From NCBI GenBank assembly GCA_903916195.1, contig CAIWVP010000111.1:66530-130529 (forward strand): DNA of 64,000 bases, given 5' to 3'. Made by a program: the position numbers and the translations under genes. A model generated the notes under the pieces. The model searched no databases. It saw nothing but the letters and a program-made list of their open reading frames with translations, and was not told the DNA's origin. Every line of letters starts with the position of its first letter. The first letter of the stretch is position 1. Below are positions 1-64,000 of this stretch, one piece after another. This stretch comes from an uncultured Verrucomicrobiota bacterium (lineage in GTDB: Bacteria; Verrucomicrobiota; Verrucomicrobiia; Limisphaerales; UBA9464).

Positions 1-156
1 GAGACCGTCCTCGAGCGCACCACCACGCGCCGGCTCCAGGAGGTCGCCCAGGCCGAAGGGTTGTTGACCCTATGGCAGAAGGGGCTCCGTCGTGTGGTCA
101 ACGGTGAGACGACCTTGGAAGAGGTCATGCGCGTGATCGGCCTCGAAGGATTCTGA
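1..156 (+). CDS. GspE/PilB-family secretion ATPase, C-terminal fragment
   Basis: Only the last 51 codons are in the window, ending at the TGA at 154-156. The tail has a run of the form LWQKGLRRVVNGETTLEEV followed by MRVIGLEGF. This matches the C-terminal helix of type II secretion and type IV pilus assembly ATPases, where a conserved G-x-T-T-x-E-E-V motif ends the ATPase core. Family members power pilus or pseudopilus assembly at the inner membrane. The Walker motifs lie outside the window, so GspE, PilB and PilT-like members cannot be separated. Confidence 0.7.
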   Translation, partial: ETVLERTTTRRLQEVAQAEGLLTLWQKGLRRVVNGETTLEEVMRVIGLEGF

Positions 157-216
157 TCCCGGGCGCGGCGGGCGCCGGCCGCGGTCCCCAGGCCAGGGTG
201 CGGATATCGGTGCGGC

Positions 217-3096
217 TCACGGTCCGCGCAGCCAGCGGATCAGGTCGGCGAGGTCCTGTGGCTTGAGTGCCGATTCGAAGCCGGCCGGCATCAGCGAGAG
301 CTTCATCGGTTCCATCGACGCGATGTCGCTCCGGAGGACCGCCTGCTCGGCGCCGCCCGCGACGCGGACCACGATGTTGTTCCCGGTCTCCGCGGAGACC
401 AGGCCCGAGAGCTCCTCGCCGGACCGCAGCCGCACCAGCCAACCGCGGTAGCGCGCCTCGACCGCCTGGCTCGGGTCGAGGATCGCCGTCGACAGCCAGT
501 CCGACGGTTTGTCGCCGACCATGGCCAGGTCGGGCCCCACTTCGTTGCCCTCGCCGCGCAACCGGTGGCAGGGCACGCAGAGCGCGCGGAACTGCTTCTG
601 CCCGCGCGATGGATCGCCGGTCAGCTTCTCGACGCCCGCGTAGCCGGCGATCACTTGCGCGCGGTCGGCGGAGGACGGCTTCAGCACGGTGACGGTCGTC
701 GTCGGCGACGGGATGCGACCATCCGACTTGAGCTGCCGGAACAAGGCGCTGTCGGGCGACAGCGACGACAGGACCGCGGTGCGGATCCATTCGTCCGCGC
801 CGTCCCGCGCCGCGATCTGCCGGAGCACGGGCTCGCTGTCCGACCCCGGCCAGGCGCCGAGCGAGAAGGCTGCTTGGAAACGCACCGACGCGTCGCCGTC
901 CGAAGCCAGGGCGGCCACGGCGTCGAAGAGTTCCCGACCGGATCCGGCGGACGCCTCGCTCTGCCGGAGCGCTTCGCGGCGCACGTCGGGATGCGGATCG
1001 GCCAGCGCGGAGAGCAACGCCGTCCCCGGCAGACCGTGGAGCACGCCCAGCGTCGCGAGGGCCTGGATGCGGACCTGCGGCGCATGGGTCGCGGTGAGCA
1101 GCGGGAGCAGCAGCGTCGCCGCAGCAGGGTCCGCGCGTTCCATCAGCAGGCGTTGCGCGGTGTCGCGTTGCCAGCCGTTCACGCTGTCGAGCGCGGCGAC
1201 CAGGCCGGCGGTGTCCTGGCGGGAAAGATCAGGGATTGCCCGGAGCGGCCGTCCGTCGGGGACGACGCGGTAGATCCGGCCCTTGTCGGAGCCGGCCCGG
1301 AGGTCGAGCCGCGCCTGCATCTCGGGCGAGATCCATTCCGGGTGCTCGATCACGAAGCGGTACATGTCCGCGACGTACAACGCACCGTCGGGGCCGGTGC
1401 GGGTCGTGACCGGGCGGAACCAGTTGTCCGTGCTCGCGAGGAACTCGCTCCGTTCCTCGCCCGCCGCACGATGGCTCGTGTGAGCGGCGCCGGCGCGCTC
1501 CAGCACCTCGCGGTGCACCGCGTTGTGCACCGGTTCGCTGGCGAAGACGGTCGTCGCGAACCCAGGGCCGAACAGGTCGTCGCGGTACGGCGTGGGGCTG
1601 CAACCGCTGGTGACGTGGTTGAGCGACCACGGTTGGTTCGGTCGCAGCATCGGCGCGCTCGCCGGGAAGACGCGCGTCGGATCGGGGTAGTTCGACAGCA
1701 CCTGCGAGACCCGCTTCACCGCGAGCCGGGGGTTCCGGCGGAGATAATGTTCCGGCAACATCACCTGCCAGAGCCATGTCGGGTTGTTGTTGCCGAACCA
1801 ATCCCCCCAGTCGTCGCGACGCCGGCCGAACTGCGTCTGCGCCGACACCGTCTCGATCTCCCCGGTGTCCGGCCGGAACCGGATGTCGCGGCCGCTGATG
1901 GAGACCACCTTGCCCGTCGCGGCCGATCGCACCGATCCGCCGCTGTCGCCGTTGGCGGCGTAGACCCAGCCGTCGAGACCGAGCTCGAAGCCGTTGATCC
2001 GGTGCTGCTGGTTGCCTTCGACGAAGCCGGTGAAGAGCACCCGTCGCAGGTCGGCCCGGCCGTCGCCGTCGGTGTCCTCCGCGTAGAAGATGTCCGGCGC
2101 GGCGGCGACGAGCAGGCCTTTGCGCCACGGCATCACGCTCGACGGGAAGGCGACGCCTTCGAGGAACGGCACCGCGCGGTCGAAGATCCCGTCGCCATCG
2201 GTGTCCTCCAGGCGTTTCACCACGCCGCCCGGTTTCCCTTTGCCGTCGATGCCGCGCGGATAATCCCGCATCTCCACCACCCACATGCGGCCCCCGGCAT
2301 CCCACGCGAACGAGACCGGATCGATGACCGTCGGCTCCGACGCCACGAGCTCCACCCGGAATCCCGCGGGCACGCGGAAGCTGGCGAGCGCCTCTTTCGG
2401 CGACAACGGCGGCGGCATCTCGAAAGCCGTCAGCGCCTTGAGCGGATGCCGTTCCACCGTGGCCGGAGCGCCGCTGGTGGCGGGTCGGGTGATCACCAGG
2501 TCGCCGGCTTCGACGCGCACCGTGGTTCCGATGAGCGACGGCAGCTCGCCTCGATAGAATTGGCGGCTCCAGCGCCTGAAGTCTCCGCGCACCTTGGCTC
2601 CGATGAGCGAAGGCAGTTCGCCTGCGGTCCCCTTGCGCGGACCGTTGCGCACGGGCTGCGACCAGCCGCGGTCCCAACCGAGATCGGGTCGTGCGTCGCG
2701 CGTCCAAAGGTGGATGGCGATCCGTCGCGCGTCGGCGAAGAGGATGTCGTCGGATCCGTCGCCGTTGAGGTCGACGAAGCGCAGGCCCGCGTCCGTGCCC
2801 TCCGCGTCGACGAGCATGACGCCTTCGGGCAGCGCGTAGGCGGCCTTCACCCACGCTTGGTCGGCGGCGGCCCAGCGCTGGACCGCGTTGGTCCTCGGGT
2901 CGCTCAGCAGACGTTCCTGCACGCCGTCGCCGTCGAAGTCGCGGAAGAGCATCCCGGGCGGGACCGTCTTCGGCACCGGCTGCGCGCCGAGAGGTCCGAC
3001 CGCTGCGACGAGCACGGCGGCGATCAGGAGACGGAGTGCGATCGGCGGCCGGGGCGTGCGGTTCGGTGTCATGGGATCTGGCGGTAGGGGACTCAT
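217..3096 (-). CDS. Secreted PVC-type dehydrogenase with HEAT repeats and C-terminal cytochrome c
   Basis: About 959 aa. The order is an N-terminal hydrophobic signal segment, FG-GAP/EF-hand-like DFDGDG repeats, a beta-propeller dehydrogenase domain (PAGFRVELVASEP, then DTDGDG calcium-like loops, then HRINGFELGLDGWVY), HEAT-like helical repeats, and a C-terminal haem c site CVPCH near residue 839. This architecture is typical of the large membrane-bound dehydrogenases of Planctomycetes and Verrucomicrobia, whose substrates are mostly unknown but probably sugars or alcohols oxidised in the periplasm. The ATG at 3096 overlaps the upstream stop as ATGA and has GGAG before it. A second in-frame ATG at 3072 is the alternative start. 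A GELPSLIG segment occurs twice, near 2540 and 2615, as a short internal duplication. It is the third gene of a coupled operon. Confidence 0.8.
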   Translation of the reverse strand: MSPLPPDPMTPNRTPRPPIALRLLIAAVLVAAVGPLGAQPVPKTVPPGMLFRDFDGDGVQERLLSDPRTNAVQRWAAADQAWVKAAYALPEGVMLVDAEGTDAGLRFVDLNGDGSDDILFADARRIAIHLWTRDARPDLGWDRGWSQPVRNGPRKGTAGELPSLIGAKVRGDFRRWSRQFYRGELPSLIGTTVRVEAGDLVITRPATSGAPATVERHPLKALTAFEMPPPLSPKEALASFRVPAGFRVELVASEPTVIDPVSFAWDAGGRMWVVEMRDYPRGIDGKGKPGGVVKRLEDTDGDGIFDRAVPFLEGVAFPSSVMPWRKGLLVAAAPDIFYAEDTDGDGRADLRRVLFTGFVEGNQQHRINGFELGLDGWVYAANGDSGGSVRSAATGKVVSISGRDIRFRPDTGEIETVSAQTQFGRRRDDWGDWFGNNNPTWLWQVMLPEHYLRRNPRLAVKRVSQVLSNYPDPTRVFPASAPMLRPNQPWSLNHVTSGCSPTPYRDDLFGPGFATTVFASEPVHNAVHREVLERAGAAHTSHRAAGEERSEFLASTDNWFRPVTTRTGPDGALYVADMYRFVIEHPEWISPEMQARLDLRAGSDKGRIYRVVPDGRPLRAIPDLSRQDTAGLVAALDSVNGWQRDTAQRLLMERADPAAATLLLPLLTATHAPQVRIQALATLGVLHGLPGTALLSALADPHPDVRREALRQSEASAGSGRELFDAVAALASDGDASVRFQAAFSLGAWPGSDSEPVLRQIAARDGADEWIRTAVLSSLSPDSALFRQLKSDGRIPSPTTTVTVLKPSSADRAQVIAGYAGVEKLTGDPSRGQKQFRALCVPCHRLRGEGNEVGPDLAMVGDKPSDWLSTAILDPSQAVEARYRGWLVRLRSGEELSGLVSAETGNNIVVRVAGGAEQAVLRSDIASMEPMKLSLMPAGFESALKPQDLADLIRWLRGP

Positions 3097-4265
3097 CGGG
3101 CTCCGAGGACCGGGAGCCCGCTCGGCACCGAGGCGGGGATCGTCCGGTCGAAGGCGTCGGTGCTCAGCGAGTCCAGGAAAGCTTCGAGCACCGGGAAATC
3201 GTCCGGGGAAAGACGCAGCCGTGCGAGCAGCGGATCGAGCGGGACATGCCCGGCCGCGACACCGCCGTCCGAGGTCTCGCTGACGGCTTCCGCGAGGTCG
3301 TCGTAGAAGACGAGCACGTCGCGCAGCGTCCGCAGGCGGCCGTCGTGCATGTACGGCGCGGTGTGCCGGAGATTCCGCAACGAAGGCGTGCGGAACGCGC
3401 GAGGGCCGGATCGGGAGCCCGACGCGCCGTTGACGTCGACCGCGTGCGGCTTGAAATCGGAGAACATCGGACCGCCGTGGCAATGGATGCAGCCGGCATC
3501 CCGGAAGGCGCGGAGTCCTTGCCGTTGTGCGGCGTCCAGCGCCGCCGTGTCGCCCGCGAGGAACCGGTCGACCGGCGTGGGTGGCGCGACCAGCGACCGC
3601 TCGAACGCGGCGATGGCCCGCGTGAGACGGGTCGCGTCGACGGCTTCGGCGTCGCTCCCTCCGAAGGCCGCGCGGAACTTCTCGCGATACCCGGGGATCG
3701 CCCGGACCCGCCGGACCGCACCGTCCATCGCGTCGTCTCCATCGCACGGTCCCGCGCACATCTCGCCCGGTGTCCGCAGCGGCACGGGCACCTGGCGTTC
3801 GAGGCCGGCGACGCGCGAATCCCAGAACATCGGCGCCTTCGACGGATCGGGCCCGGCACCGGAGACGAGCCCGTTGAACCCGACGTCGAGGAGGGTGGGC
3901 GTGTTGCGCGGCAGCAGCGGCCCGGGATCGGCTCCGGTGAAGACCCGTCCCGGGCCGGCCCCGCTGCCGCCGACGCCGATCGGGGTCGACCGTGAATCCG
4001 CCCAGCCGTGGCGCGGATCGTGGCAGGTGGCGCACGACACGTCGCGCGACGACGACAGCACGGGATCAAAGAACAGCAGGCGTCCGAGCGCGACCTTGTC
4101 GGGCGTCGCGGGGTTCTCCCCGGGATCCGGCGCGGTCCTCGGCAACGGACGCGGCTCCATCTCCGACGCCACGTCGGCGGGCCCGGCCGGCGCGGCGACG
4201 ATGATGGCGAGGGCGAAGCCGACGAGGGCCAGCGAGGTCGCCACCGTGCCGCGCAGGGGCCTCAT
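3093..4265 (-). CDS. Di-haem cytochrome c peroxidase / MauG family protein
   Basis: 390 aa with an N-terminal hydrophobic signal sequence (LALVGFALAIIVAAPAG) and therefore periplasmic. Two c-type haem sites are visible, CATCH in the first third and CIHCH in the second, with family landmarks GRLLFFDP, RNTPTLLDVGFNG and FRTPSLRNLRHTAPYMHDG. These fit the di-haem peroxidase/MauG family (PF03150), which reduces peroxide or oxidises protein or small-molecule substrates. The start ATG at 4265 overlaps the upstream stop as ATGA, and the gene's own stop overlaps the next start the same way, so the three proteins are probably made in fixed proportion. A role in passing electrons to or from the neighbouring dehydrogenase is an inference. 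Confidence 0.85.
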   Translation of the reverse strand: MRPLRGTVATSLALVGFALAIIVAAPAGPADVASEMEPRPLPRTAPDPGENPATPDKVALGRLLFFDPVLSSSRDVSCATCHDPRHGWADSRSTPIGVGGSGAGPGRVFTGADPGPLLPRNTPTLLDVGFNGLVSGAGPDPSKAPMFWDSRVAGLERQVPVPLRTPGEMCAGPCDGDDAMDGAVRRVRAIPGYREKFRAAFGGSDAEAVDATRLTRAIAAFERSLVAPPTPVDRFLAGDTAALDAAQRQGLRAFRDAGCIHCHGGPMFSDFKPHAVDVNGASGSRSGPRAFRTPSLRNLRHTAPYMHDGRLRTLRDVLVFYDDLAEAVSETSDGGVAAGHVPLDPLLARLRLSPDDFPVLEAFLDSLSTDAFDRTIPASVPSGLPVLGAR

Positions 4266-5701
4266 CGCGACAACCGGTCGAGCACGTTGCGGGTGATGCG
4301 GTCCACCTTCGTGTCTCCTCCGCGGAGGCCGTGCGACCAATCGGTGCTGCCGCAGGTGAACACCGTGCCGCCGCGGGTGTGGACGCCGAGGACGGCGTTG
4401 CCTTTGCGACCGTTCTCCCAGCGCTCGTACCACTGGCAGTCGTCCGGATGCCACTGCGCCGGCGCGGTGCCCAGCACGGTGAACGACTCCGGCGTGCCGT
4501 CGCGATGGGTCGGGAACGGCAGGCCGTCCTTCCAGTCCAGTTCGCAACCGTCGCATTCGTACCCGACGATGGTGTCCTTGCCGCCGAACGCGTCGCCGCT
4601 CTTGAGACCGGTGCCCTCGAAGACCCAGTGCCCGGGCCGGTGCACGGTGAAGGCGCCGCTGCCGTCCATCAGCTGGCCGTGGCTCTTGTGGTAGCCGCCC
4701 CAGAGGAACCCGACGCCGGTGAGCGTGTTCTCGGGACGCCCGACCAAGTGATGGCTCCAGAGCGACGACAACGTGGCGTTGCCTTGCCGGGCGCCGAAGA
4801 CCGGATCGGAGGCGAAGTTCTGCTTCCAGCAGGTCAGCGCCCGTCCTCCGTCCTCCTCGCGGACCTGCCAGCAGCAGGTGTTGCCGCTGAAGAACGCGAC
4901 GTTGCCGCCGTCGGCGATGAACTGCTCGAGGTGGTCCCGCATCGGCGCGGACCAGTACTCGTCGTGCCCGACGCTGAGCACGAGCCGGTACGCCTTGAGG
5001 ATCTCCGGGCGCGAACCGAGGTCGCCGTTGGCCGCGTACTCGAGGACGTAGCCGTTGCGTTCGGCCCACTCGACGAAGGGTTGTTCCCAGGTGCCGAACA
5101 TGATGTTCGGCGGCCGCTCAGAGGAGACCCGGTGACCTTGGTTGCCGGCGCGTCCGTGGAAGCCGTACAGGCTGAAGCCGCCCCAGTTGTTGTAGGCGTT
5201 GTAGGTGTGGGTCGAGAGCTGGAGCAGGATCTTGGACGTCTTGCCCGGCTCGGCGGCGCGCAGGACGAAGTAGCAGGTGCCTTCCGCCGTCCGGGCGCCC
5301 CGCTGGGTGAACGTCCCGCCGCCGTCGCGGGCGCGGAGCGTCACCCGGTAGAAGCCGCTGCGCCAATCCTCCGGGATCTTCAGAGCGAGCGCCGTCGGCC
5401 AACGGCATCCCGAGGCCGATGCGTCCACCGGCACCGGATGCTCCCGGCCGGGCACGGCATCCGCCGACCACACGGACGCTTTGTTCGCGCCGATGCGCGC
5501 GACCTCCACCGAGAAGCTCGCCGCGCTGGTGGACACGTGCAGCGTCAGCTCGTCCCCGGGGGCGTGGCTCACGTGGCCGGCATAGCCCTCGACGAACAGG
5601 GCGCGCGGCTCCTCGGACGTCTCCGCGGCCCGGACGTCGGACGCCATGAACCCGACCCAGAGACAGAGGACCGGCAGGAAGAGGAATCCGGGGAAGCGCA
5701 T
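4262..5701 (-). CDS. Secreted N,N-dimethylformamidase beta-subunit-like protein
   Basis: 479 aa starting with a clear signal peptide (MRFPGFLFLPVLCLWVGFMA, then SDVRAAE). The body carries landmarks of the C-terminal domain of the large subunit of N,N-dimethylformamidase: LLQLSTHTYNAYNNWGG, SVGHDEYWSAPMRDHLEQF and NVAFFSGNTCCWQVR. The fold belongs to the class-I glutamine-amidotransferase-like superfamily. In secreted bacterial homologues the substrate is rarely known, so the name describes similarity and not activity. It is the first gene of the coupled operon that continues with a di-haem peroxidase and a dehydrogenase-cytochrome. The gene is divergent from the PH-domain gene across 109 nt, where its promoter should lie. 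Confidence 0.75.
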   Translation of the reverse strand: MRFPGFLFLPVLCLWVGFMASDVRAAETSEEPRALFVEGYAGHVSHAPGDELTLHVSTSAASFSVEVARIGANKASVWSADAVPGREHPVPVDASASGCRWPTALALKIPEDWRSGFYRVTLRARDGGGTFTQRGARTAEGTCYFVLRAAEPGKTSKILLQLSTHTYNAYNNWGGFSLYGFHGRAGNQGHRVSSERPPNIMFGTWEQPFVEWAERNGYVLEYAANGDLGSRPEILKAYRLVLSVGHDEYWSAPMRDHLEQFIADGGNVAFFSGNTCCWQVREEDGGRALTCWKQNFASDPVFGARQGNATLSSLWSHHLVGRPENTLTGVGFLWGGYHKSHGQLMDGSGAFTVHRPGHWVFEGTGLKSGDAFGGKDTIVGYECDGCELDWKDGLPFPTHRDGTPESFTVLGTAPAQWHPDDCQWYERWENGRKGNAVLGVHTRGGTVFTCGSTDWSHGLRGGDTKVDRITRNVLDRLSR

Positions 5702-5810
5702 GGTCCGGTGATCTTGTTGGCGAGGTCCGAAAGGGCAAGCCGAATACCGGTGCGGTGCCTGCGACGAAGCCGCCCTTGGTGCCGAGGACCGGGTCGAGCT
5801 CTATCGGCTT

Positions 5811-6245
5811 GTGGGACACGGTCCCCCCGAAGCGGCCGTCCTCGCCATCGAACGGCCGTATCCGAAGCTCTGGACCTACCACGCGCTCTGCTGCCGGGTC
5901 GTGTTGCCGGCCGCGCCGGAGCTGCTGCCGCTCCATTGGTTCCGCTACCGGACGATGCGCCAGCACTTCACGGCGGAAGGCGTGTCGATGTGCTGGGGGA
6001 TTTTGTTCCGCCGGCAGACCCTGCTGAACCACGCGCGGATCCAGGACATCCATCTCGAGTCCAACTTCGTGGAACACTGGCTCCGCCTGGCACGGTGGCG
6101 GCGGTTCCGCGAGACCGGGTCGGGCGATCCGGACGAAATCCCCCGCGGCTCGGGCCGTGGCGCGGATCGGGAAGATCGTCCGGAGTTGGCGGCCGCCCAA
6201 GCGCTTCTGGCCGAGGCGCGCGCGTTGCGGTCGGTCCTCCGCTGA
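5811..6245 (+). CDS. Bacterial PH-domain (bPH2-like) protein
   Basis: 144 aa from a GTG start. No ATG lies in frame between the upstream in-frame stop at 5709 and this codon. The pattern RPYPKLWTYHALCC, then PLHWFRYRTMRQHFTAEGVS, then WGILFRRQTLLNHARIQDIH matches the bacterial PH domain typified by YdbS/YdbT-like membrane proteins: an RY-x-T-x-R strand, a G-hydrophobic-W-G-x-L-x-R strand, and the RIQDIHL signature. The C-terminal part after LARW is Gly/Arg rich and does not continue the usual last strand cleanly. The function of such proteins is mostly unknown; membrane association is likely. No obvious ribosome-binding site precedes the GTG, so the start is uncertain. Confidence 0.6.
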   Translation: MGHGPPEAAVLAIERPYPKLWTYHALCCRVVLPAAPELLPLHWFRYRTMRQHFTAEGVSMCWGILFRRQTLLNHARIQDIHLESNFVEHWLRLARWRRFRETGSGDPDEIPRGSGRGADREDRPELAAAQALLAEARALRSVLR

Positions 6246-6300
6246 GGCCTCCCGGGCATCGACCACCTACCCCGGGGCAGACCCCGGCTCCGTCCGAGGT

Positions 6301-6867
6301 TCAGAGGAAGTCGTGTTCTTCGGTTCGCACGACGAGCGCCGGGCAGGGGGCGTGGCGCACGACCTTCTCGGCGACGCTGCCGAGCAATGCATGCTGCAGA
6401 CCGGTGTAGCCGTGCGTGGCGACGATGATGAGATCGGTTCTCTGGGCCTTCGCGGCATCCACGATCTCCTTCCACGCGCGGCCCACGCGCACGACGGTGT
6501 GGACCGACACGGTGGCTCCCAGCTCGGCGCCGAGCTGTTTGAGCCGTCGCTGGAGCTCCACCAACCGTTGCTCCTCGGCCTCCTGCGGGGCGAGCGGCAC
6601 ATAACCGAAGTCCGCCGGATAAAAGATGGGCTCCATGACGTGGATCAGGGTGAGCGAGGCGCCGAACTGCTCGGCGAACGGCCGGGCATAGAGCAACGCC
6701 TTCTGCGACGGCCCGGAGAAATCGACGGGCACGAGGATCTTGCGGATGCGGAAGCGCACGGGCGCGAGGTCGAGCACGGGGGCGCTCGCGAGGCGGTGGC
6801 CCTCTTTGTCGCGGATGACGAGGCGGGCCCTTGTCTTGCCGGCACGGACGGAGGCGGGTTTCTTCAC
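6301..6867 (-). CDS. Universal stress protein (UspA family)
   Basis: 188 aa. After about 40 Arg/Lys-rich residues a single USP domain begins with RIRKILVPVDFSGPSQKAL and ends with THGYTGLQHALLGSVAEKVV and the terminal strand CPALVV. The G-2x-G-9x-G-S/T motif that marks ATP-binding members is present as GYTGLQHALLGS. Cytoplasmic and probably stress-responsive. The start is GTG at 6867, overlapping the stop of the upstream carbohydrate-binding-like gene as GTGA. The long basic N-terminal extension is unusual for a single-domain USP. Confidence 0.85.
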   Translation of the reverse strand: MKKPASVRAGKTRARLVIRDKEGHRLASAPVLDLAPVRFRIRKILVPVDFSGPSQKALLYARPFAEQFGASLTLIHVMEPIFYPADFGYVPLAPQEAEEQRLVELQRRLKQLGAELGATVSVHTVVRVGRAWKEIVDAAKAQRTDLIIVATHGYTGLQHALLGSVAEKVVRHAPCPALVVRTEEHDFL

Positions 6868-7247
6868 GGTTTTGATGGCGCGAGGGTTCTCTTCGGTTGG
6901 GAGCGGCGGGAGGAAGGGGGCCTCGCGACAGGCGGCGCAAGGATCTTGATCACCGAGTTCAAGTCGCCGAAAGGGTTGGGGACGAAGCGAAAATTCGCTA
7001 AATCGGCCATCCAGACTCCGTTCACAAGAAACTTGTATTCATGCGTGCCGGGCGGCAACGCGACGTCCTTGATCCAGCCGCCGCCCTCCTCCTTGATCAT
7101 CGGGAACATCTGCGGATGCCACTCGTTGAAGCTTCCGGCGAGGAACACCTCGTTGGACGGCAGATAGGGCAACCGGAAGCGCACGACGACGGTCCTCGTC
7201 GGGTCCGGCGGCAGGACGGGGGGCGGATCGGCAGCGGGAGGAAGCAT
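6864..7247 (-). CDS. Stand-alone CBM48/AMPK-type glycogen-binding-like domain protein
   Basis: 127 aa. Residues about 18-95 contain RFRLPYLPSNEVFLAGSFNE then W, and later GTHEYKFLVNGVW. This is the glycogen-binding/early-set fold of AMPK beta subunits and glycogen branching enzymes (CBM48), including the GSFNxW turn. No catalytic domain is attached, and the tail is rich in Pro and Arg. The ATG at 7247 is the chosen start; an upstream in-frame GTG is possible. The stop overlaps the start of the universal stress protein gene, so the two are coupled. A link between stored carbohydrate and stress response is an inference from that coupling. Confidence 0.7.
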   Translation of the reverse strand: MLPPAADPPPVLPPDPTRTVVVRFRLPYLPSNEVFLAGSFNEWHPQMFPMIKEEGGGWIKDVALPPGTHEYKFLVNGVWMADLANFRFVPNPFGDLNSVIKILAPPVARPPSSRRSQPKRTLAPSKP

Positions 7248-7385
7248 GGTCTTTTGGAATTTCTGGAGTGAATCTGGAGAGGCGCTCCGGCGCGTGCTCA
7301 CCGTCGGTTGGCGAAGTGCATCCCTCCGTTGTGCGGGACCAACTCCGGCTAGCCGATCGTGGCCCCGTCGCGCCATGCTCGGGCC

Positions 7386-7904
7386 ATGAAGGAACCCGTC
7401 CTGCCGACCGCTGCGAGGCTCGGGCACCAACCGTTCTTCCGCGGGGTGCCGTGGCGACAGCTGGAATCTCTGGCCGCCGTCGCCGCCTGCGCCGATTTCG
7501 CCGCGGATGAAGTGGTCTTCCGCGAGGGCGAGGAGGCGAACCGCTTCTATCTGTTGCTTTCCGGCCGCGTCTCGCTCGAGGCCGTCGCGGGCGGACGCGA
7601 GGTCGGGCTGCAGACCGTCGAGGAGGGCGAGGCGCTCGGCTGGTCCTGGCTGTTCCCCCCGTTCCGCTGGCAGTTCACGGCCCGGGCGCTGACGCCGGTC
7701 CATGCGTTCTTCTTCCACGCGCCCTCGCTGCGGCGACAGATGGACGACGACCCGGCCTTGGGCCACGCGGTGATGCAGCGCATGGCCGCGGTCCTGTTCG
7801 AGCGGCTCCAAGCCGCCCGACGGCGCCTCGCCGTCGTGGAGGAGGCCGCCGCGGGCCATCCGGTCCGGCTTGTGGCTGTTGCCCCGCATCACACGACACC
7901 CTAA
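7386..7904 (+). CDS. Cyclic-nucleotide-binding-domain protein without DNA-binding domain
   Basis: 172 aa. A single Crp-type beta-barrel domain is visible: FFRGVPWRQLESLAAVAACA, then VVFREGEEANRFYLLLSGRV, then VEEGEALGWSWLF. The protein ends about 45 residues after the barrel with a helix (VMQRMAAVLFERLQAARRRL) and has no C-terminal winged helix, unlike full Crp/FNR regulators of about 220 aa. It may act as a ligand-sensing partner and not as a transcription factor. It sits 10 nt upstream of the PocR-AraC regulator gene, so the two are probably co-transcribed. An ATG at 7386 is chosen over an upstream in-frame start at 7359. Confidence 0.75.
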   Translation: MKEPVLPTAARLGHQPFFRGVPWRQLESLAAVAACADFAADEVVFREGEEANRFYLLLSGRVSLEAVAGGREVGLQTVEEGEALGWSWLFPPFRWQFTARALTPVHAFFFHAPSLRRQMDDDPALGHAVMQRMAAVLFERLQAARRRLAVVEEAAAGHPVRLVAVAPHHTTP

Positions 7905-7914
7905 CGTCGGCCCC

Positions 7915-8802
7915 ATGCCCGACCACCGTGCCAGTCCGCTGCTGGAGCAGCTCTCCCGCTCGCAGATATTCGCCGACTACCAGAAGGCCTTCGGTGAGGC
8001 GACGGGATTGCCGCTCTCGCTGCGGCCGGTCGAGGCGTGGCAGCCGGTGCACCACGACCATCCGCACGAGAATCCGTTCTGCGCGCTGATGGCGAAGACG
8101 AGCCGGAGCTGCGCCGCCTGCCTCGACGTCCAGGAGACGATCGCCCAGGACCCCGGCCCCGGAGCGCGCACGGTGATGTGCTTCGCAGGCTTGAACGACA
8201 CGGCCATCCCGCTGCGTTTCGGCCACGAGTTGGTCGGCTTCCTCCAGACCGGTCAGGTGCTGCTGAGCCAGCCCGCACCGGAACAGTTCGCAAAGACCGC
8301 GAAGCAACTGGTCAGCTGGGGCATCAAGGTGGACCTCCGCAAAGCGGAGGACGCCTGGTTCCATTCACGCGTGCTCACCGGCGAACAATATCAGGCGATG
8401 GTGCGGCTGCTCGGCATCTTCGCCCAGCACCTCGCCATCGTCGGCAACCAGGTGCTCGTGCAGCAACGGAACGCCGAGCCGCCGGTCATCACCCGCGCCA
8501 AGGAGTTCATCGCCGCGCACCAGGACGAGGCGCTGTCGCTCGGCACGGTGTCGAAGGCCGTCAACACGAGCTCGTTCTACTTCTGCAAGCTCTTCAAGAA
8601 GGCCACCGGCCTGAACTTCACCGATTACGTCTCGCGCGTCCGGATCGAGAAGGCCAAGAATCTCCTCCTCAACCCCAACGCGCGCGTCAGCGAGGTCGCC
8701 TACGAGGTCGGCTTCCAGTCGCTCACGCATTTCAACCGCGTCTTCCGCAAGGTCGTCGGCGAGTCCCCGACCGAGTTCCGTGGACGGCTCCCCTCGCATT
8801 GA
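7915..8802 (+). CDS. AraC-family regulator with N-terminal PocR sensory domain
   Basis: 295 aa. Residues about 10-175 form a PocR-like ligand-binding domain with the Cys-containing stretch FCALMAKTSRSCAACL, then GHELVGFLQTGQVL. Residues about 190-292 form the two-HTH AraC domain: SLGTVSKAVNTSSFYFCKLF, then the second helix pair VAYEVGFQSLTHFNRVFRK and VVGESPTEFR. PocR domains sense small molecules, and the Cys pair may bind metal or report redox state. Its 3' end overlaps the possible GTG start of a metal P-type ATPase gene, so control of that transporter is a reasonable inference. The ATG at 7915 follows the upstream stop by 10 nt. Confidence 0.85.
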   Translation: MPDHRASPLLEQLSRSQIFADYQKAFGEATGLPLSLRPVEAWQPVHHDHPHENPFCALMAKTSRSCAACLDVQETIAQDPGPGARTVMCFAGLNDTAIPLRFGHELVGFLQTGQVLLSQPAPEQFAKTAKQLVSWGIKVDLRKAEDAWFHSRVLTGEQYQAMVRLLGIFAQHLAIVGNQVLVQQRNAEPPVITRAKEFIAAHQDEALSLGTVSKAVNTSSFYFCKLFKKATGLNFTDYVSRVRIEKAKNLLLNPNARVSEVAYEVGFQSLTHFNRVFRKVVGESPTEFRGRLPSH

Positions 8803-10711
8803 CGTGGCCCACGAGCCCACCAGCACCGTCGACGCGCCGTGGCGGCCGATGATGGCGCGCGCCGCCGTCTGCACGTTCGCGACGGTCGCGGCTTGGGCGC
8901 TGCATCCCGGCTTCAACGCCCCGGGCCACGTCGCCTTCACCCTCGCCTACGTCAGCGGTGCCTGGGATCTGACCCTCGCCGTCTGGGAGGACCTGCGCCG
9001 GCTCCGCTTCAACACGCAGTTCCTCATGCTGCTCGTGGCGGCCGGCGCGGCGGCCATCGGCGCCTGGAGCGAGGGCGCGCTGCTGCTCATCCTCTTCTCT
9101 TGGTCCGCGGCGATGGAGACCTTCGCCGCCGGTCGCACCCAACGCGAGATCAGCGCGCTGCTGAAAGGCGCGCCGAAGACCGCCCGTCTGCTCGACGGAG
9201 AGAAGGAGCACGAGGTCACCGTCGAGTCGCTCAAGCCGGGCGATGTCATCCGCGTCACCGCCGGTGAACAGGTGCCGGTGGATCTCGAGGTCACGCTCGG
9301 CCGGAGCGCCTGCGACGAGTCCACGCTCACCGGCGAGGCCGAGCCGATCGCCAAGGCCCCGGGCGACACCGCGCTCGCCGGCACGCTGAACCTCTGGGGG
9401 GTCGTCGAGGGCCGCGTCCTGCGCGCCGCCGGCGACAGCGCGCTCCAGCGCATCATCCGGCTCATCCACGACGCGCAGCAGCAGAAGGCCCCGACCCAGC
9501 GCTTCACCGACCGTTTCGGCACCGGCTACACCATGGCGGTCATCGCCGGCTGCATCGCGATGTTCCTCGTGGCGTGGCTGGTCACCGGTGCCCCGCCGTG
9601 GATCTCGGCGGAGAACCATCGCAGCGCCTTCTACCGTGCGATGACGCTGCTGGTGGTCCTCTCGCCCTGTGCGCTGGTGCTGTCCGTGCCTTCGGCGATC
9701 CTGTCGGCCATCGCCTGCGGCGCGCGCCACGGCGTCCTGTTCCGCGGCGGCAGCGCCGTCGAGATGCTCGCCGATGTCCGCGTGGTGGCGATGGACAAGA
9801 CCGGGACGCTGACCGAAGGCGTGATGCACCTCGCGGGGGTCGAGATCCTCCGCGGCAGCGAGGCCGATGTGCTCGCGGCGGCCGGCAGCATCGCGAAGAT
9901 CTCCAACCATCCCGTCTCCCGCGCCATCGCCCGCGAAGCGGTGGACCGCGGCGCGGCACTCGGACCGGTCGAGGCCACCGAGACCATCGCCGGCAAGGGC
10001 GTGCGCGGACGTTGGCGCGGCCAGGCCATCGCGCTCGGCAACCGGGAGCTGATGGCCGACAGCGGCGTCACGTCGGTCGACCTGTCCTCGCTCCCGCCGG
10101 TCGTGGACGCCAACGAGACCTGGCTCGCCGGCGACGGATTGCTCGGCCGGTTGCAGTTGCGCGACACGCTCCGCCCCGGGTCCCGCGCCTTGGTCACCCG
10201 GCTGCAAGAGGAGGGTTTGCGGATCGTGATGCTCACCGGCGACCGCGCCGGGGCGGCGACCAAGATCGCGGAGGAGGCCGGGGTCGGCGAGGTGCGCAGC
10301 CAGTTGAAGCCCGAGCACAAGGTCGCCGCGGTGCAGGAGCTCAAGGCCGGCGGCACCGTGCGCGTCGCGATGGTCGGCGACGGCGTGAACGACGCCCCCG
10401 TGCTCGCCGCCGCCGATGTCGGCGTGGCGATGGGCGCGCGCGGATCCGACGCCGCGCTGGAGCAGGCCGATGTCGTGCTGATGAACGACCGGCTGGAGAA
10501 CTTTGTCTTCGCCCGCGACCTCAGCCTGCGCGCCCGGAGCGTCATCCGCCAGAACCTGGTCCTCTCGCTCGGCACCATGCTGGTGATGGCCGGGTTGTCG
10601 GTGGTGTCCTCCAAGATCCCGTTGTCCCTCGGCGTCGCCGCGCACGAGGGCAGCACCGTCATCGTCGTGTTGAACAGCCTGCGCCTGCTCTTCCCGCCGA
10701 AGGGGCGGTGA
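8780..10711 (+). CDS. Heavy-metal P1B-type ATPase (SPC-motif, P1B-4-like)
   Basis: 643 aa if the GTG at 8780 is used, which overlaps the regulator gene by 23 nt. A GTG at 8804 and an ATG at 8849 are alternatives and none has a clear ribosome-binding site. Motifs are complete: TLTGEAEP in the actuator domain, SPCAL near residue 295 in the ion-path helix, phosphorylated DKTGT near residue 339, the HP motif in ISNHPVSRAI, and GDGVNDAP. SPC in place of CPC marks the P1B-4 group, members of which export cobalt, zinc or iron. There is no N-terminal metal-binding domain. It is an inner-membrane efflux pump by family. A small Cys-rich ORF is coupled downstream through GTGA. Confidence 0.85.
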   Translation: MDGSPRIDVAHEPTSTVDAPWRPMMARAAVCTFATVAAWALHPGFNAPGHVAFTLAYVSGAWDLTLAVWEDLRRLRFNTQFLMLLVAAGAAAIGAWSEGALLLILFSWSAAMETFAAGRTQREISALLKGAPKTARLLDGEKEHEVTVESLKPGDVIRVTAGEQVPVDLEVTLGRSACDESTLTGEAEPIAKAPGDTALAGTLNLWGVVEGRVLRAAGDSALQRIIRLIHDAQQQKAPTQRFTDRFGTGYTMAVIAGCIAMFLVAWLVTGAPPWISAENHRSAFYRAMTLLVVLSPCALVLSVPSAILSAIACGARHGVLFRGGSAVEMLADVRVVAMDKTGTLTEGVMHLAGVEILRGSEADVLAAAGSIAKISNHPVSRAIAREAVDRGAALGPVEATETIAGKGVRGRWRGQAIALGNRELMADSGVTSVDLSSLPPVVDANETWLAGDGLLGRLQLRDTLRPGSRALVTRLQEEGLRIVMLTGDRAGAATKIAEEAGVGEVRSQLKPEHKVAAVQELKAGGTVRVAMVGDGVNDAPVLAAADVGVAMGARGSDAALEQADVVLMNDRLENFVFARDLSLRARSVIRQNLVLSLGTMLVMAGLSVVSSKIPLSLGVAAHEGSTVIVVLNSLRLLFPPKGR

Positions 10712-10986
10712 ATCCCGCCCGGGAGGGCAAGTTCCGGCTCTCACCGGCCAAGGTCGGTGGGGCGGACGCAGGGTGGACCGTGTCCACTGCACCCGTGAAC
10801 ATCGCCGAACCTGTCACCCCCGCGTCGGACGCTGCCGTGGATGGATCCTTCGAAGCCGCGGCGCCGCTGCCGGCCAGCCGACCGGGTGATGCCGTGGTCC
10901 GGAGTCTTGAGGAGCACGACCACGACGAATCCGGCTGCGTCTGCCGCAACTGCTCCGGCAAGGGAGCCTGCGGACGGAACCGTTGA
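10708..10986 (+). CDS. Small protein with Cys-rich C-terminus, coupled to the P-type ATPase gene
   Basis: 92 aa from the GTG at 10708, which overlaps the ATPase stop as GTGA. In-frame GTGs at 10780 and 10795 would give shorter proteins, and the one at 10780 has an AGGG upstream. I recognise no family. The middle is Ala/Pro rich and probably unstructured. The last 25 residues hold HDHDESGCVCRNCSGKGACG, a C-x-C-x2-C-x6-C cluster beside His/Asp residues that looks able to bind a soft or transition metal. The position after a metal exporter suggests a metal-handling accessory protein, which is inference. Confidence 0.5.
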   Translation: MNPAREGKFRLSPAKVGGADAGWTVSTAPVNIAEPVTPASDAAVDGSFEAAAPLPASRPGDAVVRSLEEHDHDESGCVCRNCSGKGACGRNR

Positions 10987-10994
10987 GCCGCGCC

Positions 10995-11675
10995 TCAGTG
11001 GCAGTGGGCGCAGGTGCCGGCGGCGAGGTCGGGGCTGAGGTAGGGGATGCCCAGCGCGAGACCGCGCAGGACGAGCAGCGCGCCCACGACCGCGAGCGAG
11101 AGGGGCGCGAGCTGCTGCAGCTTGAAGCGCAGCGCGATGGGGAGCGCTTTGCCGGAGAGCCCGATGCCCAGCATCAGCGGCACGGTGCCGAGACCGAACA
11201 ACGCCATGTAGGCCGCGCCCGACCCGAGGCTGCCGGTCGCGGCGGCTCCGGTGCACGCGGCATAGACGAGGCCGCAGGGCAGCAGTCCGTTGAGCAGTCC
11301 CATCAGGCCGAGCGAACCCAGCGTGCGGCGGCGCAACAGCGCGCCGAAGCCGGACTTGAGCCACCCCACCGCCTTCACCATCGGCGTGCCCAGACCGGTC
11401 CGGGTCGATAGAAGCAGGCCGGCGAGGATGACGCAGCCGGCGCCGAGGGAGAGCCAGCGTTGGACGCCGATCAGCGCGAGTGATTTCCCCAAGAGCCCGA
11501 AGACCACGCCGAGCAGCGAGTAGGTCGCGAGGCGGCCGAGGTTGTACGCGAGGCGGCCGGTGACGTAGCCGACCGGGCCGGTGCCCGTCGCGGGCAACGC
11601 GAGCGCGAGCGGTCCGCACATGCCCGCGCAATGCAGGCTGCCGGCGAGGCCGAGGAGGAAGGCGGTCCAGAGCAT
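10995..11675 (-). CDS. SafE/TauE-like membrane protein of the cbb3 assembly cluster (COG2836 type)
   Basis: 226 aa with about six hydrophobic helices. The start GLAGSLHCAGMCGPLALAL contains the HCxGMCG motif that defines the COG2836 branch, commonly found beside ccoGHIS and thought to help copper delivery for cbb3 oxidase. A second Pro-Cys helix (LLNGLLPCGLVYAACTGA) follows. The protein ends with TCAHCH, a CxxCH-like tail that may bind copper instead of haem, since it lies at the extreme C-terminus. It is 14 nt after ccoH on the same strand and is the last gene of the cco cluster. Confidence 0.75.
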   Translation of the reverse strand: MLWTAFLLGLAGSLHCAGMCGPLALALPATGTGPVGYVTGRLAYNLGRLATYSLLGVVFGLLGKSLALIGVQRWLSLGAGCVILAGLLLSTRTGLGTPMVKAVGWLKSGFGALLRRRTLGSLGLMGLLNGLLPCGLVYAACTGAAATGSLGSGAAYMALFGLGTVPLMLGIGLSGKALPIALRFKLQQLAPLSLAVVGALLVLRGLALGIPYLSPDLAAGTCAHCH

Positions 11676-11689
11676 GGGTCAGGGTGGGC

Positions 11690-12163
11690 CTACGGGATGA
11701 TGAGGGTCTCGTCGCGGAAGAAATCCTCGGTGCCGACGGTCCACGCCACGCGGGCCTTCCAAAGTCCGGACCGGAGACCGGGGACGGCGAGCTGCTGCGT
11801 GCCGGTCGCATCGACCGCGAGCTTCATCTCCTGGTCGAGTTTGGCATCGCTCGGGCGATAGAGCCGGATGGTGCCGGCGGGATGCTTCGCGGCATGGGTG
11901 GCCGGGAGCGTCACGCTGATCCGGCCTGCGCCATGGACGATGGCGACCTGGCCTCCGAACGCCTGGGCCCGTTTGGTGGAATCGATGCGCTGTTGGAAGC
12001 GCATCTCCTGGTCGTAGTAATCCTTGCCGACGAGCTCCATGTCCTGGCTGAGCGACCAGATGACGAAGCTGGCGATCACCGTGATGAGCACGGCGAAGAA
12101 CGCGATGAGCGCGTAGGGCCAAGGGTTGAAGGCAGGTCGGGGCTGAGCGGCGGCGGCGTTCAT
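11690..12163 (-). CDS. ccoH: FixH/CcoH family cbb3 oxidase assembly protein
   Basis: 157 aa with one N-terminal membrane helix (YALIAFFAVLITVIASFVIW) followed by a periplasmic beta-rich domain starting DMELVGKDYYDQEMRFQQ. The K-D-Y-Y pattern after a single helix is the FixH hallmark. FixH/CcoH takes part in maturation or stability of the cbb3-type oxidase. It is separated from ccoG by 182 nt, unlike the tight spacing of the rest of the cluster, so it and the SafE-like gene may have an extra promoter. The ATG at 12163 lacks a strong ribosome-binding site. Confidence 0.8.
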   Translation of the reverse strand: MNAAAAQPRPAFNPWPYALIAFFAVLITVIASFVIWSLSQDMELVGKDYYDQEMRFQQRIDSTKRAQAFGGQVAIVHGAGRISVTLPATHAAKHPAGTIRLYRPSDAKLDQEMKLAVDATGTQQLAVPGLRSGLWKARVAWTVGTEDFFRDETLIIP

Positions 12164-12345
12164 GAGAGTCAGGGGAGGATCGCTTCCAAGATGGGGAGGG
12201 TCGCGCTGCTGCGCGGCCGTGATGTGGCCGGCCGCCGGCGAAGCACCGCGGGCAGCCCGGTGGGCCGGAAGCCTGCTCCGCTCGTTCCGGCCGTAGTTTC
12301 CGTGGCGCGGCGGCGCCGTCCTACGTTGTGCGCGGCGTCCATGGG

Positions 12346-13806
12346 TTATTTTCGCGGACCGATGAAGGCGGTCTCCACGGTCTCGATGCGTTTGCCGTCG
12401 GCATAGACGCCGATGGCGAGCGGGGTGGTGGAGCTGGTGAGATGTTTTGGGTCGAGCTCCACGAGCACGGAGGTCTCGGCGAGCTGGTCGCCCGGTACGA
12501 TGAAGTCCTTCGCGCCGAGCACGACGACCTTGCCCTCGTCGCGGTCGAGGTGGAACTGCACCGAGAGGTCGCGGTGGGTCTTGTTGATGACCTTCACCGT
12601 GTAGAGGTTGCTGATGCGGCCTTCGCCAGCTTGCTGGAACAGCGTGCCGGGCGCGCGCAGGAAGATCGCCTGCACGTCGGCCCGGGTGAGCACCAAGAAG
12701 ACGAAGAGCGCGATCAGACCGGTGAGGATGACGGCATAGAGCTTCATCCGGTGGGTGAAGCGGAGGGGGTGGCCGTGGTCGATGCCGTCGGACGAGGCGT
12801 AGCGGATGAGGCCGCCCGGCCGCCCGACCTTTTCCATCACGGCGTCGCAGGCGTCGATGCAGGCGGTGCAGTTGACGCACTCCATCTGGATGCCGTCGCG
12901 GATGTCGATGCCGGTGGGGCACACGGCGACGCACTGGTGGCAGTCCACGCAGTCGCCCTTCGCCTCGGCGCGCCGCAGCTCCAGTCGTTGGTCGCGCTTC
13001 CACGGGGCGCGCTGCTCGCCGCGCTTGTGGTCGTAGGCCACCACCATGGTGTTCTCATCGAGCAGCGCGGACTGGAAGCGGCCGTAGGGGCAGATGAAGG
13101 TGCAGGCCTGCTCGCGGAAGCGCGCGAAGATGGCGTAGAACACCAAGGTGAAGAGCACCATGGCCCCGAGGCCGACGAGATGGTTCTTCGGGTCGTCGGC
13201 GATGATGTGCCGCAGGTCGTCGCTGCCGATGATGTAGCTCAGCAGCGTGTTCCCGATGAGGAACGACAGCCCGAAGAACACGGCGTGCTTGAGCAGCTTC
13301 TTCGCGGTCTTCGCGGCGGTCCACGGCGCGGCGTCGAGGGCGCGCTGCTGGTGGGCATCGCCCTCGATGAGGTATTCGAGCTTCCGGAAGACCATCTCCA
13401 TCATGATGGTCTGCGGGCAGGTCCAGCCGCACCACAGCCGGCCGAACGCCGTCGTGAAGATCATGATGCCGGCGAAGAACGTCAGCATCGCGACCGCGAA
13501 GATGATGCCGTCCTCCGGCCAGAAGATATGGCCGAGGATGGCGAACCGCCGCTCCACGATGTTGAACATCAGGAGCGGGTTGCCGTTGATCCGGATGAAC
13601 GGGCCCGCGAACATCCCGCCGATGAGCGCCCAGCTCATCCAGGTCCGCCAACGATACCATTTCCCGGCGGGTTGCTTGGCATGGACCCAACGGCGGCGGC
13701 CGTCCTTGTGGGCGGTCGCGAGATGCTCGCGGAAGTCCTGCCAGTCCACCTCGCGGGCCGCGGTCTGCGGGCCGGCCGGCCCGGGTTGGTCGACAGGTCC
13801 GCTCAC
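12346..13806 (-). CDS. ccoG: cbb3 oxidase accessory protein CcoG (FixG), polyferredoxin-like
   Basis: 486 aa from GTG at 13806, which overlaps the ccoP stop as GTGA. Several membrane helices in the first half include WCGWTCPQTIMMEMVFRKLE and CTFICPYGRFQSALLD. Two 4Fe-4S motifs follow: CVDCHQCVAVCPTGIDIR and CVNCTACIDACDAVM. The C-terminal periplasmic Ig-like domain includes VKVINKTHRD. This is the full CcoG/RdxA arrangement. Family members are linked to cuprous copper supply to the cbb3 oxidase. The gene lies directly after the structural cco genes as expected. Confidence 0.93.
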   Translation of the reverse strand: MSGPVDQPGPAGPQTAAREVDWQDFREHLATAHKDGRRRWVHAKQPAGKWYRWRTWMSWALIGGMFAGPFIRINGNPLLMFNIVERRFAILGHIFWPEDGIIFAVAMLTFFAGIMIFTTAFGRLWCGWTCPQTIMMEMVFRKLEYLIEGDAHQQRALDAAPWTAAKTAKKLLKHAVFFGLSFLIGNTLLSYIIGSDDLRHIIADDPKNHLVGLGAMVLFTLVFYAIFARFREQACTFICPYGRFQSALLDENTMVVAYDHKRGEQRAPWKRDQRLELRRAEAKGDCVDCHQCVAVCPTGIDIRDGIQMECVNCTACIDACDAVMEKVGRPGGLIRYASSDGIDHGHPLRFTHRMKLYAVILTGLIALFVFLVLTRADVQAIFLRAPGTLFQQAGEGRISNLYTVKVINKTHRDLSVQFHLDRDEGKVVVLGAKDFIVPGDQLAETSVLVELDPKHLTSSTTPLAIGVYADGKRIETVETAFIGPRK

Positions 13807-14399
13807 TCGAACACCTCGGTCGGGACCGGGGCCTGGTCCTCGCGGATCTTGGGGTTGGGCGGATGGGTGCCGCGCAACGTGAAGATGTAGCTGGCCACGG
13901 CGTGGATGTCGGACGGCGTCAGCACGCCCTTCCAGGTGAGCATGCCTTTCTCGGGCACGCCGGTGATGACGATCTTCAGGTTGTCGCCGAACTTGTCGCC
14001 ATGGATCCAGTAGTCGTCGCAGAGGTTCGGTCCGACCAACCCGCCGCCGTCGTTGCGGTGGCAGGGCGCGCAGTAGGTCGTGAACACCTGGCCGCCTTTC
14101 GCGAGCACGACCAGGTCCCTCGACGGCTCCAGCGATCCAAGCGTCGATTCGAACTTCTGCTGCGCGGCGTCCTTGATGGCATCGCCGAGGGTCATCTCCT
14201 TGGTGTAGGCGGCGATCTGGAGGTCGCCTTTGCCCAGCACGTGGTAGTAGCCCATGTAGAGCAAGGCGAAGAGCGTGCAGAGGTAGAACAGCCACACCCA
14301 CCAGCGGGGCAGGTTGTTGTCGAGCTCCTGGATGCCGTCGTATTCGTGGTCGAGCAGCAACGGGTCCTGGTCCTGCTTCCGGTCCTTGGGGTCATTCAT
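13803..14399 (-). CDS. ccoP: cbb3-type cytochrome c oxidase subunit III, mono-haem (CcoP)
   Basis: 198 aa. The N-terminal FixP-like part has the acidic DHEYDGIQELDNNLPRWW lead into one membrane helix (VWLFYLCTLFALLYMGYYHV), followed by a single c-type haem domain with YCAPCH and a later LTPSDIHAVASYIFTLRG. Canonical proteobacterial CcoP has two haems and about 300 aa; this short mono-haem form goes with CcoN-CcoO fusions in other phyla. It would accept electrons from soluble cytochrome c or ACIII. GGAG precedes the ATG, and the start overlaps the end of ccoQ by 8 nt. Confidence 0.9.
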   Translation of the reverse strand: MNDPKDRKQDQDPLLLDHEYDGIQELDNNLPRWWVWLFYLCTLFALLYMGYYHVLGKGDLQIAAYTKEMTLGDAIKDAAQQKFESTLGSLEPSRDLVVLAKGGQVFTTYCAPCHRNDGGGLVGPNLCDDYWIHGDKFGDNLKIVITGVPEKGMLTWKGVLTPSDIHAVASYIFTLRGTHPPNPKIREDQAPVPTEVFE

Positions 14400-14592
14400 G
14401 GCGGGGTTCTCCTTCGATGGAGGTGAGGGCGCGGTCATCGGCGAGGGGCAGGGCGCCCATCGCGTCCATCAGGGACCTCCGTTGGGCGAAGGTCCAGATG
14501 AGCGCGCCGATGAAGACGGCGAAGAAGAGGCAGACCGAGATGACGCCGTAGAGTCCGACGCCGCCGAGGTCGCTGAGAACGTTCTTGATCAT
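14392..14592 (-). CDS. ccoQ: CcoQ/FixQ-like small cbb3 oxidase subunit
   Basis: 66 aa with one membrane helix (VGLYGVISVCLFFAVFIGAL) and a short charged tail, placed between ccoNO and ccoP as FixQ usually is. Such subunits stabilise the oxidase complex. Identification rests mainly on position, length and topology; the sequence is too short for a motif. It starts 6 nt after the ccoNO stop and its last codons overlap the start of ccoP. Confidence 0.8.
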   Translation of the reverse strand: MIKNVLSDLGGVGLYGVISVCLFFAVFIGALIWTFAQRRSLMDAMGALPLADDRALTSIEGEPRHE

Positions 14593-14598
14593 GATCGG

Positions 14599-16779
14599 TC
14601 AGCGGCCGGGGTTGAGGTTGGAGGCGGTCGCGGGAGCGGCGGTCGGCGGGCCCTCCGCGGTCTTGGGCGCGGTCTTGATGTCGGTGCCGAGACGCTGCAG
14701 GTAGGCGATGAGGCCGATGATCTCGGAATCCGGCGGCGCGTTGCTGATCGAGCCGATGCGGAGGTTGGCGACGATCTTCTTCGCCTGCGCGGCGAGGTCC
14801 TTCTGGGCCGGACCGTTCTCGAAGCCGGCGGGATAAGGCACGCCGATCTTGCGCAACGCGGAGAGGCGGGACGGGAGCGCGTTGGTCTCCAGGTTCTGGG
14901 TCAGCAGCCACGGATAGGGCGGCATGATGGATCCCGGCGAGGTGGAGCGCGGGTTCTCCATGTGGTTGTAGTGCCACGCGTCGGGATACTTGCCGCCCTC
15001 GCGGTGGAGGTCCGGTCCCGTCCGCTTGGAGCCCCAGAGGAACGGGTGGTCGAACACGAACTCGCCGGCCTTGGAGTACTCGCCGTAGCGCTCGGTCTCG
15101 CTGCGGAACGGCCGGATCATCTGCGAGTGGCAGCCCACGCAGCCCTCGCGGATGTAGATGTCGCGGCCGAGCACCTCGAGCGGCGTGTAGGGCTTGACGC
15201 TGGAGAGGGTCGGGACGTTGTGCTTGATGAGGAACATCGGGATGATCTCGACCAATCCACCGATGGCGACGGCGACGGTCGCGAGCACGGTGAGGAGCAC
15301 GGGCTTCGATTCGAGCCAGCGGTGGCCCTTCTCCGCCGGGGCCTGCGGGTCGTCGGCGAGCGAGGCGGCCCGGGCCTCGGTGTCCGGCTCGAACACGCCG
15401 CTCTTCGCCGTCTTGTAGAGGTTGTAGGCGCCGATGGCCGTGCCGAGGATGTAGAGCGAGCCGCCGATGGCGCGCAGGCGGTACATCGGGACGATCTGCA
15501 GCACCGTCTCGAGGAAGTTCGGGTACTGGAGGAAGCCGTCCTTGGTGAACTGCTTCCACATCAGGCCCTGCGTCACGCCGGCCCAATACATCGGGACGGC
15601 GTAGAACATGATCCCCAGCAACCCGAGCCAGAAGTGCCAGTTGGCGAGCTTCACCGAATAGAGCGACGTGCGGTAGAGGCGCGGGAAGAGGTAGTACAGC
15701 ATCGAGAACGTCATGAAGCCGTTCCAGCCGAGCGCGCCGGTGTGGACGTGGGCGATGGTCCAGTCGGTGTAGTGCGAGAGCGAGTTCACCGACTTGATGG
15801 ACAGCATCGGGCCTTCGAGCGTCGCCATGCCGTAGGCGGTGACCGCCACGACCATGAACTTGAGCATCGGGTCCTGGCGGACCTTGTCCCAGGCGCCCCG
15901 GAGGGTGAGCAGGCCGTTCAGCATGCCGCCCCAGGACGGCGCGACCAGCATCACGCTGAACACCATGCCGAGCGACTGCGCCCAGTCGGGCAGCGCGGTG
16001 TAGAGCAGATGGTGCGGACCGGCCCAGATGTAGAGGAAGATGAGCGCCCAGAAATGGATGATCGAGAGCCGGTAGCTGAACACCGGGCGGTTGGCGGCCT
16101 TGGGCAGGAAGTAGTACATCAGGCCCAGGTAGGGCGTGGTGAGGAAGAACGCGACGGCGTTGTGGCCGTACCACCACTGCACCAGCGCATCCTGCACGCC
16201 GGCGTAGACCGAGTAGCTCTTGAACGGCCCGGCGGGCATCTCCAACGAGTTGACGATGTGGAGCACCGCGACCGTGAGCGCCGTGGCGATGTAGAACCAG
16301 ATGGCGACGTAGAGATGCTTCTCGCGGCGCCGGATGATGGTGCCGAGCAGGTTCACCGTGAATGCCACCCAGATGAGCGCGATGGCGATGTCGATGGGCC
16401 ATTCCAGCTCCGCGTACTCCTTGCTGGTGGTCAGGCCGAGCGGGAGCGTGACGGCGGCGGCGACGATGATGGCGTTCCAGCCCCAGAAGTTGATCCAGCT
16501 CAGCGCATCGCTGAACATGCGCGCCTTGCAGAGCCGCTGGAGCGAATAGTAGATGCCCATGAACATGCCGTTGCCCACGAAGGCGAAGATCACCGCGTTC
16601 GTGTGCAACGGCCGCAGCCGGCCGAAGCTGACGAACTGCAGGCTGAGGTTCGCCTCGGGCCAGAACAGCTGGATGGCCGCCAGCAGACCGGCACTCATGC
16701 CCACCAGGCCCCATATGACCGTCGCGATGGCGAACGCGCGCACGATCCGGTTGTCGTATCTGAATGTCTCGATCTTCAT
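14599..16779 (-). CDS. ccoN: cbb3-type oxidase subunits I and II fused (CcoNO)
   Basis: 726 aa. Residues 1-460 are CcoN with about 12 membrane helices and all metal ligands: H59 in FGRLRPLHTN, H206 in WWYGHN, H256-H257 in GPHH, and H344 and H346 in IAHVHTGALGWNG. Residues about 490-726 are CcoO with a membrane helix and haem site CVGCH at 547-551 followed by SQMIRPF. This is the catalytic core that reduces oxygen at the haem b3-CuB site. The fusion avoids a separate ccoO gene and is known from Bacteroidetes and relatives. It starts 2 nt after the ccoS stop, within a tightly packed operon. Confidence 0.95.
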   Translation of the reverse strand: MKIETFRYDNRIVRAFAIATVIWGLVGMSAGLLAAIQLFWPEANLSLQFVSFGRLRPLHTNAVIFAFVGNGMFMGIYYSLQRLCKARMFSDALSWINFWGWNAIIVAAAVTLPLGLTTSKEYAELEWPIDIAIALIWVAFTVNLLGTIIRRREKHLYVAIWFYIATALTVAVLHIVNSLEMPAGPFKSYSVYAGVQDALVQWWYGHNAVAFFLTTPYLGLMYYFLPKAANRPVFSYRLSIIHFWALIFLYIWAGPHHLLYTALPDWAQSLGMVFSVMLVAPSWGGMLNGLLTLRGAWDKVRQDPMLKFMVVAVTAYGMATLEGPMLSIKSVNSLSHYTDWTIAHVHTGALGWNGFMTFSMLYYLFPRLYRTSLYSVKLANWHFWLGLLGIMFYAVPMYWAGVTQGLMWKQFTKDGFLQYPNFLETVLQIVPMYRLRAIGGSLYILGTAIGAYNLYKTAKSGVFEPDTEARAASLADDPQAPAEKGHRWLESKPVLLTVLATVAVAIGGLVEIIPMFLIKHNVPTLSSVKPYTPLEVLGRDIYIREGCVGCHSQMIRPFRSETERYGEYSKAGEFVFDHPFLWGSKRTGPDLHREGGKYPDAWHYNHMENPRSTSPGSIMPPYPWLLTQNLETNALPSRLSALRKIGVPYPAGFENGPAQKDLAAQAKKIVANLRIGSISNAPPDSEIIGLIAYLQRLGTDIKTAPKTAEGPPTAAPATASNLNPGR

Positions 16780-16781
16780 CT

Positions 16782-16970
16782 TCAGTTCTCTTGGTTGGTC
16801 TCGGGTAAAGGGGACTTGTCGATCGGGCCCGGGTCGTCCTCGGCGAGCATCCGGAGCGGGGGCGTGCCGGTGTCCTCGAACTGGCCGGCGCGGACCGCCC
16901 AGATGAAGCCGCCCAGGAACACCGTCGCGACGGCGAGGCTCGCGAGCATGAGGAGCAGGATGACGTTCAT
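16782..16970 (-). CDS. ccoS: cbb3 oxidase maturation protein CcoS
   Basis: 62 aa. One N-terminal membrane helix (MNVILLLMLASLAVATVFLG, then GFIWAVRAGQFED) is followed by a short tail with PPLRML. The W-A-V-x-x-G-Q-F/Y-D/E-D motif after the helix is the CcoS signature. It is required in other bacteria for cofactor insertion into cbb3 oxidase. The ATG at 16970 overlaps the ccoI stop as ATGA. Confidence 0.92.
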   Translation of the reverse strand: MNVILLLMLASLAVATVFLGGFIWAVRAGQFEDTGTPPLRMLAEDDPGPIDKSPLPETNQEN

Positions 16971-19471
16971 GGCGCGGCAGGGACCGGGGTCGCGTCGGTC
17001 AGCCCGGCGCGGCGGGCGGCCCAGCGGGTCGCGCCGCACGCGAACAGCACGACCGAGATGGAGCTCAGGGGCATCAGCACCGCGCAGACGATGGGCGACA
17101 GCAGGCCGGCGGCGGCGATGCCGATGCCCACGAGGTTGTAGAGGCCGGAGAGGATGAAGCCGGCGCGGATGACCCGCACCGCTCGCCGCGAGAAGTCGAG
17201 CATCCGCGCGAGCTGCGGCAGTTGCGCGGCGTCCAGGATGATGTCGCTGGCGGGCGAGAACGCGCCGACCTGTTCGACCACCGCGACGCCCACGTCGCTC
17301 TGCTTCAGCGCGCCCGCGTCGTTCAGGCCGTCCCCGACCATCATCACCGTGCGGCCGGCCAACCGCAGGTCGCGGACGAAACGGAGCTTGTCCGTCGGGC
17401 TCTGGTCGAACCGGAGCGTGGCTCGCTCGCCGAGCAGCGACCGGAAGCGAGCCTCCTCGCGTGCGTTGTCGCCGCTGAGCAACGCGAGCTGATGACGGCC
17501 GCCGAGGCTGCGGACCAGGGCCTCGACCTCGGGTCGCAGCGGGCTCGTGAGCAGGAAACAGCCGCGGAAGCGTCCATCGATGGCGACACAGACGGAGTTT
17601 CCCGCAGGAATGAACCCGGTCGGGATGGCCACTCCGGAGCGTCCGAGCCACGCCGGCGAACCCAAGCGGACCGACCGGCCTTCCACCGTTCCGTTGAGCC
17701 CGCAGCCGGGGATCTCCACGAAGCCGGTGACGGGCGCGACCGGTGCCCCGGGTGCCAAGGCCCGGCCGAGCCTCAGCGAGTGCGGGTGCACCGAGTGGCG
17801 CGCCAGCGAGAGGACCCAGCCCGCCTCCTTCGCGCTCAGCGGATCGCCGGCGAAGCTCACCCCGCTGGCGTCGTTGCCGGTGAGCGTGCCGGTCTTGTCC
17901 AGCACGATGGTGTCCACCTCGGCGAGGCGCTCGAGCACGAGCGCGTTCTTGAGGAAGATGTGCGCGCGGCCGAAGACCCGGTGCGCCGTCCCCGAGGTGA
18001 GCGGCGCGGCCAGCGCGAGCGCGCAGGGACAGGCGACGATGAGCACGGACACGAAGGCCTTCGCCGCGATGGCCGGGTCCACCGCGAGCCAGAATGCCGC
18101 CGAGGCCGCGGCGACGCCGAGCACGACCCAGGTGAAACGACGGCTGTAGCGGTTGGTGAGCGTGTCGAGCGACGGCCCGCCGTCCTTGCGGAAGATCTCG
18201 TTGTCCCAGAGCGAGGTCAGATAGCTCTGCGAGACGGGCTTCACCGTCTCGACCTCGATGGCGCCGCCGGTCTGCCGTCCACCGGCATAAAGATGCGCGC
18301 CGACCTCGCAAGCGACGGGCTCGGATTCGCCGGTGACGAAGCTGTAGTCGAGGCACGCGGTCCCGGCGACCAGCGTCGCGTCGGCCGGCAGCAGTTCGCC
18401 GCCGCGGAGAGCGAGCCGGTCGCCGACCTCCAGGCGGGAGATGGCCACGGTCTCCTCGCCGCCGGCCGTCCTGCGGACGACCGCCAAGGGGAAGAAGCCC
18501 TTGTAATCGCGGTCGAACGCGAGGCGGTCATAGGTCTTCTGCTGGAACAGCCGTCCGCAGAGCAGGAAGAAGATCAGCCCGGTGAGCGAATCAAGATAGC
18601 CTTCGCCGCGATGGCCGAGGATGTCGTAGGCGCTCTGTCCGTAAAGGGCCGCGAGCCCGAGCGCGATGGGCACATCCAGCGTGGCGACCCGTCGACGCAG
18701 GCTCAGCCATGCCGTGCGCCAGAAATCCGAGGCGCTATAGACCAGCACCGGCAGCGCGAGCCCGAGGCTGAGCCAGCCGAAGACGGTCTTGAAGAACGGG
18801 CCGCTGAAACTGTCCAGCCCGAGATAGCCCGGGATGGACAACATCATGATGTTGCCGAAACCGAAGCCGGCGAGGCCGAGCTGCAGCTGGCGGCGGATGT
18901 GAGGTGTGGCGGACTTCGGATGCTCCAGTTCCCGCAGGGTCAGCGTCGGCTCGTAGCCGATGGCGGCGAGCATCGCGACAACCTTGCTCAGCGTGGTCTC
19001 GTGCTTGAAGTAGGTGAGCGAGACATCGCGCCGCGCGAAATGGACCGTCGAGCGGACGATGCCCGGGTCCAGGCGGAAAAGGTTCTCCAGCAGCCAGACG
19101 CAGGCCACGCAGTGGATCTGCGGCAGGTGGAGCGTGAGCTTGGCGACCTTGTCGTCGGAGAAATCGAGAAGCTTTTCCTGGACCGACGTATCATCGAGGT
19201 AACTCCACCGCTCGCGTTTCTGCGCGCCGCTCGCGGTGCTGCCCGGCGTGGCGTTGAGCTCGTAGAACTGCCCCAGGCCGTTCTCGGTCAGCAACGCGTG
19301 GACCGTCTGGCAGCCGAGGCAGCAGAACGGCTTTTCCTCGGACGGAACCTGGGCGCCGATGCAGGGCTGGCCGCAATGGAGGCAACTTGCCGCCGCCGGA
19401 GTCTTCCCGGAGCGGGCATCGGCAGCGCGAAGCGCGCGCGTGGGGTCGAGTTGAGGGACGGCTGCCGTCAT
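16967..19471 (-). CDS. ccoI: Copper-transporting P-type ATPase CcoI (FixI)
   Basis: 834 aa. The N-terminus has a Cys-rich metal-binding segment (CLHCGQPC and FCCLGCQTVHALL), then a heavy-metal-associated domain with HCVACVWLLENLFRLD. Transport landmarks are TGESEP in the actuator domain, the copper-path motif CPCALALAAP, phosphorylated DKTGT, HPHS, and GDGLNDAGALKQSDVG. In the CcoI branch copper is delivered for cbb3 assembly instead of detoxification. It is the first gene of the cco operon, leading straight into ccoS. The ATG at 19471 has no strong ribosome-binding site. An in-frame start farther upstream would add about 18 residues. Confidence 0.93.
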   Translation of the reverse strand: MTAAVPQLDPTRALRAADARSGKTPAAASCLHCGQPCIGAQVPSEEKPFCCLGCQTVHALLTENGLGQFYELNATPGSTASGAQKRERWSYLDDTSVQEKLLDFSDDKVAKLTLHLPQIHCVACVWLLENLFRLDPGIVRSTVHFARRDVSLTYFKHETTLSKVVAMLAAIGYEPTLTLRELEHPKSATPHIRRQLQLGLAGFGFGNIMMLSIPGYLGLDSFSGPFFKTVFGWLSLGLALPVLVYSASDFWRTAWLSLRRRVATLDVPIALGLAALYGQSAYDILGHRGEGYLDSLTGLIFFLLCGRLFQQKTYDRLAFDRDYKGFFPLAVVRRTAGGEETVAISRLEVGDRLALRGGELLPADATLVAGTACLDYSFVTGESEPVACEVGAHLYAGGRQTGGAIEVETVKPVSQSYLTSLWDNEIFRKDGGPSLDTLTNRYSRRFTWVVLGVAAASAAFWLAVDPAIAAKAFVSVLIVACPCALALAAPLTSGTAHRVFGRAHIFLKNALVLERLAEVDTIVLDKTGTLTGNDASGVSFAGDPLSAKEAGWVLSLARHSVHPHSLRLGRALAPGAPVAPVTGFVEIPGCGLNGTVEGRSVRLGSPAWLGRSGVAIPTGFIPAGNSVCVAIDGRFRGCFLLTSPLRPEVEALVRSLGGRHQLALLSGDNAREEARFRSLLGERATLRFDQSPTDKLRFVRDLRLAGRTVMMVGDGLNDAGALKQSDVGVAVVEQVGAFSPASDIILDAAQLPQLARMLDFSRRAVRVIRAGFILSGLYNLVGIGIAAAGLLSPIVCAVLMPLSSISVVLFACGATRWAARRAGLTDATPVPAAP

Positions 19472-19639
19472 TGCGAGGCGCAGTCTCGTCGACCCGCCCG
19501 GCCCGCCGCTAACCGGGCCTTGCAAAGGAGTAGGCCGATTCTGCCATTAGCGCGGCAGTAGAACGCATCGGACCGCCTGCTTCAGGTCCGTTTCAGCCCA
19601 TTTTCCATCCATCGCGCTCTCGACGACGGTGTCGGTCGG

Positions 19640-19653
19640 TTGCGATCGATCAA
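19640..19653. promoter_or_regulatory. FNR-like dyad, one perfect half-site
   Basis: The sequence TTGCGATCGATCAA fits TTGAT-N4-ATCAA with a perfect right half and a left half matching at three of five positions. FNR/FixK regulators commonly control cbb3 oxidase genes. No FNR protein with a DNA-binding domain is encoded in this window, so the regulator is unknown. Confidence 0.35.
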
Positions 19654-19679
19654 TGAACGCTTGCACCGGAGCGGTCGCT

Positions 19680-19695
19680 TGTGATTTTTTTCACG
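19680..19695. promoter_or_regulatory. Crp-type palindrome
   Basis: TGTGATTTTTTTCACG matches the Crp-family consensus TGTGA-N6-TCACA at nine of ten defined positions. It lies 252 nt before the actA start and 208 nt before the ccoI start, so it could act on either operon. The sequence match is seen directly; binding by a Crp/FNR-family protein is inference. Confidence 0.45.
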
Positions 19696-19770
19696 AGTCA
19701 TTTGCGCGCGGCGCGCCCACGAGACGTCCCGGAGATGTCGGTAGGCCGCTCATCACCCTGATCAGACGGA

Positions 19771-19787
19771 CGAAAACTGTGTTTTCG
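19771..19787. promoter_or_regulatory. Perfect 7-3-7 inverted repeat, possible operator
   Basis: CGAAAAC-TGT-GTTTTCG is a perfect palindrome 160 nt before actA. There is no following T-run, so it is unlikely to be a terminator. The size and symmetry fit a dimeric repressor or activator site. No family consensus is recognised. Confidence 0.35.
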
Positions 19788-19947
19788 CGCCGTGATCGAG
19801 GTTGTCGCGCGGGGTCCGGCGGTCCAGAACCTAGGGTGTCAGGACAAGACGGACCGGTTTGTCGGGCCAGTTGGATCAGCAGAACGAACAAGCAGACCTG
19901 TGCGGGCGTGGCCACGCGGCACGGGTAGGCAGACGGAAAACCGAGCG

Positions 19948-20583
19948 ATGTCCTTCATCTTCCCCAAATGGGCGAACACGCTGCCGCTGAAAGTGGCGGT
20001 GGGCGCCGTCCTGGCCGCCAGCGCGGCCGGCGCGGGCATCACCTATTACCTCACGCCGAAATGGACGCGCGTGGGCTACACCCCCAAGCAGCCGGTGGCC
20101 TTCTCGCACAAGGTCCACAACGAGCAGCTCGGCATCGATTGCCGTTATTGCCATTCCGCCGTCGAGAAATCGTGGTTCTCGAACATCCCGGCGGCGAGCA
20201 CCTGCATGAACTGCCACAGCCTCATCCTGAAGGATGACCCGAAGCTGGCGTTGGTGCGCGAATCCTACCAGACCGGCAAGCCCATCCCGTGGGTGCAGGT
20301 CCACAAGGTGCCCGATTACGTCTATTTCAACCACTCGGTCCATGTGAACCGCGGCATCAGCTGTGTCCACTGCCACGGCCAGATCAACCAGATGGAAGAG
20401 GTCCAGCACGCGAAACCGCTCTCCATGGGCTTCTGCCTGGATTGCCACCGCGCGCCGGAAGAAAAAATCCGCCCGGTCGAACTGGTCACCCAGCTGGATT
20501 GGAAAGGCGTCGTGGACGGTAAGAAGCTGGTGCATGACTGGAACGTGAAGCCCGGCCAGAGCTGTTCGACCTGCCACCGATGA
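19948..20583 (+). CDS. actA: ACIII pentahaem cytochrome c subunit (ActA)
   Basis: 211 aa. One N-terminal membrane helix (about residues 14-35) anchors a periplasmic domain with five CxxCH sites at 65-69, 86-90, 139-143, 163-167 and 206-210. Extra His residues (FSHKVHNEQ, FNHSVH) can serve as distal ligands. This matches the pentahaem subunit of Alternative Complex III, a quinol:electron-acceptor oxidoreductase that replaces the bc1 complex in many phyla. It is the first gene of the operon. The stop overlaps the next start as ATGA. The ATG at 19948 is chosen because it places the membrane helix at the N-terminus. Confidence 0.95.
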   Translation: MSFIFPKWANTLPLKVAVGAVLAASAAGAGITYYLTPKWTRVGYTPKQPVAFSHKVHNEQLGIDCRYCHSAVEKSWFSNIPAASTCMNCHSLILKDDPKLALVRESYQTGKPIPWVQVHKVPDYVYFNHSVHVNRGISCVHCHGQINQMEEVQHAKPLSMGFCLDCHRAPEEKIRPVELVTQLDWKGVVDGKKLVHDWNVKPGQSCSTCHR

Positions 20584-23500
20584 AGACCATCCCCCCCGTT
20601 TGTCCCGAGCCGGTGACCGGCCCCAAGTATTGGCGTTCTCTCGACCAGCTCGCCGAGCGTCCTGAGTTCCGCCAGTGGCTCGACCAAGAGTTCCCGTCCG
20701 GCGCCAGCATCGCACCCGAGGGCGAGACCCGCCGCGAGTGGATGAAGCTCATGTCGGCCAGCTTCCTTTTGGCCGGCCTCGGTGGTTTTGCCTCGGGTTG
20801 CCGTCGACCGGAAGAGCACCTGACCCCTTTTGCCAAGCAACCGGAGAACTACACCCACGGGGGGTGGCAGTATTTCGCGACCTCGATGCCGAGCCGCGGC
20901 AGTGCCCAAGCGCTCATCGTCAAGTCGAGCGACGGCCGGCCGACCAAGATCGAGGGCAACCCGCTCCATCCCGATAGCAACGGCGCCACCGACGGTTTTG
21001 CCCAAGCAGCGCTGCTGAACCTGTACGATCCGGACCGCGCTTACCGGCATACGTTCCAGGGCAACGACGTCAAGGTCGAGAAGGTGGTCGACCAGCTGTC
21101 CTTGACCGCCAAGAAGTTCGCCGCGACCGGTGGCGAAGGCTTGGCCATCCTCGCGGAGCGGAGTTCCTCTGCTTCGCGGGCCGCGTTGCAGGCCAAGTTG
21201 GCGGACAAGCTTCCGAAGGCGAAGTGGTACCTGTACGAGCCGGTGGATTTCGCGGTCGCCGCGCAAGCTGCCAGCATCGCCTACGGTGCCCGTGTCGTGC
21301 CGCACGTCCATCTGGAGAAGGCGAAGCGCATCCTCTCGCTGGATTGCGATTTCCTCAGCACGGATTCCGATACCACGCACCACATCCGCGGGTTCGCCAA
21401 AGGCCGCAAGCCGGGCGACGGGATGAACCGGCTGTATGTCGTCGAATCGCTCCAATCGCTGACCGGCGGTAGCGCCGACCATCGGCTCCGGGTGCGCCCG
21501 ACCGATGTCGTGAAGGTCGCCGCCCACATCGCCAGCTTCGTCGCCAGCGGCGAGCTCGGTGTGGCGCTCAAGGCCCTCTCCAAGGGTTCTCCTGCTTCCG
21601 ACAAGTGGGCCGGCGAAGCTGCCAAGGACCTTGTCGCCCACAAGGGCGAGGCGGTCGTGGTGGCTGGTTACGCCCAACCTCTCGCGGTCCACCTCATCGC
21701 CAGCGCGCTGAACTCGCTGCTCGGCGCGGTCGGCCCGGTGGTTGAGCTGCTGCCCGACACCGAGAAGAGCGACGGCGGCATCGCTGATGCGGTCGCCGCG
21801 CTGAACGGGGGGCTCGACACGCTCGTGGTCCTCGGCGGCAACCCCGCCTACAACGCCCCGACCGAGCTTGATTTCTCGGCCGCGGTGAAGAAGGCCAAGA
21901 CCGTCATCCGCCTCGGATACTACGAGGACGAGACGGCCTTGGTCTCCACGTGGCACCTTGCTGGCGCCCACTTCCTTGAATCGTGGGGCGATGCCCGCAC
22001 CTCGGACGGCACGCTGGTGCCGGTCCAGCCGCTCATCGAACCGCTTTTCGGCGGCCTGACCGAGATCGAGGTGCTCGCGCGCCTGCTCGGGGAAGCGAAA
22101 CCCGCTCCGTATGAGGTCGTGCGTGCCACTTTTGGTCGGGACGACCAGGCGTGGAAGCAGTTCCTCCACGACGGATTCCTCAAGGACAGCGCGCCCAAGG
22201 CGATCACCGCCGCGTTCGACGCGACGGCCGTCGCGCAGGCGCTGGCCGCCTTCAAGCCCATCGTCGCTTCCGGCTACGATGTCGTGCTCTACCGCGACGC
22301 GAAGGTCGATGACGGTCGGTTCGCCAACAACGGTTGGCTCCAAGAGCTTCCGGATCCCGTGACCAAGCTGGTCTGGGGCAACGCGGTCATCGTCTCGCCC
22401 GCCACCGGCAAGAAGCTCGGAGTTACTGCCAAGACCGCCGATGGACGGGGCGACACCGACGACGCCGCGCACGCGCACGACGGCCAGTTCAAGAACCAGA
22501 TCATCAAGGTCGACCTCGGAGGTCGTACGATCGAGGGCGCCGTCTGGGTCCAGCCCGGGTTCGCCGACGACACCATCGGGCTCGCGCTCGGCTACGGTCG
22601 CCGCAAGGTCGGCCGCGTCGGATCCGCTTGCGGCTTCGATGCCTATGCGTTCTACGCGAAGGCCGGCGGCCACATCGTGACCGGAGCGAAGGCCGAGAAG
22701 ATCCACAAGAAGGAGTATCTCGCCACGACCCAGGAGCACGGCCTCATGGAAGGCCGTCCGATCATCCGCGAAGCCAATCTGGCCCAGTTCAAGACGAAGC
22801 CCGAGTTCGCCCAGAACATGGACCTGGAGGCGCATCTGCCGCACTACGTCCCCTACAACGACGACGGCACGATCAAGAACATCTACAAGCATCCCTACAA
22901 ACAGAACCCGGAGACCAAGTCCGAGGTGCATCAGTGGGGGATGACGGTGGACCTGGCCTCGTGCGTCGGTTGCGCGGCCTGCGTCGTCGCCTGCCAGGCG
23001 GAGAACAACATCCCCATCGTCGGCAAGGACCAGGTCATGCGCGGTCGCGAGATGCACTGGATCCGCATCGATCGTTACTACAGCCACGATGCCGACCTGG
23101 AGGTCACGCACGAGCACGCCTCGGCCGATCCTCAGATGGCGGTGCAGCCGATGTTCTGCCAGCACTGCGAGAGCGCGCCGTGCGAGAGCGTCTGCCCGGT
23201 GAACGCCACGGTGCACGACGAGGAAGGCCTCAACGTGATGGCCTACAACCGCTGCATCGGCACGCGGTATTGCGCGAACAACTGTCCGTTCAAGGTCCGC
23301 CGGTTCAACTTCTTCGATTTCAACAAGCGCGAGCCCGATTACGCGAAGGTCCAGGGCCAGTTCTTCTTGAACACGGGCAACCTCTACAAGGGGCCGCTCG
23401 CCGAGGACCGGAACGAAGCGCCGAACTGGGAGATCATCAAGCTCGTCAAGAACCCCGACGTCTCGGTCCGCATGCGCGGCGTCATGGAGAAATGCACCTT

Positions 23501-23906
23501 CTGCGTGCAGCGGATCGAGCAGGCGAAGATCGCGCAGAAGAACATCGCCAAGGGAAGCTCGGATGTCCGCGTCCCCGAAGGCACGTTCAAGACCGCGTGC
23601 CAGCAGGCCTGCCCGGCCGAGGCGATCAACTTCGGCAACATGCTCGACCCTGAGAGCGCGGTGTCGAAGCTGAAGAAGGACCCGCGCAACTACGCCGTGC
23701 TCGGATTCCTCGATATCAAGCCGCGCGTCACTTATCTGGCGAGGGTCCGCAACCCGAACCCGGCGATGCCCGACTCGAAATCGGCGCCCGATTCGCTGCG
23801 CGACTACGAGCGATTCCGTCACGAGAACCCGTTCACCGATGAATCCGGCCACGGACACGAAGGCCACCCCGCGGCAAACGGTGCCGCGCCGAAAGGAGCA
23901 GCCTAA
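20580..23906 (+). CDS. actB: ACIII iron-sulfur / molybdopterin-like subunit (ActB)
   Basis: 1108 aa. A Tat-type signal with RR at residues 51-52 ([18 protein letters not shown]) directs export, as in other ActB proteins. Residues about 80-750 resemble the molybdopterin-oxidoreductase fold, which in ACIII carries no cofactor. Residues about 780-1010 form the ferredoxin-like domain with four cysteine clusters: [41 protein letters not shown], and CTFCVQ with CQQACP. It probably relays electrons from the quinol site to the haems. It starts in the actA stop, and its TAA shares a base with the actC ATG. Confidence 0.95.
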
Positions 23907-25390
23907 TGGCTAACGCCGCTTCCATCCACGCCGCTGACGTCCCGAAGGGCAAGCAGCACGACCCGCACGCCGCCCCGCCGAAGATCGTCGCGATCGATCC
24001 GCCGCAGGAGTTCGTCCGCGAGCCCCTGGTGCTCAACGGCCGCTCGCTCGGCTGGCTGACCGAGCGCATCGCCGGCGTCTGTGAAGGCAAGATGCCCCTC
24101 TGGTGGTGGCCGGCCTTCATCGTCAGCGCCGGGCTGATGACGATGATGTTCACGCTGGTCGCGTACCTGATCTCGACCGGTGTCGGCGTCTGGGGCCTGA
24201 ACAACCCGGCCGATTGGGCGTGGGACATCACCAACTTCGTCTTCTGGATCGGCATCGGCCACGCCGGCACGCTGATCTCCGCGGTGCTCTTCCTGCTCCG
24301 GCAGAAATGGCGCACCTCGATCAACCGCGCCGCCGAGGCCATGACGCTCATCGCGGTGGCGTGCGCCGGCATCTTCCCGGTCGTCCACACCGGCCGCGTC
24401 TGGTTTGCTTTGATGCCCGGATGGCTGATCCCGGCGCCCAACGCGAACTACATCTGGCCCCAGTTCCGTTCGCCGCTGCTCTGGGACGTCTTCGCCGTCT
24501 CCACCTACGGCACCGTCTCGCTGCTGTTCTGGTATGTCGGGTTGATCCCCGACCTCGCCACCTTGCGCGATCGCGCGAAGAACAAGGTCCGCGGGTTCTT
24601 CTACGGACTCTTCGCACTCGGCTGGACCGGCTCGAACCGTCACTGGAGCAACTACGAGAAGGCCTACATGATCTTCGCCGGCCTCAGCACCCCGTTGGTG
24701 CTCTCCGTGCACTCGATCGTCTCGTTCGACTTCGCGGTGTCCAACGTTCCCGGCTGGCACACCACCATCTTCCCGCCCTATTTCGTCGCCGGCGCCATCT
24801 TCTCCGGTTTCGGCATGGTGCTCACGCTGCTGGTCCCGATGCGGACCCTGTTCAAGCTGGAGGACATCATCACCACCCGTCACGTCGAGCTGATGTGCAA
24901 GGTGATCTTGGCCACCGGCTCGATCGTCGGGTACGCCTACGGAATGGAGTTCTTCATCGCGTGGTACGGCGGCAGCCCGTACGAGCTCTACGCCTTCAAG
25001 AACCGTGCGTTCGGTCCCTACTGGTGGGCCTACTGGAGCATGATCTCCTGCAACGTGATCAGCCCGCACCTCTTCTGGTTCAAGTGGTGCCGCACCAACA
25101 TGGTGTTCGTGTTCTTCGTGTCCATCGTCGTGAACATCGGCATGTGGTTCGAACGCTTCGTCATCATCGTGACCTCGCTGCACCGTGACTATCTGCCGGC
25201 GAGCTGGGGTTACTTCGCCCCGACCTGGGTGGACGTGTTCACTTTCGTCGGCAGCTTCGGCCTCTTCTTGACATTGTTCCTGTTGTTCATCCGGTTCCTG
25301 CCGGCCATCGCCATCTCCGAGGTCAAGGGCGTGACACCGCAGGCGGATCCGCACCACCCGCTGGGCGGTGCGAAAGGAGGGCACCACTGA
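23906..25390 (+). CDS. actC: ACIII NrfD-like membrane subunit (ActC)
   Basis: 494 aa with about ten membrane helices in the NrfD/PsrC fold. Landmarks are [14 protein letters not shown] before helix 1, [18 protein letters not shown], and the long central loop with [19 protein letters not shown]. This subunit provides one quinol-binding site in ACIII and has been proposed to contribute to proton translocation. It overlaps the actB TAA by one base and the actD ATG by one base, so translation of the three is coupled. Confidence 0.95.
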
Positions 25391-25923
25391 TGAGCGCCAA
25401 CGCCAAAACCTACGGGCTGCTCGCCCAGTTCGACACGGCCGCCGGGATCTTCGAAGCCGCCATCCAGGTCCGCGATGCCGGCTACCGCAAGTGGGACGTC
25501 TTCACGCCGTTCCCCATCCACGGGATGGACGACGCCATGGGCCTCAAGAACTCGAAGGTCGGTTACTTCACCTTCTGCGGCGGTTTCACCGGCTTCTTCA
25601 CCGGCATGACCATGATCTGGTTCATGAACAAGTTCGACTACGGCTTGGTGGTCGGCGGAAAACCGCTCTTCACCCCGCTCTACGCGTTCCCGGTGAGCTA
25701 TGAGCTCACCATCCTGCTGGGTGCGTTCGCGACGCTGGGCGGCATGCTCGCGTTGAACCGGTTGCCGAAGCTCTACAACCCGCTCTTCAAGAGCGAGCGC
25801 TTCAAGAAGGCGACGGACGACAAGTTCTTCATCTGCATCGAGGCGACCGATCCGAAGTTCGCCGAGGCCCGTGCCGTGCTCGAGAAAGCCGGGGCCGCCG
25901 CCATCGAACTCGTGGAGGACTGA
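25390..25923 (+). CDS. actD: ACIII subunit ActD (DUF3341)
   Basis: 177 aa. The start YGLLAQFDTAAGIFEAAIQV and the segment FTPFPIHGMDDAMGLK are the DUF3341/ActD signature, followed by two membrane helices (FCGGFTGFFTGMTMIWFMNK and ELTILLGAFATLGGMLAL). ActD is a structural subunit contacting ActC and ActF. The ATG at 25390 shares its first base with the actC stop. Confidence 0.93.
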   Translation: MSANAKTYGLLAQFDTAAGIFEAAIQVRDAGYRKWDVFTPFPIHGMDDAMGLKNSKVGYFTFCGGFTGFFTGMTMIWFMNKFDYGLVVGGKPLFTPLYAFPVSYELTILLGAFATLGGMLALNRLPKLYNPLFKSERFKKATDDKFFICIEATDPKFAEARAVLEKAGAAAIELVED

Positions 25924-25924
25924 C

Positions 25925-26560
25925 ATGCGCTATTTCCTCGCTCTCTTCGCGCTCGCCGTCATCGGCGGGGTCGCTGTGCTCGGTTTCCGGGGTGATATCT
26001 CCCGCCAACCGCCCCGCATGGCCGAGATCTTCTCGGACCTCAACATCCAGCCCAAGCTGCGCCCGCAGACGACCACCAAGTTCGGGGGCTTCGCTGATGG
26101 TGCGTCTTCCCGGCCTTATCCGCTCGGGACCGTCGCCCAGAAGGTCGGCTTCGCCGACAACTCCACGTACAAGGACGACGCCTACAACACCGGCAAACAG
26201 GGTGCCGCGTTCGTTGAGGTCAACCCGGTTCCCGTCACCTCTGAGTTGGTGAAGCGCGGCCAAGAGCGTTTCAACATCTATTGTCAGCCCTGCCACGGCG
26301 CCCAAGGCGACGGCAACGGCATCACCAAGAAACTCGGGATGACCACCGTGGCGAACCTGCACGACCAGCGGATCGTCCGGCTCAACGACGGCGAGATCTT
26401 CAACACCATCAGCTACGGCAAAGCCACGATGATGGGCTACGCCGGCAACGTGCCGGTCGGCGACCGTTGGGCGATCGTCGGATACCTCCGCGCTCTCCAG
26501 TTGAGCCGCCTCGCGCTCCAAGCCGACGTGCCGGCACCGGTCCTCGAAAAGCTGAAATAA
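25925..26560 (+). CDS. actE: ACIII mono-haem cytochrome c subunit (ActE)
   Basis: 211 aa. An N-terminal hydrophobic anchor (FLALFALAVIGGVAVLGF) is followed by a periplasmic domain with a single haem site CQPCH at 120-124. A likely axial Met lies in TMMGYAGNVP. ActE is one of the electron exit points of ACIII towards cytochrome c or the terminal oxidase. It begins 1 nt after the actD stop. Confidence 0.93.
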   Translation: MRYFLALFALAVIGGVAVLGFRGDISRQPPRMAEIFSDLNIQPKLRPQTTTKFGGFADGASSRPYPLGTVAQKVGFADNSTYKDDAYNTGKQGAAFVEVNPVPVTSELVKRGQERFNIYCQPCHGAQGDGNGITKKLGMTTVANLHDQRIVRLNDGEIFNTISYGKATMMGYAGNVPVGDRWAIVGYLRALQLSRLALQADVPAPVLEKLK

Positions 26561-26567
26561 GGCGACC

Positions 26568-27869
26568 ATGAACTTCCCCGTGCTTTTCAAACGGTTGCTC
26601 GCGCTGTTCGCGTGCGCCGGGATGCTGACGTTCGCGTCGGCCCGACTGCTCGCCGCCGAGCATGCTCCCGCGGCGCCTGCCCATGGCGAGACCGTCGCCG
26701 CGGCCCATGATGCCGCCGGTCCCGTCGGGACCACTGCCCACCATGGCCACGCCGAGACCAAGGAACCGACGTTCCTTGAAGCAGCGCTCTACAGCTACCT
26801 GACCGCCTACATGTTCTGCCTGAGCATCGTGGTCGGCGCGTTTTTCCTGATCCACCTGCACTATCTTTTCGACGCCGGCTGGAGCGTCCCCATCCGACGC
26901 ATCAACGAGCAGCTTGCCAGCCTCATGCCGTACATGGGTGTCCTGTCGTTGCCGATCCTCGTGTTCGGACCGTCGATCTATCCTTGGATGAGCATCGACC
27001 CCGCGACCGACCACGCGTTGGACGTGAAGAAGATCCTCTTCAACCGGCCGACGTTCATCGGCGTGATCATCGTCTGCTTCGTGTTGTGGAGCTTCATGGC
27101 GCTGCGGTTCCGCCGCATGTCGGTCGCCCAGGACAAGGACGGTGCGGCGCAATGGACGCACAAGGCCCGCTTCCAGGCGGCTTGGGGCATCTACGTGCTG
27201 GCCTTTACCCTGACGGTCGCGGTGTTCCTGCTGATGAAGTCGCTGCAGCACCAGTTCTTCAGCACGATGTACGGCGTCTACTACTTCGCCGGCAGCATGT
27301 GGGTCACCTTGGCGACCGTGTACGGGATCATGCGGATCCTGGCCCATCGGGAGCTCAACGGCGTCATCTCAAAACAGACGATCCACTACATCGGCACGCT
27401 GTTCTTCGCCTTCACCGTCTTCTACGCGTACATCCACTTCTCGCAGTACTTCCTGATCTGGAATGCCGCCATCCCCGAGGAGACGTTCTGGTACGTGAAG
27501 CGTGAGGCGGGCAGTTGGTGGGAGGTCGGCCTCCTGATCCTGTTCGGCCATTTCATCGCGCCGTTCGTGGTCCTGCTCCGCATCGACACCAAGATGAACC
27601 TGCTCGTCATGGGCCCGATGATCGCTTGGGCCTGGCTCATGCACTACGTCGACATGACCTTCAACATCATGCCCGTTCTCTACCCCAACGGGTTGCACCT
27701 GACCTTGCTCGACCCGCTCTGCTGGTTCGGCATGGCCGGATTCCTCGGGTTCATCTTCTGGAAGAACTTCAAGACCGCCGCCGCCTTCCCGTTGAAGGAT
27801 CCCCGGTTGAAGGAAGCCATCACCCACCACGAGGTGCCGGCCCCGGGTGCGGCTGCTTCCCATCACTAA
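26568..27869 (+). CDS. actF: ACIII second NrfD-like membrane subunit (ActF)
   Basis: 433 aa with about ten membrane helices. The N-terminal region looks like a signal or first helix followed by a His/Ala-rich stretch (HAPAAPAHGET to HHGHAET). Conserved-looking segments include IPEETFWYVKREAGSWWEVG and MAWAWLMHYVDM-like helices. ActF is the paralogue of ActC and pairs with it in the membrane. It lies 7 nt after actE and 9 nt before the next small gene. Confidence 0.92.
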   Translation: MNFPVLFKRLLALFACAGMLTFASARLLAAEHAPAAPAHGETVAAAHDAAGPVGTTAHHGHAETKEPTFLEAALYSYLTAYMFCLSIVVGAFFLIHLHYLFDAGWSVPIRRINEQLASLMPYMGVLSLPILVFGPSIYPWMSIDPATDHALDVKKILFNRPTFIGVIIVCFVLWSFMALRFRRMSVAQDKDGAAQWTHKARFQAAWGIYVLAFTLTVAVFLLMKSLQHQFFSTMYGVYYFAGSMWVTLATVYGIMRILAHRELNGVISKQTIHYIGTLFFAFTVFYAYIHFSQYFLIWNAAIPEETFWYVKREAGSWWEVGLLILFGHFIAPFVVLLRIDTKMNLLVMGPMIAWAWLMHYVDMTFNIMPVLYPNGLHLTLLDPLCWFGMAGFLGFIFWKNFKTAAAFPLKDPRLKEAITHHEVPAPGAAASHH

Positions 27870-27878
27870 GCCACTTCT

Positions 27879-28241
27879 ATGAGCGACGAATCCTGCTGCT
27901 CTTCCGTCGGCGTCCGCGCATCGGCCGCGGTGCTCGGCGTGCTCGGTACCCTCGTGGTGCTGGGTGCGCTCGCCGTCTACCTCGTGCGGGTCAACCAGCC
28001 GGCGCCGGTCGGTTCCGCCCGCGCCGACGAGCGCAAGAAGACCTGGACCGATCTCCAGGCCGCCAACGTCGAGACCTTGGGCGGCTACGGCGTCGTCAAG
28101 GCCGACAACGGTATCTATCGCATCCCTGTCGCCAAGGCGATGGAGGTCACCGTCACCGAATGGAAGGATGGCAACGCCGCCGGACGGGCCAAGCTGATCC
28201 AACGTCTGGAAGAATCGCTGAAGAAGGCGACTTTCGAGTGA
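27879..28241 (+). CDS. Small membrane-anchored protein of the ACIII operon, family unrecognised
   Basis: 120 aa. After SDESCCSSVGVRASA there is one membrane helix (about residues 14-37) and a short soluble domain with KKTWTDLQAANVETLGGYGV and YRIPVAKAMEVTVTEWKDG. No cofactor motif is visible. In some ACIII operons a small subunit (ActG) follows ActF, but I cannot show this protein is homologous to it. Its placement between actF and a degenerate oxidase subunit suggests it belongs to the membrane complex. The two adjacent Cys near the N-terminus are unusual. Confidence 0.7.
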   Translation: MSDESCCSSVGVRASAAVLGVLGTLVVLGALAVYLVRVNQPAPVGSARADERKKTWTDLQAANVETLGGYGVVKADNGIYRIPVAKAMEVTVTEWKDGNAAGRAKLIQRLEESLKKATFE

Positions 28242-28260
28242 TCTTCGCGGAATCCGCCGC

Positions 28261-29694
28261 ATGAACCGACCTTCCCCAACCACCGCCTGCGCGAACCCAT
28301 CGTGTTGCGCGACCGGCCTTCCGGTGCTCTACCTGACCGGCGGAAGCATCCTCTGGCTGCTCGCCGGCCTCGGGCTGGCTCTTTTGGCTTCCCTGAAACA
28401 GCACCAACCTTGGCTGCTGGCCAGCTGTGAGTGGGTGACCTATGGACGGCTGGATGCCGCCTCGCGGACGGCTCTGGTCCACGGATTCTTCTCCCAGATG
28501 GGGCTCGGCCTCGGGCTCTGGCTGCTCGCCCGGACGGGCGGCACCCAGATCACCGCGCCGGGGATCGTCTTCATCGCCGGTCTGGTGTGGAACACGGTGC
28601 TGACCTTGGGAGTGGCCGGGATCCTGGTCGAAGGGCCTTCGGGCCGATCGTCCTTGGAGCTTCCGGGACAGCTGGTCACCGTGCTCACCGTGGTGTCGAC
28701 GCTGCTCTGTCTGCTCGGCTTCGCGACCTTCGCCAAGCGGTCCGAAGGTCCGACGGTGCCGACGCAATGGTTTGTCCTGGCCGCGTTGCTGGCGTTGCCG
28801 TTGTTCGCGATCACCTCGCAAGTGACCCTTTCGATTTTTCCGGAGCGTGGTGTGCTGCAAGCGGTGATCGATGGTTGGAACGGCCAAGGACTGTTGCTGC
28901 TGTGGTTGGCACCGCTCGCGCTGGCCTCGCTTTATTTTTACATCCCGGACATCGGCGGTCGTCCGCTGCGCTCTCCGGCTTTCGCGAAGCTCGGCTTCTG
29001 GGCTTGGGTCTTCTTCGCGAGCTGGACCGGAGCCTCCAATCTCGTCGGTGGACCGGTCCCGGCATGGATGGTCACCGTGAGCATCGCTGCGTCGGTGCTG
29101 CTGCTCATCCCGGTGGCGTTCATCAGCCTCAATCTCCACTTCGTCGCCCCGGTCTCCGCGCTCGGTCGTTCGACCGCGCTGCGGTTCGCGGCCCTTTCGG
29201 CCATCAGTTTCACCGTGGTCGGGATCTTGACCGCTCTCACGTCTCCGCGTTGCGCGCAGCAGGTGCTCGGGTTGACCCAGTTCCCCGTCGCTGTCCGCGA
29301 GTTGTTCTTGTTCGGTTTCGTCGGGCCTGCCCTGTTCGCCGGTTACTACGCGGTGGTTCCGAAGCTCGCCGGACGCGAGTTCCCGTGCCGGCTCTTGCCG
29401 GTGGCACACCTCGGCCTGACCGTCATCGGACTCGGCATCATGGTGTTCTCCTCCGGTGTCGGCGGATGGCTCCAAGGTTGGGCGTTGGCCGACGGCAAGG
29501 TCGGGTTCCCGGAAGTCGCCGCGCATCTCCAGATCTGGCTGAAACTGCATACGCTCGGGCTCGCGGTGTTCGCCTTTGGCCAGACCGCGGTGCTGGCGAA
29601 CTCGGTCTGGCTGCTGGTCGAGTGCCTGTTGCCGTTCGGCAAACCGGCCTTGGCCCTCTTCTCGGAAACGTCCCCGGCCGTCGCCGGGAAATGA
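28261..29694 (+). CDS. CcoN-like haem-copper oxidase subunit I homologue with all metal ligands replaced
   Basis: 477 aa with about 12 membrane helices. It aligns by eye with the CcoN half of the ccoNO product in this window. Every position that binds haem or copper in that protein is changed. H59 becomes S68 (TYGRLDAASRTALV), H206 becomes Q209 (WNGQG), H256-H257 become S259-N260 (WTGASN), and H344 and H346 become V345 and E347 (PVAVRELFLFGF). Flanking residues such as TYGRL, W-x-G and YxxVPKL remain recognisable. It therefore cannot carry the usual haem b, haem b3 and CuB. It is followed directly by a CcoO-like cytochrome, and the pair closes the ACIII operon. The role is unknown; a structural or electron-transfer subunit is possible. 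Confidence 0.8.
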   Translation: MNRPSPTTACANPSCCATGLPVLYLTGGSILWLLAGLGLALLASLKQHQPWLLASCEWVTYGRLDAASRTALVHGFFSQMGLGLGLWLLARTGGTQITAPGIVFIAGLVWNTVLTLGVAGILVEGPSGRSSLELPGQLVTVLTVVSTLLCLLGFATFAKRSEGPTVPTQWFVLAALLALPLFAITSQVTLSIFPERGVLQAVIDGWNGQGLLLLWLAPLALASLYFYIPDIGGRPLRSPAFAKLGFWAWVFFASWTGASNLVGGPVPAWMVTVSIAASVLLLIPVAFISLNLHFVAPVSALGRSTALRFAALSAISFTVVGILTALTSPRCAQQVLGLTQFPVAVRELFLFGFVGPALFAGYYAVVPKLAGREFPCRLLPVAHLGLTVIGLGIMVFSSGVGGWLQGWALADGKVGFPEVAAHLQIWLKLHTLGLAVFAFGQTAVLANSVWLLVECLLPFGKPALALFSETSPAVAGK

Positions 29695-29698
29695 AGCG

Positions 29699-30355
29699 AT
29701 GAACCACGGCCCTGTCCTTTTCCTCGGTCTGGTCACGACGCTGGTCGCGTCGTGGACCGGGTTCGTCGCGCTGCCACATCGTCAACTCGGCGCCTTGCAG
29801 CCCGATATCAGCACCAATGCCGCAGGTGCGATCGTGGCCTATCCCGCGGCCCGCAGCGGTGAAGCCGCCCAAGGCGCGGAGGTCTACCGTTCGCTGGGTT
29901 GCGTCGCCTGCCATACCCAGCAGGTCCGTCCCGAGAACGGCGGCGGCGACATCGCTCGCGGCTGGGGAAAGCGTCGCACCGTCGCCCGCGACCATCTCTT
30001 CGATCCGACCGTCCTGCTCGGCAGCAGTCGCTTGGGCCCCGACTTGGCGAACTACGGCGAACGCCTCGGTACGAACGCGTTCCCGCTGGTCCGTCTCTAT
30101 CATCCGTCATCGGCCGCGACCCACTCGACCTGTGCGCCGGTGCCGTTCCTTTTCGAGCAACGTCCGATCCGCAGCAGCGGATCTTCGCCTGAGGCCTTGG
30201 TGCTGAAGGGAACCGCGGCACCGCCGGTCGGATCCGAGGTCGTGCCGACGTTGCGCGCCCGGCAGCTCGCGGCCTATCTCCGCAGCCTGGGCACGTCCGT
30301 GGAATTGCCGGAAGCACTGCTGCCGCAGGTCGAAGACGCCAACGCCCCGAAATGA
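29699..30355 (+). CDS. CcoO-like mono-haem cytochrome c
   Basis: 218 aa. An N-terminal membrane helix (VLFLGLVTTLVASWTGFVAL) precedes a haem site CVACH at 68-72 followed by TQQVRPENGG. The spacing and the QxxRP after the haem match CcoO, where the motif in this window's own oxidase is CVGCHSQMIRPF. GPDLANYGERLGTNAFPLVRLYHP also resembles CcoO. It starts 4 nt after the CcoN-like gene and overlaps the next gene as ATGA. It probably pairs with the ligand-less CcoN-like protein. Confidence 0.85.
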   Translation: MNHGPVLFLGLVTTLVASWTGFVALPHRQLGALQPDISTNAAGAIVAYPAARSGEAAQGAEVYRSLGCVACHTQQVRPENGGGDIARGWGKRRTVARDHLFDPTVLLGSSRLGPDLANYGERLGTNAFPLVRLYHPSSAATHSTCAPVPFLFEQRPIRSSGSSPEALVLKGTAAPPVGSEVVPTLRARQLAAYLRSLGTSVELPEALLPQVEDANAPK

Positions 30356-31092
30356 GCGCCGACGCCAAACATTCTTCTCCGAGCCGAAGCTCCCGGTCCG
30401 AACGCGGTTCCGGCCTCATCGAGACCGTCGTGCTGCTCGGCAGCACGGTGCTGCTCGTATGGGGCGGACTCTACGTGGGCAGCTACAGCGGCCGATTCGA
30501 CGCCTCCGAGTTCAGCGAGGTCCCGCACGGCCGGCCGACGAAACCGGTGGCCGTCTCAGCGGACCCGAACGCGGCGGTGTTGAAGGCGGGGCTCAAGGGG
30601 TACAACAACACCTGCGTCGCTTGCCATCAGGCCGACGGCAACGGCAATCCTTCGCTCAATATCCCGCCGCTCGCCGGATCCGATTGGGTCTTGGCCGACG
30701 CGCCGAACCGGATCGTCCGCATCGTGCTCCATGGCTTGGGTGGTCCAGTGAAGGTAAAAGACACCGTGTGGAGCGGTGGAGCGATGAACCCGTGGCTCAA
30801 GACCGCGGACAATCCTGCCGGACTGACGCCGGATGAGATCGCGGCGACATTGAGCTATGTCCGCAACAGCTGGGGCAACAAGGCCAGCTTGGTGTCGACT
30901 GAACAGGTCGCGGCCATCCTGAAGGAGACCGAGAAGCGTTCGGATCCGTGGACAGAGCAAGAGCTTCTCAAGGTACCGCTGGCCGCCGGAGCCCCCGCCA
31001 TGGCGGCACTCACTCCGGACCAGCTGAAGCTCGCCCTCAAGGCGCTTCCCGCCGACGCGCTCGAGGCGCTGCTCAAAGACGTCAAGAAGTGA
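30352..31092 (+). CDS. Membrane-anchored cytochrome c with C-terminal extension
   Basis: 246 aa. A membrane helix lies at about residues 22-42, with an unusually long polar N-terminus before it. Then comes one c-type haem domain with CVACH at 88-92 and GGAMNPWLKTADNPAGL, which supplies a likely Met ligand. About 60 residues after the haem fold are helical and rich in Ala/Leu/Lys with no motif. It is placed like CcoP after a CcoN/CcoO-like pair, which makes the last three genes a copy of a cbb3 gene order. The ATG overlaps the preceding stop. Confidence 0.85.
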   Translation: MSADAKHSSPSRSSRSERGSGLIETVVLLGSTVLLVWGGLYVGSYSGRFDASEFSEVPHGRPTKPVAVSADPNAAVLKAGLKGYNNTCVACHQADGNGNPSLNIPPLAGSDWVLADAPNRIVRIVLHGLGGPVKVKDTVWSGGAMNPWLKTADNPAGLTPDEIAATLSYVRNSWGNKASLVSTEQVAAILKETEKRSDPWTEQELLKVPLAAGAPAMAALTPDQLKLALKALPADALEALLKDVKK

Positions 31093-31291
31093 CGTCGAGC
31101 GGTCGACCGGGAATCCGAGTTCGACGCCGCCGACGCTTGCCGGAAGTACGGCCCCTCTGACCCGTCTCCCTCGACCTCGATTTGGGTCGGCGATAGGCGG
31201 GCTGACCTAGTTCCGCGACATCAGCGAGACTCCTGTCCCAGCTGGCGCTTGCTCGACCGGCTTTCCGCTGCTCTTGTCCGAGGCAACGAGC
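31093..31291. other. Intergenic region after the ACIII operon
   Basis: About 200 nt between the last cytochrome gene and the M16 peptidase gene. I see no strong hairpin with a T-run, no tRNA and no plausible small gene. The promoter of the peptidase pair should lie here. Confidence 0.4.
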
Positions 31292-33028
31292 ATGAAACGA
31301 CACCTCCTCCTGCCGCTCGCGCTGGTCGCCGCCGCGCTGCCCGCCTTCGCCCAGCAGATTCCCGTCGTCGAGAAGCTGCTGCCCAACGGGTTCAAGCTCC
31401 TCCTGGTCGAGCGCCACGAGGAGCCGCGCATCGCCGGCGGATGGGTCGCCCACGTCGGTAGCGCCAACGAGCGCCCTGGCATCACCGGTATCGCGCATCT
31501 CTTTGAGCACATGATGTTCAAGGGCACGCCGACGCTCGGCACCAAGGACGCCCAGCGCGACCTGGAGATCATCGCGGAGCAAGAGAGCATCCGTGACGGG
31601 ATGCGGGCCGAGGAGGCCCGGATGCGCGATGCCTGGCGCCGAGGCGAGCTCGAGGACGTGGCCCGGCCGGAATCGAAGACCGAGCGGTGGAAGGAGCTGG
31701 AGGCGGATTTCAAGAAGCTGATCGACGAGCAGCGCGGGTTGCTCGTGAAGAACGAGTTCGACCGCATCTACACGACGGCCGGCGCGTCGGGCATGAACGC
31801 CTTCACCACGGAGGACATGACCGGCTACTTCATCAACGTCCCGGCGAACAAGCTGGAACTGTGGGCGTGGATGGAGAGCGAGCGGTTGTTGCGCCCGGTC
31901 TTCCGCGAGTTCTACGCCGAGCGCGACGTGGTGTTCGAGGAGCGCCGCATGCGCACCGAATCGACGCCGCTCGGGAAGTTTGCCGAGCAGTTCAACTCGA
32001 TGTTCTGGCAGGCCCATCCTTACCATTGGCCGGTCATCGGTTGGCCGAGCGACATCCCGGCCATCTCCAAGAAGCAGGCCGACGAGTTCTACGCGCTCTA
32101 TTACCAACCGCAGAACATCACCCTCATCCTCGTCGGCGACTTCAAGGCGGACGAGGCCGAGGCGATGGTGCGCCGGTATTTCGGTCGCATCCCGAAGGGC
32201 ACGCAGCCGGCGCCCGACGTCGGCACGCTCGAGCCGCCCCAGCTCGCCGAGAAACGGATGGATGCCGAGGCGGAGACGAATCCGCAGGTGGACGTCCTCT
32301 GGCACACGGTCGGCTTCGGCCACAAGGACAGCTACCCGTTGGACGTCCTGCAGCAGCTGCTCTCCACCCGCACCGGCCGCCTCTACAAAGGGCTCGTGCT
32401 GGGACGCGAGGTGGCGACCGACACCAGCGCGCAGCAGAACTCGCAGAAATGGGGCGGCGCCTTCGACATCAGCGGCGAGGCGAAGGACGGCAAGACGCCG
32501 GCAGACGTCGAGTCGGCGATCTACGAGGAGCTGGAGAAGCTGAAGGCGGAGCCGGTCCCGAGCGAGGAGTTGCAGAAGGTGAAGAACCAGTTCGCCGCGG
32601 CGGAGTACCGCAAGCTCTCGGCGAACATGCCGATCTTCCAGCAGGTGCTCTTCAACGAAGGCCTCGGCGGCTGGCGCGAGGTCAACGAGGGCGGGCCGAA
32701 GATCCAGGCCGTCACCGCGGAGGACGTGCAGCGGGTGGTGAAGAAGTACTTCACCAAGGAGAACCGCGCGGTCGCCACCTACAACCGCAAGGCCGGCACC
32801 GGAGCGAAGGACGAGGACCCCGACCTCGTCGGCCTGGGCGCGGAGCAGAAGCCCGTCGTCCGGCGCATCGCCGAATCGCTGAAAGGCGAGACCGACGCGG
32901 CGAAGCTCAAGGAGACCGCCGCCAAGATGGAGGCGCAGGCCGCCACCGGCGACCCGAAGAAACAGCAGCTCCAGAAACTCATCTTGAAGAAGGTCCGGCA
33001 ACGCATCGCGGAGCTGGAGAAGAAGTGA
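31292..33028 (+). CDS. M16-family zinc peptidase, active subunit
   Basis: 578 aa starting with a signal peptide (MKRHLLLPLALVAAALPAFA). The inverse zinc motif HxxEH is at H69-L-F-E-H73, followed by MMFKGT. An insertion of about 60 mostly helical charged residues separates this from the second half of the domain (GASGMNAFTTEDMTGYFINV). A second M16 lobe includes YALYYQPQNITLILVGDF. The last 80 residues are rich in Lys/Ala/Glu. Such secreted or periplasmic peptidases usually work with an inactive partner, which is the next gene, 12 nt away. Confidence 0.9.
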   Translation: MKRHLLLPLALVAAALPAFAQQIPVVEKLLPNGFKLLLVERHEEPRIAGGWVAHVGSANERPGITGIAHLFEHMMFKGTPTLGTKDAQRDLEIIAEQESIRDGMRAEEARMRDAWRRGELEDVARPESKTERWKELEADFKKLIDEQRGLLVKNEFDRIYTTAGASGMNAFTTEDMTGYFINVPANKLELWAWMESERLLRPVFREFYAERDVVFEERRMRTESTPLGKFAEQFNSMFWQAHPYHWPVIGWPSDIPAISKKQADEFYALYYQPQNITLILVGDFKADEAEAMVRRYFGRIPKGTQPAPDVGTLEPPQLAEKRMDAEAETNPQVDVLWHTVGFGHKDSYPLDVLQQLLSTRTGRLYKGLVLGREVATDTSAQQNSQKWGGAFDISGEAKDGKTPADVESAIYEELEKLKAEPVPSEELQKVKNQFAAAEYRKLSANMPIFQQVLFNEGLGGWREVNEGGPKIQAVTAEDVQRVVKKYFTKENRAVATYNRKAGTGAKDEDPDLVGLGAEQKPVVRRIAESLKGETDAAKLKETAAKMEAQAATGDPKKQQLQKLILKKVRQRIAELEKK

Positions 33029-33043
33029 ACCGCTGAACGCGTG

Positions 33044-34549
33044 ATGAACATGAACCCGAGGATCCTTTCTCTCGCCGCGGTGCTGGTCGCCTTGTCGCCC
33101 GCCTTCGCCGCCGACATCCCCGACCGGCCGGAGAAGCTCCGCTTCCCGCCGCTCACCTTCGAGCCGCCGAGCGCCGCACAGTCCCGCGTGCCGCTCAAGG
33201 CCGGGCCGGTCGCCTACGTGGTGCCCGACCGCACGTTGCCGCTCGTGAACATCAGCATCCTCGTCCGGACGGGGAACTACCTCGACCCGCAGGGCCGCGA
33301 GGGCGTCGCGGAGTTCACCGGTTATCTCCTGACCCGCGGGGGCACGAAGTCGAAGACCGCCGAGGAGCTCGAGGAGCGCCTCGCTTTCCTCGCCGCGGGC
33401 CTCGGTTCGGGCGTGGGCGACGACCAGGGCAGCGTCAACCTGAACCTGCTCTCGAAGGATCTGCCCGAAGGCCTCGCTCTCCTCCGCGAGGTGCTCACCG
33501 CGCCGCGCTTCCAGCAGGACAAGCTCGAGCTCTACCGCCAGCAGAACCTCCAGGCGATGAAGCAGCGGAACGACGATTCCACCGCGATCGAGGGCCGCGA
33601 GAAGGAGATGCTCGCCTACGGCACGAACTTCTGGGCCTGCCGCTACACCACCCAGAAGAGCGTCGCCTCGATCACGGCCGACGACCTGCGTGCCTTCCAC
33701 CAGCGGTGGTTCCATCCGGCGAACTTCGTCGTCGCCGTGAGCGGCGATTTCGACCGCGCCGACATGGTGGCGAAACTGGAGGCGCTCTTCGCCGATTGGC
33801 CCTCCCAGGGCGAGGTCCCGCCGCCGGTCCCGACCGACATCGCGATGGCCGAGCCCGGTGTCTACATGGTCGACAAGGACGTGAACCAGGGCCGCGTCTC
33901 GGTGCTGCTGCCCGGCGTGCACCGCGACGACCCCGACATGCCGGCGGTGATGGTGATGAACGACATCCTCGGCGGCGGCGGCTTCACCTCCCGCATCATG
34001 AACCGCGTGCGGTCCGATGAAGGCCTCGCCTACGGCGCCGGCAGCGCGTTCCCGGCCGGCGTGCACTACCCGCTCGCCTTCCAGGCCGGCTTCGCCTCGA
34101 AGTCCGCGACCGTCGCCTATGCGACCAGCATCGTGCTCGAGGAGATGAACCGCATCAGCTCCACGCCGGTGAGCGACCAGGAGCTGGACACGGCGAAGCG
34201 CTCCTTCATCGACACCTTCCCGGAGAACTTCAACACCAAGGGCAAGGTCGCCGGGTTGTTTGCGCGCGAGGAGTTCACCGGCCGCTACGCGAAGAAGCCC
34301 GATCACTTCGCCCAATGGCGCGGCCGCATCGAGGCCGTGACCAAGGCGGACGTGCAGCGCGTCGCCCAGAAGCATCTGCATCCGGAGAAGGCGGTCATCC
34401 TCGTCGTCGGCCAGAAAGAAGAGATCCTCAAGGGGAATCCCGGTCATCCCGTCGAGCTCAAGCAGTTGGCGAGCGGCCGGTTGACCGAGCTGCCGCTCCG
34501 CGACCCGCTCACGATGGAGCCGATGCCCAAGCAGAAGGCGGAGAAGTAG
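33044..34549 (+). CDS. M16-family peptidase-like protein, inactive partner
   Basis: 501 aa from the ATG at 33044; a GTG at 33041 and an ATG at 33050 are equally possible. A signal peptide is present (ILSLAAVLVALSPAFA). The position of HxxEH is occupied by GVAEFTGYLLTRGGT, so no zinc site is present. The Arg-Tyr motif of non-catalytic M16 subunits is present in SRIMNRVRSDEGLAYGAGS. It probably forms a heterodimer with the preceding peptidase in the periplasm. Confidence 0.88.
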   Translation: MNMNPRILSLAAVLVALSPAFAADIPDRPEKLRFPPLTFEPPSAAQSRVPLKAGPVAYVVPDRTLPLVNISILVRTGNYLDPQGREGVAEFTGYLLTRGGTKSKTAEELEERLAFLAAGLGSGVGDDQGSVNLNLLSKDLPEGLALLREVLTAPRFQQDKLELYRQQNLQAMKQRNDDSTAIEGREKEMLAYGTNFWACRYTTQKSVASITADDLRAFHQRWFHPANFVVAVSGDFDRADMVAKLEALFADWPSQGEVPPPVPTDIAMAEPGVYMVDKDVNQGRVSVLLPGVHRDDPDMPAVMVMNDILGGGGFTSRIMNRVRSDEGLAYGAGSAFPAGVHYPLAFQAGFASKSATVAYATSIVLEEMNRISSTPVSDQELDTAKRSFIDTFPENFNTKGKVAGLFAREEFTGRYAKKPDHFAQWRGRIEAVTKADVQRVAQKHLHPEKAVILVVGQKEEILKGNPGHPVELKQLASGRLTELPLRDPLTMEPMPKQKAEK

Positions 34550-34639
34550 GGGGCGACCGCCGAGTTCGGATTGGATCGACCGCATGGACCGGGAAGAAGT
34601 CGGCCATCCGTTCCATACTCGGATGATCGGGCCGGGGCA

Positions 34640-35428
34640 TCAGGCCCTTGTTCCCAGCGGCAGGTCGGCGAGGAGCAGCGCCTCGGCGTCCGCGCCGTAC
34701 GGGCCGGTGAGCGCCGGCTCTCCGTCGGGTCCGACCAGCAGCGAATTGCCGATGCAGCAGCGTCCTGTCCACGGACCGCCGGTGATCGGACCGACGTTGC
34801 TCACGCCGGCGATCCACAGGCCGAAGTCCCGCGCGACCGGACCGTAGTTGTCCCGCCACAATTGGCCGTAGGGTTCGCGGGCGTTGTCATGGTCGACGGG
34901 CACGGCCCACGCGCAGGGTGAGAGGATGAGCTCCGCGCCCATCAAACCGAGGGTGCGGCCGACGACCTGACCGGGTGCGAAGGCGTCCGCACAGATCATC
35001 ACGCCGATCCGGCCGAACGGCGTCTCGGCGACCCCGAGCCGGTCGCCGCGTGCGTAGAAGGCGCGGCCGATCTCCAGTTCGTTGAGCTTGCGATGATGCA
35101 GCAGCAGGGCGCCGTCGGGGCCGATGAGCACGGCGGCGTTGAAGACCTTCCCGTCGGCAAGCTCGGTCGATCCGGCACAGACGAACAGACCGTGGCGCGC
35201 CGCCGCGTCCCGCAACCGTTCGAACGGCCCGCCGCCGGGGACCGGTTCCGCGTCGGTGAGCGCCGAGGGATGCGTCCAGCCGAGATCGAGCGCCTCGGGC
35301 AGCACGATGATCTGCGCGCCGGCCGCCGCGGCTTCGGCGATGCGGGCGCAGGCGCGGGTGAGATTGGCGTCCTTGCGGCCGCCTTCCACGAGCATCTGGG
35401 CCATGGCGAGCCGCACGGGTGAAGGCAT
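34640..35428 (-). CDS. Carbon-nitrogen hydrolase (nitrilase superfamily)
   Basis: 262 aa. The Glu-Lys-Cys triad is visible: E in IIVLPEALDLGW, K in LLHHRKLNELE, and C in GVMICADAF. These fit aliphatic amidases and N-carbamoyl hydrolases of the nitrilase superfamily. The substrate cannot be assigned. The protein has no signal peptide and should be cytoplasmic. The ATG at 35428 is chosen; the open frame continues upstream into the region used by the divergent transporter gene. Its start is about 100 nt from that of the MFS gene. Confidence 0.85.
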   Translation of the reverse strand: MPSPVRLAMAQMLVEGGRKDANLTRACARIAEAAAAGAQIIVLPEALDLGWTHPSALTDAEPVPGGGPFERLRDAAARHGLFVCAGSTELADGKVFNAAVLIGPDGALLLHHRKLNELEIGRAFYARGDRLGVAETPFGRIGVMICADAFAPGQVVGRTLGLMGAELILSPCAWAVPVDHDNAREPYGQLWRDNYGPVARDFGLWIAGVSNVGPITGGPWTGRCCIGNSLLVGPDGEPALTGPYGADAEALLLADLPLGTRA

Positions 35429-35530
35429 GGCGGAGCGTCGGCCGCCGGACCTCCGGACGGCAAGCTCGCGACGGGATCGGTGGCGGCTGCGCGGTTGCGC
35501 CGACCGCGGCGCGGCCCACACTGGACGCGC

Positions 35531-36895
35531 GTGAACGACCGCGCCCCGAACGCTGCACCCGGCTCCGGCCAGATCCCCCAGGGGCTCGGCGCGCTCTACT
35601 GGTTCTCGGCGTTGAACGCGCTGTCGTTCCAGCCGGTGCTGAGCAGCCCGATGGTGCTCTACGCGAAATCGCTCGGCGCGAGCGCGACCGTGCTGGGGAT
35701 CCTCGCGGGGATGATGCCGCTGCTGGTCATCACCCAGTTGCCGGCGGCGCGGTTCGTGGACCGCATCGGCTACCGGCGGTTCGTGCTCAACGGATGGAGC
35801 GCGCGCGTCGGGGTCGTCTTCCTCATCGCCGCGGTGCCGCTCACCAGCGGGTTCCTCGACGCGCCGACGCGGCTGGTGCTCGTGCTCGCGCTGCTCTTCG
35901 TCTTCAACACCATCCGCGGTATCGCCAGCTGCGCGTGGTTGCCGTGGATCATGGAGCTCATCCCGGCGGCGGCTCGGGGCCGGCACTTCGCCCGGGACCA
36001 GTTCTGCATGAACGGCGCGAGCATGGTGTCGTTCGCTTTCGCCGCGCTGGTGCTCGGCGCGCACGGCGAGGCGTGGCAGTTCACGCTGGTCTTCCTCACG
36101 GCGGCCCTCGCCGGTGCCGCGAGCTTGCCGGCGCTGGACCGCGTGCCGGACGTCCCCCCGCCGCACAATCCCGACGCCGGCCGCGGCCCGGTGCCGTGGC
36201 TGGAGCTCGCGGCGCATCCTCCCTTCCGCCGGCTGCTGGAGCTGAACTGCGTCTGGTCGCTCGCGTACGGCGGGCTCACGACATTCGTGGTGAAATACCT
36301 GAAGGACGGCGCCGGTCTGCGCGCGGACCTGATCCTCTACTTCATGTCCGCGTCGTTCGTCGGCGGGCTCGCGTCCCCGTGGCTGGCCGGACCGCGGCTC
36401 GACCGGCTCGGCAGCAAACCGATGCTGGGCTTCACCATGGCCATCGGCTTCCTCATCGGCGCCGGCTTCCTGCTCGCGTCGGGCGGATTGGTCGCGCCAG
36501 GGTGGAGTTTCGCGCTGCCCTTGATGATGATGCTCGGGCTGGTCAACGCGTTGTTCTCCGCGGCCAACAACCGGCTCGCCATGCACATCGTGCCGAAGCA
36601 GGGGCGCAACCACTTCTTCGCGCTCTTCATGGTGGTGTGGCAGATCACGCTCGGGTTGTCGCCGGTGCTCTGGGGCCTGTTGATCGATGCCATCGGCGAT
36701 CGGGAGGCGACGGCGCTCGGCGTGGGCTGGAACCGCTACAGCGTCTTCTTCGGACTGGTGGCGCTGGCGTTCGCCGCGGCGTTCGCGTTGTGCCGCCGGC
36801 TGGAGGAGCCGCGCGCCGCGGAGGTCCATGCGCTCGTGCGCGAGCTGCTGGTGGACGAACCGCGCCGCTGGTGGACCCAAGTGACCGGGCGATAG
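35531..36895 (+). CDS. Major facilitator superfamily transporter
   Basis: 454 aa from GTG at 35531, chosen because longer in-frame starts add only Arg-rich residues. About 12 membrane helices are visible, with typical helix text such as GALYWFSALNALSFQPVLSS and LPLMMMLGLVNALFSAANNR and a central cytoplasmic loop around DVPPPHNPDAGRGPVP. A loop DRIGYRRFVLNGW between helices 2 and 3 is an MFS A-like motif. The substrate is unknown. Confidence 0.85.
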   Translation: MNDRAPNAAPGSGQIPQGLGALYWFSALNALSFQPVLSSPMVLYAKSLGASATVLGILAGMMPLLVITQLPAARFVDRIGYRRFVLNGWSARVGVVFLIAAVPLTSGFLDAPTRLVLVLALLFVFNTIRGIASCAWLPWIMELIPAAARGRHFARDQFCMNGASMVSFAFAALVLGAHGEAWQFTLVFLTAALAGAASLPALDRVPDVPPPHNPDAGRGPVPWLELAAHPPFRRLLELNCVWSLAYGGLTTFVVKYLKDGAGLRADLILYFMSASFVGGLASPWLAGPRLDRLGSKPMLGFTMAIGFLIGAGFLLASGGLVAPGWSFALPLMMMLGLVNALFSAANNRLAMHIVPKQGRNHFFALFMVVWQITLGLSPVLWGLLIDAIGDREATALGVGWNRYSVFFGLVALAFAAAFALCRRLEEPRAAEVHALVRELLVDEPRRWWTQVTGR

Positions 36896-36922
36896 ACCGG
36901 ATCCGACCGTGCCGCCCGCGGT

Positions 36923-37690
36923 TCACAACCCGCTCGGGTGGTCGATGAAGACCCACGGGAGCTTGAATTTCTTCGCCAGTTCCGCGGCGAGAGCCTTCAC
37001 ACCGGATGTCTCGGTCGCGTAGTGGCCGCCGTAGAACGCGTTGATCCCGACGTCCTCGGCGAGCGCGAAGGTCCAGTGCGGCCCTTCGCCGGTGATGAAG
37101 GTGTCCACGCCTTCGCGGGCGGCCTGCGGCAGTTCACTGCCGGCGCCGCCGGTGCAGATGCCGATCCGCCGGCAGACCTCCGGGCCGCCGGGCAGCACCT
37201 TCACCGGCGCTCCGAGCACCTCGGTGAGACGTGCAGCCAGGGCCTCCCGGGCCAGCGGACGCGCGAGCACGGTCTGCACGCCGATGAAGGCGCCTTTGCT
37301 GGCGAAGAAGGGCTTGAGGCGCTTGAACCCGAGCGCGGTGGCGAGCTGCGCGGCGTTGCCGATCTCCGGATGGCCGTCGAGCGGCAGGTGCTGCGAGTAG
37401 ACCGCGAGATCTCCTTCGAAGAGCCGGCGCATCAGCGCGTGGCGGCGGCCGGTCCACGGCAGGGTCTGTCCCCAGAACAGCCCGTGATGCACCAGCAGCA
37501 GGTCCGCCTTCGCCGCGATCGCGAGCTCGACGGTCGCGAGCGAGGCGTCGACGGCGGCGGCGATGCGTGTGACCCGGCCGGAGTTCTCGGCCTGGAGGCC
37601 GTTCCAGGCGCGGTCGTAGTCGGTGAACGTCGAGGGCGCGAGCCGGTGTTCGCAGTGGGCGACGATCTGGGAGAGGGAAGCGGTGGCCAC
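36923..37690 (-). CDS. Nif3-like dinuclear metal centre protein
   Basis: 255 aa from GTG at 37690. Metal-ligand motifs of the Nif3/YbgI family are present: LLLVHHGLFWG, VYSQHLPLDGHPEIGN, and near the end GGHYATETSGVKAL. FITGEGPHWTFALAEDVGI is also typical. The family forms hexamers with two metal ions per subunit. Its function is poorly known, although some members act as GTP cyclohydrolase 1 type 2. No operon partner is evident; it is convergent with the MFS gene. Confidence 0.9.
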   Translation of the reverse strand: MATASLSQIVAHCEHRLAPSTFTDYDRAWNGLQAENSGRVTRIAAAVDASLATVELAIAAKADLLLVHHGLFWGQTLPWTGRRHALMRRLFEGDLAVYSQHLPLDGHPEIGNAAQLATALGFKRLKPFFASKGAFIGVQTVLARPLAREALAARLTEVLGAPVKVLPGGPEVCRRIGICTGGAGSELPQAAREGVDTFITGEGPHWTFALAEDVGINAFYGGHYATETSGVKALAAELAKKFKLPWVFIDHPSGL

Positions 37691-37745
37691 GCGCGGACTC
37701 TGCCCGAGCGCCCGCGGACCGCAACGCGCCGGTTCGCGCCGCGGC

Positions 37746-40472
37746 TCAACGCTCGTTCAGCTGCACCCGGAAGAACCGTCCGGTGCCGCCGACCGGGAGC
37801 GGGATGCTCGCCTCCGAATCCTCCGACCGGAGGAAGAAGCCGTTCTCGGGGTCGTCGAGCGATTCCCACGATCCGGGCACGTCCGGATCGGTGCTCCACT
37901 GCACGTCGTAGTCGCGGTCCGCCAGCCGATGGAAGGTCAGCCGTGCCTCGCCGTCGATGACCTCGATCCGCGGGCCGAGGTCCTCGCTCGGCGCGCCGGG
38001 CGGTTTCCCGGAGAGCCACTCGAACTCGTTGCTCGCGCCGTCGTCGTCGAAGTCGTCGTAGGGCCGGTAGGGCGGGACGGTCGGCGCCGCGTCCTCGTCG
38101 ACCTGCCCGATCCAGTCGTGGTAGCTGATGAAGGACGGCGTCGCCTGCTCGATCCAGTCGCGGATGAGCGCGATACCGGTCTCGTCCAGGACGCTCGTGC
38201 CGATCGGCGGCATGTGTCCGCGTTCCAAGGACGCGAGCCGCTGGAACAGGACCGAGCGCTCGGCCGAGCCGGGAGCGATGACGAGGTTCTGCGCGTCGCC
38301 CCGGTCGTCGTAAGGGACGGACCGGATGAGTTCCGTCCGACTGAGCATCGTCGCCAGGTCCGCCTTCCAGAGGCGGTTGGCGAGGCCGTGGGACTGGTGG
38401 CAGGGCGCGCAGTTCACGGCGAGGAACGAACGGGCGCGCCATCCGAGGCTCCACGCGGTGTTGGTCGCATGTGCGACGACCGGCAGGCGCCGGGTGGAGG
38501 CCGGGACGCCTTCGAGATAGCCGGCGTCCGAGAGCGCGACGAGCTGGTTGACCGTGCGGTCGCCGAGGACGAGGTCGCGGTTGAGCTGCGGGGAGACGAA
38601 GCTCGGAGCCGGGCCGGCCACGACGTTGTGGCAGGACACGCATTCTTGGCGTGCGGGGAAATGCCAGCGCTGCGTGCGCACCTGGCCGCCGTCCTGGATG
38701 GCGAAGGTCTCGTCCAGTCCCGACGACGGCACCAAGGTCGCGTTCGTCTGCGAATCGTCCCATCGGTAGCTGAAGCCCTGCGCGATCCCGGACGGGCTGA
38801 GCACGGTGACGCGGGTCTCGATCCGCCGCCGCGAGGACTCCACGCCTGGGATCATCTCCAGCTCGAAGTGCTTCACGAAGGTCGTGCCGGGCGGCAGATA
38901 CATCGTGCCGTCCGGGTTGAACGCGAATGATTGCGAGGCGTCGGGCAGCGAGAACCAGCGTTGCTTCTGCGCTCCGTCGGACCAGAAAGGGACGTTGATC
39001 TCGTAGGGCACGACGCCGTCCACCGGGCGCAACGTGGCGAGGTCGTCGAACACATGGGCGTCCGCCAACGTGGGCGGCAACGGCGTCGAACCCGGTTCCG
39101 ACGTGCGCATCAGGCGATGGATCGTGCCGTCGAGGAAGTTCGCGAGCAGGATGTCGCCGTTCGACGGGTCGAGCGCGTAGGTGGCGGTGCCGTTGTCCCA
39201 GGTGAACCAGTCGATCGGCCGCGCCGTGCCGTCGGCGTTGAAGCGCATCGCCCCGAGGAACCCGAAGCTGTAGTCGGAGACGAGCCACGCACCGTCGAAC
39301 TCGGGATACTTGTCGCCGCGATAGAAAAACCCCGCGGCGATCGATCCGCCCACCTCGCGGCCGTACTCGGTGAGCGGCGGGATGAGGTCGTCGCCCGGCG
39401 GGCCGGCGGCGGGACGCGGGCCGGTGCTGCGGCCCTCCATGATCGGATAGCCGTAGTTGCCGCCTTTGACGACGCGGTCGACCTCCTCGCGGGTCTGGTC
39501 CCCGGTGTCGTTCGAGTAGAGCTCACCGGTCAACGGATCGAAGCCGAACCGCCACGGGTTGCGGAAACCGACGGCGTAGAACTCCGTCCGCACCTCCGAT
39601 GGGTCCACCGGGTTCCCGCGGAACCCGGTCGCTCCGACCCATGGGTTGTCCGCCGGCACGAGGTACGTGTCCGGGACCACCGACGGATGCGGGTTCGGCA
39701 CCCGGTTGCCGCTGCGGAAGTCCACGTCGATGCGCAGCAGACCGGCGAAGAAACCATGGTCGATGCGCTGACCGTTCTCGAATTGGTCGTGGCTCCCGCC
39801 CTCGTCGCCCATCGAGATGTACAGGTATCCGTCGGGCCCGAAATGCAGGTCGCCGAGATTGTGGTCCGGATGCCGGTCGTATTGGTCGATCAACCGCTGC
39901 TCGCTGCCGGGATCGCCGTGGTTCCGCGAACGGGCCATCACCTTGAAACTGCTGACCCGGTCGTAGAGGCGGGTCGTGCCGTCGACCGTCTCGGCGCCCA
40001 TGTACGAGACGAAGAACCGCCCGTTGGAGGCGAAATCGGGATGGAACGCCAACGATTGCAGGCCACCTTCGTTGTCCTCGTGGACGCGGTCCCGGAGGTC
40101 CATGAAGAGCGTCTTCGTCGGGGTCGCCATGGGGGTGATCTGCCAGATGCGGCCGGAATGGTCGCCGACGAAAAGGCGGTTGGTCTCGCCCGGCGGGGTG
40201 ACCAAGATGACCGGATGCTCGAACCGGAGGCCCGGGAACGCGGGCTCGGGATGGTGGTTCCAGACGGCGGGGACCCGACCGAAGGGCAGCGGCGCCGCCG
40301 TGGATCTCCAAGGCACCCGCTCCGAGGCCATGGCATCGCACAGGGTCGCCGCCATCGCCGCGCACAGGGCTGCGCGGGACCCAGGGGCCTCGAACCGCGA
40401 CGGCCCGCGCCGTGCGCCCGAGCGGACGATCACGGCCAACAGCCTTTGTGCGACATGGATGACGTTCACCAT
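37746..40472 (-). CDS. Secreted sugar-dehydrogenase-like propeller fused to a di-haem HNE_0200-type domain
   Basis: 908 aa. Residues about 60-460 form a PQQ-sugar-dehydrogenase-like beta-propeller (PVILVTPPGETNRLFVGDHS, LHFGPDGYLYISMGDEGG, GFRNPWRFGFDPLTGELYSN). A region follows with GVVPYEINVPFWSDGAQKQR and two haem c sites, CVSCH and CAPCH, matching the family known as TIGR03806 (HNE_0200). The C-terminus has a DDDGASNEFEWLSG calcium-like repeat and a beta domain. It is a periplasmic or exported redox enzyme by inference. The ATG at 40472 precedes a basic region before the likely signal segment, so the start could be further in. Confidence 0.8.
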   Translation of the reverse strand: MVNVIHVAQRLLAVIVRSGARRGPSRFEAPGSRAALCAAMAATLCDAMASERVPWRSTAAPLPFGRVPAVWNHHPEPAFPGLRFEHPVILVTPPGETNRLFVGDHSGRIWQITPMATPTKTLFMDLRDRVHEDNEGGLQSLAFHPDFASNGRFFVSYMGAETVDGTTRLYDRVSSFKVMARSRNHGDPGSEQRLIDQYDRHPDHNLGDLHFGPDGYLYISMGDEGGSHDQFENGQRIDHGFFAGLLRIDVDFRSGNRVPNPHPSVVPDTYLVPADNPWVGATGFRGNPVDPSEVRTEFYAVGFRNPWRFGFDPLTGELYSNDTGDQTREEVDRVVKGGNYGYPIMEGRSTGPRPAAGPPGDDLIPPLTEYGREVGGSIAAGFFYRGDKYPEFDGAWLVSDYSFGFLGAMRFNADGTARPIDWFTWDNGTATYALDPSNGDILLANFLDGTIHRLMRTSEPGSTPLPPTLADAHVFDDLATLRPVDGVVPYEINVPFWSDGAQKQRWFSLPDASQSFAFNPDGTMYLPPGTTFVKHFELEMIPGVESSRRRIETRVTVLSPSGIAQGFSYRWDDSQTNATLVPSSGLDETFAIQDGGQVRTQRWHFPARQECVSCHNVVAGPAPSFVSPQLNRDLVLGDRTVNQLVALSDAGYLEGVPASTRRLPVVAHATNTAWSLGWRARSFLAVNCAPCHQSHGLANRLWKADLATMLSRTELIRSVPYDDRGDAQNLVIAPGSAERSVLFQRLASLERGHMPPIGTSVLDETGIALIRDWIEQATPSFISYHDWIGQVDEDAAPTVPPYRPYDDFDDDGASNEFEWLSGKPPGAPSEDLGPRIEVIDGEARLTFHRLADRDYDVQWSTDPDVPGSWESLDDPENGFFLRSEDSEASIPLPVGGTGRFFRVQLNER

Positions 40473-40559
40473 TGTAAACCTTCGACCGAAGTCCTAGACC
40501 GACCTCGAGGGGCGCAGGTTGCATTTTTCTCGCACGTTGCGCTGAATCCTCCTTGCCGC

Positions 40560-41393
40560 ATGGATCCGTCGTCCGGACCGCCCCTCAGCATCGTCATCCG
40601 CTCGCTCGACACCGCCGACACGCTTCCGCGGGTCCTGGCGGCCCTTTGCCGGCGTCCTGACGACCAACTGATCGTCGTGGATTCCGGCTCCACCGACGGC
40701 TCGTTGGAGCATGCCCGTGCAGCCGGAGCGGAAATCGTGCCCATCAAGGCATCGGAGTTCACCTACGGCCGGGCGCTCAACCTCGGTTTCGCCGCGGCTC
40801 GGCACGGATGGGTGCTCGCTTTGAGCGCCCACACGGTTCCGATGCGGCCGGACTTCCTCGATCTGTACCGCGCAGGGATAGCGGGGCGCTTCCGTCCGGA
40901 CGTCGCGGCCGCGGTCGGGCCGCTCCTCGCGAGCGACCTCGATCGCGGGTTGCCGGGGGGAGTCACCCATTACGAGCTGGGGGATTTCACCCATGGATTC
41001 GGATTCGGTGCCGGGAACCCGAACTCGCTGTACCGCCGCGAGCTGTGGCAGGCACATCCGTTCGACGAGCAGATCGGCGGCGGCGAAGACCTCGAGTGGT
41101 ACCTGTGGGCGTTGCGCCAAGGGCACACCATCGCCGCCGTCCACGCCGCCGAGGTGCTCTACATCTCGCGACGTCCGATGGCCGCGTTCTACCGGAAGGG
41201 CCGCGTCGATCACCGCGCGATGGCCCGCTTGATCACGCCGCATTCGCCCAGCTTGGGAGGCGTCGTCGTGCGCGGCGCGAAGCTCCTGCTCTACGCCGCG
41301 CTCGGGAAGACCGACTGGCACGGGGCCAAGGGCAGCCTCGCCCACTGCGTCGGCAACTACGTCGAAGCCCGTTCGCTCCGCCGTCCGCGGTGA
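40560..41393 (+). CDS. Glycosyltransferase family 2
   Basis: 277 aa. The GT-A fold opens with LSIVIRSLDTADTLPRVLAA and VVDSGSTDGSLEHARAAGAE, the nucleotide-sugar binding part. SAHTVPMRPDFLDLYRAG takes the place of the usual DxD region, and GGGEDLEWYLWALRQG is the typical acceptor-side ED motif of family 2 enzymes. No membrane helix is evident except a weak one near the C-terminus. The sugar and acceptor are unknown. The ATG at 40560 is chosen because the open frame before it is antisense to the dehydrogenase gene. Confidence 0.85.
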   Translation: MDPSSGPPLSIVIRSLDTADTLPRVLAALCRRPDDQLIVVDSGSTDGSLEHARAAGAEIVPIKASEFTYGRALNLGFAAARHGWVLALSAHTVPMRPDFLDLYRAGIAGRFRPDVAAAVGPLLASDLDRGLPGGVTHYELGDFTHGFGFGAGNPNSLYRRELWQAHPFDEQIGGGEDLEWYLWALRQGHTIAAVHAAEVLYISRRPMAAFYRKGRVDHRAMARLITPHSPSLGGVVVRGAKLLLYAALGKTDWHGAKGSLAHCVGNYVEARSLRRPR

Positions 41394-41463
41394 CGACCGC
41401 CGTCAGATGACGGCCCCTTTCCGCCTCGCCGCGTCGCCGTCGGTCCGCCATGATCGGCCCGTT

Positions 41464-42531
41464 ATGTCCCTGCCAGAGCACCGCCAGGCCATCGACGCCC
41501 TCGACGCGCAGATCGTGAAGCTCATCAACGAGCGCACGAAGCACGTGCTCGAGATCGGCGCGTTGAAGGTCAAGGCCGGCCAAGAGATCTACGCGCCGCA
41601 GCGCGAGCGCGCCGTCTTCCAGAAGGTCACCAAGCTGAACAAGGGCCCCATCACCCACGTCGGCCTGCGCGCCATCTACCGCGAGGTGATGTCCGCCTCG
41701 TTGTCGCTGGAGAAGAGCCTCGCCATCGCCTACCTCGGGCCCGAGGCCACCTACACCCACGAGGCCGCCATGCGGCGGTTCGGGTCCAGCCTGCGCTACG
41801 TGCCCCAGAAGACGATCGCCGATGTCTTCCACGAGGTCGCCAAGAAGCGCGCCGACTACGGTGTCGTGCCCGTCGAGAACTCCACCGAGGGCGTCGTCAC
41901 CCACACGCTCGACATGTTCGTCGACAGCGACCTCAAGATCGTCGCACAGGTCGTGCTCCCCATCCGCCATTGCCTCGTCAGCGCCGGCAAACGCGAGGGC
42001 ATCCAGAAGCTCTACGTCCATCCGCAGACGCTCGCGCAGTGCCGCGGCTGGATCCACCGGCATCTGCCCCTCGCCGAGGTGATCGAGACCAGCTCCAACG
42101 CCCGCAGCGCCGAGCTCGCCGCCAAGGAGAAGACCGCCGCCGCCATCTGCGGCGTCTTCGCCGCGGAGAAGTATTCCTTGCCCGTGCTCGAGCAGGATAT
42201 CCAGGACAACGCCGCCAACGCCACCCGCTTCCTGGTGCTCGGCCACCAGTGCCCGCCGCCCGGCGGCAAGGGCATCGACCGCACCAGTCTCATGTTCAGC
42301 ATCCGCGACGAGGCCGGCGCGCTCCATCGATCGCTCGCGCCTTTCCGCCGCTTCCGCATCAACATGACCAAGATCGAGTCGCGCCCCAGCAAGCGGAAGG
42401 CCTGGGAATACTTCTTCTTCGTCGATTGCGACGGCCACGCCGAGGAGCCGAAGGTCGCCAAGGCCATCGCCATGCTCGGGCAGCACTGCAGCTTCGTGAA
42501 GGTGCTCGGCTCCTATCCGAACTCCGATTGA
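41464..42531 (+). CDS. pheA: Bifunctional chorismate mutase / prephenate dehydratase (P-protein)
   Basis: 355 aa. Residues about 1-90 are an AroQ-type chorismate mutase (DALDAQIVKLINERTKHVLE, then AIYREVMSASLSLE). Residues about 92-270 are prephenate dehydratase (IAYLGPEATYTHEAAMRRFG, VPVENSTEGVVTHTLD, and NATRFLVLG). Residues about 275-355 are an ACT regulatory domain with ESRPSKRKAWEYFFFVD, containing the ESRP motif used in phenylalanine feedback binding. It makes phenylpyruvate for phenylalanine synthesis. It is followed after 5 nt by pdxA, so the two are probably co-transcribed. Confidence 0.95.
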   Translation: MSLPEHRQAIDALDAQIVKLINERTKHVLEIGALKVKAGQEIYAPQRERAVFQKVTKLNKGPITHVGLRAIYREVMSASLSLEKSLAIAYLGPEATYTHEAAMRRFGSSLRYVPQKTIADVFHEVAKKRADYGVVPVENSTEGVVTHTLDMFVDSDLKIVAQVVLPIRHCLVSAGKREGIQKLYVHPQTLAQCRGWIHRHLPLAEVIETSSNARSAELAAKEKTAAAICGVFAAEKYSLPVLEQDIQDNAANATRFLVLGHQCPPPGGKGIDRTSLMFSIRDEAGALHRSLAPFRRFRINMTKIESRPSKRKAWEYFFFVDCDGHAEEPKVAKAIAMLGQHCSFVKVLGSYPNSD

Positions 42532-42536
42532 GGCCG

Positions 42537-43532
42537 ATGCGCGCGCTCGGGATCACCCTCGGCGACATCACCGGCATCGGCCCCGAGGTCACCCTCAGGG
42601 CCGTCGCCCGAGAGGTCGTCGCCGACGAGGACACCCGCTACGTGCTGATCGGCGACAACGCCGTCGTGCGCGAGCTGTGCGGCCTGCTCGGCGTCGAGGC
42701 CGATCTGCCGCGCTGGAGCGACCGTGCCGAGGTCGCCAGCCGCGTGTACGTCCACGATCTGGAGACCGCGCCGCTGCCGCGCGACCTGCCGGCCGGAGCG
42801 CCCGAGGCCTCGTTGGCCGCCGTCCGCTGGCTGCGCGAAGGCGCCCGTCTCTGCCTCGCCGGCGAGCTCGCCGGGATGGTCACCGCACCGGTCAGCAAGG
42901 AGGCCGTGCTCCGCTCCGGACAACCCTTCATCGGCCAGACCGAGTTCCTCAGCGACCTCGCCGCCGCGCCGCGCACCGCGATGATGTTGCTCGGCCACGA
43001 CGACCGCGGCCGGTGGTTGCGGGTCGCGCTCGCCACCACGCACCTGCCGCTCAAGGACGTTGCCGCCGCGCTCACCGTCGGAGGGGTCGCCCAGACCATC
43101 GAGTTGGCCGCCGAGGCCTGCGCGCGGCTCGGCCTGGGACGCCGTCGCATCGCCGTGTGCGGCCTCAATCCGCACGCCGGGGAAGGCGGCCGGATGGGCC
43201 GCGAAGAGCTCGATATCATCGCGCCGGCGGTCGCCTTGGCGCGGTCGCGCGGCGTGGATTGCCACGGACCTTCGGCGGCGGACACCGTGTTCCATCAGGT
43301 TTTCCGCGGTGATTTCGACGCGGTGGTGGCGATGTACCACGACCAAGGCCTGGTGCCGTTGAAGATGGTCGCCTTCGACACCGGCGTGAACTGGACGCTC
43401 GGCCTGCCCTTCGTCCGCACCTCGCCCGACCACGGCACCGCCTACGATCTCGCCGGACGGGGCCTGGCCGATCCCTCGAGCATGGAGGCGGCGATCCGGC
43501 TGGCCCGCCAACTGGTCACGTCCGCGGTTTGA
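42537..43532 (+). CDS. pdxA: 4-hydroxythreonine-4-phosphate dehydrogenase
   Basis: 331 aa. Family motifs are ITLGDITGIGPEV at the N-terminus, MVTAPVSKEAVLRSGQPFIG, metal ligand His in LATTHLPLKDV, CGLNPHAGEGGRMGREE, and AMYHDQGLVPLKM. It oxidises 4-phosphohydroxy-L-threonine in the DXP-independent-of-PLP-synthase route to vitamin B6. The usual first glycine-rich stretch has D-I-T-G-I-G-P-E where most PdxA proteins have D-P-A/S-G-I-G-P-E. It starts 5 nt after pheA. Confidence 0.93.
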   Translation: MRALGITLGDITGIGPEVTLRAVAREVVADEDTRYVLIGDNAVVRELCGLLGVEADLPRWSDRAEVASRVYVHDLETAPLPRDLPAGAPEASLAAVRWLREGARLCLAGELAGMVTAPVSKEAVLRSGQPFIGQTEFLSDLAAAPRTAMMLLGHDDRGRWLRVALATTHLPLKDVAAALTVGGVAQTIELAAEACARLGLGRRRIAVCGLNPHAGEGGRMGREELDIIAPAVALARSRGVDCHGPSAADTVFHQVFRGDFDAVVAMYHDQGLVPLKMVAFDTGVNWTLGLPFVRTSPDHGTAYDLAGRGLADPSSMEAAIRLARQLVTSAV

Positions 43533-43613
43533 AGGGCGGAAGGCGCGGCTGGTGCCGGTCCCTGATTTCCGGCTCGCCATCGGTGCGGCGCCATGTTTCA
43601 ACGCGTATGAGTC

Positions 43614-43690
43614 GCACCGGTAGCTCAATTGGATAGAGCTCCTGACTTCGGATCAGAGGGTTGGGGGTTCGATTCCCTCCCGGTGCACCA
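43614..43690 (+). tRNA. tRNA-Arg (anticodon TCG), CCA encoded
   Basis: A full cloverleaf can be drawn. The acceptor stem GCACCGG pairs with CCGGTGC, the D arm is GCTC-AATTGGATA-GAGC, the T arm is GGGGG-TTCGATT-CCCTC, and CCA is encoded at the 3' end. The anticodon loop CTTCGGA gives TCG, reading CGA. The first anticodon-stem pair is C-A, a mismatch; the other four pairs are normal. It follows pdxA by about 80 nt. Confidence 0.95.
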
Positions 43691-43698
43691 GCTTTTAC

Positions 43699-43726
43699 AG
43701 GGGTTTCGTCGCAAGGCGGAACCCCT
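43699..43726 (+). terminator. Hairpin after tRNA-Arg, possible terminator
   Basis: AGGGGTTTC and GGAACCCCT form a nine-pair stem with one T-G wobble around a 10-nt loop, 8 nt after the tRNA. No T-run follows, so it may be a processing or weak termination signal. Confidence 0.45.
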
Positions 43727-43737
43727 CTTCGCTCCCA

Positions 43738-43760
43738 TGTAGGCCATCCTGTAGGCCATC
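43738..43760 (+). repeat. Tandem direct repeat of TGTAGGCCATC
   Basis: TGTAGGCCATC occurs at 43738-43748 and again at 43750-43760, one nucleotide apart. It lies 48 nt after the tRNA-Arg 3' end. Short tandem repeats beside a tRNA can mark recombinase arm sites or remnants of integration, but no integrase is seen. Confidence 0.5.
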
Positions 43761-43866
43761 ACGATTCCGCGACGACCGGCTTTTCTCGTCAAAACCAACC
43801 GGCGGACCCGAGGGGATGCCCCAAGTCCGCCGGATCGATCTCTAGACTGCCAGACATCCTCGCCGC

Positions 43867-44556
43867 TCAGCGGGCCGCAGCCTTGCGGTTCCGGCGCAGG
43901 AGCACGGCAGCGAACCCGCCGGCGGCCAACATCCCGGCGGTCAACAACGACGACGGTTCGGGGACGGAAGCGAACCCGATAACTTCGATCTCGCGATACA
44001 TGGATTCGCCGCCTGATCCGTTGTGGAATGTGAAGCGCAGGTCGGCCACCTGGGACAAACCCAGGTTGCTGAGCGTGACCCGCGTTTCGCCAGCCGCGTT
44101 GTTGCCCGTCAGGCTACCCAAAACCGAGGCCAAAGACGTGAAGCCCCCGCCGCTGACCAAAGAATACGACACGTCGAAAACCTGCTGCGCCCGGCCTTGA
44201 GCAGCGCCCGTGAGTGACACGATGGAAGTCAAGTCATAGCCCGCCGGATTGGCGGTGAGATCAAAATGATAGGTGACCACCGCGCCGTCCGATGGAGTCA
44301 GACTCTGAGTGGTAACGTCGGCACCATCGACACCGTAGATGTTGCCGTCGTTGAGCTTGCCCGCCGCCGAGCCGAAGTTTGCAGATCCGCTATCCAAACT
44401 CAACGTGGTCCCGCTGGCCTGTCCGAGATCGGAGCTGGAAACGCCAAAGGTGCCAGTGCCGCCATTTTGCGCCGTGATGATGACCGTCGCGTTCGAGGAG
44501 GCGGCTGCCAGCAGCAGCCCCGCGCCGACGGCGAGCGGCTTGATTGAGTTGTTCAT
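43867..44556 (-). CDS. PEP-CTERM sorted exported protein
   Basis: 229 aa. An N-terminal signal (IKPLAVGAGLLLAAASSNA) is followed by a Ser/Gly/Thr-rich beta-type domain typical of exported PEP-CTERM proteins. The C-terminus has the sorting signal VPEPSS, a hydrophobic helix (LLTAGMLAAGGFAAVLL) and the basic tail RRNRKAAAR. An exosortase should cleave or transfer this tail, linking the protein to surface or exopolysaccharide structures. The exosortase itself is not in the window. The gene is less Arg-rich in all frames than its neighbours. The ATG at 44556 is chosen over one further upstream because it places the signal at the N-terminus. Confidence 0.88.
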   Translation of the reverse strand: MNNSIKPLAVGAGLLLAAASSNATVIITAQNGGTGTFGVSSSDLGQASGTTLSLDSGSANFGSAAGKLNDGNIYGVDGADVTTQSLTPSDGAVVTYHFDLTANPAGYDLTSIVSLTGAAQGRAQQVFDVSYSLVSGGGFTSLASVLGSLTGNNAAGETRVTLSNLGLSQVADLRFTFHNGSGGESMYREIEVIGFASVPEPSSLLTAGMLAAGGFAAVLLRRNRKAAAR

Positions 44557-44710
44557 GTAGAGGTGTATCCGAAAGGCCGGATTTGGCTGGTCCTGTTTTT
44601 TATTGTAAGCTTCCAAGTGCCGTCAAGGCACGAAGCTGAACCGGCATTTGCCCGCGTGATCCTGGGCCTGACTCGATTTTGTGGACAGGATAGGGGCAGC
44701 GGCCAGCCCC

Positions 44711-45193
44711 TCAAGGCCCGCCCACCTTCGACGCCTGGCGCTGAACCAGCACCGGCCGCGCTAGCAGCATCACGGAACGGTTCTGCGTGCTTGCGGTGGA
44801 CTTCCGGAATGCCTTGCCGACCAGCGGGATCTTGGCGAATCCCGGGACCTCGAGCCTGGCACCATCGCGGACGGTCCGGTTGAAGCTCGTCAGCAGGAAG
44901 AAGCCGTCGTTGTCCTTGATGCGGCGCTGTCCGGTGAACGTCGTCGTCCGTTCGGCCGCGTTGCTGATCGCGCTGTCCGATAGGTCGAATTCGATGTGCC
45001 AGCCGTCCGAGAACGCCGTCGCCCTCAGGTTCAACGACAAGCCGACGGTCCTGCGGTCGATCTGGGTGACCAGGTCTTTTCCGGTCTGCGGTTCCCGGAC
45101 AATAAGCGGTTGCTCGACGATCTGGCCGCTCGTGAACTTAGTCGTTGTCCCTGATGAAACGGCGCCCGCTGTCGGGTCTCCAGAAGTCTTCAC
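44711..45193 (-). CDS. Short secretin-domain-like protein
   Basis: 160 aa from GTG at 45193, one nucleotide after the upstream antitoxin stop. The open frame extends farther upstream but there it is antisense-like to the HTH gene, so the longer form is rejected. The C-terminal part, RLEVPGFAKIPLVGKAFRKS followed by RSVMLLARPVLVQ, resembles the end of secretins of type II secretion and filamentous phages, where vP-x-L-x-x-I-P-x-L-G-x-x-F precedes the last beta strand. The preceding region also fits a beta-barrel-like alternation. It lacks the N-terminal secretin domains and has no clear signal peptide, so it is probably a remnant or a minimal homologue. Confidence 0.5.
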   Translation of the reverse strand: MKTSGDPTAGAVSSGTTTKFTSGQIVEQPLIVREPQTGKDLVTQIDRRTVGLSLNLRATAFSDGWHIEFDLSDSAISNAAERTTTFTGQRRIKDNDGFFLLTSFNRTVRDGARLEVPGFAKIPLVGKAFRKSTASTQNRSVMLLARPVLVQRQASKVGGP

Positions 45194-45194
45194 A

Positions 45195-45545
45195 TCACGC
45201 CGCTTCCAGCACGATGTGCGGATGCATCCCGGCGATCCTGAGCAACACCTGGGCCGCTCCGCTGGGTCTGCGGGTGCCTTGTTCCCAGTGGTGCAAGGTG
45301 CGGAGGCTGATGCCCAGCAAGCCGGCGAACTTGGCTTGGGAAAGTCCGAGCTTCTGCCGCGTGGCGGCGACCGCCGTCTGCCAGTCCGCATGTTGCTGTT
45401 TCTGGAAGGACCGAGGATCCACCGGTCGGCGGCTGCGTCGGCCCTTGCCATCGACCACAACTTCCCAGACCCGCGCCGGGGCAGCTTCACCGCGCTCGAT
45501 GCATTGTTTTGCGGCGATCATCTCATGGAGGCTTCGTGGTTTCAT
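45195..45545 (-). CDS. HTH antitoxin of a HigBA/RelE-type module
   Basis: 116 aa. The C-terminal half has a Cro/CI-type helix-turn-helix: TRQKLGLSQAKFAGLLGISL followed by RTLHHWEQGTRRPSGAAQVL. The N-terminal half is Lys/Arg rich with KGRRSRRPVDPRSF. This layout fits antitoxins encoded downstream of a RelE-like toxin. The ATG at 45545 overlaps the toxin stop as ATGA. It would bind its own promoter by family. Confidence 0.8.
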   Translation of the reverse strand: MKPRSLHEMIAAKQCIERGEAAPARVWEVVVDGKGRRSRRPVDPRSFQKQQHADWQTAVAATRQKLGLSQAKFAGLLGISLRTLHHWEQGTRRPSGAAQVLLRIAGMHPHIVLEAA

Positions 45546-45868
45546 GGTTTCACTTTCCGTCTCAGCTTCTTCAAATCGTCCGCGCCGAGGTCTTCCTTCT
45601 GGTTCTTCGCATAGATGTCCAACAGCAAGATCTTCGCGTCGGATATCCACCAGAAGTAGATGACGCGAGCGCCGCCGCGTTTGCCGCGTCCGGACGACGC
45701 CCATCGCAGTTTGCGCAGCCCGCCGGAGCGGGGGATGACCTTACCGGACCCGGGATGTGCCTCGAGCCAGTCCATGAGGGCGAAGAGTTCCGGCTCGTCC
45801 AGCAACTCCATCCGGCGGCGATGGAACACTTCATCCTCGATGAACAGCAGGTAAGAGCTATACGCCAA
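45542..45868 (-). CDS. RelE/HigB-like toxin
   Basis: 108 aa. The core GGLRKLRWASSGRGKRGGAR then VIYFWW, with LLLDIYAKNQKEDL near the end, matches the RelE/HigB branch that carries G-x-R-K-x-R and G-K-R-G-G-x-R motifs. Such toxins cut ribosome-bound mRNA. An in-frame stop lies just upstream, leaving TTG at 45868 as the only plausible start, and no ribosome-binding site precedes it. Expression may therefore be low. Toxin-before-antitoxin order is typical of HigBA. Confidence 0.8.
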   Translation of the reverse strand: MAYSSYLLFIEDEVFHRRRMELLDEPELFALMDWLEAHPGSGKVIPRSGGLRKLRWASSGRGKRGGARVIYFWWISDAKILLLDIYAKNQKEDLGADDLKKLRRKVKP

Positions 45869-46022
45869 TGGAGGAGCCGCTCAAGCGAACTTTGCGTCCG
45901 ACAGCGCGGACGGGACGCCATGAGGCCGTTGACCGGACCGGCCTGACCGCCACGAGCACGGGATGGCCGGACGTTGCATTCACGGTTTGTCCTCCGCGCG
46001 GCCCCTGCCTAGTCTCGCGCCG

Positions 46023-47378
46023 ATGTTCGATTCCCTGAGCGGCAAGTTCCAGAACGTGTTCCGCAACCTGCGCGGTCTCGGCAAGATCTCCGAGTCCAAC
46101 GTCAGCGACGCGCTCCGCGACGTGCGCCTCGCGCTGCTGGATGCCGACGTCAATTTCAAGGTCGCCAAGGAGTTCATCGAACGCGTCCGGGAACAGGCCA
46201 TCGGACAGCAGGTCATCCAGTCGGTCCATCCGGGCCAGCAGATGGTCAAGATCATCCACGACGAGCTCGTGGGCCTGCTCGGCTCGGAGAACGCCGCGCT
46301 CCAGCTCACCGGGAAGCCGTCCTGCATCCTGATGTGCGGTCTCCACGGCTCGGGCAAGACCACCAGTTCCGGCAAGCTCGCCCGTCTGCTCCAGAAGCAG
46401 GGCAAGAAGGTCCTGCTGGTGGCCGCCGACGTCTACCGGCCCGCCGCCATGGACCAGCTCGCCACGCTCGGCGCGAAGCTGGAGGTCCCGGTCTTCGTGC
46501 AGCAGGGCGAGACCGACGTGCTCAAGATCGCGCGCGAGGCGCTGGTCTTCGCCGCCGCGAACGACCGCGACACGGTCATCTTCGACACCGCCGGGCGGCT
46601 GCAGATCGACGAGCCGCTCGTCCAGGAGCTCGTCCGTCTGCGCGACCTCGTCCGGCCGCAGGAGATCCTGCTGGTGATCGATGCCGCGACCGGCCAGGAG
46701 GCGGTGAACGTCGCCGCGCACTTCGACAAGGCGCTCGGCGTGACCGGCGCGGTGCTCACCAAGCTCGACGGCGATGCCCGTGGCGGCGCGGCGCTCTCGT
46801 TCCGCAGCGTGGTCGGCAAGCCGATCAAGTTCATGGGCGTGGGCGAGAAGCTCGAGGACCTCGAGCCGTTCCATCCGGAGCGCATGGCGCAGCGCATCCT
46901 CGGCATGGGCGACGTCGTGAGCCTGGTCGAGAAGGCGGCCGAGACCATCGACCAGGCGAAGGCGATGGAGCTCGAGGAGAAGATGCGTCGCGGCCTCTTC
47001 ACCATGGATGATTTCCTCACCCAGCTCCGCGAGATGAAGAAGATGGGGCCGATGGAGAACCTCATCGGCATGCTCCCGGGCGGGGCCGAGATGGTGAAGA
47101 GCGTGGATATCTCGAAGAGCGAGAAAGAATTCCGTCGCATGGAGGGCATCCTCTGCGCGATGACGCCGAAGGAGCGCGCCACCCCGCAGATCCTCAACGC
47201 CAAGCGCCGCATCCGCATCGCCAAGGGCAGCGGCGTGAACGTGGCCGAGGTGAACAACGTCTTGCGCCGCTTCGACGAGATGCAGGGCATGATGAAGAAG
47301 CTGGGCAAGATGCAGAAGATGCTCGGCAAGTTCGGCGGCAAGATGCCCGGCATGCCCCCGATGGGCCTCGGCCGCTGA
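46023..47378 (+). CDS. ffh: Signal recognition particle protein Ffh
   Basis: 451 aa. The N domain (MFDSLSGKFQNVFRNLRG) precedes a G domain with GLHGSGKTTSSGKLARLL (G1), DTAGRLQIDE (G3) and TKLDGDARGG (G4). The M domain is methionine-rich (MQGMMKKLGKMQKMLGKFGG) and includes RRIRIAKGSGVNVAEVN, the SRP-RNA binding part. Ffh binds signal sequences on ribosomes and delivers them to FtsY. The length is normal. Confidence 0.97.
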   Translation: MFDSLSGKFQNVFRNLRGLGKISESNVSDALRDVRLALLDADVNFKVAKEFIERVREQAIGQQVIQSVHPGQQMVKIIHDELVGLLGSENAALQLTGKPSCILMCGLHGSGKTTSSGKLARLLQKQGKKVLLVAADVYRPAAMDQLATLGAKLEVPVFVQQGETDVLKIAREALVFAAANDRDTVIFDTAGRLQIDEPLVQELVRLRDLVRPQEILLVIDAATGQEAVNVAAHFDKALGVTGAVLTKLDGDARGGAALSFRSVVGKPIKFMGVGEKLEDLEPFHPERMAQRILGMGDVVSLVEKAAETIDQAKAMELEEKMRRGLFTMDDFLTQLREMKKMGPMENLIGMLPGGAEMVKSVDISKSEKEFRRMEGILCAMTPKERATPQILNAKRRIRIAKGSGVNVAEVNNVLRRFDEMQGMMKKLGKMQKMLGKFGGKMPGMPPMGLGR

Positions 47379-47432
47379 CAGGAGGCTTTTCCGTATCGGC
47401 CTTTCTGCAGATCCTTCGACCCCTCTCCTGCC

Positions 47433-48776
47433 ATGCCCCGCATCACACGTCTGTCCATCGAAGACATCCGCTTCCCGACCTCGCGCGAGCTCGACGGGTC
47501 GGACGCGATGAACCCGGATCCGGATTACTCGTCGGCCTATGTCGTCCTGCACACCGACGGGACCACCATCGCGACCGGCGGCGCCTCGGTGCCCTTGGAG
47601 GGCCATGGATCCACCTTCACCATCGGGCGCGGGAACGAGATCGTCTGCGCGGCGATCCGGGCGCACGAGCATCTGGTGGTCGGCCGCACGTTGGAGGAGT
47701 TCGCCGCGGATCCCGGGGCGTTCTGGCGGTCGCTCACCAGCGATTCGCAGTTGCGTTGGATCGGGCCGGACAAGGGCGCGGTGCATCTCGCGCTGGCGGC
47801 CATCGTCAACGCGCTCTGGGACCTCTATGCGAAGGCGGAGGGCAAACCGCTGTGGCGGCTGGTGGCCGACTTCACGCCCGAGCAGTTCGTCCGCTGCGTG
47901 GATTTCCGTTATCTCACCGATGCGATCACGCCCGAGGAGGCGCTGGCGATGTTGCGGGCGTTGGAACCGACCAAGGCCGGACGGATCGCGCGGCTCGAGG
48001 CCGAGGGATATCCCGCCTACACGACCAGCGCCGGCTGGCTCGGTTATCCGGACGACAAGATCCGCCGGCTCTGCCGCGAGGCCGTCGCCGAGGGCTGGAC
48101 GCACATCAAGGTGAAGGTCGGCCGCGATCTGGCCGACGATGTGCGCCGCCTCACCATCATCCGCGAGGAGATCGGCTGGGACCGCAAGCTGATGGTGGAC
48201 GCCAACCAGGTCTGGGACGTGCCGCAGGCCATCGCGTGGATGCGCGAGTTGGCGCGGTTCCAGCCGTGGTGGATCGAGGAACCGACCTCGCCCGACGACG
48301 TGCTCGGCCACGCCGCCATCGCGCGGGCGATGGAGCCGCTGGGCATCGGCGTCGCCACCGGCGAGCACGGGATGAACCGGATCCTCTTCAAGCAGCTGCT
48401 CCAGGCACGGGCGATCTCGTTCTGCCAGATCGATTCGTGCCGGTTGGGCGGCGTGAACGAGAACCTCGCCGTGCTGCTGTTGGCGGCGAAGGCGGGCGTC
48501 CCGGTCTGCCCGCACGCCGGCGGCGTCGGTCTCTGCGAGTTCGTCCAGCATCTCTCGATGGTGGACTTCATCAGCGTCAGCGGCTCGTGGGACGGTCGCG
48601 TGTGCGAGTTCGTGGACCATCTGCACGAGCACTTCATCGAGCCCTGCCGCATCCGGGGCGGGCGTTATCTGGCGCCGGTGATGCCGGGCTACAGCACGGA
48701 GATGCTGGCCGCGAGCCGGGCGACGTTCGCGTATCCCGACGGAGCGGCGTGGAAGAGCGGCCCGACCGCGGCCTGA
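47433..48776 (+). CDS. Enolase-superfamily dehydratase, L-fuconate dehydratase-like
   Basis: 447 aa. The opening [20 protein letters not shown] with [16 protein letters not shown] is characteristic of the L-fuconate dehydratase/ENOSF1 group. The active-site set is visible: the Lys pair in [10 protein letters not shown], metal ligands in [22 protein letters not shown] and GEHGMNR, and the catalytic His region [20 protein letters not shown]. It dehydrates a sugar acid to a 2-keto-3-deoxy acid. No other fucose genes are next to it; the convergent SSS symporter could supply the sugar but this is inference. Confidence 0.88.
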
Positions 48777-48822
48777 ACCGCGATCCGACGCGATCCGGCG
48801 CGGCCGGGTCCGGCCGACCGGT

Positions 48823-50613
48823 TCAGCGGAGCGACAAACGGCGCCAGCAGCGGGCCACGCCGATGCCGCCGATGACCACGATCACGCCCATGCCCAGCGC
48901 GGCGACGCGTTGGCCGTAGAGCCAGTAGCCGGTGGCGAAGATCAGCGCCCAGATCCAGGCCGTCGCAAAGGCCGCGGCGAGCAGGCCCGCCGCCATGTCG
49001 CTCTTCTGGCCGCGGTGCGTCATCTGGACGCGCTCGTGCTCGGCCCTTTCCAGGACCGGTCCCCAGCCGAGCTTTCCGGGCTGGATCTTCTGGTAGAACT
49101 TCCGCAGCGTCTCCACGTCCGTGGGCGGGGTCACGAAGGCGACGAAGATCCACGAGGCGGTCGTGACGGCGACACCGATCACCAATTGCATCGTCGGGGC
49201 CGGGGCGCCGCCGTTCTTGTTCCAAACGAAGAAGACGATCGCCATCAGGAACGAGACGGCCATCGCGGTGATCTCCGCGGCGGCGTTCACGCGCCACCAG
49301 AACCAGCGCAAGAGCAGCAGCAATCCGGTGCCCGAGCCGATCTGGAGCAACAGTTCGAAGGAGCTCAGGGCGTCCTTGAGGACGAGGGCGAGAGCGCAGG
49401 CGGCGCCCATCAGCAGCGGCGTCGCGAGGCGGCCGACCCACACCAACTCGGTCTCGCTGGCGCCGGGCTTGATGAAGCGTTTGTAGAGGTCGTTCACCAG
49501 GATGCTGGAGCCCCAGTTCACCTGGGTGGACATCGTGCTCATGTAGGCGGCGATCAGCGAGGTGACGACGATGCCCATCAGGCCCGCGGGCAGGAAGGTG
49601 AGCATCGCCGGATAGGCGAGGTCGTGCTGGACGATCCGCGGGTCGAGTTCCGGGAAGGCCTTCTGGAGCGAGGCGACGTCGGGGAACACGATCAACGAGG
49701 CCAGCGCCACGAGGATCCACGGCCACGGGCGGAGGGCGTAATGCATCACGTTGAAGAACAGCGTCGCGCCCACGGCATGGTTCTCGTTCTTGGCCGCGAG
49801 CACGCGTTGCACGACGTAGCCGCCGCCGCCGGGCTCGGCGCCCGGATAGTAGGCGGACCACCATTGGATCAGCAGCGGGAACAAGAACACGGCGCCGAAG
49901 GTCTCCGACGAGACCTTGGAGAGGTCGGGCAAAAGGTCGAGATGGCCGGCGACGTCCGGGTGGGCGAGCAGCTTGGAGAGGCCGCCGACCTGGGGGAGGT
50001 TCACCACGTGGACCGCTGCCCAGACCGCGCCGACCATCGCGATGATGAACTGCACGAGATCGGTCAACAGCACGCCGGTGAGGCCGCCGACCATGCTGTA
50101 GGCCACGGTCACCACCGACGCGATGGCGATGGTCTGGAGCGGCGTGAGGCCGAGCATCACGCCGCCGATCTTGATCGCCGCGAGGGTGACGTTGGCCATG
50201 ATGACGACGTTGAAGAAGACGCCCAGGTAGACGGCGCGGAAGCCGCGGAGGAAGGCGGCGGGCCGGCCGGAGTAGCGCAGCTCGTAGAACTCGATGTCCG
50301 TGAGCACGTCGCTCCGGCGCCACAGCTTCGCGTAGAGGAAGACGGTGGTGGTGCCGGTCAGCAGGAAGGACCACCAGATCCAGTTCCCGAACACGCCGTC
50401 GCGCCGGACGATGCCGGTCACGAGGTTGGGGGTGTCGGTCGCGAAGGTGGTCGCCACCATCGACGTGCCCAGCAGCCACCACGGCATCGAGCGACCGGAG
50501 AGGAAATAGCTGTCGTAGTCCTTGCCGGCGGAACGGCCGACGAACAACCCGATCGCGAGGTAGATCGCGAACGCCACGGCCATGATGGTCCAATCGAGCG
50601 AGGAGAGGTGCAT
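48823..50613 (-). CDS. Sodium:solute symporter (SSS family)
   Basis: 596 aa with about 14 membrane helices. Landmarks are GRSAGKDYDSYFLSGRSMPW near helix 2, then WWLLGTSMVATTFATDTP, VVQRVLAAKNENHAV, and MGIVVTSLIAAYMSTMSTQV then NWGSSILVNDLYK, which is the SSS signature with the sodium-site Ser/Thr. The substrate is probably a sugar or sugar acid given the convergent fuconate-dehydratase-like gene, but that is weak. The ATG at 50613 is chosen; upstream in-frame codons add only polar residues. Confidence 0.9.
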   Translation of the reverse strand: MHLSSLDWTIMAVAFAIYLAIGLFVGRSAGKDYDSYFLSGRSMPWWLLGTSMVATTFATDTPNLVTGIVRRDGVFGNWIWWSFLLTGTTTVFLYAKLWRRSDVLTDIEFYELRYSGRPAAFLRGFRAVYLGVFFNVVIMANVTLAAIKIGGVMLGLTPLQTIAIASVVTVAYSMVGGLTGVLLTDLVQFIIAMVGAVWAAVHVVNLPQVGGLSKLLAHPDVAGHLDLLPDLSKVSSETFGAVFLFPLLIQWWSAYYPGAEPGGGGYVVQRVLAAKNENHAVGATLFFNVMHYALRPWPWILVALASLIVFPDVASLQKAFPELDPRIVQHDLAYPAMLTFLPAGLMGIVVTSLIAAYMSTMSTQVNWGSSILVNDLYKRFIKPGASETELVWVGRLATPLLMGAACALALVLKDALSSFELLLQIGSGTGLLLLLRWFWWRVNAAAEITAMAVSFLMAIVFFVWNKNGGAPAPTMQLVIGVAVTTASWIFVAFVTPPTDVETLRKFYQKIQPGKLGWGPVLERAEHERVQMTHRGQKSDMAAGLLAAAFATAWIWALIFATGYWLYGQRVAALGMGVIVVIGGIGVARCWRRLSLR

Positions 50614-50750
50614 GAGGGGAAGGGGATCCGAACCGCCCGATTGGACCAAGATCCGCACCGCTTTTGCCACCGGAATGTCACAGGGGCCGGGATCCCGACG
50701 AGACGGGGCTCAGATGCTCCCGGGGCCGCGAGGAGAAGTCACGGACGGGC

Positions 50751-50791
50751 GGCAGCTCGTCCCTACCCTCATGGGTAGGGTCCGCGCTGCC
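50751..50791. repeat. Nested inverted repeat
   Basis: A perfect eight-pair stem CCCTACCC / GGGTAGGG with a TCAT loop is flanked by a second arm GGCAGC / GCTGCC with short internal loops. It would fold as a two-level hairpin. Confidence 0.7.
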
Positions 50792-50897
50792 GCGCGGCCC
50801 CATCTGTCCCCGCGGGTCCCGCTCAGGCGACTTCCACGGGGCGGAAGTCGTTGCCGACCTCCGCGACCATGGATTCTTGGGGGAAGAGCCCGAACCC

Positions 50898-50927
50898 GAC
50901 GCGGAGGCCATCCTCGGCCTCCGCGTC
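50898..50927. repeat. Perfect 12-bp inverted repeat
   Basis: GACGCGGAGGCC and GGCCTCCGCGTC form a perfect stem around the loop ATCCTC. Confidence 0.75.
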
Positions 50928-50981
50928 GCTCGCGCCGACCTGCGATGCAGCGGAGCGTCATCAACTCTTCGGAACCGATGG

Positions 50982-51043
50982 ATCTGGAAAGTAGGAAAAC
51001 AGGAACGGACCCGGCAAAGCCCCCGTTTTCCTGCTTTCCAGAT
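50982..51043. repeat. 19-bp inverted repeat, possible dispersed element
   Basis: ATCTGGAAAGTAGGAAAAC pairs with GTTTTCCTGCTTTCCAGAT through 19 positions with one G-T wobble, around a 24-nt loop. The A/G-rich arm differs in composition from the high-GC surroundings, as expected of a mobile or REP-like element. Confidence 0.65.
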
Positions 51044-51177
51044 TCTCTCTCCGCCCCGTGTTTTCATCCGAGCCAGCGTGACTCCGTCCAGGCTACCTTG
51101 TCCGTCACTTCCGATAGCACCCTGCTCGCAGGCGAGGCTTGCCTCGGGACACGGCGATCCGCAGCCTCGGGCCGCCC

Positions 51178-52581
51178 ATGAGTCCGCTCGACCGCTTCCT
51201 CATCGCGCCGCGCTGCGTGCCGGTGCTCGACCCTGTCTTCCGTCCCGCCTCGCTGGCCACGCGGGCCTTCGCTGCGGAGGCCACCGTGCCGGTGACGCTC
51301 GCGCTGGAACAGGCCGATGGATCGGTCTTCCACCATCCGTTCCGCGTGCTCGCCGGCACCCATCCCGACGCCGCGGCGGCCAACCCCTACTTCACCGAGC
51401 GCCTCGCCAAGTTCCTGCTCTGGGCCTACGGCGGCTGGCGCATCCATGTCGCCGGGCCGGCCGCGCTCGCGGATGCGCTGCGTGCCCACTACACCGGCAC
51501 GGCGACCGGGCGCTTCGATTCCGAGATCATCGGGCAACGCATCTACGACCGGCCCATCGAGGTCGTCCACGCGCCGACGCCGGCGGACCTGCCGGCACCG
51601 AGGTCGGTCACGGCGCCGCTGGGACGCCACTGGGACGGCTGCCGCATCGGGTTCGACCTCGGCGGGAGCGACCGCAAGGTGGCCGCCGTCATCGACGGAC
51701 GTTGCGTCTTCAGCGAGGAGATCGTCTGGGATCCGTACTTCCAGCCGGACCCGCAGTACCATTTCGACGGCGTGATGGATTCGTTGCGCCGCGCGGCGGC
51801 GCATCTACCGCGCGTGGACGCCATCGGCGGCAGCGCCGCGGGCGTGTACGTGAACAACCGGGTGAAGGTCGCCTCGCTCTTCCGCGGCGTGCCGCAGCCG
51901 CTGTTCGACTCACGGGTGAAGGACCTCTTCCTGGAACTGCGCCGCGCCTGGGACGGCATCCCCTTCGACGTGGTGAACGACGGCGAGGTCACCGCGCTCG
52001 CGGCGTCGATGTCGCTCGGCGTGGACTCGGTGCTCGGCATCGCGATGGGCACGAGCACGGCGGCGGGGTTCGTGACGGCGGACGGCAACATCACGTCGTG
52101 GCTGAACGAACTCGCCTTCAACCCGGCCGATTACAGCCTCGCGGCGCCGCGCGACGAGTGGAGCGGTGATCGGGGCTGCGGCGCGCAGTACTTCTCCCAG
52201 CAGGCCGTCGGACGCCTGATCGGGCCGGCGGGGATCGAGTGCGATCCGGGGCTGCCGTTGCCCGAGAAGCTCAAGCTCGTGCAGGAGTTGATGAAGGCGG
52301 ACCGCGACGTCCGCGCCGCGCGCATCTACGACACGATCGGCACCTACCTCGGCCACGGTCTGGCGCACGACGCAGATTTCTACGCGTTCGACCACGTGCT
52401 GGTGCTGGGCCGGGTGACGACCGGCGAAGGCGGCGACCTCATCCTCGCGGCCGCGCGCCGCGTGCTGGAGACGGAGTTCCCCGCGTTGGCCGAGCGCGTG
52501 CGCTTCCATACGCCCGACGAGAAGGACAAGCGCCACGGACAAGCGGTCGCCGCCGCGAGCCTGCCGGTGCTGCCACGGTGA
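51178..52581 (+). CDS. ROK-like sugar kinase family protein
   Basis: 467 aa. Residues about 160-175 have GFDLGGSDRKVAAVIDG, an actin-like ATPase phosphate-1 loop of the ROK/ASKHA type. VNDGEVTALAASMSLGV and GIAMGTSTAAGFVTADG are the equivalents of the phosphate-2 and sugar-side segments. An N-terminal extension of about 150 residues precedes this core. Catalytic activity and sugar are not determined; the zinc-binding motif of classical ROK kinases is not seen. The ATG at 51178 is preceded by the inverted-repeat region. Confidence 0.65.
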   Translation: MSPLDRFLIAPRCVPVLDPVFRPASLATRAFAAEATVPVTLALEQADGSVFHHPFRVLAGTHPDAAAANPYFTERLAKFLLWAYGGWRIHVAGPAALADALRAHYTGTATGRFDSEIIGQRIYDRPIEVVHAPTPADLPAPRSVTAPLGRHWDGCRIGFDLGGSDRKVAAVIDGRCVFSEEIVWDPYFQPDPQYHFDGVMDSLRRAAAHLPRVDAIGGSAAGVYVNNRVKVASLFRGVPQPLFDSRVKDLFLELRRAWDGIPFDVVNDGEVTALAASMSLGVDSVLGIAMGTSTAAGFVTADGNITSWLNELAFNPADYSLAAPRDEWSGDRGCGAQYFSQQAVGRLIGPAGIECDPGLPLPEKLKLVQELMKADRDVRAARIYDTIGTYLGHGLAHDADFYAFDHVLVLGRVTTGEGGDLILAAARRVLETEFPALAERVRFHTPDEKDKRHGQAVAAASLPVLPR

Positions 52582-52648
52582 ACCCGCGGTGCCCGCGACC
52601 AGGGCGGGTGCCGGTCGCCGCTCGTCGACAAGACCGTGTCCGGCCGTA

Positions 52649-53938
52649 TCAAGCCGGATCGGCAACGAGGAAGGGAGCGAACTCCGAGCGGAGGTGCGGC
52701 GGGAGCCGGACGCGGAACTTCGCCACTTCGCCGCTGTAATCGCGCTCGACGACCTGACCGACCGCGTGCAGCCGGGCGATGACGTCGGGCGCATCGTGCG
52801 GCACCGCGACGGAGACGAAATCGCGGATGGGCCGCAGCATCACGCCGAGCTCGGCCATCAGCTCGACGAAACCGGTGCGGGCCCGCGCCGAGATGCAGAC
52901 CGATCGAGGGTACCGGGCCGTGAGCCGTTCCGCCATCGCGGCGCCGGCCTCGCGGTCGACCTTGTTGAAGACCATCAGGGTCGGTTTCTCCGAGGCGCCG
53001 ATCTCCGACAGCACCTGGTCCACGGCCTCGATCTGTTGCTCGGCGTTCACGTGGCTCGCATCCACGACGTGCACCAGCAGTTCGGCCTCGACGACCTCCT
53101 CGAGCGTGGCCTTGAACGCCTCGACCAAGCCGTGCGGGAGCTTGCGGATGAACCCGACGGTGTCGGAGAGCAGGACGTTCTGGTTGGTCGGCAGGCGGAG
53201 CCGGCGGGTGGTGGGGTCGAGCGTGGCGAAGAGCTTGTCCTCGGCCAACGCGTCCGCGCCGGTCAGCGCGTTGAGCAGGGTGGATTTGCCGGCGTTGGTG
53301 TAGCCGACGATCGATGCGAGCGGCCATTGGTGGCGCTGGCGTCCGGCCCGCTGCGTCGCGCGCTGCTTGCGGACGATGGCCAGCTCGTCCTTGAGCTTGA
53401 GGATGCGCTCTGAGGTCTTGCGGCGGTCGGCCTCGAGCTGGGATTCGCCTTCGCCGCCGATGGATCCGGTGGAACCCCGTTGCCGGGAAAGGTGGGTCCA
53501 GAAGCGGGTCAACCGCGGCATCAGGTACTGGAGCTGGGCCAGTTCGACCTGCAGCTTGCCTTCGCGGGTGCGCGCGCGCTGGGCGAAGATCTCGAGGATC
53601 AGCGCGGTGCGGTCGAGCAGCTTGCACTCGAAGATCTTCTCCAGGTTGCGGCCCTGGGCGCCGGACAGCTCGTCATCGAAGATCACCGTGTCCACCTCCT
53701 GCTCCTTGCAGTACAGGGCGAACTCCTCCGCCTTGCCGGCGCCGATGTAGGTGCCTGGATGCGGCGATTCCAGCTTCTGCGTGCCGTCGCCCACGACCTG
53801 GGCGCCGACCGTTGCGGCCAGCTCGGTGAGTTCGTCGAGCGAATCGCGGACGTCCAAGGTGGTGCGGGACTTCAGCTCCACGCCGATGAGGAAGGCGCGA
53901 TGGGTTTTCTTGCCGGCGGTGTCGAGAAGGGCTTTCAA
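52649..53938 (-). CDS. hflX: Ribosome-associated GTPase HflX
   Basis: 429 aa from TTG at 53938, the only in-frame start outside the upstream ispE gene. The N-terminal HflX domain includes KLESPHPGTYIGAGKAEE and DTVIFDDELSGAQGRNLE. A helical region with RRGSTGSIGGEGESQLE-like text (RQRGSTGSIGGEGESQLEAD) follows. The G domain has GYTNAGKSTLLNAL, LLSDTVGFIRKLP and MVFNKVD. HflX splits stalled ribosomes after heat stress. The gene lies 73 nt after ispE on the same strand. Confidence 0.93.
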   Translation of the reverse strand: MKALLDTAGKKTHRAFLIGVELKSRTTLDVRDSLDELTELAATVGAQVVGDGTQKLESPHPGTYIGAGKAEEFALYCKEQEVDTVIFDDELSGAQGRNLEKIFECKLLDRTALILEIFAQRARTREGKLQVELAQLQYLMPRLTRFWTHLSRQRGSTGSIGGEGESQLEADRRKTSERILKLKDELAIVRKQRATQRAGRQRHQWPLASIVGYTNAGKSTLLNALTGADALAEDKLFATLDPTTRRLRLPTNQNVLLSDTVGFIRKLPHGLVEAFKATLEEVVEAELLVHVVDASHVNAEQQIEAVDQVLSEIGASEKPTLMVFNKVDREAGAAMAERLTARYPRSVCISARARTGFVELMAELGVMLRPIRDFVSVAVPHDAPDVIARLHAVGQVVERDYSGEVAKFRVRLPPHLRSEFAPFLVADPA

Positions 53939-54011
53939 ACTAGGTCGAGGAGCGGAGCGTAATGGAAGGCGGCGTGGTGTCCAACGGCGGTATGGCCAGG
54001 GGGGCCGGACC

Positions 54012-54884
54012 TCACAAGGGCACGACCTTGAGCCATCCGACCTCGCCGAACTCGGCGCGGAAGTCCGGCACCGCGGCTTCTGCGGAAGCCACATCCGGGA
54101 ACATCGCGAAGGTCGTCGATCCGCTCCCGCTCATCAAAGCACCGAACGCGCCGCGCGCGCGCAGGAACTCCTGGTAGAGCGCGAGGACCGGATACTTTTC
54201 GAGCACCGGCGCTTCGAGCGAGTTGTGGAGCGCGGCGCCGGCCCGGGTGAGGTCGCCCGATAGGAACAGCCCGGCGACCTCGGCAGCGCGACCGGGCCGG
54301 CCGTTGAGGGAATCCGGGAACCGCGCCAACTCCTTGAAAGCCCACGGGGTGGGGATCCCGAAGCCGGGATGGAAGAGGAACATCGCGCAGCCGCGGAGCG
54401 CCGTGAACGGCGCCAACGGGATGATGCGCTCGCCGCGTCCGCCGGCGAGCGCGGGTCCGGGCTGGAGGAAGAAATTGACGTCGCTGCCCAACGTGGCGGC
54501 GATGGTATCGAGCGCGGTCGCATCCAGCGGTCCGCCGAACAGCTCGTCCAGCAACCGCAGCGTCACCGCCGCGTTCGCGCTGCCGCCGCCGAGCCCCGCG
54601 GCGAGCGGGAGGCGCTTCTCCAGGTGGATCCGCACACCGGTGGAGATCCCGGCCGCGGCCAAGAACTTCGACGCGGCCCGGTGGACGAGATTCGTGCCGT
54701 CGCAAGGCAACGCCGGATCATCGCACGTCAACGTGATCCCGGTGGCCGCCTCCTCGACCACGAGCCGGTCGTGCAACGGCACCGGGAAGAAGAGCGTCTC
54801 CAGCTCGTGGAACCCGTCCGGGCGTTTGCCGAGGATATCCAGCAGCAGGTTGACCTTGCAGGGGGAGAGCCGCTCGATGCGCAT
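54012..54884 (-). CDS. ispE: 4-diphosphocytidyl-2-C-methyl-D-erythritol kinase
   Basis: 290 aa. GHMP kinase motifs are LSPCKVNLLLDILGKRPDGF at the start, PLAAGLGGGSANAAVTLRLL (ATP loop), and ALMSGSGSTTFAMFPD near the end. It phosphorylates CDP-methylerythritol in the MEP isoprenoid pathway. The start region is odd: the ATG at 54884 comes one base after an eight-T run that ends a strong hairpin, so there is no room for a ribosome-binding site outside that hairpin. No other in-frame Met is near. Confidence 0.93.
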   Translation of the reverse strand: MRIERLSPCKVNLLLDILGKRPDGFHELETLFFPVPLHDRLVVEEAATGITLTCDDPALPCDGTNLVHRAASKFLAAAGISTGVRIHLEKRLPLAAGLGGGSANAAVTLRLLDELFGGPLDATALDTIAATLGSDVNFFLQPGPALAGGRGERIIPLAPFTALRGCAMFLFHPGFGIPTPWAFKELARFPDSLNGRPGRAAEVAGLFLSGDLTRAGAALHNSLEAPVLEKYPVLALYQEFLRARGAFGALMSGSGSTTFAMFPDVASAEAAVPDFRAEFGEVGWLKVVPL

Positions 54885-54885
54885 C

Positions 54886-54916
54886 AAAAAAAACGCGCCA
54901 ACGGTCGGTTGGCGCG
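54886..54916 (-). terminator. Rho-independent terminator of the TIGR04073 lipoprotein gene
   Basis: On the minus strand a perfect nine-pair stem CGCGCCAAC / GTTGGCGCG with a 5-nt loop is followed by eight Ts. It ends one base before the ispE start codon. Confidence 0.85.
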
Positions 54917-54939
54917 CAGGGGAAGATTGATCCGGGACA

Positions 54940-55365
54940 CTAGTCCCCGAGGACCTTGAAGCGGCTTCCCGGGAACATCGGTGCGATGTCCGAGCCGTCG
55001 AAACCGAGGCGCGTGTCGGTCTGGATGGCCGGGTTGTCGAGCGCACCGGGCTTGTAGCTTTCGGGATAGACCGGATGCTCCGGGTAGAAATACGGATCGC
55101 TCGGGATCGGGAAGGTCACGACCTCGAAGGCACCGACCGCGGTGCGTCCGATGGTACGGTTGATCCCGTGGATCAGACCCCGCGAACCCGCCACATCCGA
55201 ACCGTCCCAAAGATAGCTCTGCTCGTAGGAACGAGTGAGCTCGCCCATGCGGAAAGGCTCGGAAATGTTGTTGAGGCCGCGGCCGAGCTTCTTTTCGGCG
55301 CTGGCGCAACCGGTCAGCAAGACTGCGAGACCGGCCAAGGCGTACAAGGACTTCGTGGGGCGCAT
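54940..55365 (-). CDS. Exosortase-associated lipoprotein, TIGR04073 family
   Basis: 141 aa. A lipoprotein signal peptide ends with LAVLLTGCASAE, giving a lipid-modified Cys. The mature part has KKLGRGLNNISEPFRMGEL, then GLIHGINRTIGRTAVGAFEV followed by VTFPIP and YPEHPVYPESYKPG, which fits the TIGR04073 family found mainly in Verrucomicrobia and Lentisphaerae with exosortase systems. The ATG at 55365 is chosen over one at 55386 because it places the signal correctly. A terminator follows. Confidence 0.85.
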   Translation of the reverse strand: MRPTKSLYALAGLAVLLTGCASAEKKLGRGLNNISEPFRMGELTRSYEQSYLWDGSDVAGSRGLIHGINRTIGRTAVGAFEVVTFPIPSDPYFYPEHPVYPESYKPGALDNPAIQTDTRLGFDGSDIAPMFPGSRFKVLGD

Positions 55366-55603
55366 ATGGAAATGTTTGACGCACAAAAACTAGACGGGCC
55401 GGCGCGTCAGGCAAGCACCGAGTTTGCCGGAAACCGTCCCGCGGTCCCTTTGCTTCGGCGCGTTCCACAAGCTTCCGCCCTGTCTCGGCCAGCGCTCTCG
55501 GCGGCCCCGGTGGCGTGGTCACGATGGCGGAGACCCGGATCGGGAAAGATATCGGGGCAGGGGCGGGACGTTGGACCCGGAAGATCCGGCGGGGGCAGGC
55601 CGG

Positions 55604-56404
55604 TCATGGCTCCGGCAGCCGGTGGAAGTTCTCCTGCTCGATGCGCGTGCGGACGCGGAAGCCGGAGAAGAGCTTGCGTCCCTCGGCGTAGCTGCCGAGC
55701 CCGGTGTTGAACCAGAAGCCGTCCTGCTGTCGCCGGCGCTCGATGGTGAAGTCCAACCGGTCCACGGTCGCGACGATGCCGCCGAGGATGCTCAGCGGCT
55801 CCTTGAGATGCGCGTCCACTTTCACCAGCTCGGATTCCTCCGCGTCGATCCAGATGCGACCGACGAGCAGGTCCAGCGCCCGGTCCGAGGTGTCCTTCGC
55901 CGTCCGGCCCGGTCTGGCCGTGAACTTCAGGACGTGGGCCGGGCGACCGTCGACCGGTTCGGTGCCGGCGAACTCGTAGTCAAAACGGCGGACGAGCTTC
56001 TCGTCGACGAAATCCGGTCCGCGCTGGCGGGCCTTGTCCTTGCGCTCGGCGAACCGCCGGCGCTCCTCCGTCTCCGTCGCGCGCTCGCGATCGTTCTCGG
56101 GGGCGGTCGGCGGGCGCGTCCCGAGCTTCAGCAGCCGCACGCGCTGTTCTTCGCCGCGGAGCTCGACGGTGTGCTCCTTGGTCTTGCGCTCTTTCACCTG
56201 GCCGTCCGACCCGAGTTCTTCCCGGACCGTGCGCCGGACGCAGGTGTGGTGCTGGGCGGCGAGCCGCTCCGGTGTGGTGCGGCAACGTTCCAGGAAGCGC
56301 TCGATGATGTCGTCCGCCGAGGGCCGCGGACCGGCCTCGGCGCCGAGCGGCGACAACGGCAGCAACGACACCCATCCGAGCAGCAGCAGCAATCCACGCC
56401 TCAT
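55604..56404 (-). CDS. Secreted protein of unknown function, LolA/outer-membrane-sorting-like
   Basis: 266 aa with a signal peptide (MRRGLLLLLGWVSLLPLSPL). After RPSADDIIERFLERC the sequence alternates in a beta-sheet pattern, with FDYEFAGTEPVDGRPAHVLK, GRIWIDAEESELVKVDAHLK and FSGFRVRTRIEQENF. This resembles the concave-sheet fold of LolA-like outer-membrane lipoprotein-sorting proteins, but no family motif is decisive. A central region is very rich in Glu/Arg/Lys. It is the fourth gene of the minus-strand cluster. Confidence 0.55.
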   Translation of the reverse strand: MRRGLLLLLGWVSLLPLSPLGAEAGPRPSADDIIERFLERCRTTPERLAAQHHTCVRRTVREELGSDGQVKERKTKEHTVELRGEEQRVRLLKLGTRPPTAPENDRERATETEERRRFAERKDKARQRGPDFVDEKLVRRFDYEFAGTEPVDGRPAHVLKFTARPGRTAKDTSDRALDLLVGRIWIDAEESELVKVDAHLKEPLSILGGIVATVDRLDFTIERRRQQDGFWFNTGLGSYAEGRKLFSGFRVRTRIEQENFHRLPEP

Positions 56405-56488
56405 GCGGGTGGATCTAGCCGGGGACCGGCGCGCCGTCAAACCGTGGCTCGGTCATCGTCGCGGACACCGGTCCTCGCGACCGGCGCG

Positions 56489-58390
56489 TCACCGGGCCGC
56501 CGCGCGTTCCTGCATGCGGATCCGCATCCGGTCGAGCCACGCGGTCTGCGGCGGCAGGAGGAACCGGCGCTGGACGCGGTCGACCGCCTGCAAGCACTCG
56601 GAGGGACGGTCCTCCGACGCCGCGAGCTCCGCGCGAGCGAGCGCCACCATCGTCAGCTCCACCAGGCCCAGGCCGCGTTCGTCGATCGCGAGCAACATCG
56701 GTCTGGCCGCGGCGGGGAGCCCGTTCTGGAGGAGGGCGAAGGCGTGGTTGAGGCGGGTGGCGAGCGCGGTCGGCGAGGCGGCGAGCCCCCGACGCGTCAA
56801 CCCGAGGAGGAGGGCCGGGTCCTGCCGGTTGATGATCAACGCCGCGGCGAGGTCGTTGGCGGCCCCGGGCTGGTCGGGTGCGAGTGCATGGTGCCGCCGG
56901 GCCGCTTCGAGCAGCAGCGTCGCGTCGCGGGTCCGGTAGGCGGCCTGCAGCATCGTCTGCCAATACCCCGGGTCCGAGCGGAGCGCCGGCTCGTGGTCAC
57001 GGAGAAGCTCCCGCGCGGGCGCCGACGCGCCGTGGGCGAGCAGGTCGCGCGCGGTCCGGAGGGCGACGGCCTCGTCGCGGATGGGCAAGGAGGGGACCTT
57101 CGCGAACGCCGCCATCGCCGTGTGGGTGCGTCCCTGGGAGATCTCGGCCAATCCGTCGAGATAATGGCTGAAACCACCGAGCGAGATCCGGGTGAGATCG
57201 TTCCGGCGGATCTCCAACGCCACTTCGTGGAGCTCTTCCCAACGCTGCTGCCGGACCAGCAGCTCGGTGTGCGCGAGCCAGACGTCGCTGGTCACGCCCA
57301 AGGTCGGCACGAAACGGCGCAGAAGCCGGATCGCGTGGTCCTCGAGCCCGAGCCGGAGGAAGGCCTCGGTCAGGCCGAGCACCTCGGTGGAGCTGACCGG
57401 CGGGTCGGCGAAGCGGAGCGCGAGCCGGACGGCTTCGTCGCGCCGACCGGCTCGGTGCAGAAGGTCCCAATGCGCCGCGTGCTCGAGCGGTTGGTCGCGA
57501 TGCAGGTCGCGCAGGCCGGCCAGGTCGACGTCGTAGGCGGCGAGATCCCGACGGATGTACGATGCCGAGAGCAGCAAACGGAGCGCCTGTTCACGCAGGG
57601 CCAGGGGGCCGGAACGCTTGGCTTCTTCCAGCACCCGGCGTCCCGCGGATGCAGTGGCCCCGCCCCAGTTCGCCTGTGCCGCCGAATCGTATAGCCCGAG
57701 CTCGGGATCCTCGGTGGCCGCGGCCGGGGGCAACTTCGCGCGCGCCTCGGTGAAGGCGGCCTCCGAGCCGCGTCGAAGCAAGGCTTTCACCCGGGCGCCC
57801 TGTTGGCGGGGGGTCGGCCGCTGCAGGGCGCCGGTCAGACGGAGCAGCAGGTCGTCGACCCGGTAGTGCTCGCAGGCCTCGACCGCGAGGTCCAGGTCGG
57901 CGGCGTTGGTCGAGGTGAGGCGGAGAAGCCATAAGGTGTCGCCGATGGCCATCGAGAAGCGGGCGGCGTCGCGCGGCGGCAACCGGATGAGGTTCGAGAT
58001 CGATCGGCGCAGCAGCGCCGGGTCGCCCGGATCCAGGAGCACCGCGGCACGCCAGTGGTAGGCCGCCTCATCGAACCGGCGATGCGTCTCTGCGTTGCGG
58101 GCCATGCCCGCCCGGACCGATGCCTCGGCCATGTCGATCCAGCTCACGCGGATGACCGGCGAGATTCCTGGTGGCGTCACGATCCAGATCTTGGGAAGGC
58201 TGGCCGAGATGAGCAGCACGACCAGCGCGCAACCGCACCAAGCGTACCGGAAGCGGCGCTCGAACAAGAGATGACGGAGCAGGGGCCGCTCCGCCAACCG
58301 GTGCAAGATATCCTCCGACGTCCAGATCCACCAACGCCCGATCGGCAGGGGCGGCGGCGCTATGTCCGCCGTTGGAGGATCTTCGGCCAT
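56489..58390 (-). CDS. Membrane-anchored helical-repeat (TPR-like) protein, copy B
   Basis: 633 aa. One membrane helix near residues 50-68 (YAWCGCALVVLLISASLPKI) is followed by a long helical repeat region with TPR-like segments such as ETHRRFDEAAYHWRAAVLLD. It is paralogous to the next gene upstream: both have LPK-(I/V) after the helix, LLRLTSTNAADLDLAVE versus LLRLTRTNAADLDLAVR, and a C-terminus with L-x-P-P-Q-x-x-W. The soluble part should lie outside the membrane. The partner and function are unknown. Confidence 0.7.
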   Translation of the reverse strand: MAEDPPTADIAPPPLPIGRWWIWTSEDILHRLAERPLLRHLLFERRFRYAWCGCALVVLLISASLPKIWIVTPPGISPVIRVSWIDMAEASVRAGMARNAETHRRFDEAAYHWRAAVLLDPGDPALLRRSISNLIRLPPRDAARFSMAIGDTLWLLRLTSTNAADLDLAVEACEHYRVDDLLLRLTGALQRPTPRQQGARVKALLRRGSEAAFTEARAKLPPAAATEDPELGLYDSAAQANWGGATASAGRRVLEEAKRSGPLALREQALRLLLSASYIRRDLAAYDVDLAGLRDLHRDQPLEHAAHWDLLHRAGRRDEAVRLALRFADPPVSSTEVLGLTEAFLRLGLEDHAIRLLRRFVPTLGVTSDVWLAHTELLVRQQRWEELHEVALEIRRNDLTRISLGGFSHYLDGLAEISQGRTHTAMAAFAKVPSLPIRDEAVALRTARDLLAHGASAPARELLRDHEPALRSDPGYWQTMLQAAYRTRDATLLLEAARRHHALAPDQPGAANDLAAALIINRQDPALLLGLTRRGLAASPTALATRLNHAFALLQNGLPAAARPMLLAIDERGLGLVELTMVALARAELAASEDRPSECLQAVDRVQRRFLLPPQTAWLDRMRIRMQERAAAR

Positions 58391-58445
58391 GGCTCGACGA
58401 CATCCCTTCGGAACGCGATGCCGGAAACAGTCGGGGCGGGAAGGT

Positions 58446-60356
58446 TCAGCCCTTCTTGAGGCTTTCTTGTGCCGTCCCGAACCACCGGACCTGCGGCGGG
58501 AAAAGATGCCGCAGATCGACCTTCTCGGCGACGGTGACGGCTTCGTTGGTCCGTCCGGCCTTTAAGTGGCATTGGAACCAGCTGAACGCGAGCATCGTGC
58601 GGTCGCCGTCGCTCATCCCCGTCGCGGAGACCGACCGGAGGATCCGCTCGCTGTCCGCGGTCCGGCCGTTCTGGACCAAGGCCAGCGCGTGGTTCACTTG
58701 GGCGATCCGGGAGTTCGGTGCCCGGCCGATCACGTCGAGGGTCAACTGCACGGCGTCTGCCGGTCGCTCCCGCATCATGAGGAGGGCCGCGGCGAGGTTC
58801 GACATGCTGACCGTGTCCGGGGCCATCGCATGCACCTTCTCGCAGGCGGCCAGCAGGAGTTCCGCCTGGCGGCTCTCGAAGGCGGCCAGCTGGACCTGCT
58901 TCCAGAAAGCGAGGTCGTTGCCGGCCACCGACTCGAGGCGCTTGAGCAGCACGGCGGCCGCTTCAGGATAGCCGAGGCGGTTCAGGGTGACCGCAGACTG
59001 GAACGAGATCATCGGGTTGGGCGGGGGCAAAGCGACGAACTGGTCGAAGGCATCCTTCGCCATCCCAAGATGTCCGAGGCCATGTTCCGCGACGCCCATG
59101 AGGAACCCGCCGTAGTTGCCCAGGACCTCCTTCAACCGCTCGTCCTGCCGGACCTCCATCGCAATGCTCCGCATGTTGTCCCAAAGCCTCCCGGCCGCCA
59201 ACAACTCGCCCATGCGCACCCACATCACGGGGTGCTGCTTGAAATCGTCCATCTGCTGGCCGAAGAACTGGAGCCCTTCGTTGTACAATCCAAGCCGGGT
59301 GAACACGACCAGGAGCTGTTCTGCTTCGACCGGCGTCTGCGGACGGGCGGTATAGGACCGAGCCAAGGCCGCGGCGTCGGCCTTGCGTCCCACGACCTCG
59401 AGCAACTGCCAATGAAGCATGTGGTCCTTGATCGTGTCGTGGTGGAGGTCGGCCAGCTCCGCCAAGCGCTTCTCGAACGAGACCAGGTCGAGCGTCTTGT
59501 GGTGCACGCGGACCAGAAGGCTCAAAGCGAGGTGGCGCGACGCCGCGTCCGCCAGCGCGGACTCGAGTCGGGTGCGTCCGCCGGGGGCCTCGCCGGCCGG
59601 GCCCCAACCGGCCTGCCACGCGGCATTGTAGAGCGCAGCGGCGGTGTCGCCGGCGACGCTGCTGCCGCGCTGCTTCCACACCTGCGCGAACTTCTCCATC
59701 CGGCCGGACAAGAACAGGGCCTCCAAGTAGGCCGTGGTGGTGGACGGACCGATCGGTGCATCGGATTTCTCCAGCGTGGCCACGATCCATTCTTGCTGGT
59801 CGTACAAGGCGTGGAACCGCACCGCCAGGTCGAGGTCCGCCGCGTTGGTCCGGGTGAGCCGGAGCAGGCTCAGCGACTGCCAGCGGCCGTGGGCGAGCCA
59901 AGCCCGGTCCGGGACCGGTTGTTGAGTCAGGGCGCCGACGAAGCCGCGCGCGGACTCGATAGAAGCCTGGTTGTTCGCCAGCGCGGCCAGCCATATCGGA
60001 AGCGCTTCGTTCAACCGGCCTCCGGCTTCGGCCGCTTTCGCCGAACGCCGCAGCGCCGAGGCCTGCAGCAGGTCGAGACCGCTCACCTTGATCGTATGGT
60101 CGTATTGGGGCGGAGACGTCGTGTAGACCTTCGGCAGCATCACACCCATCACGATGAAGAGGGTGAAGCAAGCGATGACGGCCCACCTGAACTTCGTCTC
60201 GTAGAAGAGCAGGTGGAGCAGATAATTCGTCTGCACCGCGCGTGGAACCTTCCGCTTCCGTGTCCGGACCCGGCGCCGGTCGGATGTGTTATCGGCGACG
60301 GAACCCGCAGCCGTCCGGTCGGCCGAGGACGGTTTTTCGGATGAATGGGAATCCAT
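58446..60356 (-). CDS. Membrane-anchored helical-repeat (TPR-like) protein, copy A
   Basis: 636 aa. A basic N-terminus (RRRVRTRKRKVPRAVQTNYL) precedes one membrane helix (VIACFTLFIVMGVMLPKVY) and then many helix pairs, including ALLRSAKAAEAGGRLNEALP-like repeat text (RRSAKAAEAGGRLNEALPIW). The end FPPQVRWFGTAQESLKKG parallels copy B. It begins 3 nt after the stop of the kinase-MurQ gene, so it is probably in the same transcript. The role is unknown. Confidence 0.7.
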   Translation of the reverse strand: MDSHSSEKPSSADRTAAGSVADNTSDRRRVRTRKRKVPRAVQTNYLLHLLFYETKFRWAVIACFTLFIVMGVMLPKVYTTSPPQYDHTIKVSGLDLLQASALRRSAKAAEAGGRLNEALPIWLAALANNQASIESARGFVGALTQQPVPDRAWLAHGRWQSLSLLRLTRTNAADLDLAVRFHALYDQQEWIVATLEKSDAPIGPSTTTAYLEALFLSGRMEKFAQVWKQRGSSVAGDTAAALYNAAWQAGWGPAGEAPGGRTRLESALADAASRHLALSLLVRVHHKTLDLVSFEKRLAELADLHHDTIKDHMLHWQLLEVVGRKADAAALARSYTARPQTPVEAEQLLVVFTRLGLYNEGLQFFGQQMDDFKQHPVMWVRMGELLAAGRLWDNMRSIAMEVRQDERLKEVLGNYGGFLMGVAEHGLGHLGMAKDAFDQFVALPPPNPMISFQSAVTLNRLGYPEAAAVLLKRLESVAGNDLAFWKQVQLAAFESRQAELLLAACEKVHAMAPDTVSMSNLAAALLMMRERPADAVQLTLDVIGRAPNSRIAQVNHALALVQNGRTADSERILRSVSATGMSDGDRTMLAFSWFQCHLKAGRTNEAVTVAEKVDLRHLFPPQVRWFGTAQESLKKG

Positions 60357-60359
60357 AGC

Positions 60360-62270
60360 CTAAGTATTGATACCAATAGAGACGGTTTTTCCGGGGCATG
60401 GGAAGGGGGATTTCCGTGCGGCTCGACCCGTCGTGCCGAGGCTTCCGGAGCGGAGGACAGCGGCGGCATCCGCCACGATCCAATGGTGCCTCTCCAAGGT
60501 CTCCTTCGCCGTCGTGGGATCTGATCCGGTCAGCTCCGACACGATGCGCACGGCGCGGTCGCGCAGTTTCACATTGGACGGGTTGAGGTCGACCATCAGG
60601 TTGCCGACCACTTTGCCGCTCCGTACCATCGCCAGCGTGGTGACGGCGTTGAGGACCAGCTTCGTCGCCGTGCCGGCCTTCAGGCGGGTCGAACCGGTCA
60701 GGACCTCGGGTCCGAGATCCGGCGCGATGACCACCTCGGGCCGATGCCCGCGCGCGAAGACGAGGTGCGGGTTGAAGCAGAGCAGGGCGGTTCGGGCCCC
60801 GCGACGCTTCGCCTCGGCGAGCGCGCCCCAGACAAAAGGCGTCCGCCCGCTGGCCGCGATCCCCATGACGACATCGTGCTTGCCGACGCCGCGGAACCGG
60901 ATCGTCTCCGCGCCGGCCGCGAGATCGTCCTCCGCTCCCTCCACGGCCGAATGGAGCGCCTTCACGCCGCCGGCCATGATCCCTTGGACCTGCTCCGGCG
61001 AGGTCCGGAACGTCGGCGGGCATTCGCTCGCGTCGAGCACGCCGAGACGTCCGCTCGTCCCGGCACCGACGTACAAGAGCCGGCCGCCGGCGGCGAACGC
61101 ATCGGCCACGTTGCGCACGAGCCGTTCGACGGCCTTCCGCTGGGTCCGCAACGCGGCCGGGACCGTCTCTTCTTCGGACCACATCAGCTCCAATGCTGCG
61201 GCCGCCGTCATCCGGTCGAGCTGCATCGAACGGGGGTTGCGCCGTTCCGTGGGCGACATCGCGCGCGATGACGGGATCTCCGGGCGTTTCGGGACGGCGT
61301 CGGCGGGCCCGGGCCCGGGCGACGGCCGGGGCGTCGTCGTCGTCGCCTTTCCTTGCCGGGAAGCGGCGAGCGCCATCGCGACCGCGCCCCAAGCGGATTC
61401 CTTGGCCATCGGCGCGACGGTGGATCCTGGTCGTGCGGCGCGGATCCGCTTGGCCACCTCGCCGGCCCAGCGCGGCTGTCGCAGCAACACGGATCCGGTG
61501 AGCACGAACGCGACGGCGGATCTCTTCCCCGCCAAACGGCCGGCGCAGGCGAGCGCGTCGTCCGCGAGCATCCCGGCGGTTTCCGACAGGACGGTCCGCG
61601 CGACGCGGTCGCCTTCGGCCGCGGCGGAGAAGACCTCGGGCGCGAGGGCGGCGACCTCGGTCTTCGAGGCGGATCGGAGCCACGTGATGAGCGCGTCCGG
61701 GGCGCCCGCGCCGACCGTTCTCAAGGCGCGTTGACCGAAACGGCACCAGACCTGGCGATGGTCGAAGGACCGCGCGGCGGCCCGCAACGCGCGGAGGGCG
61801 ATGTCGTAGGCGCTCCCGCGGTCGCCCAGTTGGTGGCCCCAGCCGCCGACCTTCACCGTCTTTCCGGTCGCGTTCTTGCCGTAGCAGCACGAACCGGTGC
61901 CGCTGAGCACCACGACGCGGGCGGCGGGCGGCCCACCCTTCGCGTCGAGTTCCGCCGCCGCGAGCGCGGATGCCAGGTCGTGGTCGACGTGGTGCGGCAC
62001 TCCCGGCCAGACCGCCTCCAAGGCGTCGCCGACGCGGGCCCGGTCCGCCGCGTCGCGCGCGCCGGCCATGCCCACGCCGATGGCGTCGGGCCGGGGCAAC
62101 TGTGCGCGCAGCCCGCTGAAACGTTCCGCGAGCTGCTCGTCGGTGAGCAGGCGGAGGTTGGCCGGCCCGGCTTCGGCCCGCGCGATGGGACGCATCGCGG
62201 CATCGGCCGCGATGGCCACGGTGCGGGTGCCGCCGCATTCGATGCCGAGGAGGACGGGCAAATCAGTCAC
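60360..62270 (-). CDS. murQ: N-acetylglucosamine kinase fused to MurNAc-6-phosphate etherase
   Basis: 636 aa from GTG at 62270. Residues about 1-300 are a BadF/BcrA-type sugar kinase (VLLGIECGGTRTVAIAADA, GVGMAGARDAADRARVG, VVVLSGTGSCCYGKNATGK, GWGHQLGDRGSAYDIALRAL). A Pro-rich linker with an LQLDRM-like re-start (about 330-350) leads to a SIS-domain etherase with GAGTSGRLGVLDASECPPTF and ALHSAVEGAEDDL, holding the two catalytic Glu of MurQ. The protein would recycle peptidoglycan amino sugars by phosphorylating GlcNAc or MurNAc and cleaving the lactyl ether. Kinase-first fusions of this kind are known in other bacteria. Confidence 0.9.
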   Translation of the reverse strand: MTDLPVLLGIECGGTRTVAIAADAAMRPIARAEAGPANLRLLTDEQLAERFSGLRAQLPRPDAIGVGMAGARDAADRARVGDALEAVWPGVPHHVDHDLASALAAAELDAKGGPPAARVVVLSGTGSCCYGKNATGKTVKVGGWGHQLGDRGSAYDIALRALRAAARSFDHRQVWCRFGQRALRTVGAGAPDALITWLRSASKTEVAALAPEVFSAAAEGDRVARTVLSETAGMLADDALACAGRLAGKRSAVAFVLTGSVLLRQPRWAGEVAKRIRAARPGSTVAPMAKESAWGAVAMALAASRQGKATTTTPRPSPGPGPADAVPKRPEIPSSRAMSPTERRNPRSMQLDRMTAAAALELMWSEEETVPAALRTQRKAVERLVRNVADAFAAGGRLLYVGAGTSGRLGVLDASECPPTFRTSPEQVQGIMAGGVKALHSAVEGAEDDLAAGAETIRFRGVGKHDVVMGIAASGRTPFVWGALAEAKRRGARTALLCFNPHLVFARGHRPEVVIAPDLGPEVLTGSTRLKAGTATKLVLNAVTTLAMVRSGKVVGNLMVDLNPSNVKLRDRAVRIVSELTGSDPTTAKETLERHHWIVADAAAVLRSGSLGTTGRAARKSPFPCPGKTVSIGINT

Positions 62271-62379
62271 GCGTGGAGCATGGGCGGTCGATGCCGCGGC
62301 GGGCAACAGCAGGAAGGCATGTGTCGGAAGGCAGGCTTGGGCTTCGCTTCCGGGGCCGCCTCGGGTTGAATCGCACCCG

Positions 62380-63819
62380 ATGGATTTCCCGAAGATGGCC
62401 TCGTTCAAGACGCCGCAGGACCTCGTCCGCCGCATCGCCGAGCTCGGGCTCGACCTGCCGGTCGCCGATCCTGTGCGCCCGGATGTGTTCGGGGCCCCGT
62501 GCCAGACCGCGACCGCTTCGCCGCGGCCGATCGGGAACCGGTTCGCCATCCTGCCGATGGAAGGGTGGGATGCGACGGCGGACGGACGCCCAACGGATCT
62601 CGTGCGTCGGCGTTGGCAGCGGTTCGGCCAGAGCGGCGCCAAACTCGTGTGGGGAGGTGAAGCGGTGGCGGTCCGGCACGACGGGCGCGCGAACCCGCGT
62701 CAGCTCGTGCTCACCGAGGCGAACCGGGCCGGCATCGCGGAGCTGCGCGAGCTGCTCGTCGCTGAACATGCGAAGTCCGGCCCGACCGACGACCTACGTA
62801 TCGGTCTCCAGCTCACGCATTCGGGCCGATGGGCGCGTCCCGACGACCCGAAGCGCCCGGCCCCGCGCGTCGCCTACCGGCATCCGCTGCTCGACGCGCG
62901 GGTGGGCGTCGTCTCGGACGACCCGGTGCTGACCGACGGCGAGATCGGCGATCTTGTCGGAGATTTCGTCGCCGCGGCGGTGCGGGCGCAGCAGGCGGGG
63001 TTCGACTTCGTGGACGTGAAGCATTGCCACGGTTATCTCGGGCACGAGTTCCTCAGCGCGGTGGACCGGCCGGGTCCGTATGGCGGACCGTTGGCGAACC
63101 GGATGCGCTTCCTCCGCGAGATCGTCGAAGGGATCCGTCGTGACGCGCCCGGGCTGGAGGTCGGCGTGCGCTTGAGCGTGTTCGACCAGTTGCCGTACCA
63201 GAAGGGCCCCGACGGCCGCGGTGTGCCGGTGCCGTGGAGCGGGCCGTATCCGTACGCGTTCGGCGGCGATCCGGCGGACCCGTCGCGGATCGCATGGCAC
63301 GAGCCGTTCGCTCTGTTGCGGCAGATGCGCGGGCTCGGGATCCGCATGGTCTGCCTCACGGCGGCGAGCCCGTACTACAACCCGCATCTGCAACGTCCCG
63401 CCTCGGTCCCGCCGAGCGACGGCTATCTGCCGCCGGAGGATCCGCTCGTCGGCGTCGCGCGCCAGATCACCGCGGTGGCACGGGTGAAGAAAGAGTTCCC
63501 CGACCTGCTGCTGGTGGGCACCGCGTACAGCTATCTGCAAGAATGGTTGCCGGCGGTCGCCGGGGCGCAGCTGGCCGCGGGCAACGTGGACATCATCGGC
63601 CTCGGCCGCACCGTGCTCAGCTACGCGGAGCTGCCGCGCGATGTCATCGCGGGGCGTCCGCTGCGCCGCCGCGAGATCTGCCGCACCTTCAGCGAATGCA
63701 CGACCGGTCCGAGGAACGGTCTGGTGAGCGGATGCTTCCCGCTTGATCCGTTCTACAAGGCGCATCCCGACGCGGAGAAGCTGCGCGAGCTGTCGCGCGC
63801 GGCGACCACCACGCGGTGA
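62380..63819 (+). CDS. Old yellow enzyme-like NADH:flavin oxidoreductase
   Basis: 479 aa. The TIM-barrel begins with IGNRFAILPMEGWDATADGR, with LQLTHSGRWARPD, GFDFVDVKHCHGYLGHEFLS and GGPLANRMRFLREIVEGIRR. These carry the FMN- and substrate-binding residues of the family; the usual N-H/H-H pair appears as K-H-C-H. GLGRTVLSYAELPRDV is the phosphate-binding end. The C-terminus has CRTFSECTTGPRNG with two Cys but no 4Fe-4S cluster set. The substrate is unknown. It is divergent from the murQ fusion. Confidence 0.88.
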   Translation: MDFPKMASFKTPQDLVRRIAELGLDLPVADPVRPDVFGAPCQTATASPRPIGNRFAILPMEGWDATADGRPTDLVRRRWQRFGQSGAKLVWGGEAVAVRHDGRANPRQLVLTEANRAGIAELRELLVAEHAKSGPTDDLRIGLQLTHSGRWARPDDPKRPAPRVAYRHPLLDARVGVVSDDPVLTDGEIGDLVGDFVAAAVRAQQAGFDFVDVKHCHGYLGHEFLSAVDRPGPYGGPLANRMRFLREIVEGIRRDAPGLEVGVRLSVFDQLPYQKGPDGRGVPVPWSGPYPYAFGGDPADPSRIAWHEPFALLRQMRGLGIRMVCLTAASPYYNPHLQRPASVPPSDGYLPPEDPLVGVARQITAVARVKKEFPDLLLVGTAYSYLQEWLPAVAGAQLAAGNVDIIGLGRTVLSYAELPRDVIAGRPLRRREICRTFSECTTGPRNGLVSGCFPLDPFYKAHPDAEKLRELSRAATTTR

Positions 63820-63906
63820 GCCGGCGAAGAAAGGGCTTCCCCTCGGTCGCTGGCACGGACTGAATCCGGGGGTCCGCACGCTTCTATCGTCCATCCCGCG
63901 CACGCC

Positions 63907-64000
63907 ATGCTGTCCCTCCTTCGTCGCCTGAAGAGCCGTGTGCTCGGCCTTGGATCCGCCTCGTACGAGGACGGCATGGACCACGAGCTCGGGTTCTGGC
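63907..64000 (+). CDS. Start of a gene cut by the window end
   Basis: The first 31 codons read MLSLLRRLKSRVLGLGSASY then EDGMDHELGFW. The DHEL-G-F-W pattern resembles the N-terminus of some class-I methyltransferases, but too little is present to say. An ATG at 63907 is the likely start. Confidence 0.4.
   Translation, partial: MLSLLRRLKSRVLGLGSASYEDGMDHELGFW

Follow-up and report, generated by a model that had tools for sequence, protein, structure and literature searches.

A CcoN-like protein of the ACIII operon has lost its metal ligands at most loci in one class of Verrucomicrobiota

The genes that adjoin ACIII in verrucomicrobial methanotrophs have been described as a cbb3-type oxidase, both in a FEMS review, which gives the Opitutaceae as the other case (PMC8498564), and in the genome paper of strain Kam1 (PMC6688271), and a high affinity for O2 or a supercomplex with ACIII is discussed in both. 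The cbb3 type is listed among the oxidases of verrucomicrobial methanotrophs (PMC10205796), and a C-type oxidase adjoining ACIII has been seen only in these groups (PMC8498564, citing Refojo 2010). Automatic annotation and genome papers count the gene as a high-affinity cbb3, the protein passing the Pfam COX1 model. We analysed such a locus in a 64,000-nucleotide stretch of DNA from an uncultured Verrucomicrobiota bacterium (GCA_903916195.1, contig CAIWVP010000111.1), referred to here as the window. Its operon runs ActABCDEF, an ActG-like gene and then, at its end, an N-O-P trio whose genes overlap or nearly touch and whose frames are intact, and a genuine cbb3 operon lies divergently alongside. 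The features of the locus are:

13803..14438, minus strand: CcoP-like cytochrome c of the genuine cbb3 operon (ORF with a CAPCH motif)
14599..16779, minus strand (divergent): genuine CcoNO with six His and Tyr, the reference sequence (NF011053, 1260 bits; PF00115, 412 bits)
19792..20583, plus strand: ActA, multihaem cytochrome c (five CxxCH motifs in the ORF; synteny; start codon uncertain)
20580..23906, plus strand: ActB, molybdopterin-like and FeS domains (ORF, synteny)
23906..25390, plus strand: ActC, NrfD-like quinol subunit (PF03916, 71 bits)
25390..25923, plus strand: ActD (synteny)
25871..26560, plus strand: ActE, monohaem cytochrome c (PF13442, 41 bits; synteny; start codon uncertain)
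26568..27869, plus strand: ActF (operon place and conservation in 111 loci; no Pfam match)
27879..28241, plus strand: ActG-like single-pass membrane protein, 120 aa (weak ActG profile match; synteny)
28261..29694, plus strand: N-like protein, 477 aa, CcoN fold, metal ligands absent (PF00115; PDB CcoN; model)
28462..28464, plus strand: codon for S68, at CcoNO H59, a haem b ligand (alignments)
28885..28887, plus strand: codon for Q209, at CcoNO H206, a CuB ligand (alignments)
29035..29040, plus strand: codons for S259 and N260, at CcoNO H256 and H257, the CuB ligand pair (alignments)
29293..29295, plus strand: codon for V345, at CcoNO H344, a haem ligand (alignments)
29299..29301, plus strand: codon for E347, at CcoNO H346, a haem ligand (alignments)
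29699..30355, plus strand: O-like monohaem cytochrome c, 218 aa, CVACH at 68-72 and QQVRP (PF02433; Cys145 at the CcoO axial-Met site)
30352..31092, plus strand: P-like monohaem cytochrome c, 246 aa (PF00034, 41 bits)

The ActG-like product gave a weak match to ActG of the solved ACIII 8k9e (profile, E 0.026) with which its length and place agree, and by synteny its gene was found in nearly all operons of the series described below.

The N-like protein passed PF00115 (100 bits, cut-off 34.8) and failed the NCBIfam equivalog TIGR00780 ccoN (68.5 bits, cut-off 583), and all five of its PDB sequence matches were CcoN (3mk7, E 1e-15). Its AlphaFold model, built with 41 homologues (pLDDT 91, pTM 0.91), superposed on CcoN 3mk7 with a Z of 52.4 (1.7 Å over 443 residues) and on the best NorB with a Z of 44.3, placing CcoN nearest to this 12-helix subunit I fold; assignment to NorB or to another family was rejected, as CcoN was closer both by PDB sequence matches and by structure. 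The original prediction was that this protein has lost all six metal-ligand His, and the same six residues were recovered, with the CcoNO of the window as reference, in independent alignments (phmmer to 3mk7; MAFFT with 4 CcoN and 54 to 128 homologues), none of which places His at any of the six sites. Misalignment of the His sites was rejected, given that the motifs on either side line up and that intact homologues connect the N-like protein to CcoN. The active-site cross-linked Tyr of CcoN is replaced by Ala. By its sequence and its predicted structure the N-like protein is a CcoN-fold pseudoenzyme, with the catalytic residues gone, the fold kept and the gene under purifying selection; judged from the ligand loss, it should be unable to reduce O2.

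The two cytochromes that accompany it were as predicted, with the O-like protein keeping its haem site (CVACH and QQVRP; PF02433 FixO, 44 bits, cut-off 29.6) and the monohaem P-like protein completing the N-O-P order. Across the homologues described below, CxxCH was kept in 116 of 116 O proteins and a single CxxCH was found in all 112 P homologues. An alignment of axial ligands put Cys145 of the window's O-like protein at the position of the CcoO axial Met, a Met that was kept in 37 of 37 lineages with an intact N and was Cys in 26 of 79 lineages with a ligand-less one; the carriers were every one of the 17 ligand-less members of the window's family (f1), the window's own copy among them, and all 9 from f26. 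Six further ligand-less lineages have R, H, K or A at this site. Met-to-Cys exchange in O was considered as a correlate of N loss and rejected, as it occurs in ligand-less lineages only but represents two independent contrasts and is not significant. His/Cys ligation of haem is expected to lower its potential, and an O protein with an axial Cys may have ceased to act as a plain wire.

The arrangement was followed through related genomes, 56 of 58 of which were matched, 55 of them with an ACIII-type N (the window's own included), and in an even draw across the phylum the strong matches fell in the same class of Verrucomicrobiota. A scan of genome contigs gave two loci only, the wider set coming from the genome search, and in all N was found inside the ACIII operon at 118 loci from 69 genera and 34 families of this one class; two of these lie at contig ends where N, O and P alone are visible, and were assigned through their genus. 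ActF, ActG-like, N, O and P are all covered at 97 loci, and at each of them the genes share one strand and one order and overlap or nearly touch. Because the arrangement recurs at 118 loci it is not due to chance. Outside the class, two ACIII outgroups (G252 and G264) carry ActB-F, a small membrane protein at the place of the ActG-like one, Sco/CoxB-like genes and aa3, with no N-O-P. Complete deletion of the trio also occurs: in G065 (f27) ACIII and the ActG-like gene are followed by aa3-type small subunits, and the trio is dispensable there.

The ligand state of N was all-or-nothing across the 118 loci. All six His and Tyr were present at 39 loci and at the other 79 there were none to three His (0 His at 34 loci, 1 at 38, 2 at 5 and 3 at 2), never four or five, and never Tyr; we refer to these copies as intact and dead, labels that rest on the ligand residues. 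Loss of ligands, as noted in the window, is shared widely, at 79 of the 118 loci, but not throughout, 39 having kept the complete set. No genus had mixed states, and three families had both (f1, f25 and f28). About 45 positions at which intact copies hardly vary have drifted in the dead ones. They include Arg residues that should meet the haem propionates, an acidic residue close to the calcium site and polar residues of the channel, roles which we assign from what is generally known of CcoN. No column of the dead copies is conserved as His, Met or Cys at 80%, so no replacement ligand is evident, and dead N would be expected to hold neither haem nor copper. At the same 80% level, 9 of 60 periplasmic-loop positions were conserved compared to 0 of 38 cytoplasmic-loop positions, but overall there was no significant periplasmic concentration (p 0.24), so that this analysis lends a docking role no direct support.

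Selection on dead N was estimated from eight close pairs, in which dN/dS was 0.05-0.29, values like those of ActF and a little higher than those of intact N (0.04-0.09). For the window's protein compared with L036 the value was 0.095, not near 1, and with its intact open reading frame a recent pseudogene was rejected. The original prediction of a pseudo-oxidase scaffold recruited into ACIII stands in that this is a conserved ligand-less member of the ACIII operon; its recruitment does not. Close relatives in the same family have an intact N at the same place in the operon, so a dead N arriving as a newcomer was rejected; the ACIII genes, together with O and P, likewise indicate a change in place, and one that happened many times.

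How often that change took place depends on the tree consulted. The ActB+ActC+ActF tree interleaves intact and dead states, with at least 11 changes under unrestricted parsimony and, when regain of the six His and Tyr is barred, 20 losses, or 11-17 when well-supported branches alone are counted; the O+P tree tracks families and not ligand state, giving 12 losses (10, 7 and 3 at rising support cut-offs). The N tree puts nearly all dead copies together, with 3 losses sufficing, and such a grouping is also expected of an old dead paralogue, which counts against our best reading. The apparent repeats could on this basis be differential loss after an ancient duplication, the ancestor having carried an active and a dead N of which each lineage kept one. 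We consider this unlikely, as no fetched genome has both forms in the ACIII-linked clade and as the partners from the same operon, O+P and ACIII, follow families. The dead copies are long-branched and mutually attracting, the split is not required by AU tests, in which trees that left f1 or f28 undivided were not rejected (p 0.22 and 0.28), and the N tree itself places L161 and L169/L173 among intact copies. Because the AU tests permit the unity of f1 and of f28, and because no genome has both forms, we read the N-tree grouping as long-branch attraction. The dead L161 is a clear loss in place, since each of the three trees puts it within a group of intact members from its own family. Several losses are better supported than one, and their number is uncertain, at about 7-20.

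What dead N now does is the point on which the remaining explanations differ. It evolves faster than intact N by branch length, mean conservation of its membrane part is about 0.48 (0.70-0.73 in intact copies) and G065 has lost the trio, all as might be seen in a functionless relic, decaying and carried because O, P or the operon is needed; the full length and intact frames, about 40 positions with at least 80% identity, the low dN/dS in many separate lineages and the confidently predicted full CcoN fold make this very unlikely. That the fold and helices are retained would also suit a protein that is still a metal enzyme, binding haem or copper through other residues, but there is no conserved alternative His, Met or Cys, and the Tyr and haem-propionate Arg were lost alongside the ligands, leaving this the least credible of the explanations and an extremely improbable one. 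Pseudoenzymes often regulate active relatives, and an aa3 subunit I directly follows the trio in five families, so dead N might be an assembly factor or regulator of another oxidase such as that aa3, and no stable subunit of ACIII. This is improbable in our view: most families have no oxidase beside the trio, and N nearly always accompanies ACIII genes and a pair of haem proteins, an indication of electron transfer. Holding cytochromes c in an ACIII assembly, the docking role that was originally proposed, would be the most plausible reading.

The oxidases encoded elsewhere in these genomes are consistent with this division of states. In two small genomes (G058 and G203; 1.3-1.7 Mb) no bd oxidase was found and PF00115 was matched by the intact ACIII-linked N alone, a statement limited by their completeness (98-99%); if these organisms respire O2, their gene content implies that intact N must do so. 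Among about 70 genomes with dead N, which include a few (e.g. G111) whose state was assumed from the genus, each had at least one further haem-copper oxidase match except G048, which has a bd oxidase. An aa3-type subunit I gene lies directly downstream of the trio in five families (f26, f27, f31, f38 and f39), while most families have no oxidase gene adjoining it. The suggestion that the trio channels electrons to the back-to-back cbb3 oxidase is not supported as a general rule, the divergent cbb3 neighbour having been seen only in the window, L037, L038 and L059, the last of which has an intact N, and an aa3-type oxidase lying directly downstream in several families.

The reading that we favour, and think likely, is that the trio is a C-type oxidase linked to ACIII, in which the catalytic subunit was turned off repeatedly and retained as a membrane scaffold for cytochromes c. 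Its forerunner would be a C-type (cbb3-like) oxidase that the ancestor of the class encoded within its ACIII operon, and in which electrons would pass from menaquinol through ACIII and cytochromes c (ActA/ActE/P/O) to haem b of N, then to b3-CuB and O2. Once another terminal oxidase could take the electrons, the catalytic ensemble of N (six His, Tyr, haem-propionate and proton-channel residues) would have been lost in place in many lineages, and dead N would have been kept as a haem-free 12-helix membrane subunit anchoring O and P to ACIII. In such lineages electrons would leave O/P for a separate oxidase, for example the aa3 directly downstream in several families; the window's genome has for this the divergent cbb3 or else an aa3 that is unlinked. 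The data above establish the fold, the lost ligands, the place in the operon, the purifying selection, the repetition of the loss and the existence of an intact homologue, while the scaffold function, the absence of haem and copper from the protein, the assembly of the trio into ACIII and the electron route are all inferred from these comparisons. More tentatively, and as a possibility to which we would not yet commit, ACIII of this class could be a larger complex with a built-in C-type oxidase that was turned into a haem-free structural core in most lineages; it would then represent the first lineage of haem-copper pseudo-oxidases to be found, one arising by repeated parallel loss, with the neighbouring haem c retuned (Met to Cys) in the window's family and f26.

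These findings bear on the described cases. The N protein of G209 (probable Methylacidiphilum kamchatkense Kam1) reads SESHFV at the six ligand sites and that of G156 (probable Opitutus terrae) reads QQRHQQ, and a CcoNO query of G209 returned no genuine CcoN, only an O-like protein and A/B-type oxidases. A literature search found no report of this ligand loss or of a ligand-less haem-copper oxidase, most subscription papers being outside its reach. What has been counted as an oxygen-consuming oxidase probably serves, in most members of the class that carry it, as a structural component of a different complex. If N is dead in verrucomicrobial methanotrophs, inferences about their O2 affinity need revision, and counts of PF00115 overstate the oxidases of the class. 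If our reading is right, bacteria with the intact form should have an ACIII-cbb3-type assembly, as yet undescribed, that oxidises quinol and may serve the small-genome members as their sole oxidase. The locus offers a natural series (intact oxidase, dead scaffold plus another oxidase, trio absent) in which the passage from enzyme to structural subunit, and the role of an oxidase attached to ACIII, become testable.

The ACIII-adjacent "cbb3-type oxidase" of verrucomicrobial methanotrophs and Opitutaceae is very probably the same locus as that studied here, and differs in being treated as functional and of high affinity in the papers that describe it (PMC8498564, PMC6688271). With the C-family cbb3 oxidase of Pseudomonas stutzeri (3mk7) the trio has in common the 12-helix fold, the N-O-P order and a FixO-type O, and intact ACIII-linked members keep all six His and Tyr of CcoN, whereas the window's copy and 78 others are without catalytic residues. 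The trio is tied to ACIII and not to a ccoNO(Q)P operon, and its P has one haem whereas CcoP usually carries two. With the ACIII-caa3/aa3 operons of the Flavobacterium johnsoniae and Rhodothermus marinus type it shares ActA-F, the small membrane protein gene and an oxidase module, but here a C-type N-O-P trio stands between the ActG-like gene and any aa3 module. As in pseudoenzymes generally, the fold is kept, the catalytic residues are lost and the gene is under selection; here, however, a single syntenic locus has undergone the loss repeatedly, and the intact ancestral form is still present in relatives.

Three of the features noted lie in the window:

27879-28241, between ActF and the CcoN-like gene (N): ActG-like single-pass membrane protein of 120 aa
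30131-30133: Cys codon replacing the axial Met of the haem of the CcoO-like protein (O)
31274-34549, same strand as the operon: two adjacent M16-peptidase-like ORFs

The replacement of Met by Cys at the axial position of the O haem was found to be confined to lineages in which N is without the metal-ligand set (0-3 of the six His, no Tyr), and had at least two separate origins. A very divergent N-O-P trio was observed in genome G135 (L196, 5013-7179), where N is just 347 aa from stop to stop with every ligand lost and where no ActF match was present in the genome; this trio may be far advanced in decay, or may have taken on a new role.

N-O pairs standing alone, without ACIII, were observed at L142 (G075) and L153 (G156, taken as Opitutus terrae). 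Their N proteins keep all six His and the Tyr, and branch adjoining the ACIII-linked N clade; from sequence, this pair is a predicted second, unlinked C-type-like oxidase of the Opitutaceae. Full-ligand N-O pairs with ACIII absent nearby were also seen at L143-L147, L149 and L151 (family f48) and L141 (family f81), all belonging to other classes of the phylum, with a bd oxidase approximately 12 kb from the pair in G092.

The M16-peptidase-like ORFs, separated from the operon end by a gap of approximately 180 bases, do not, to the extent of the check, belong to the conserved gene cluster. An ACIII operon entirely without N-O-P was observed in G065, a relative of the methanotroph family (L193, 8600-12000), the ActG-like gene being followed directly by aa3-type small subunits. 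Nearly all operons of the class carry the 120-aa protein, which is probably ActG rather than the product of a new gene, because it gave a weak profile match to the ActG of the solved ACIII (8k9e).
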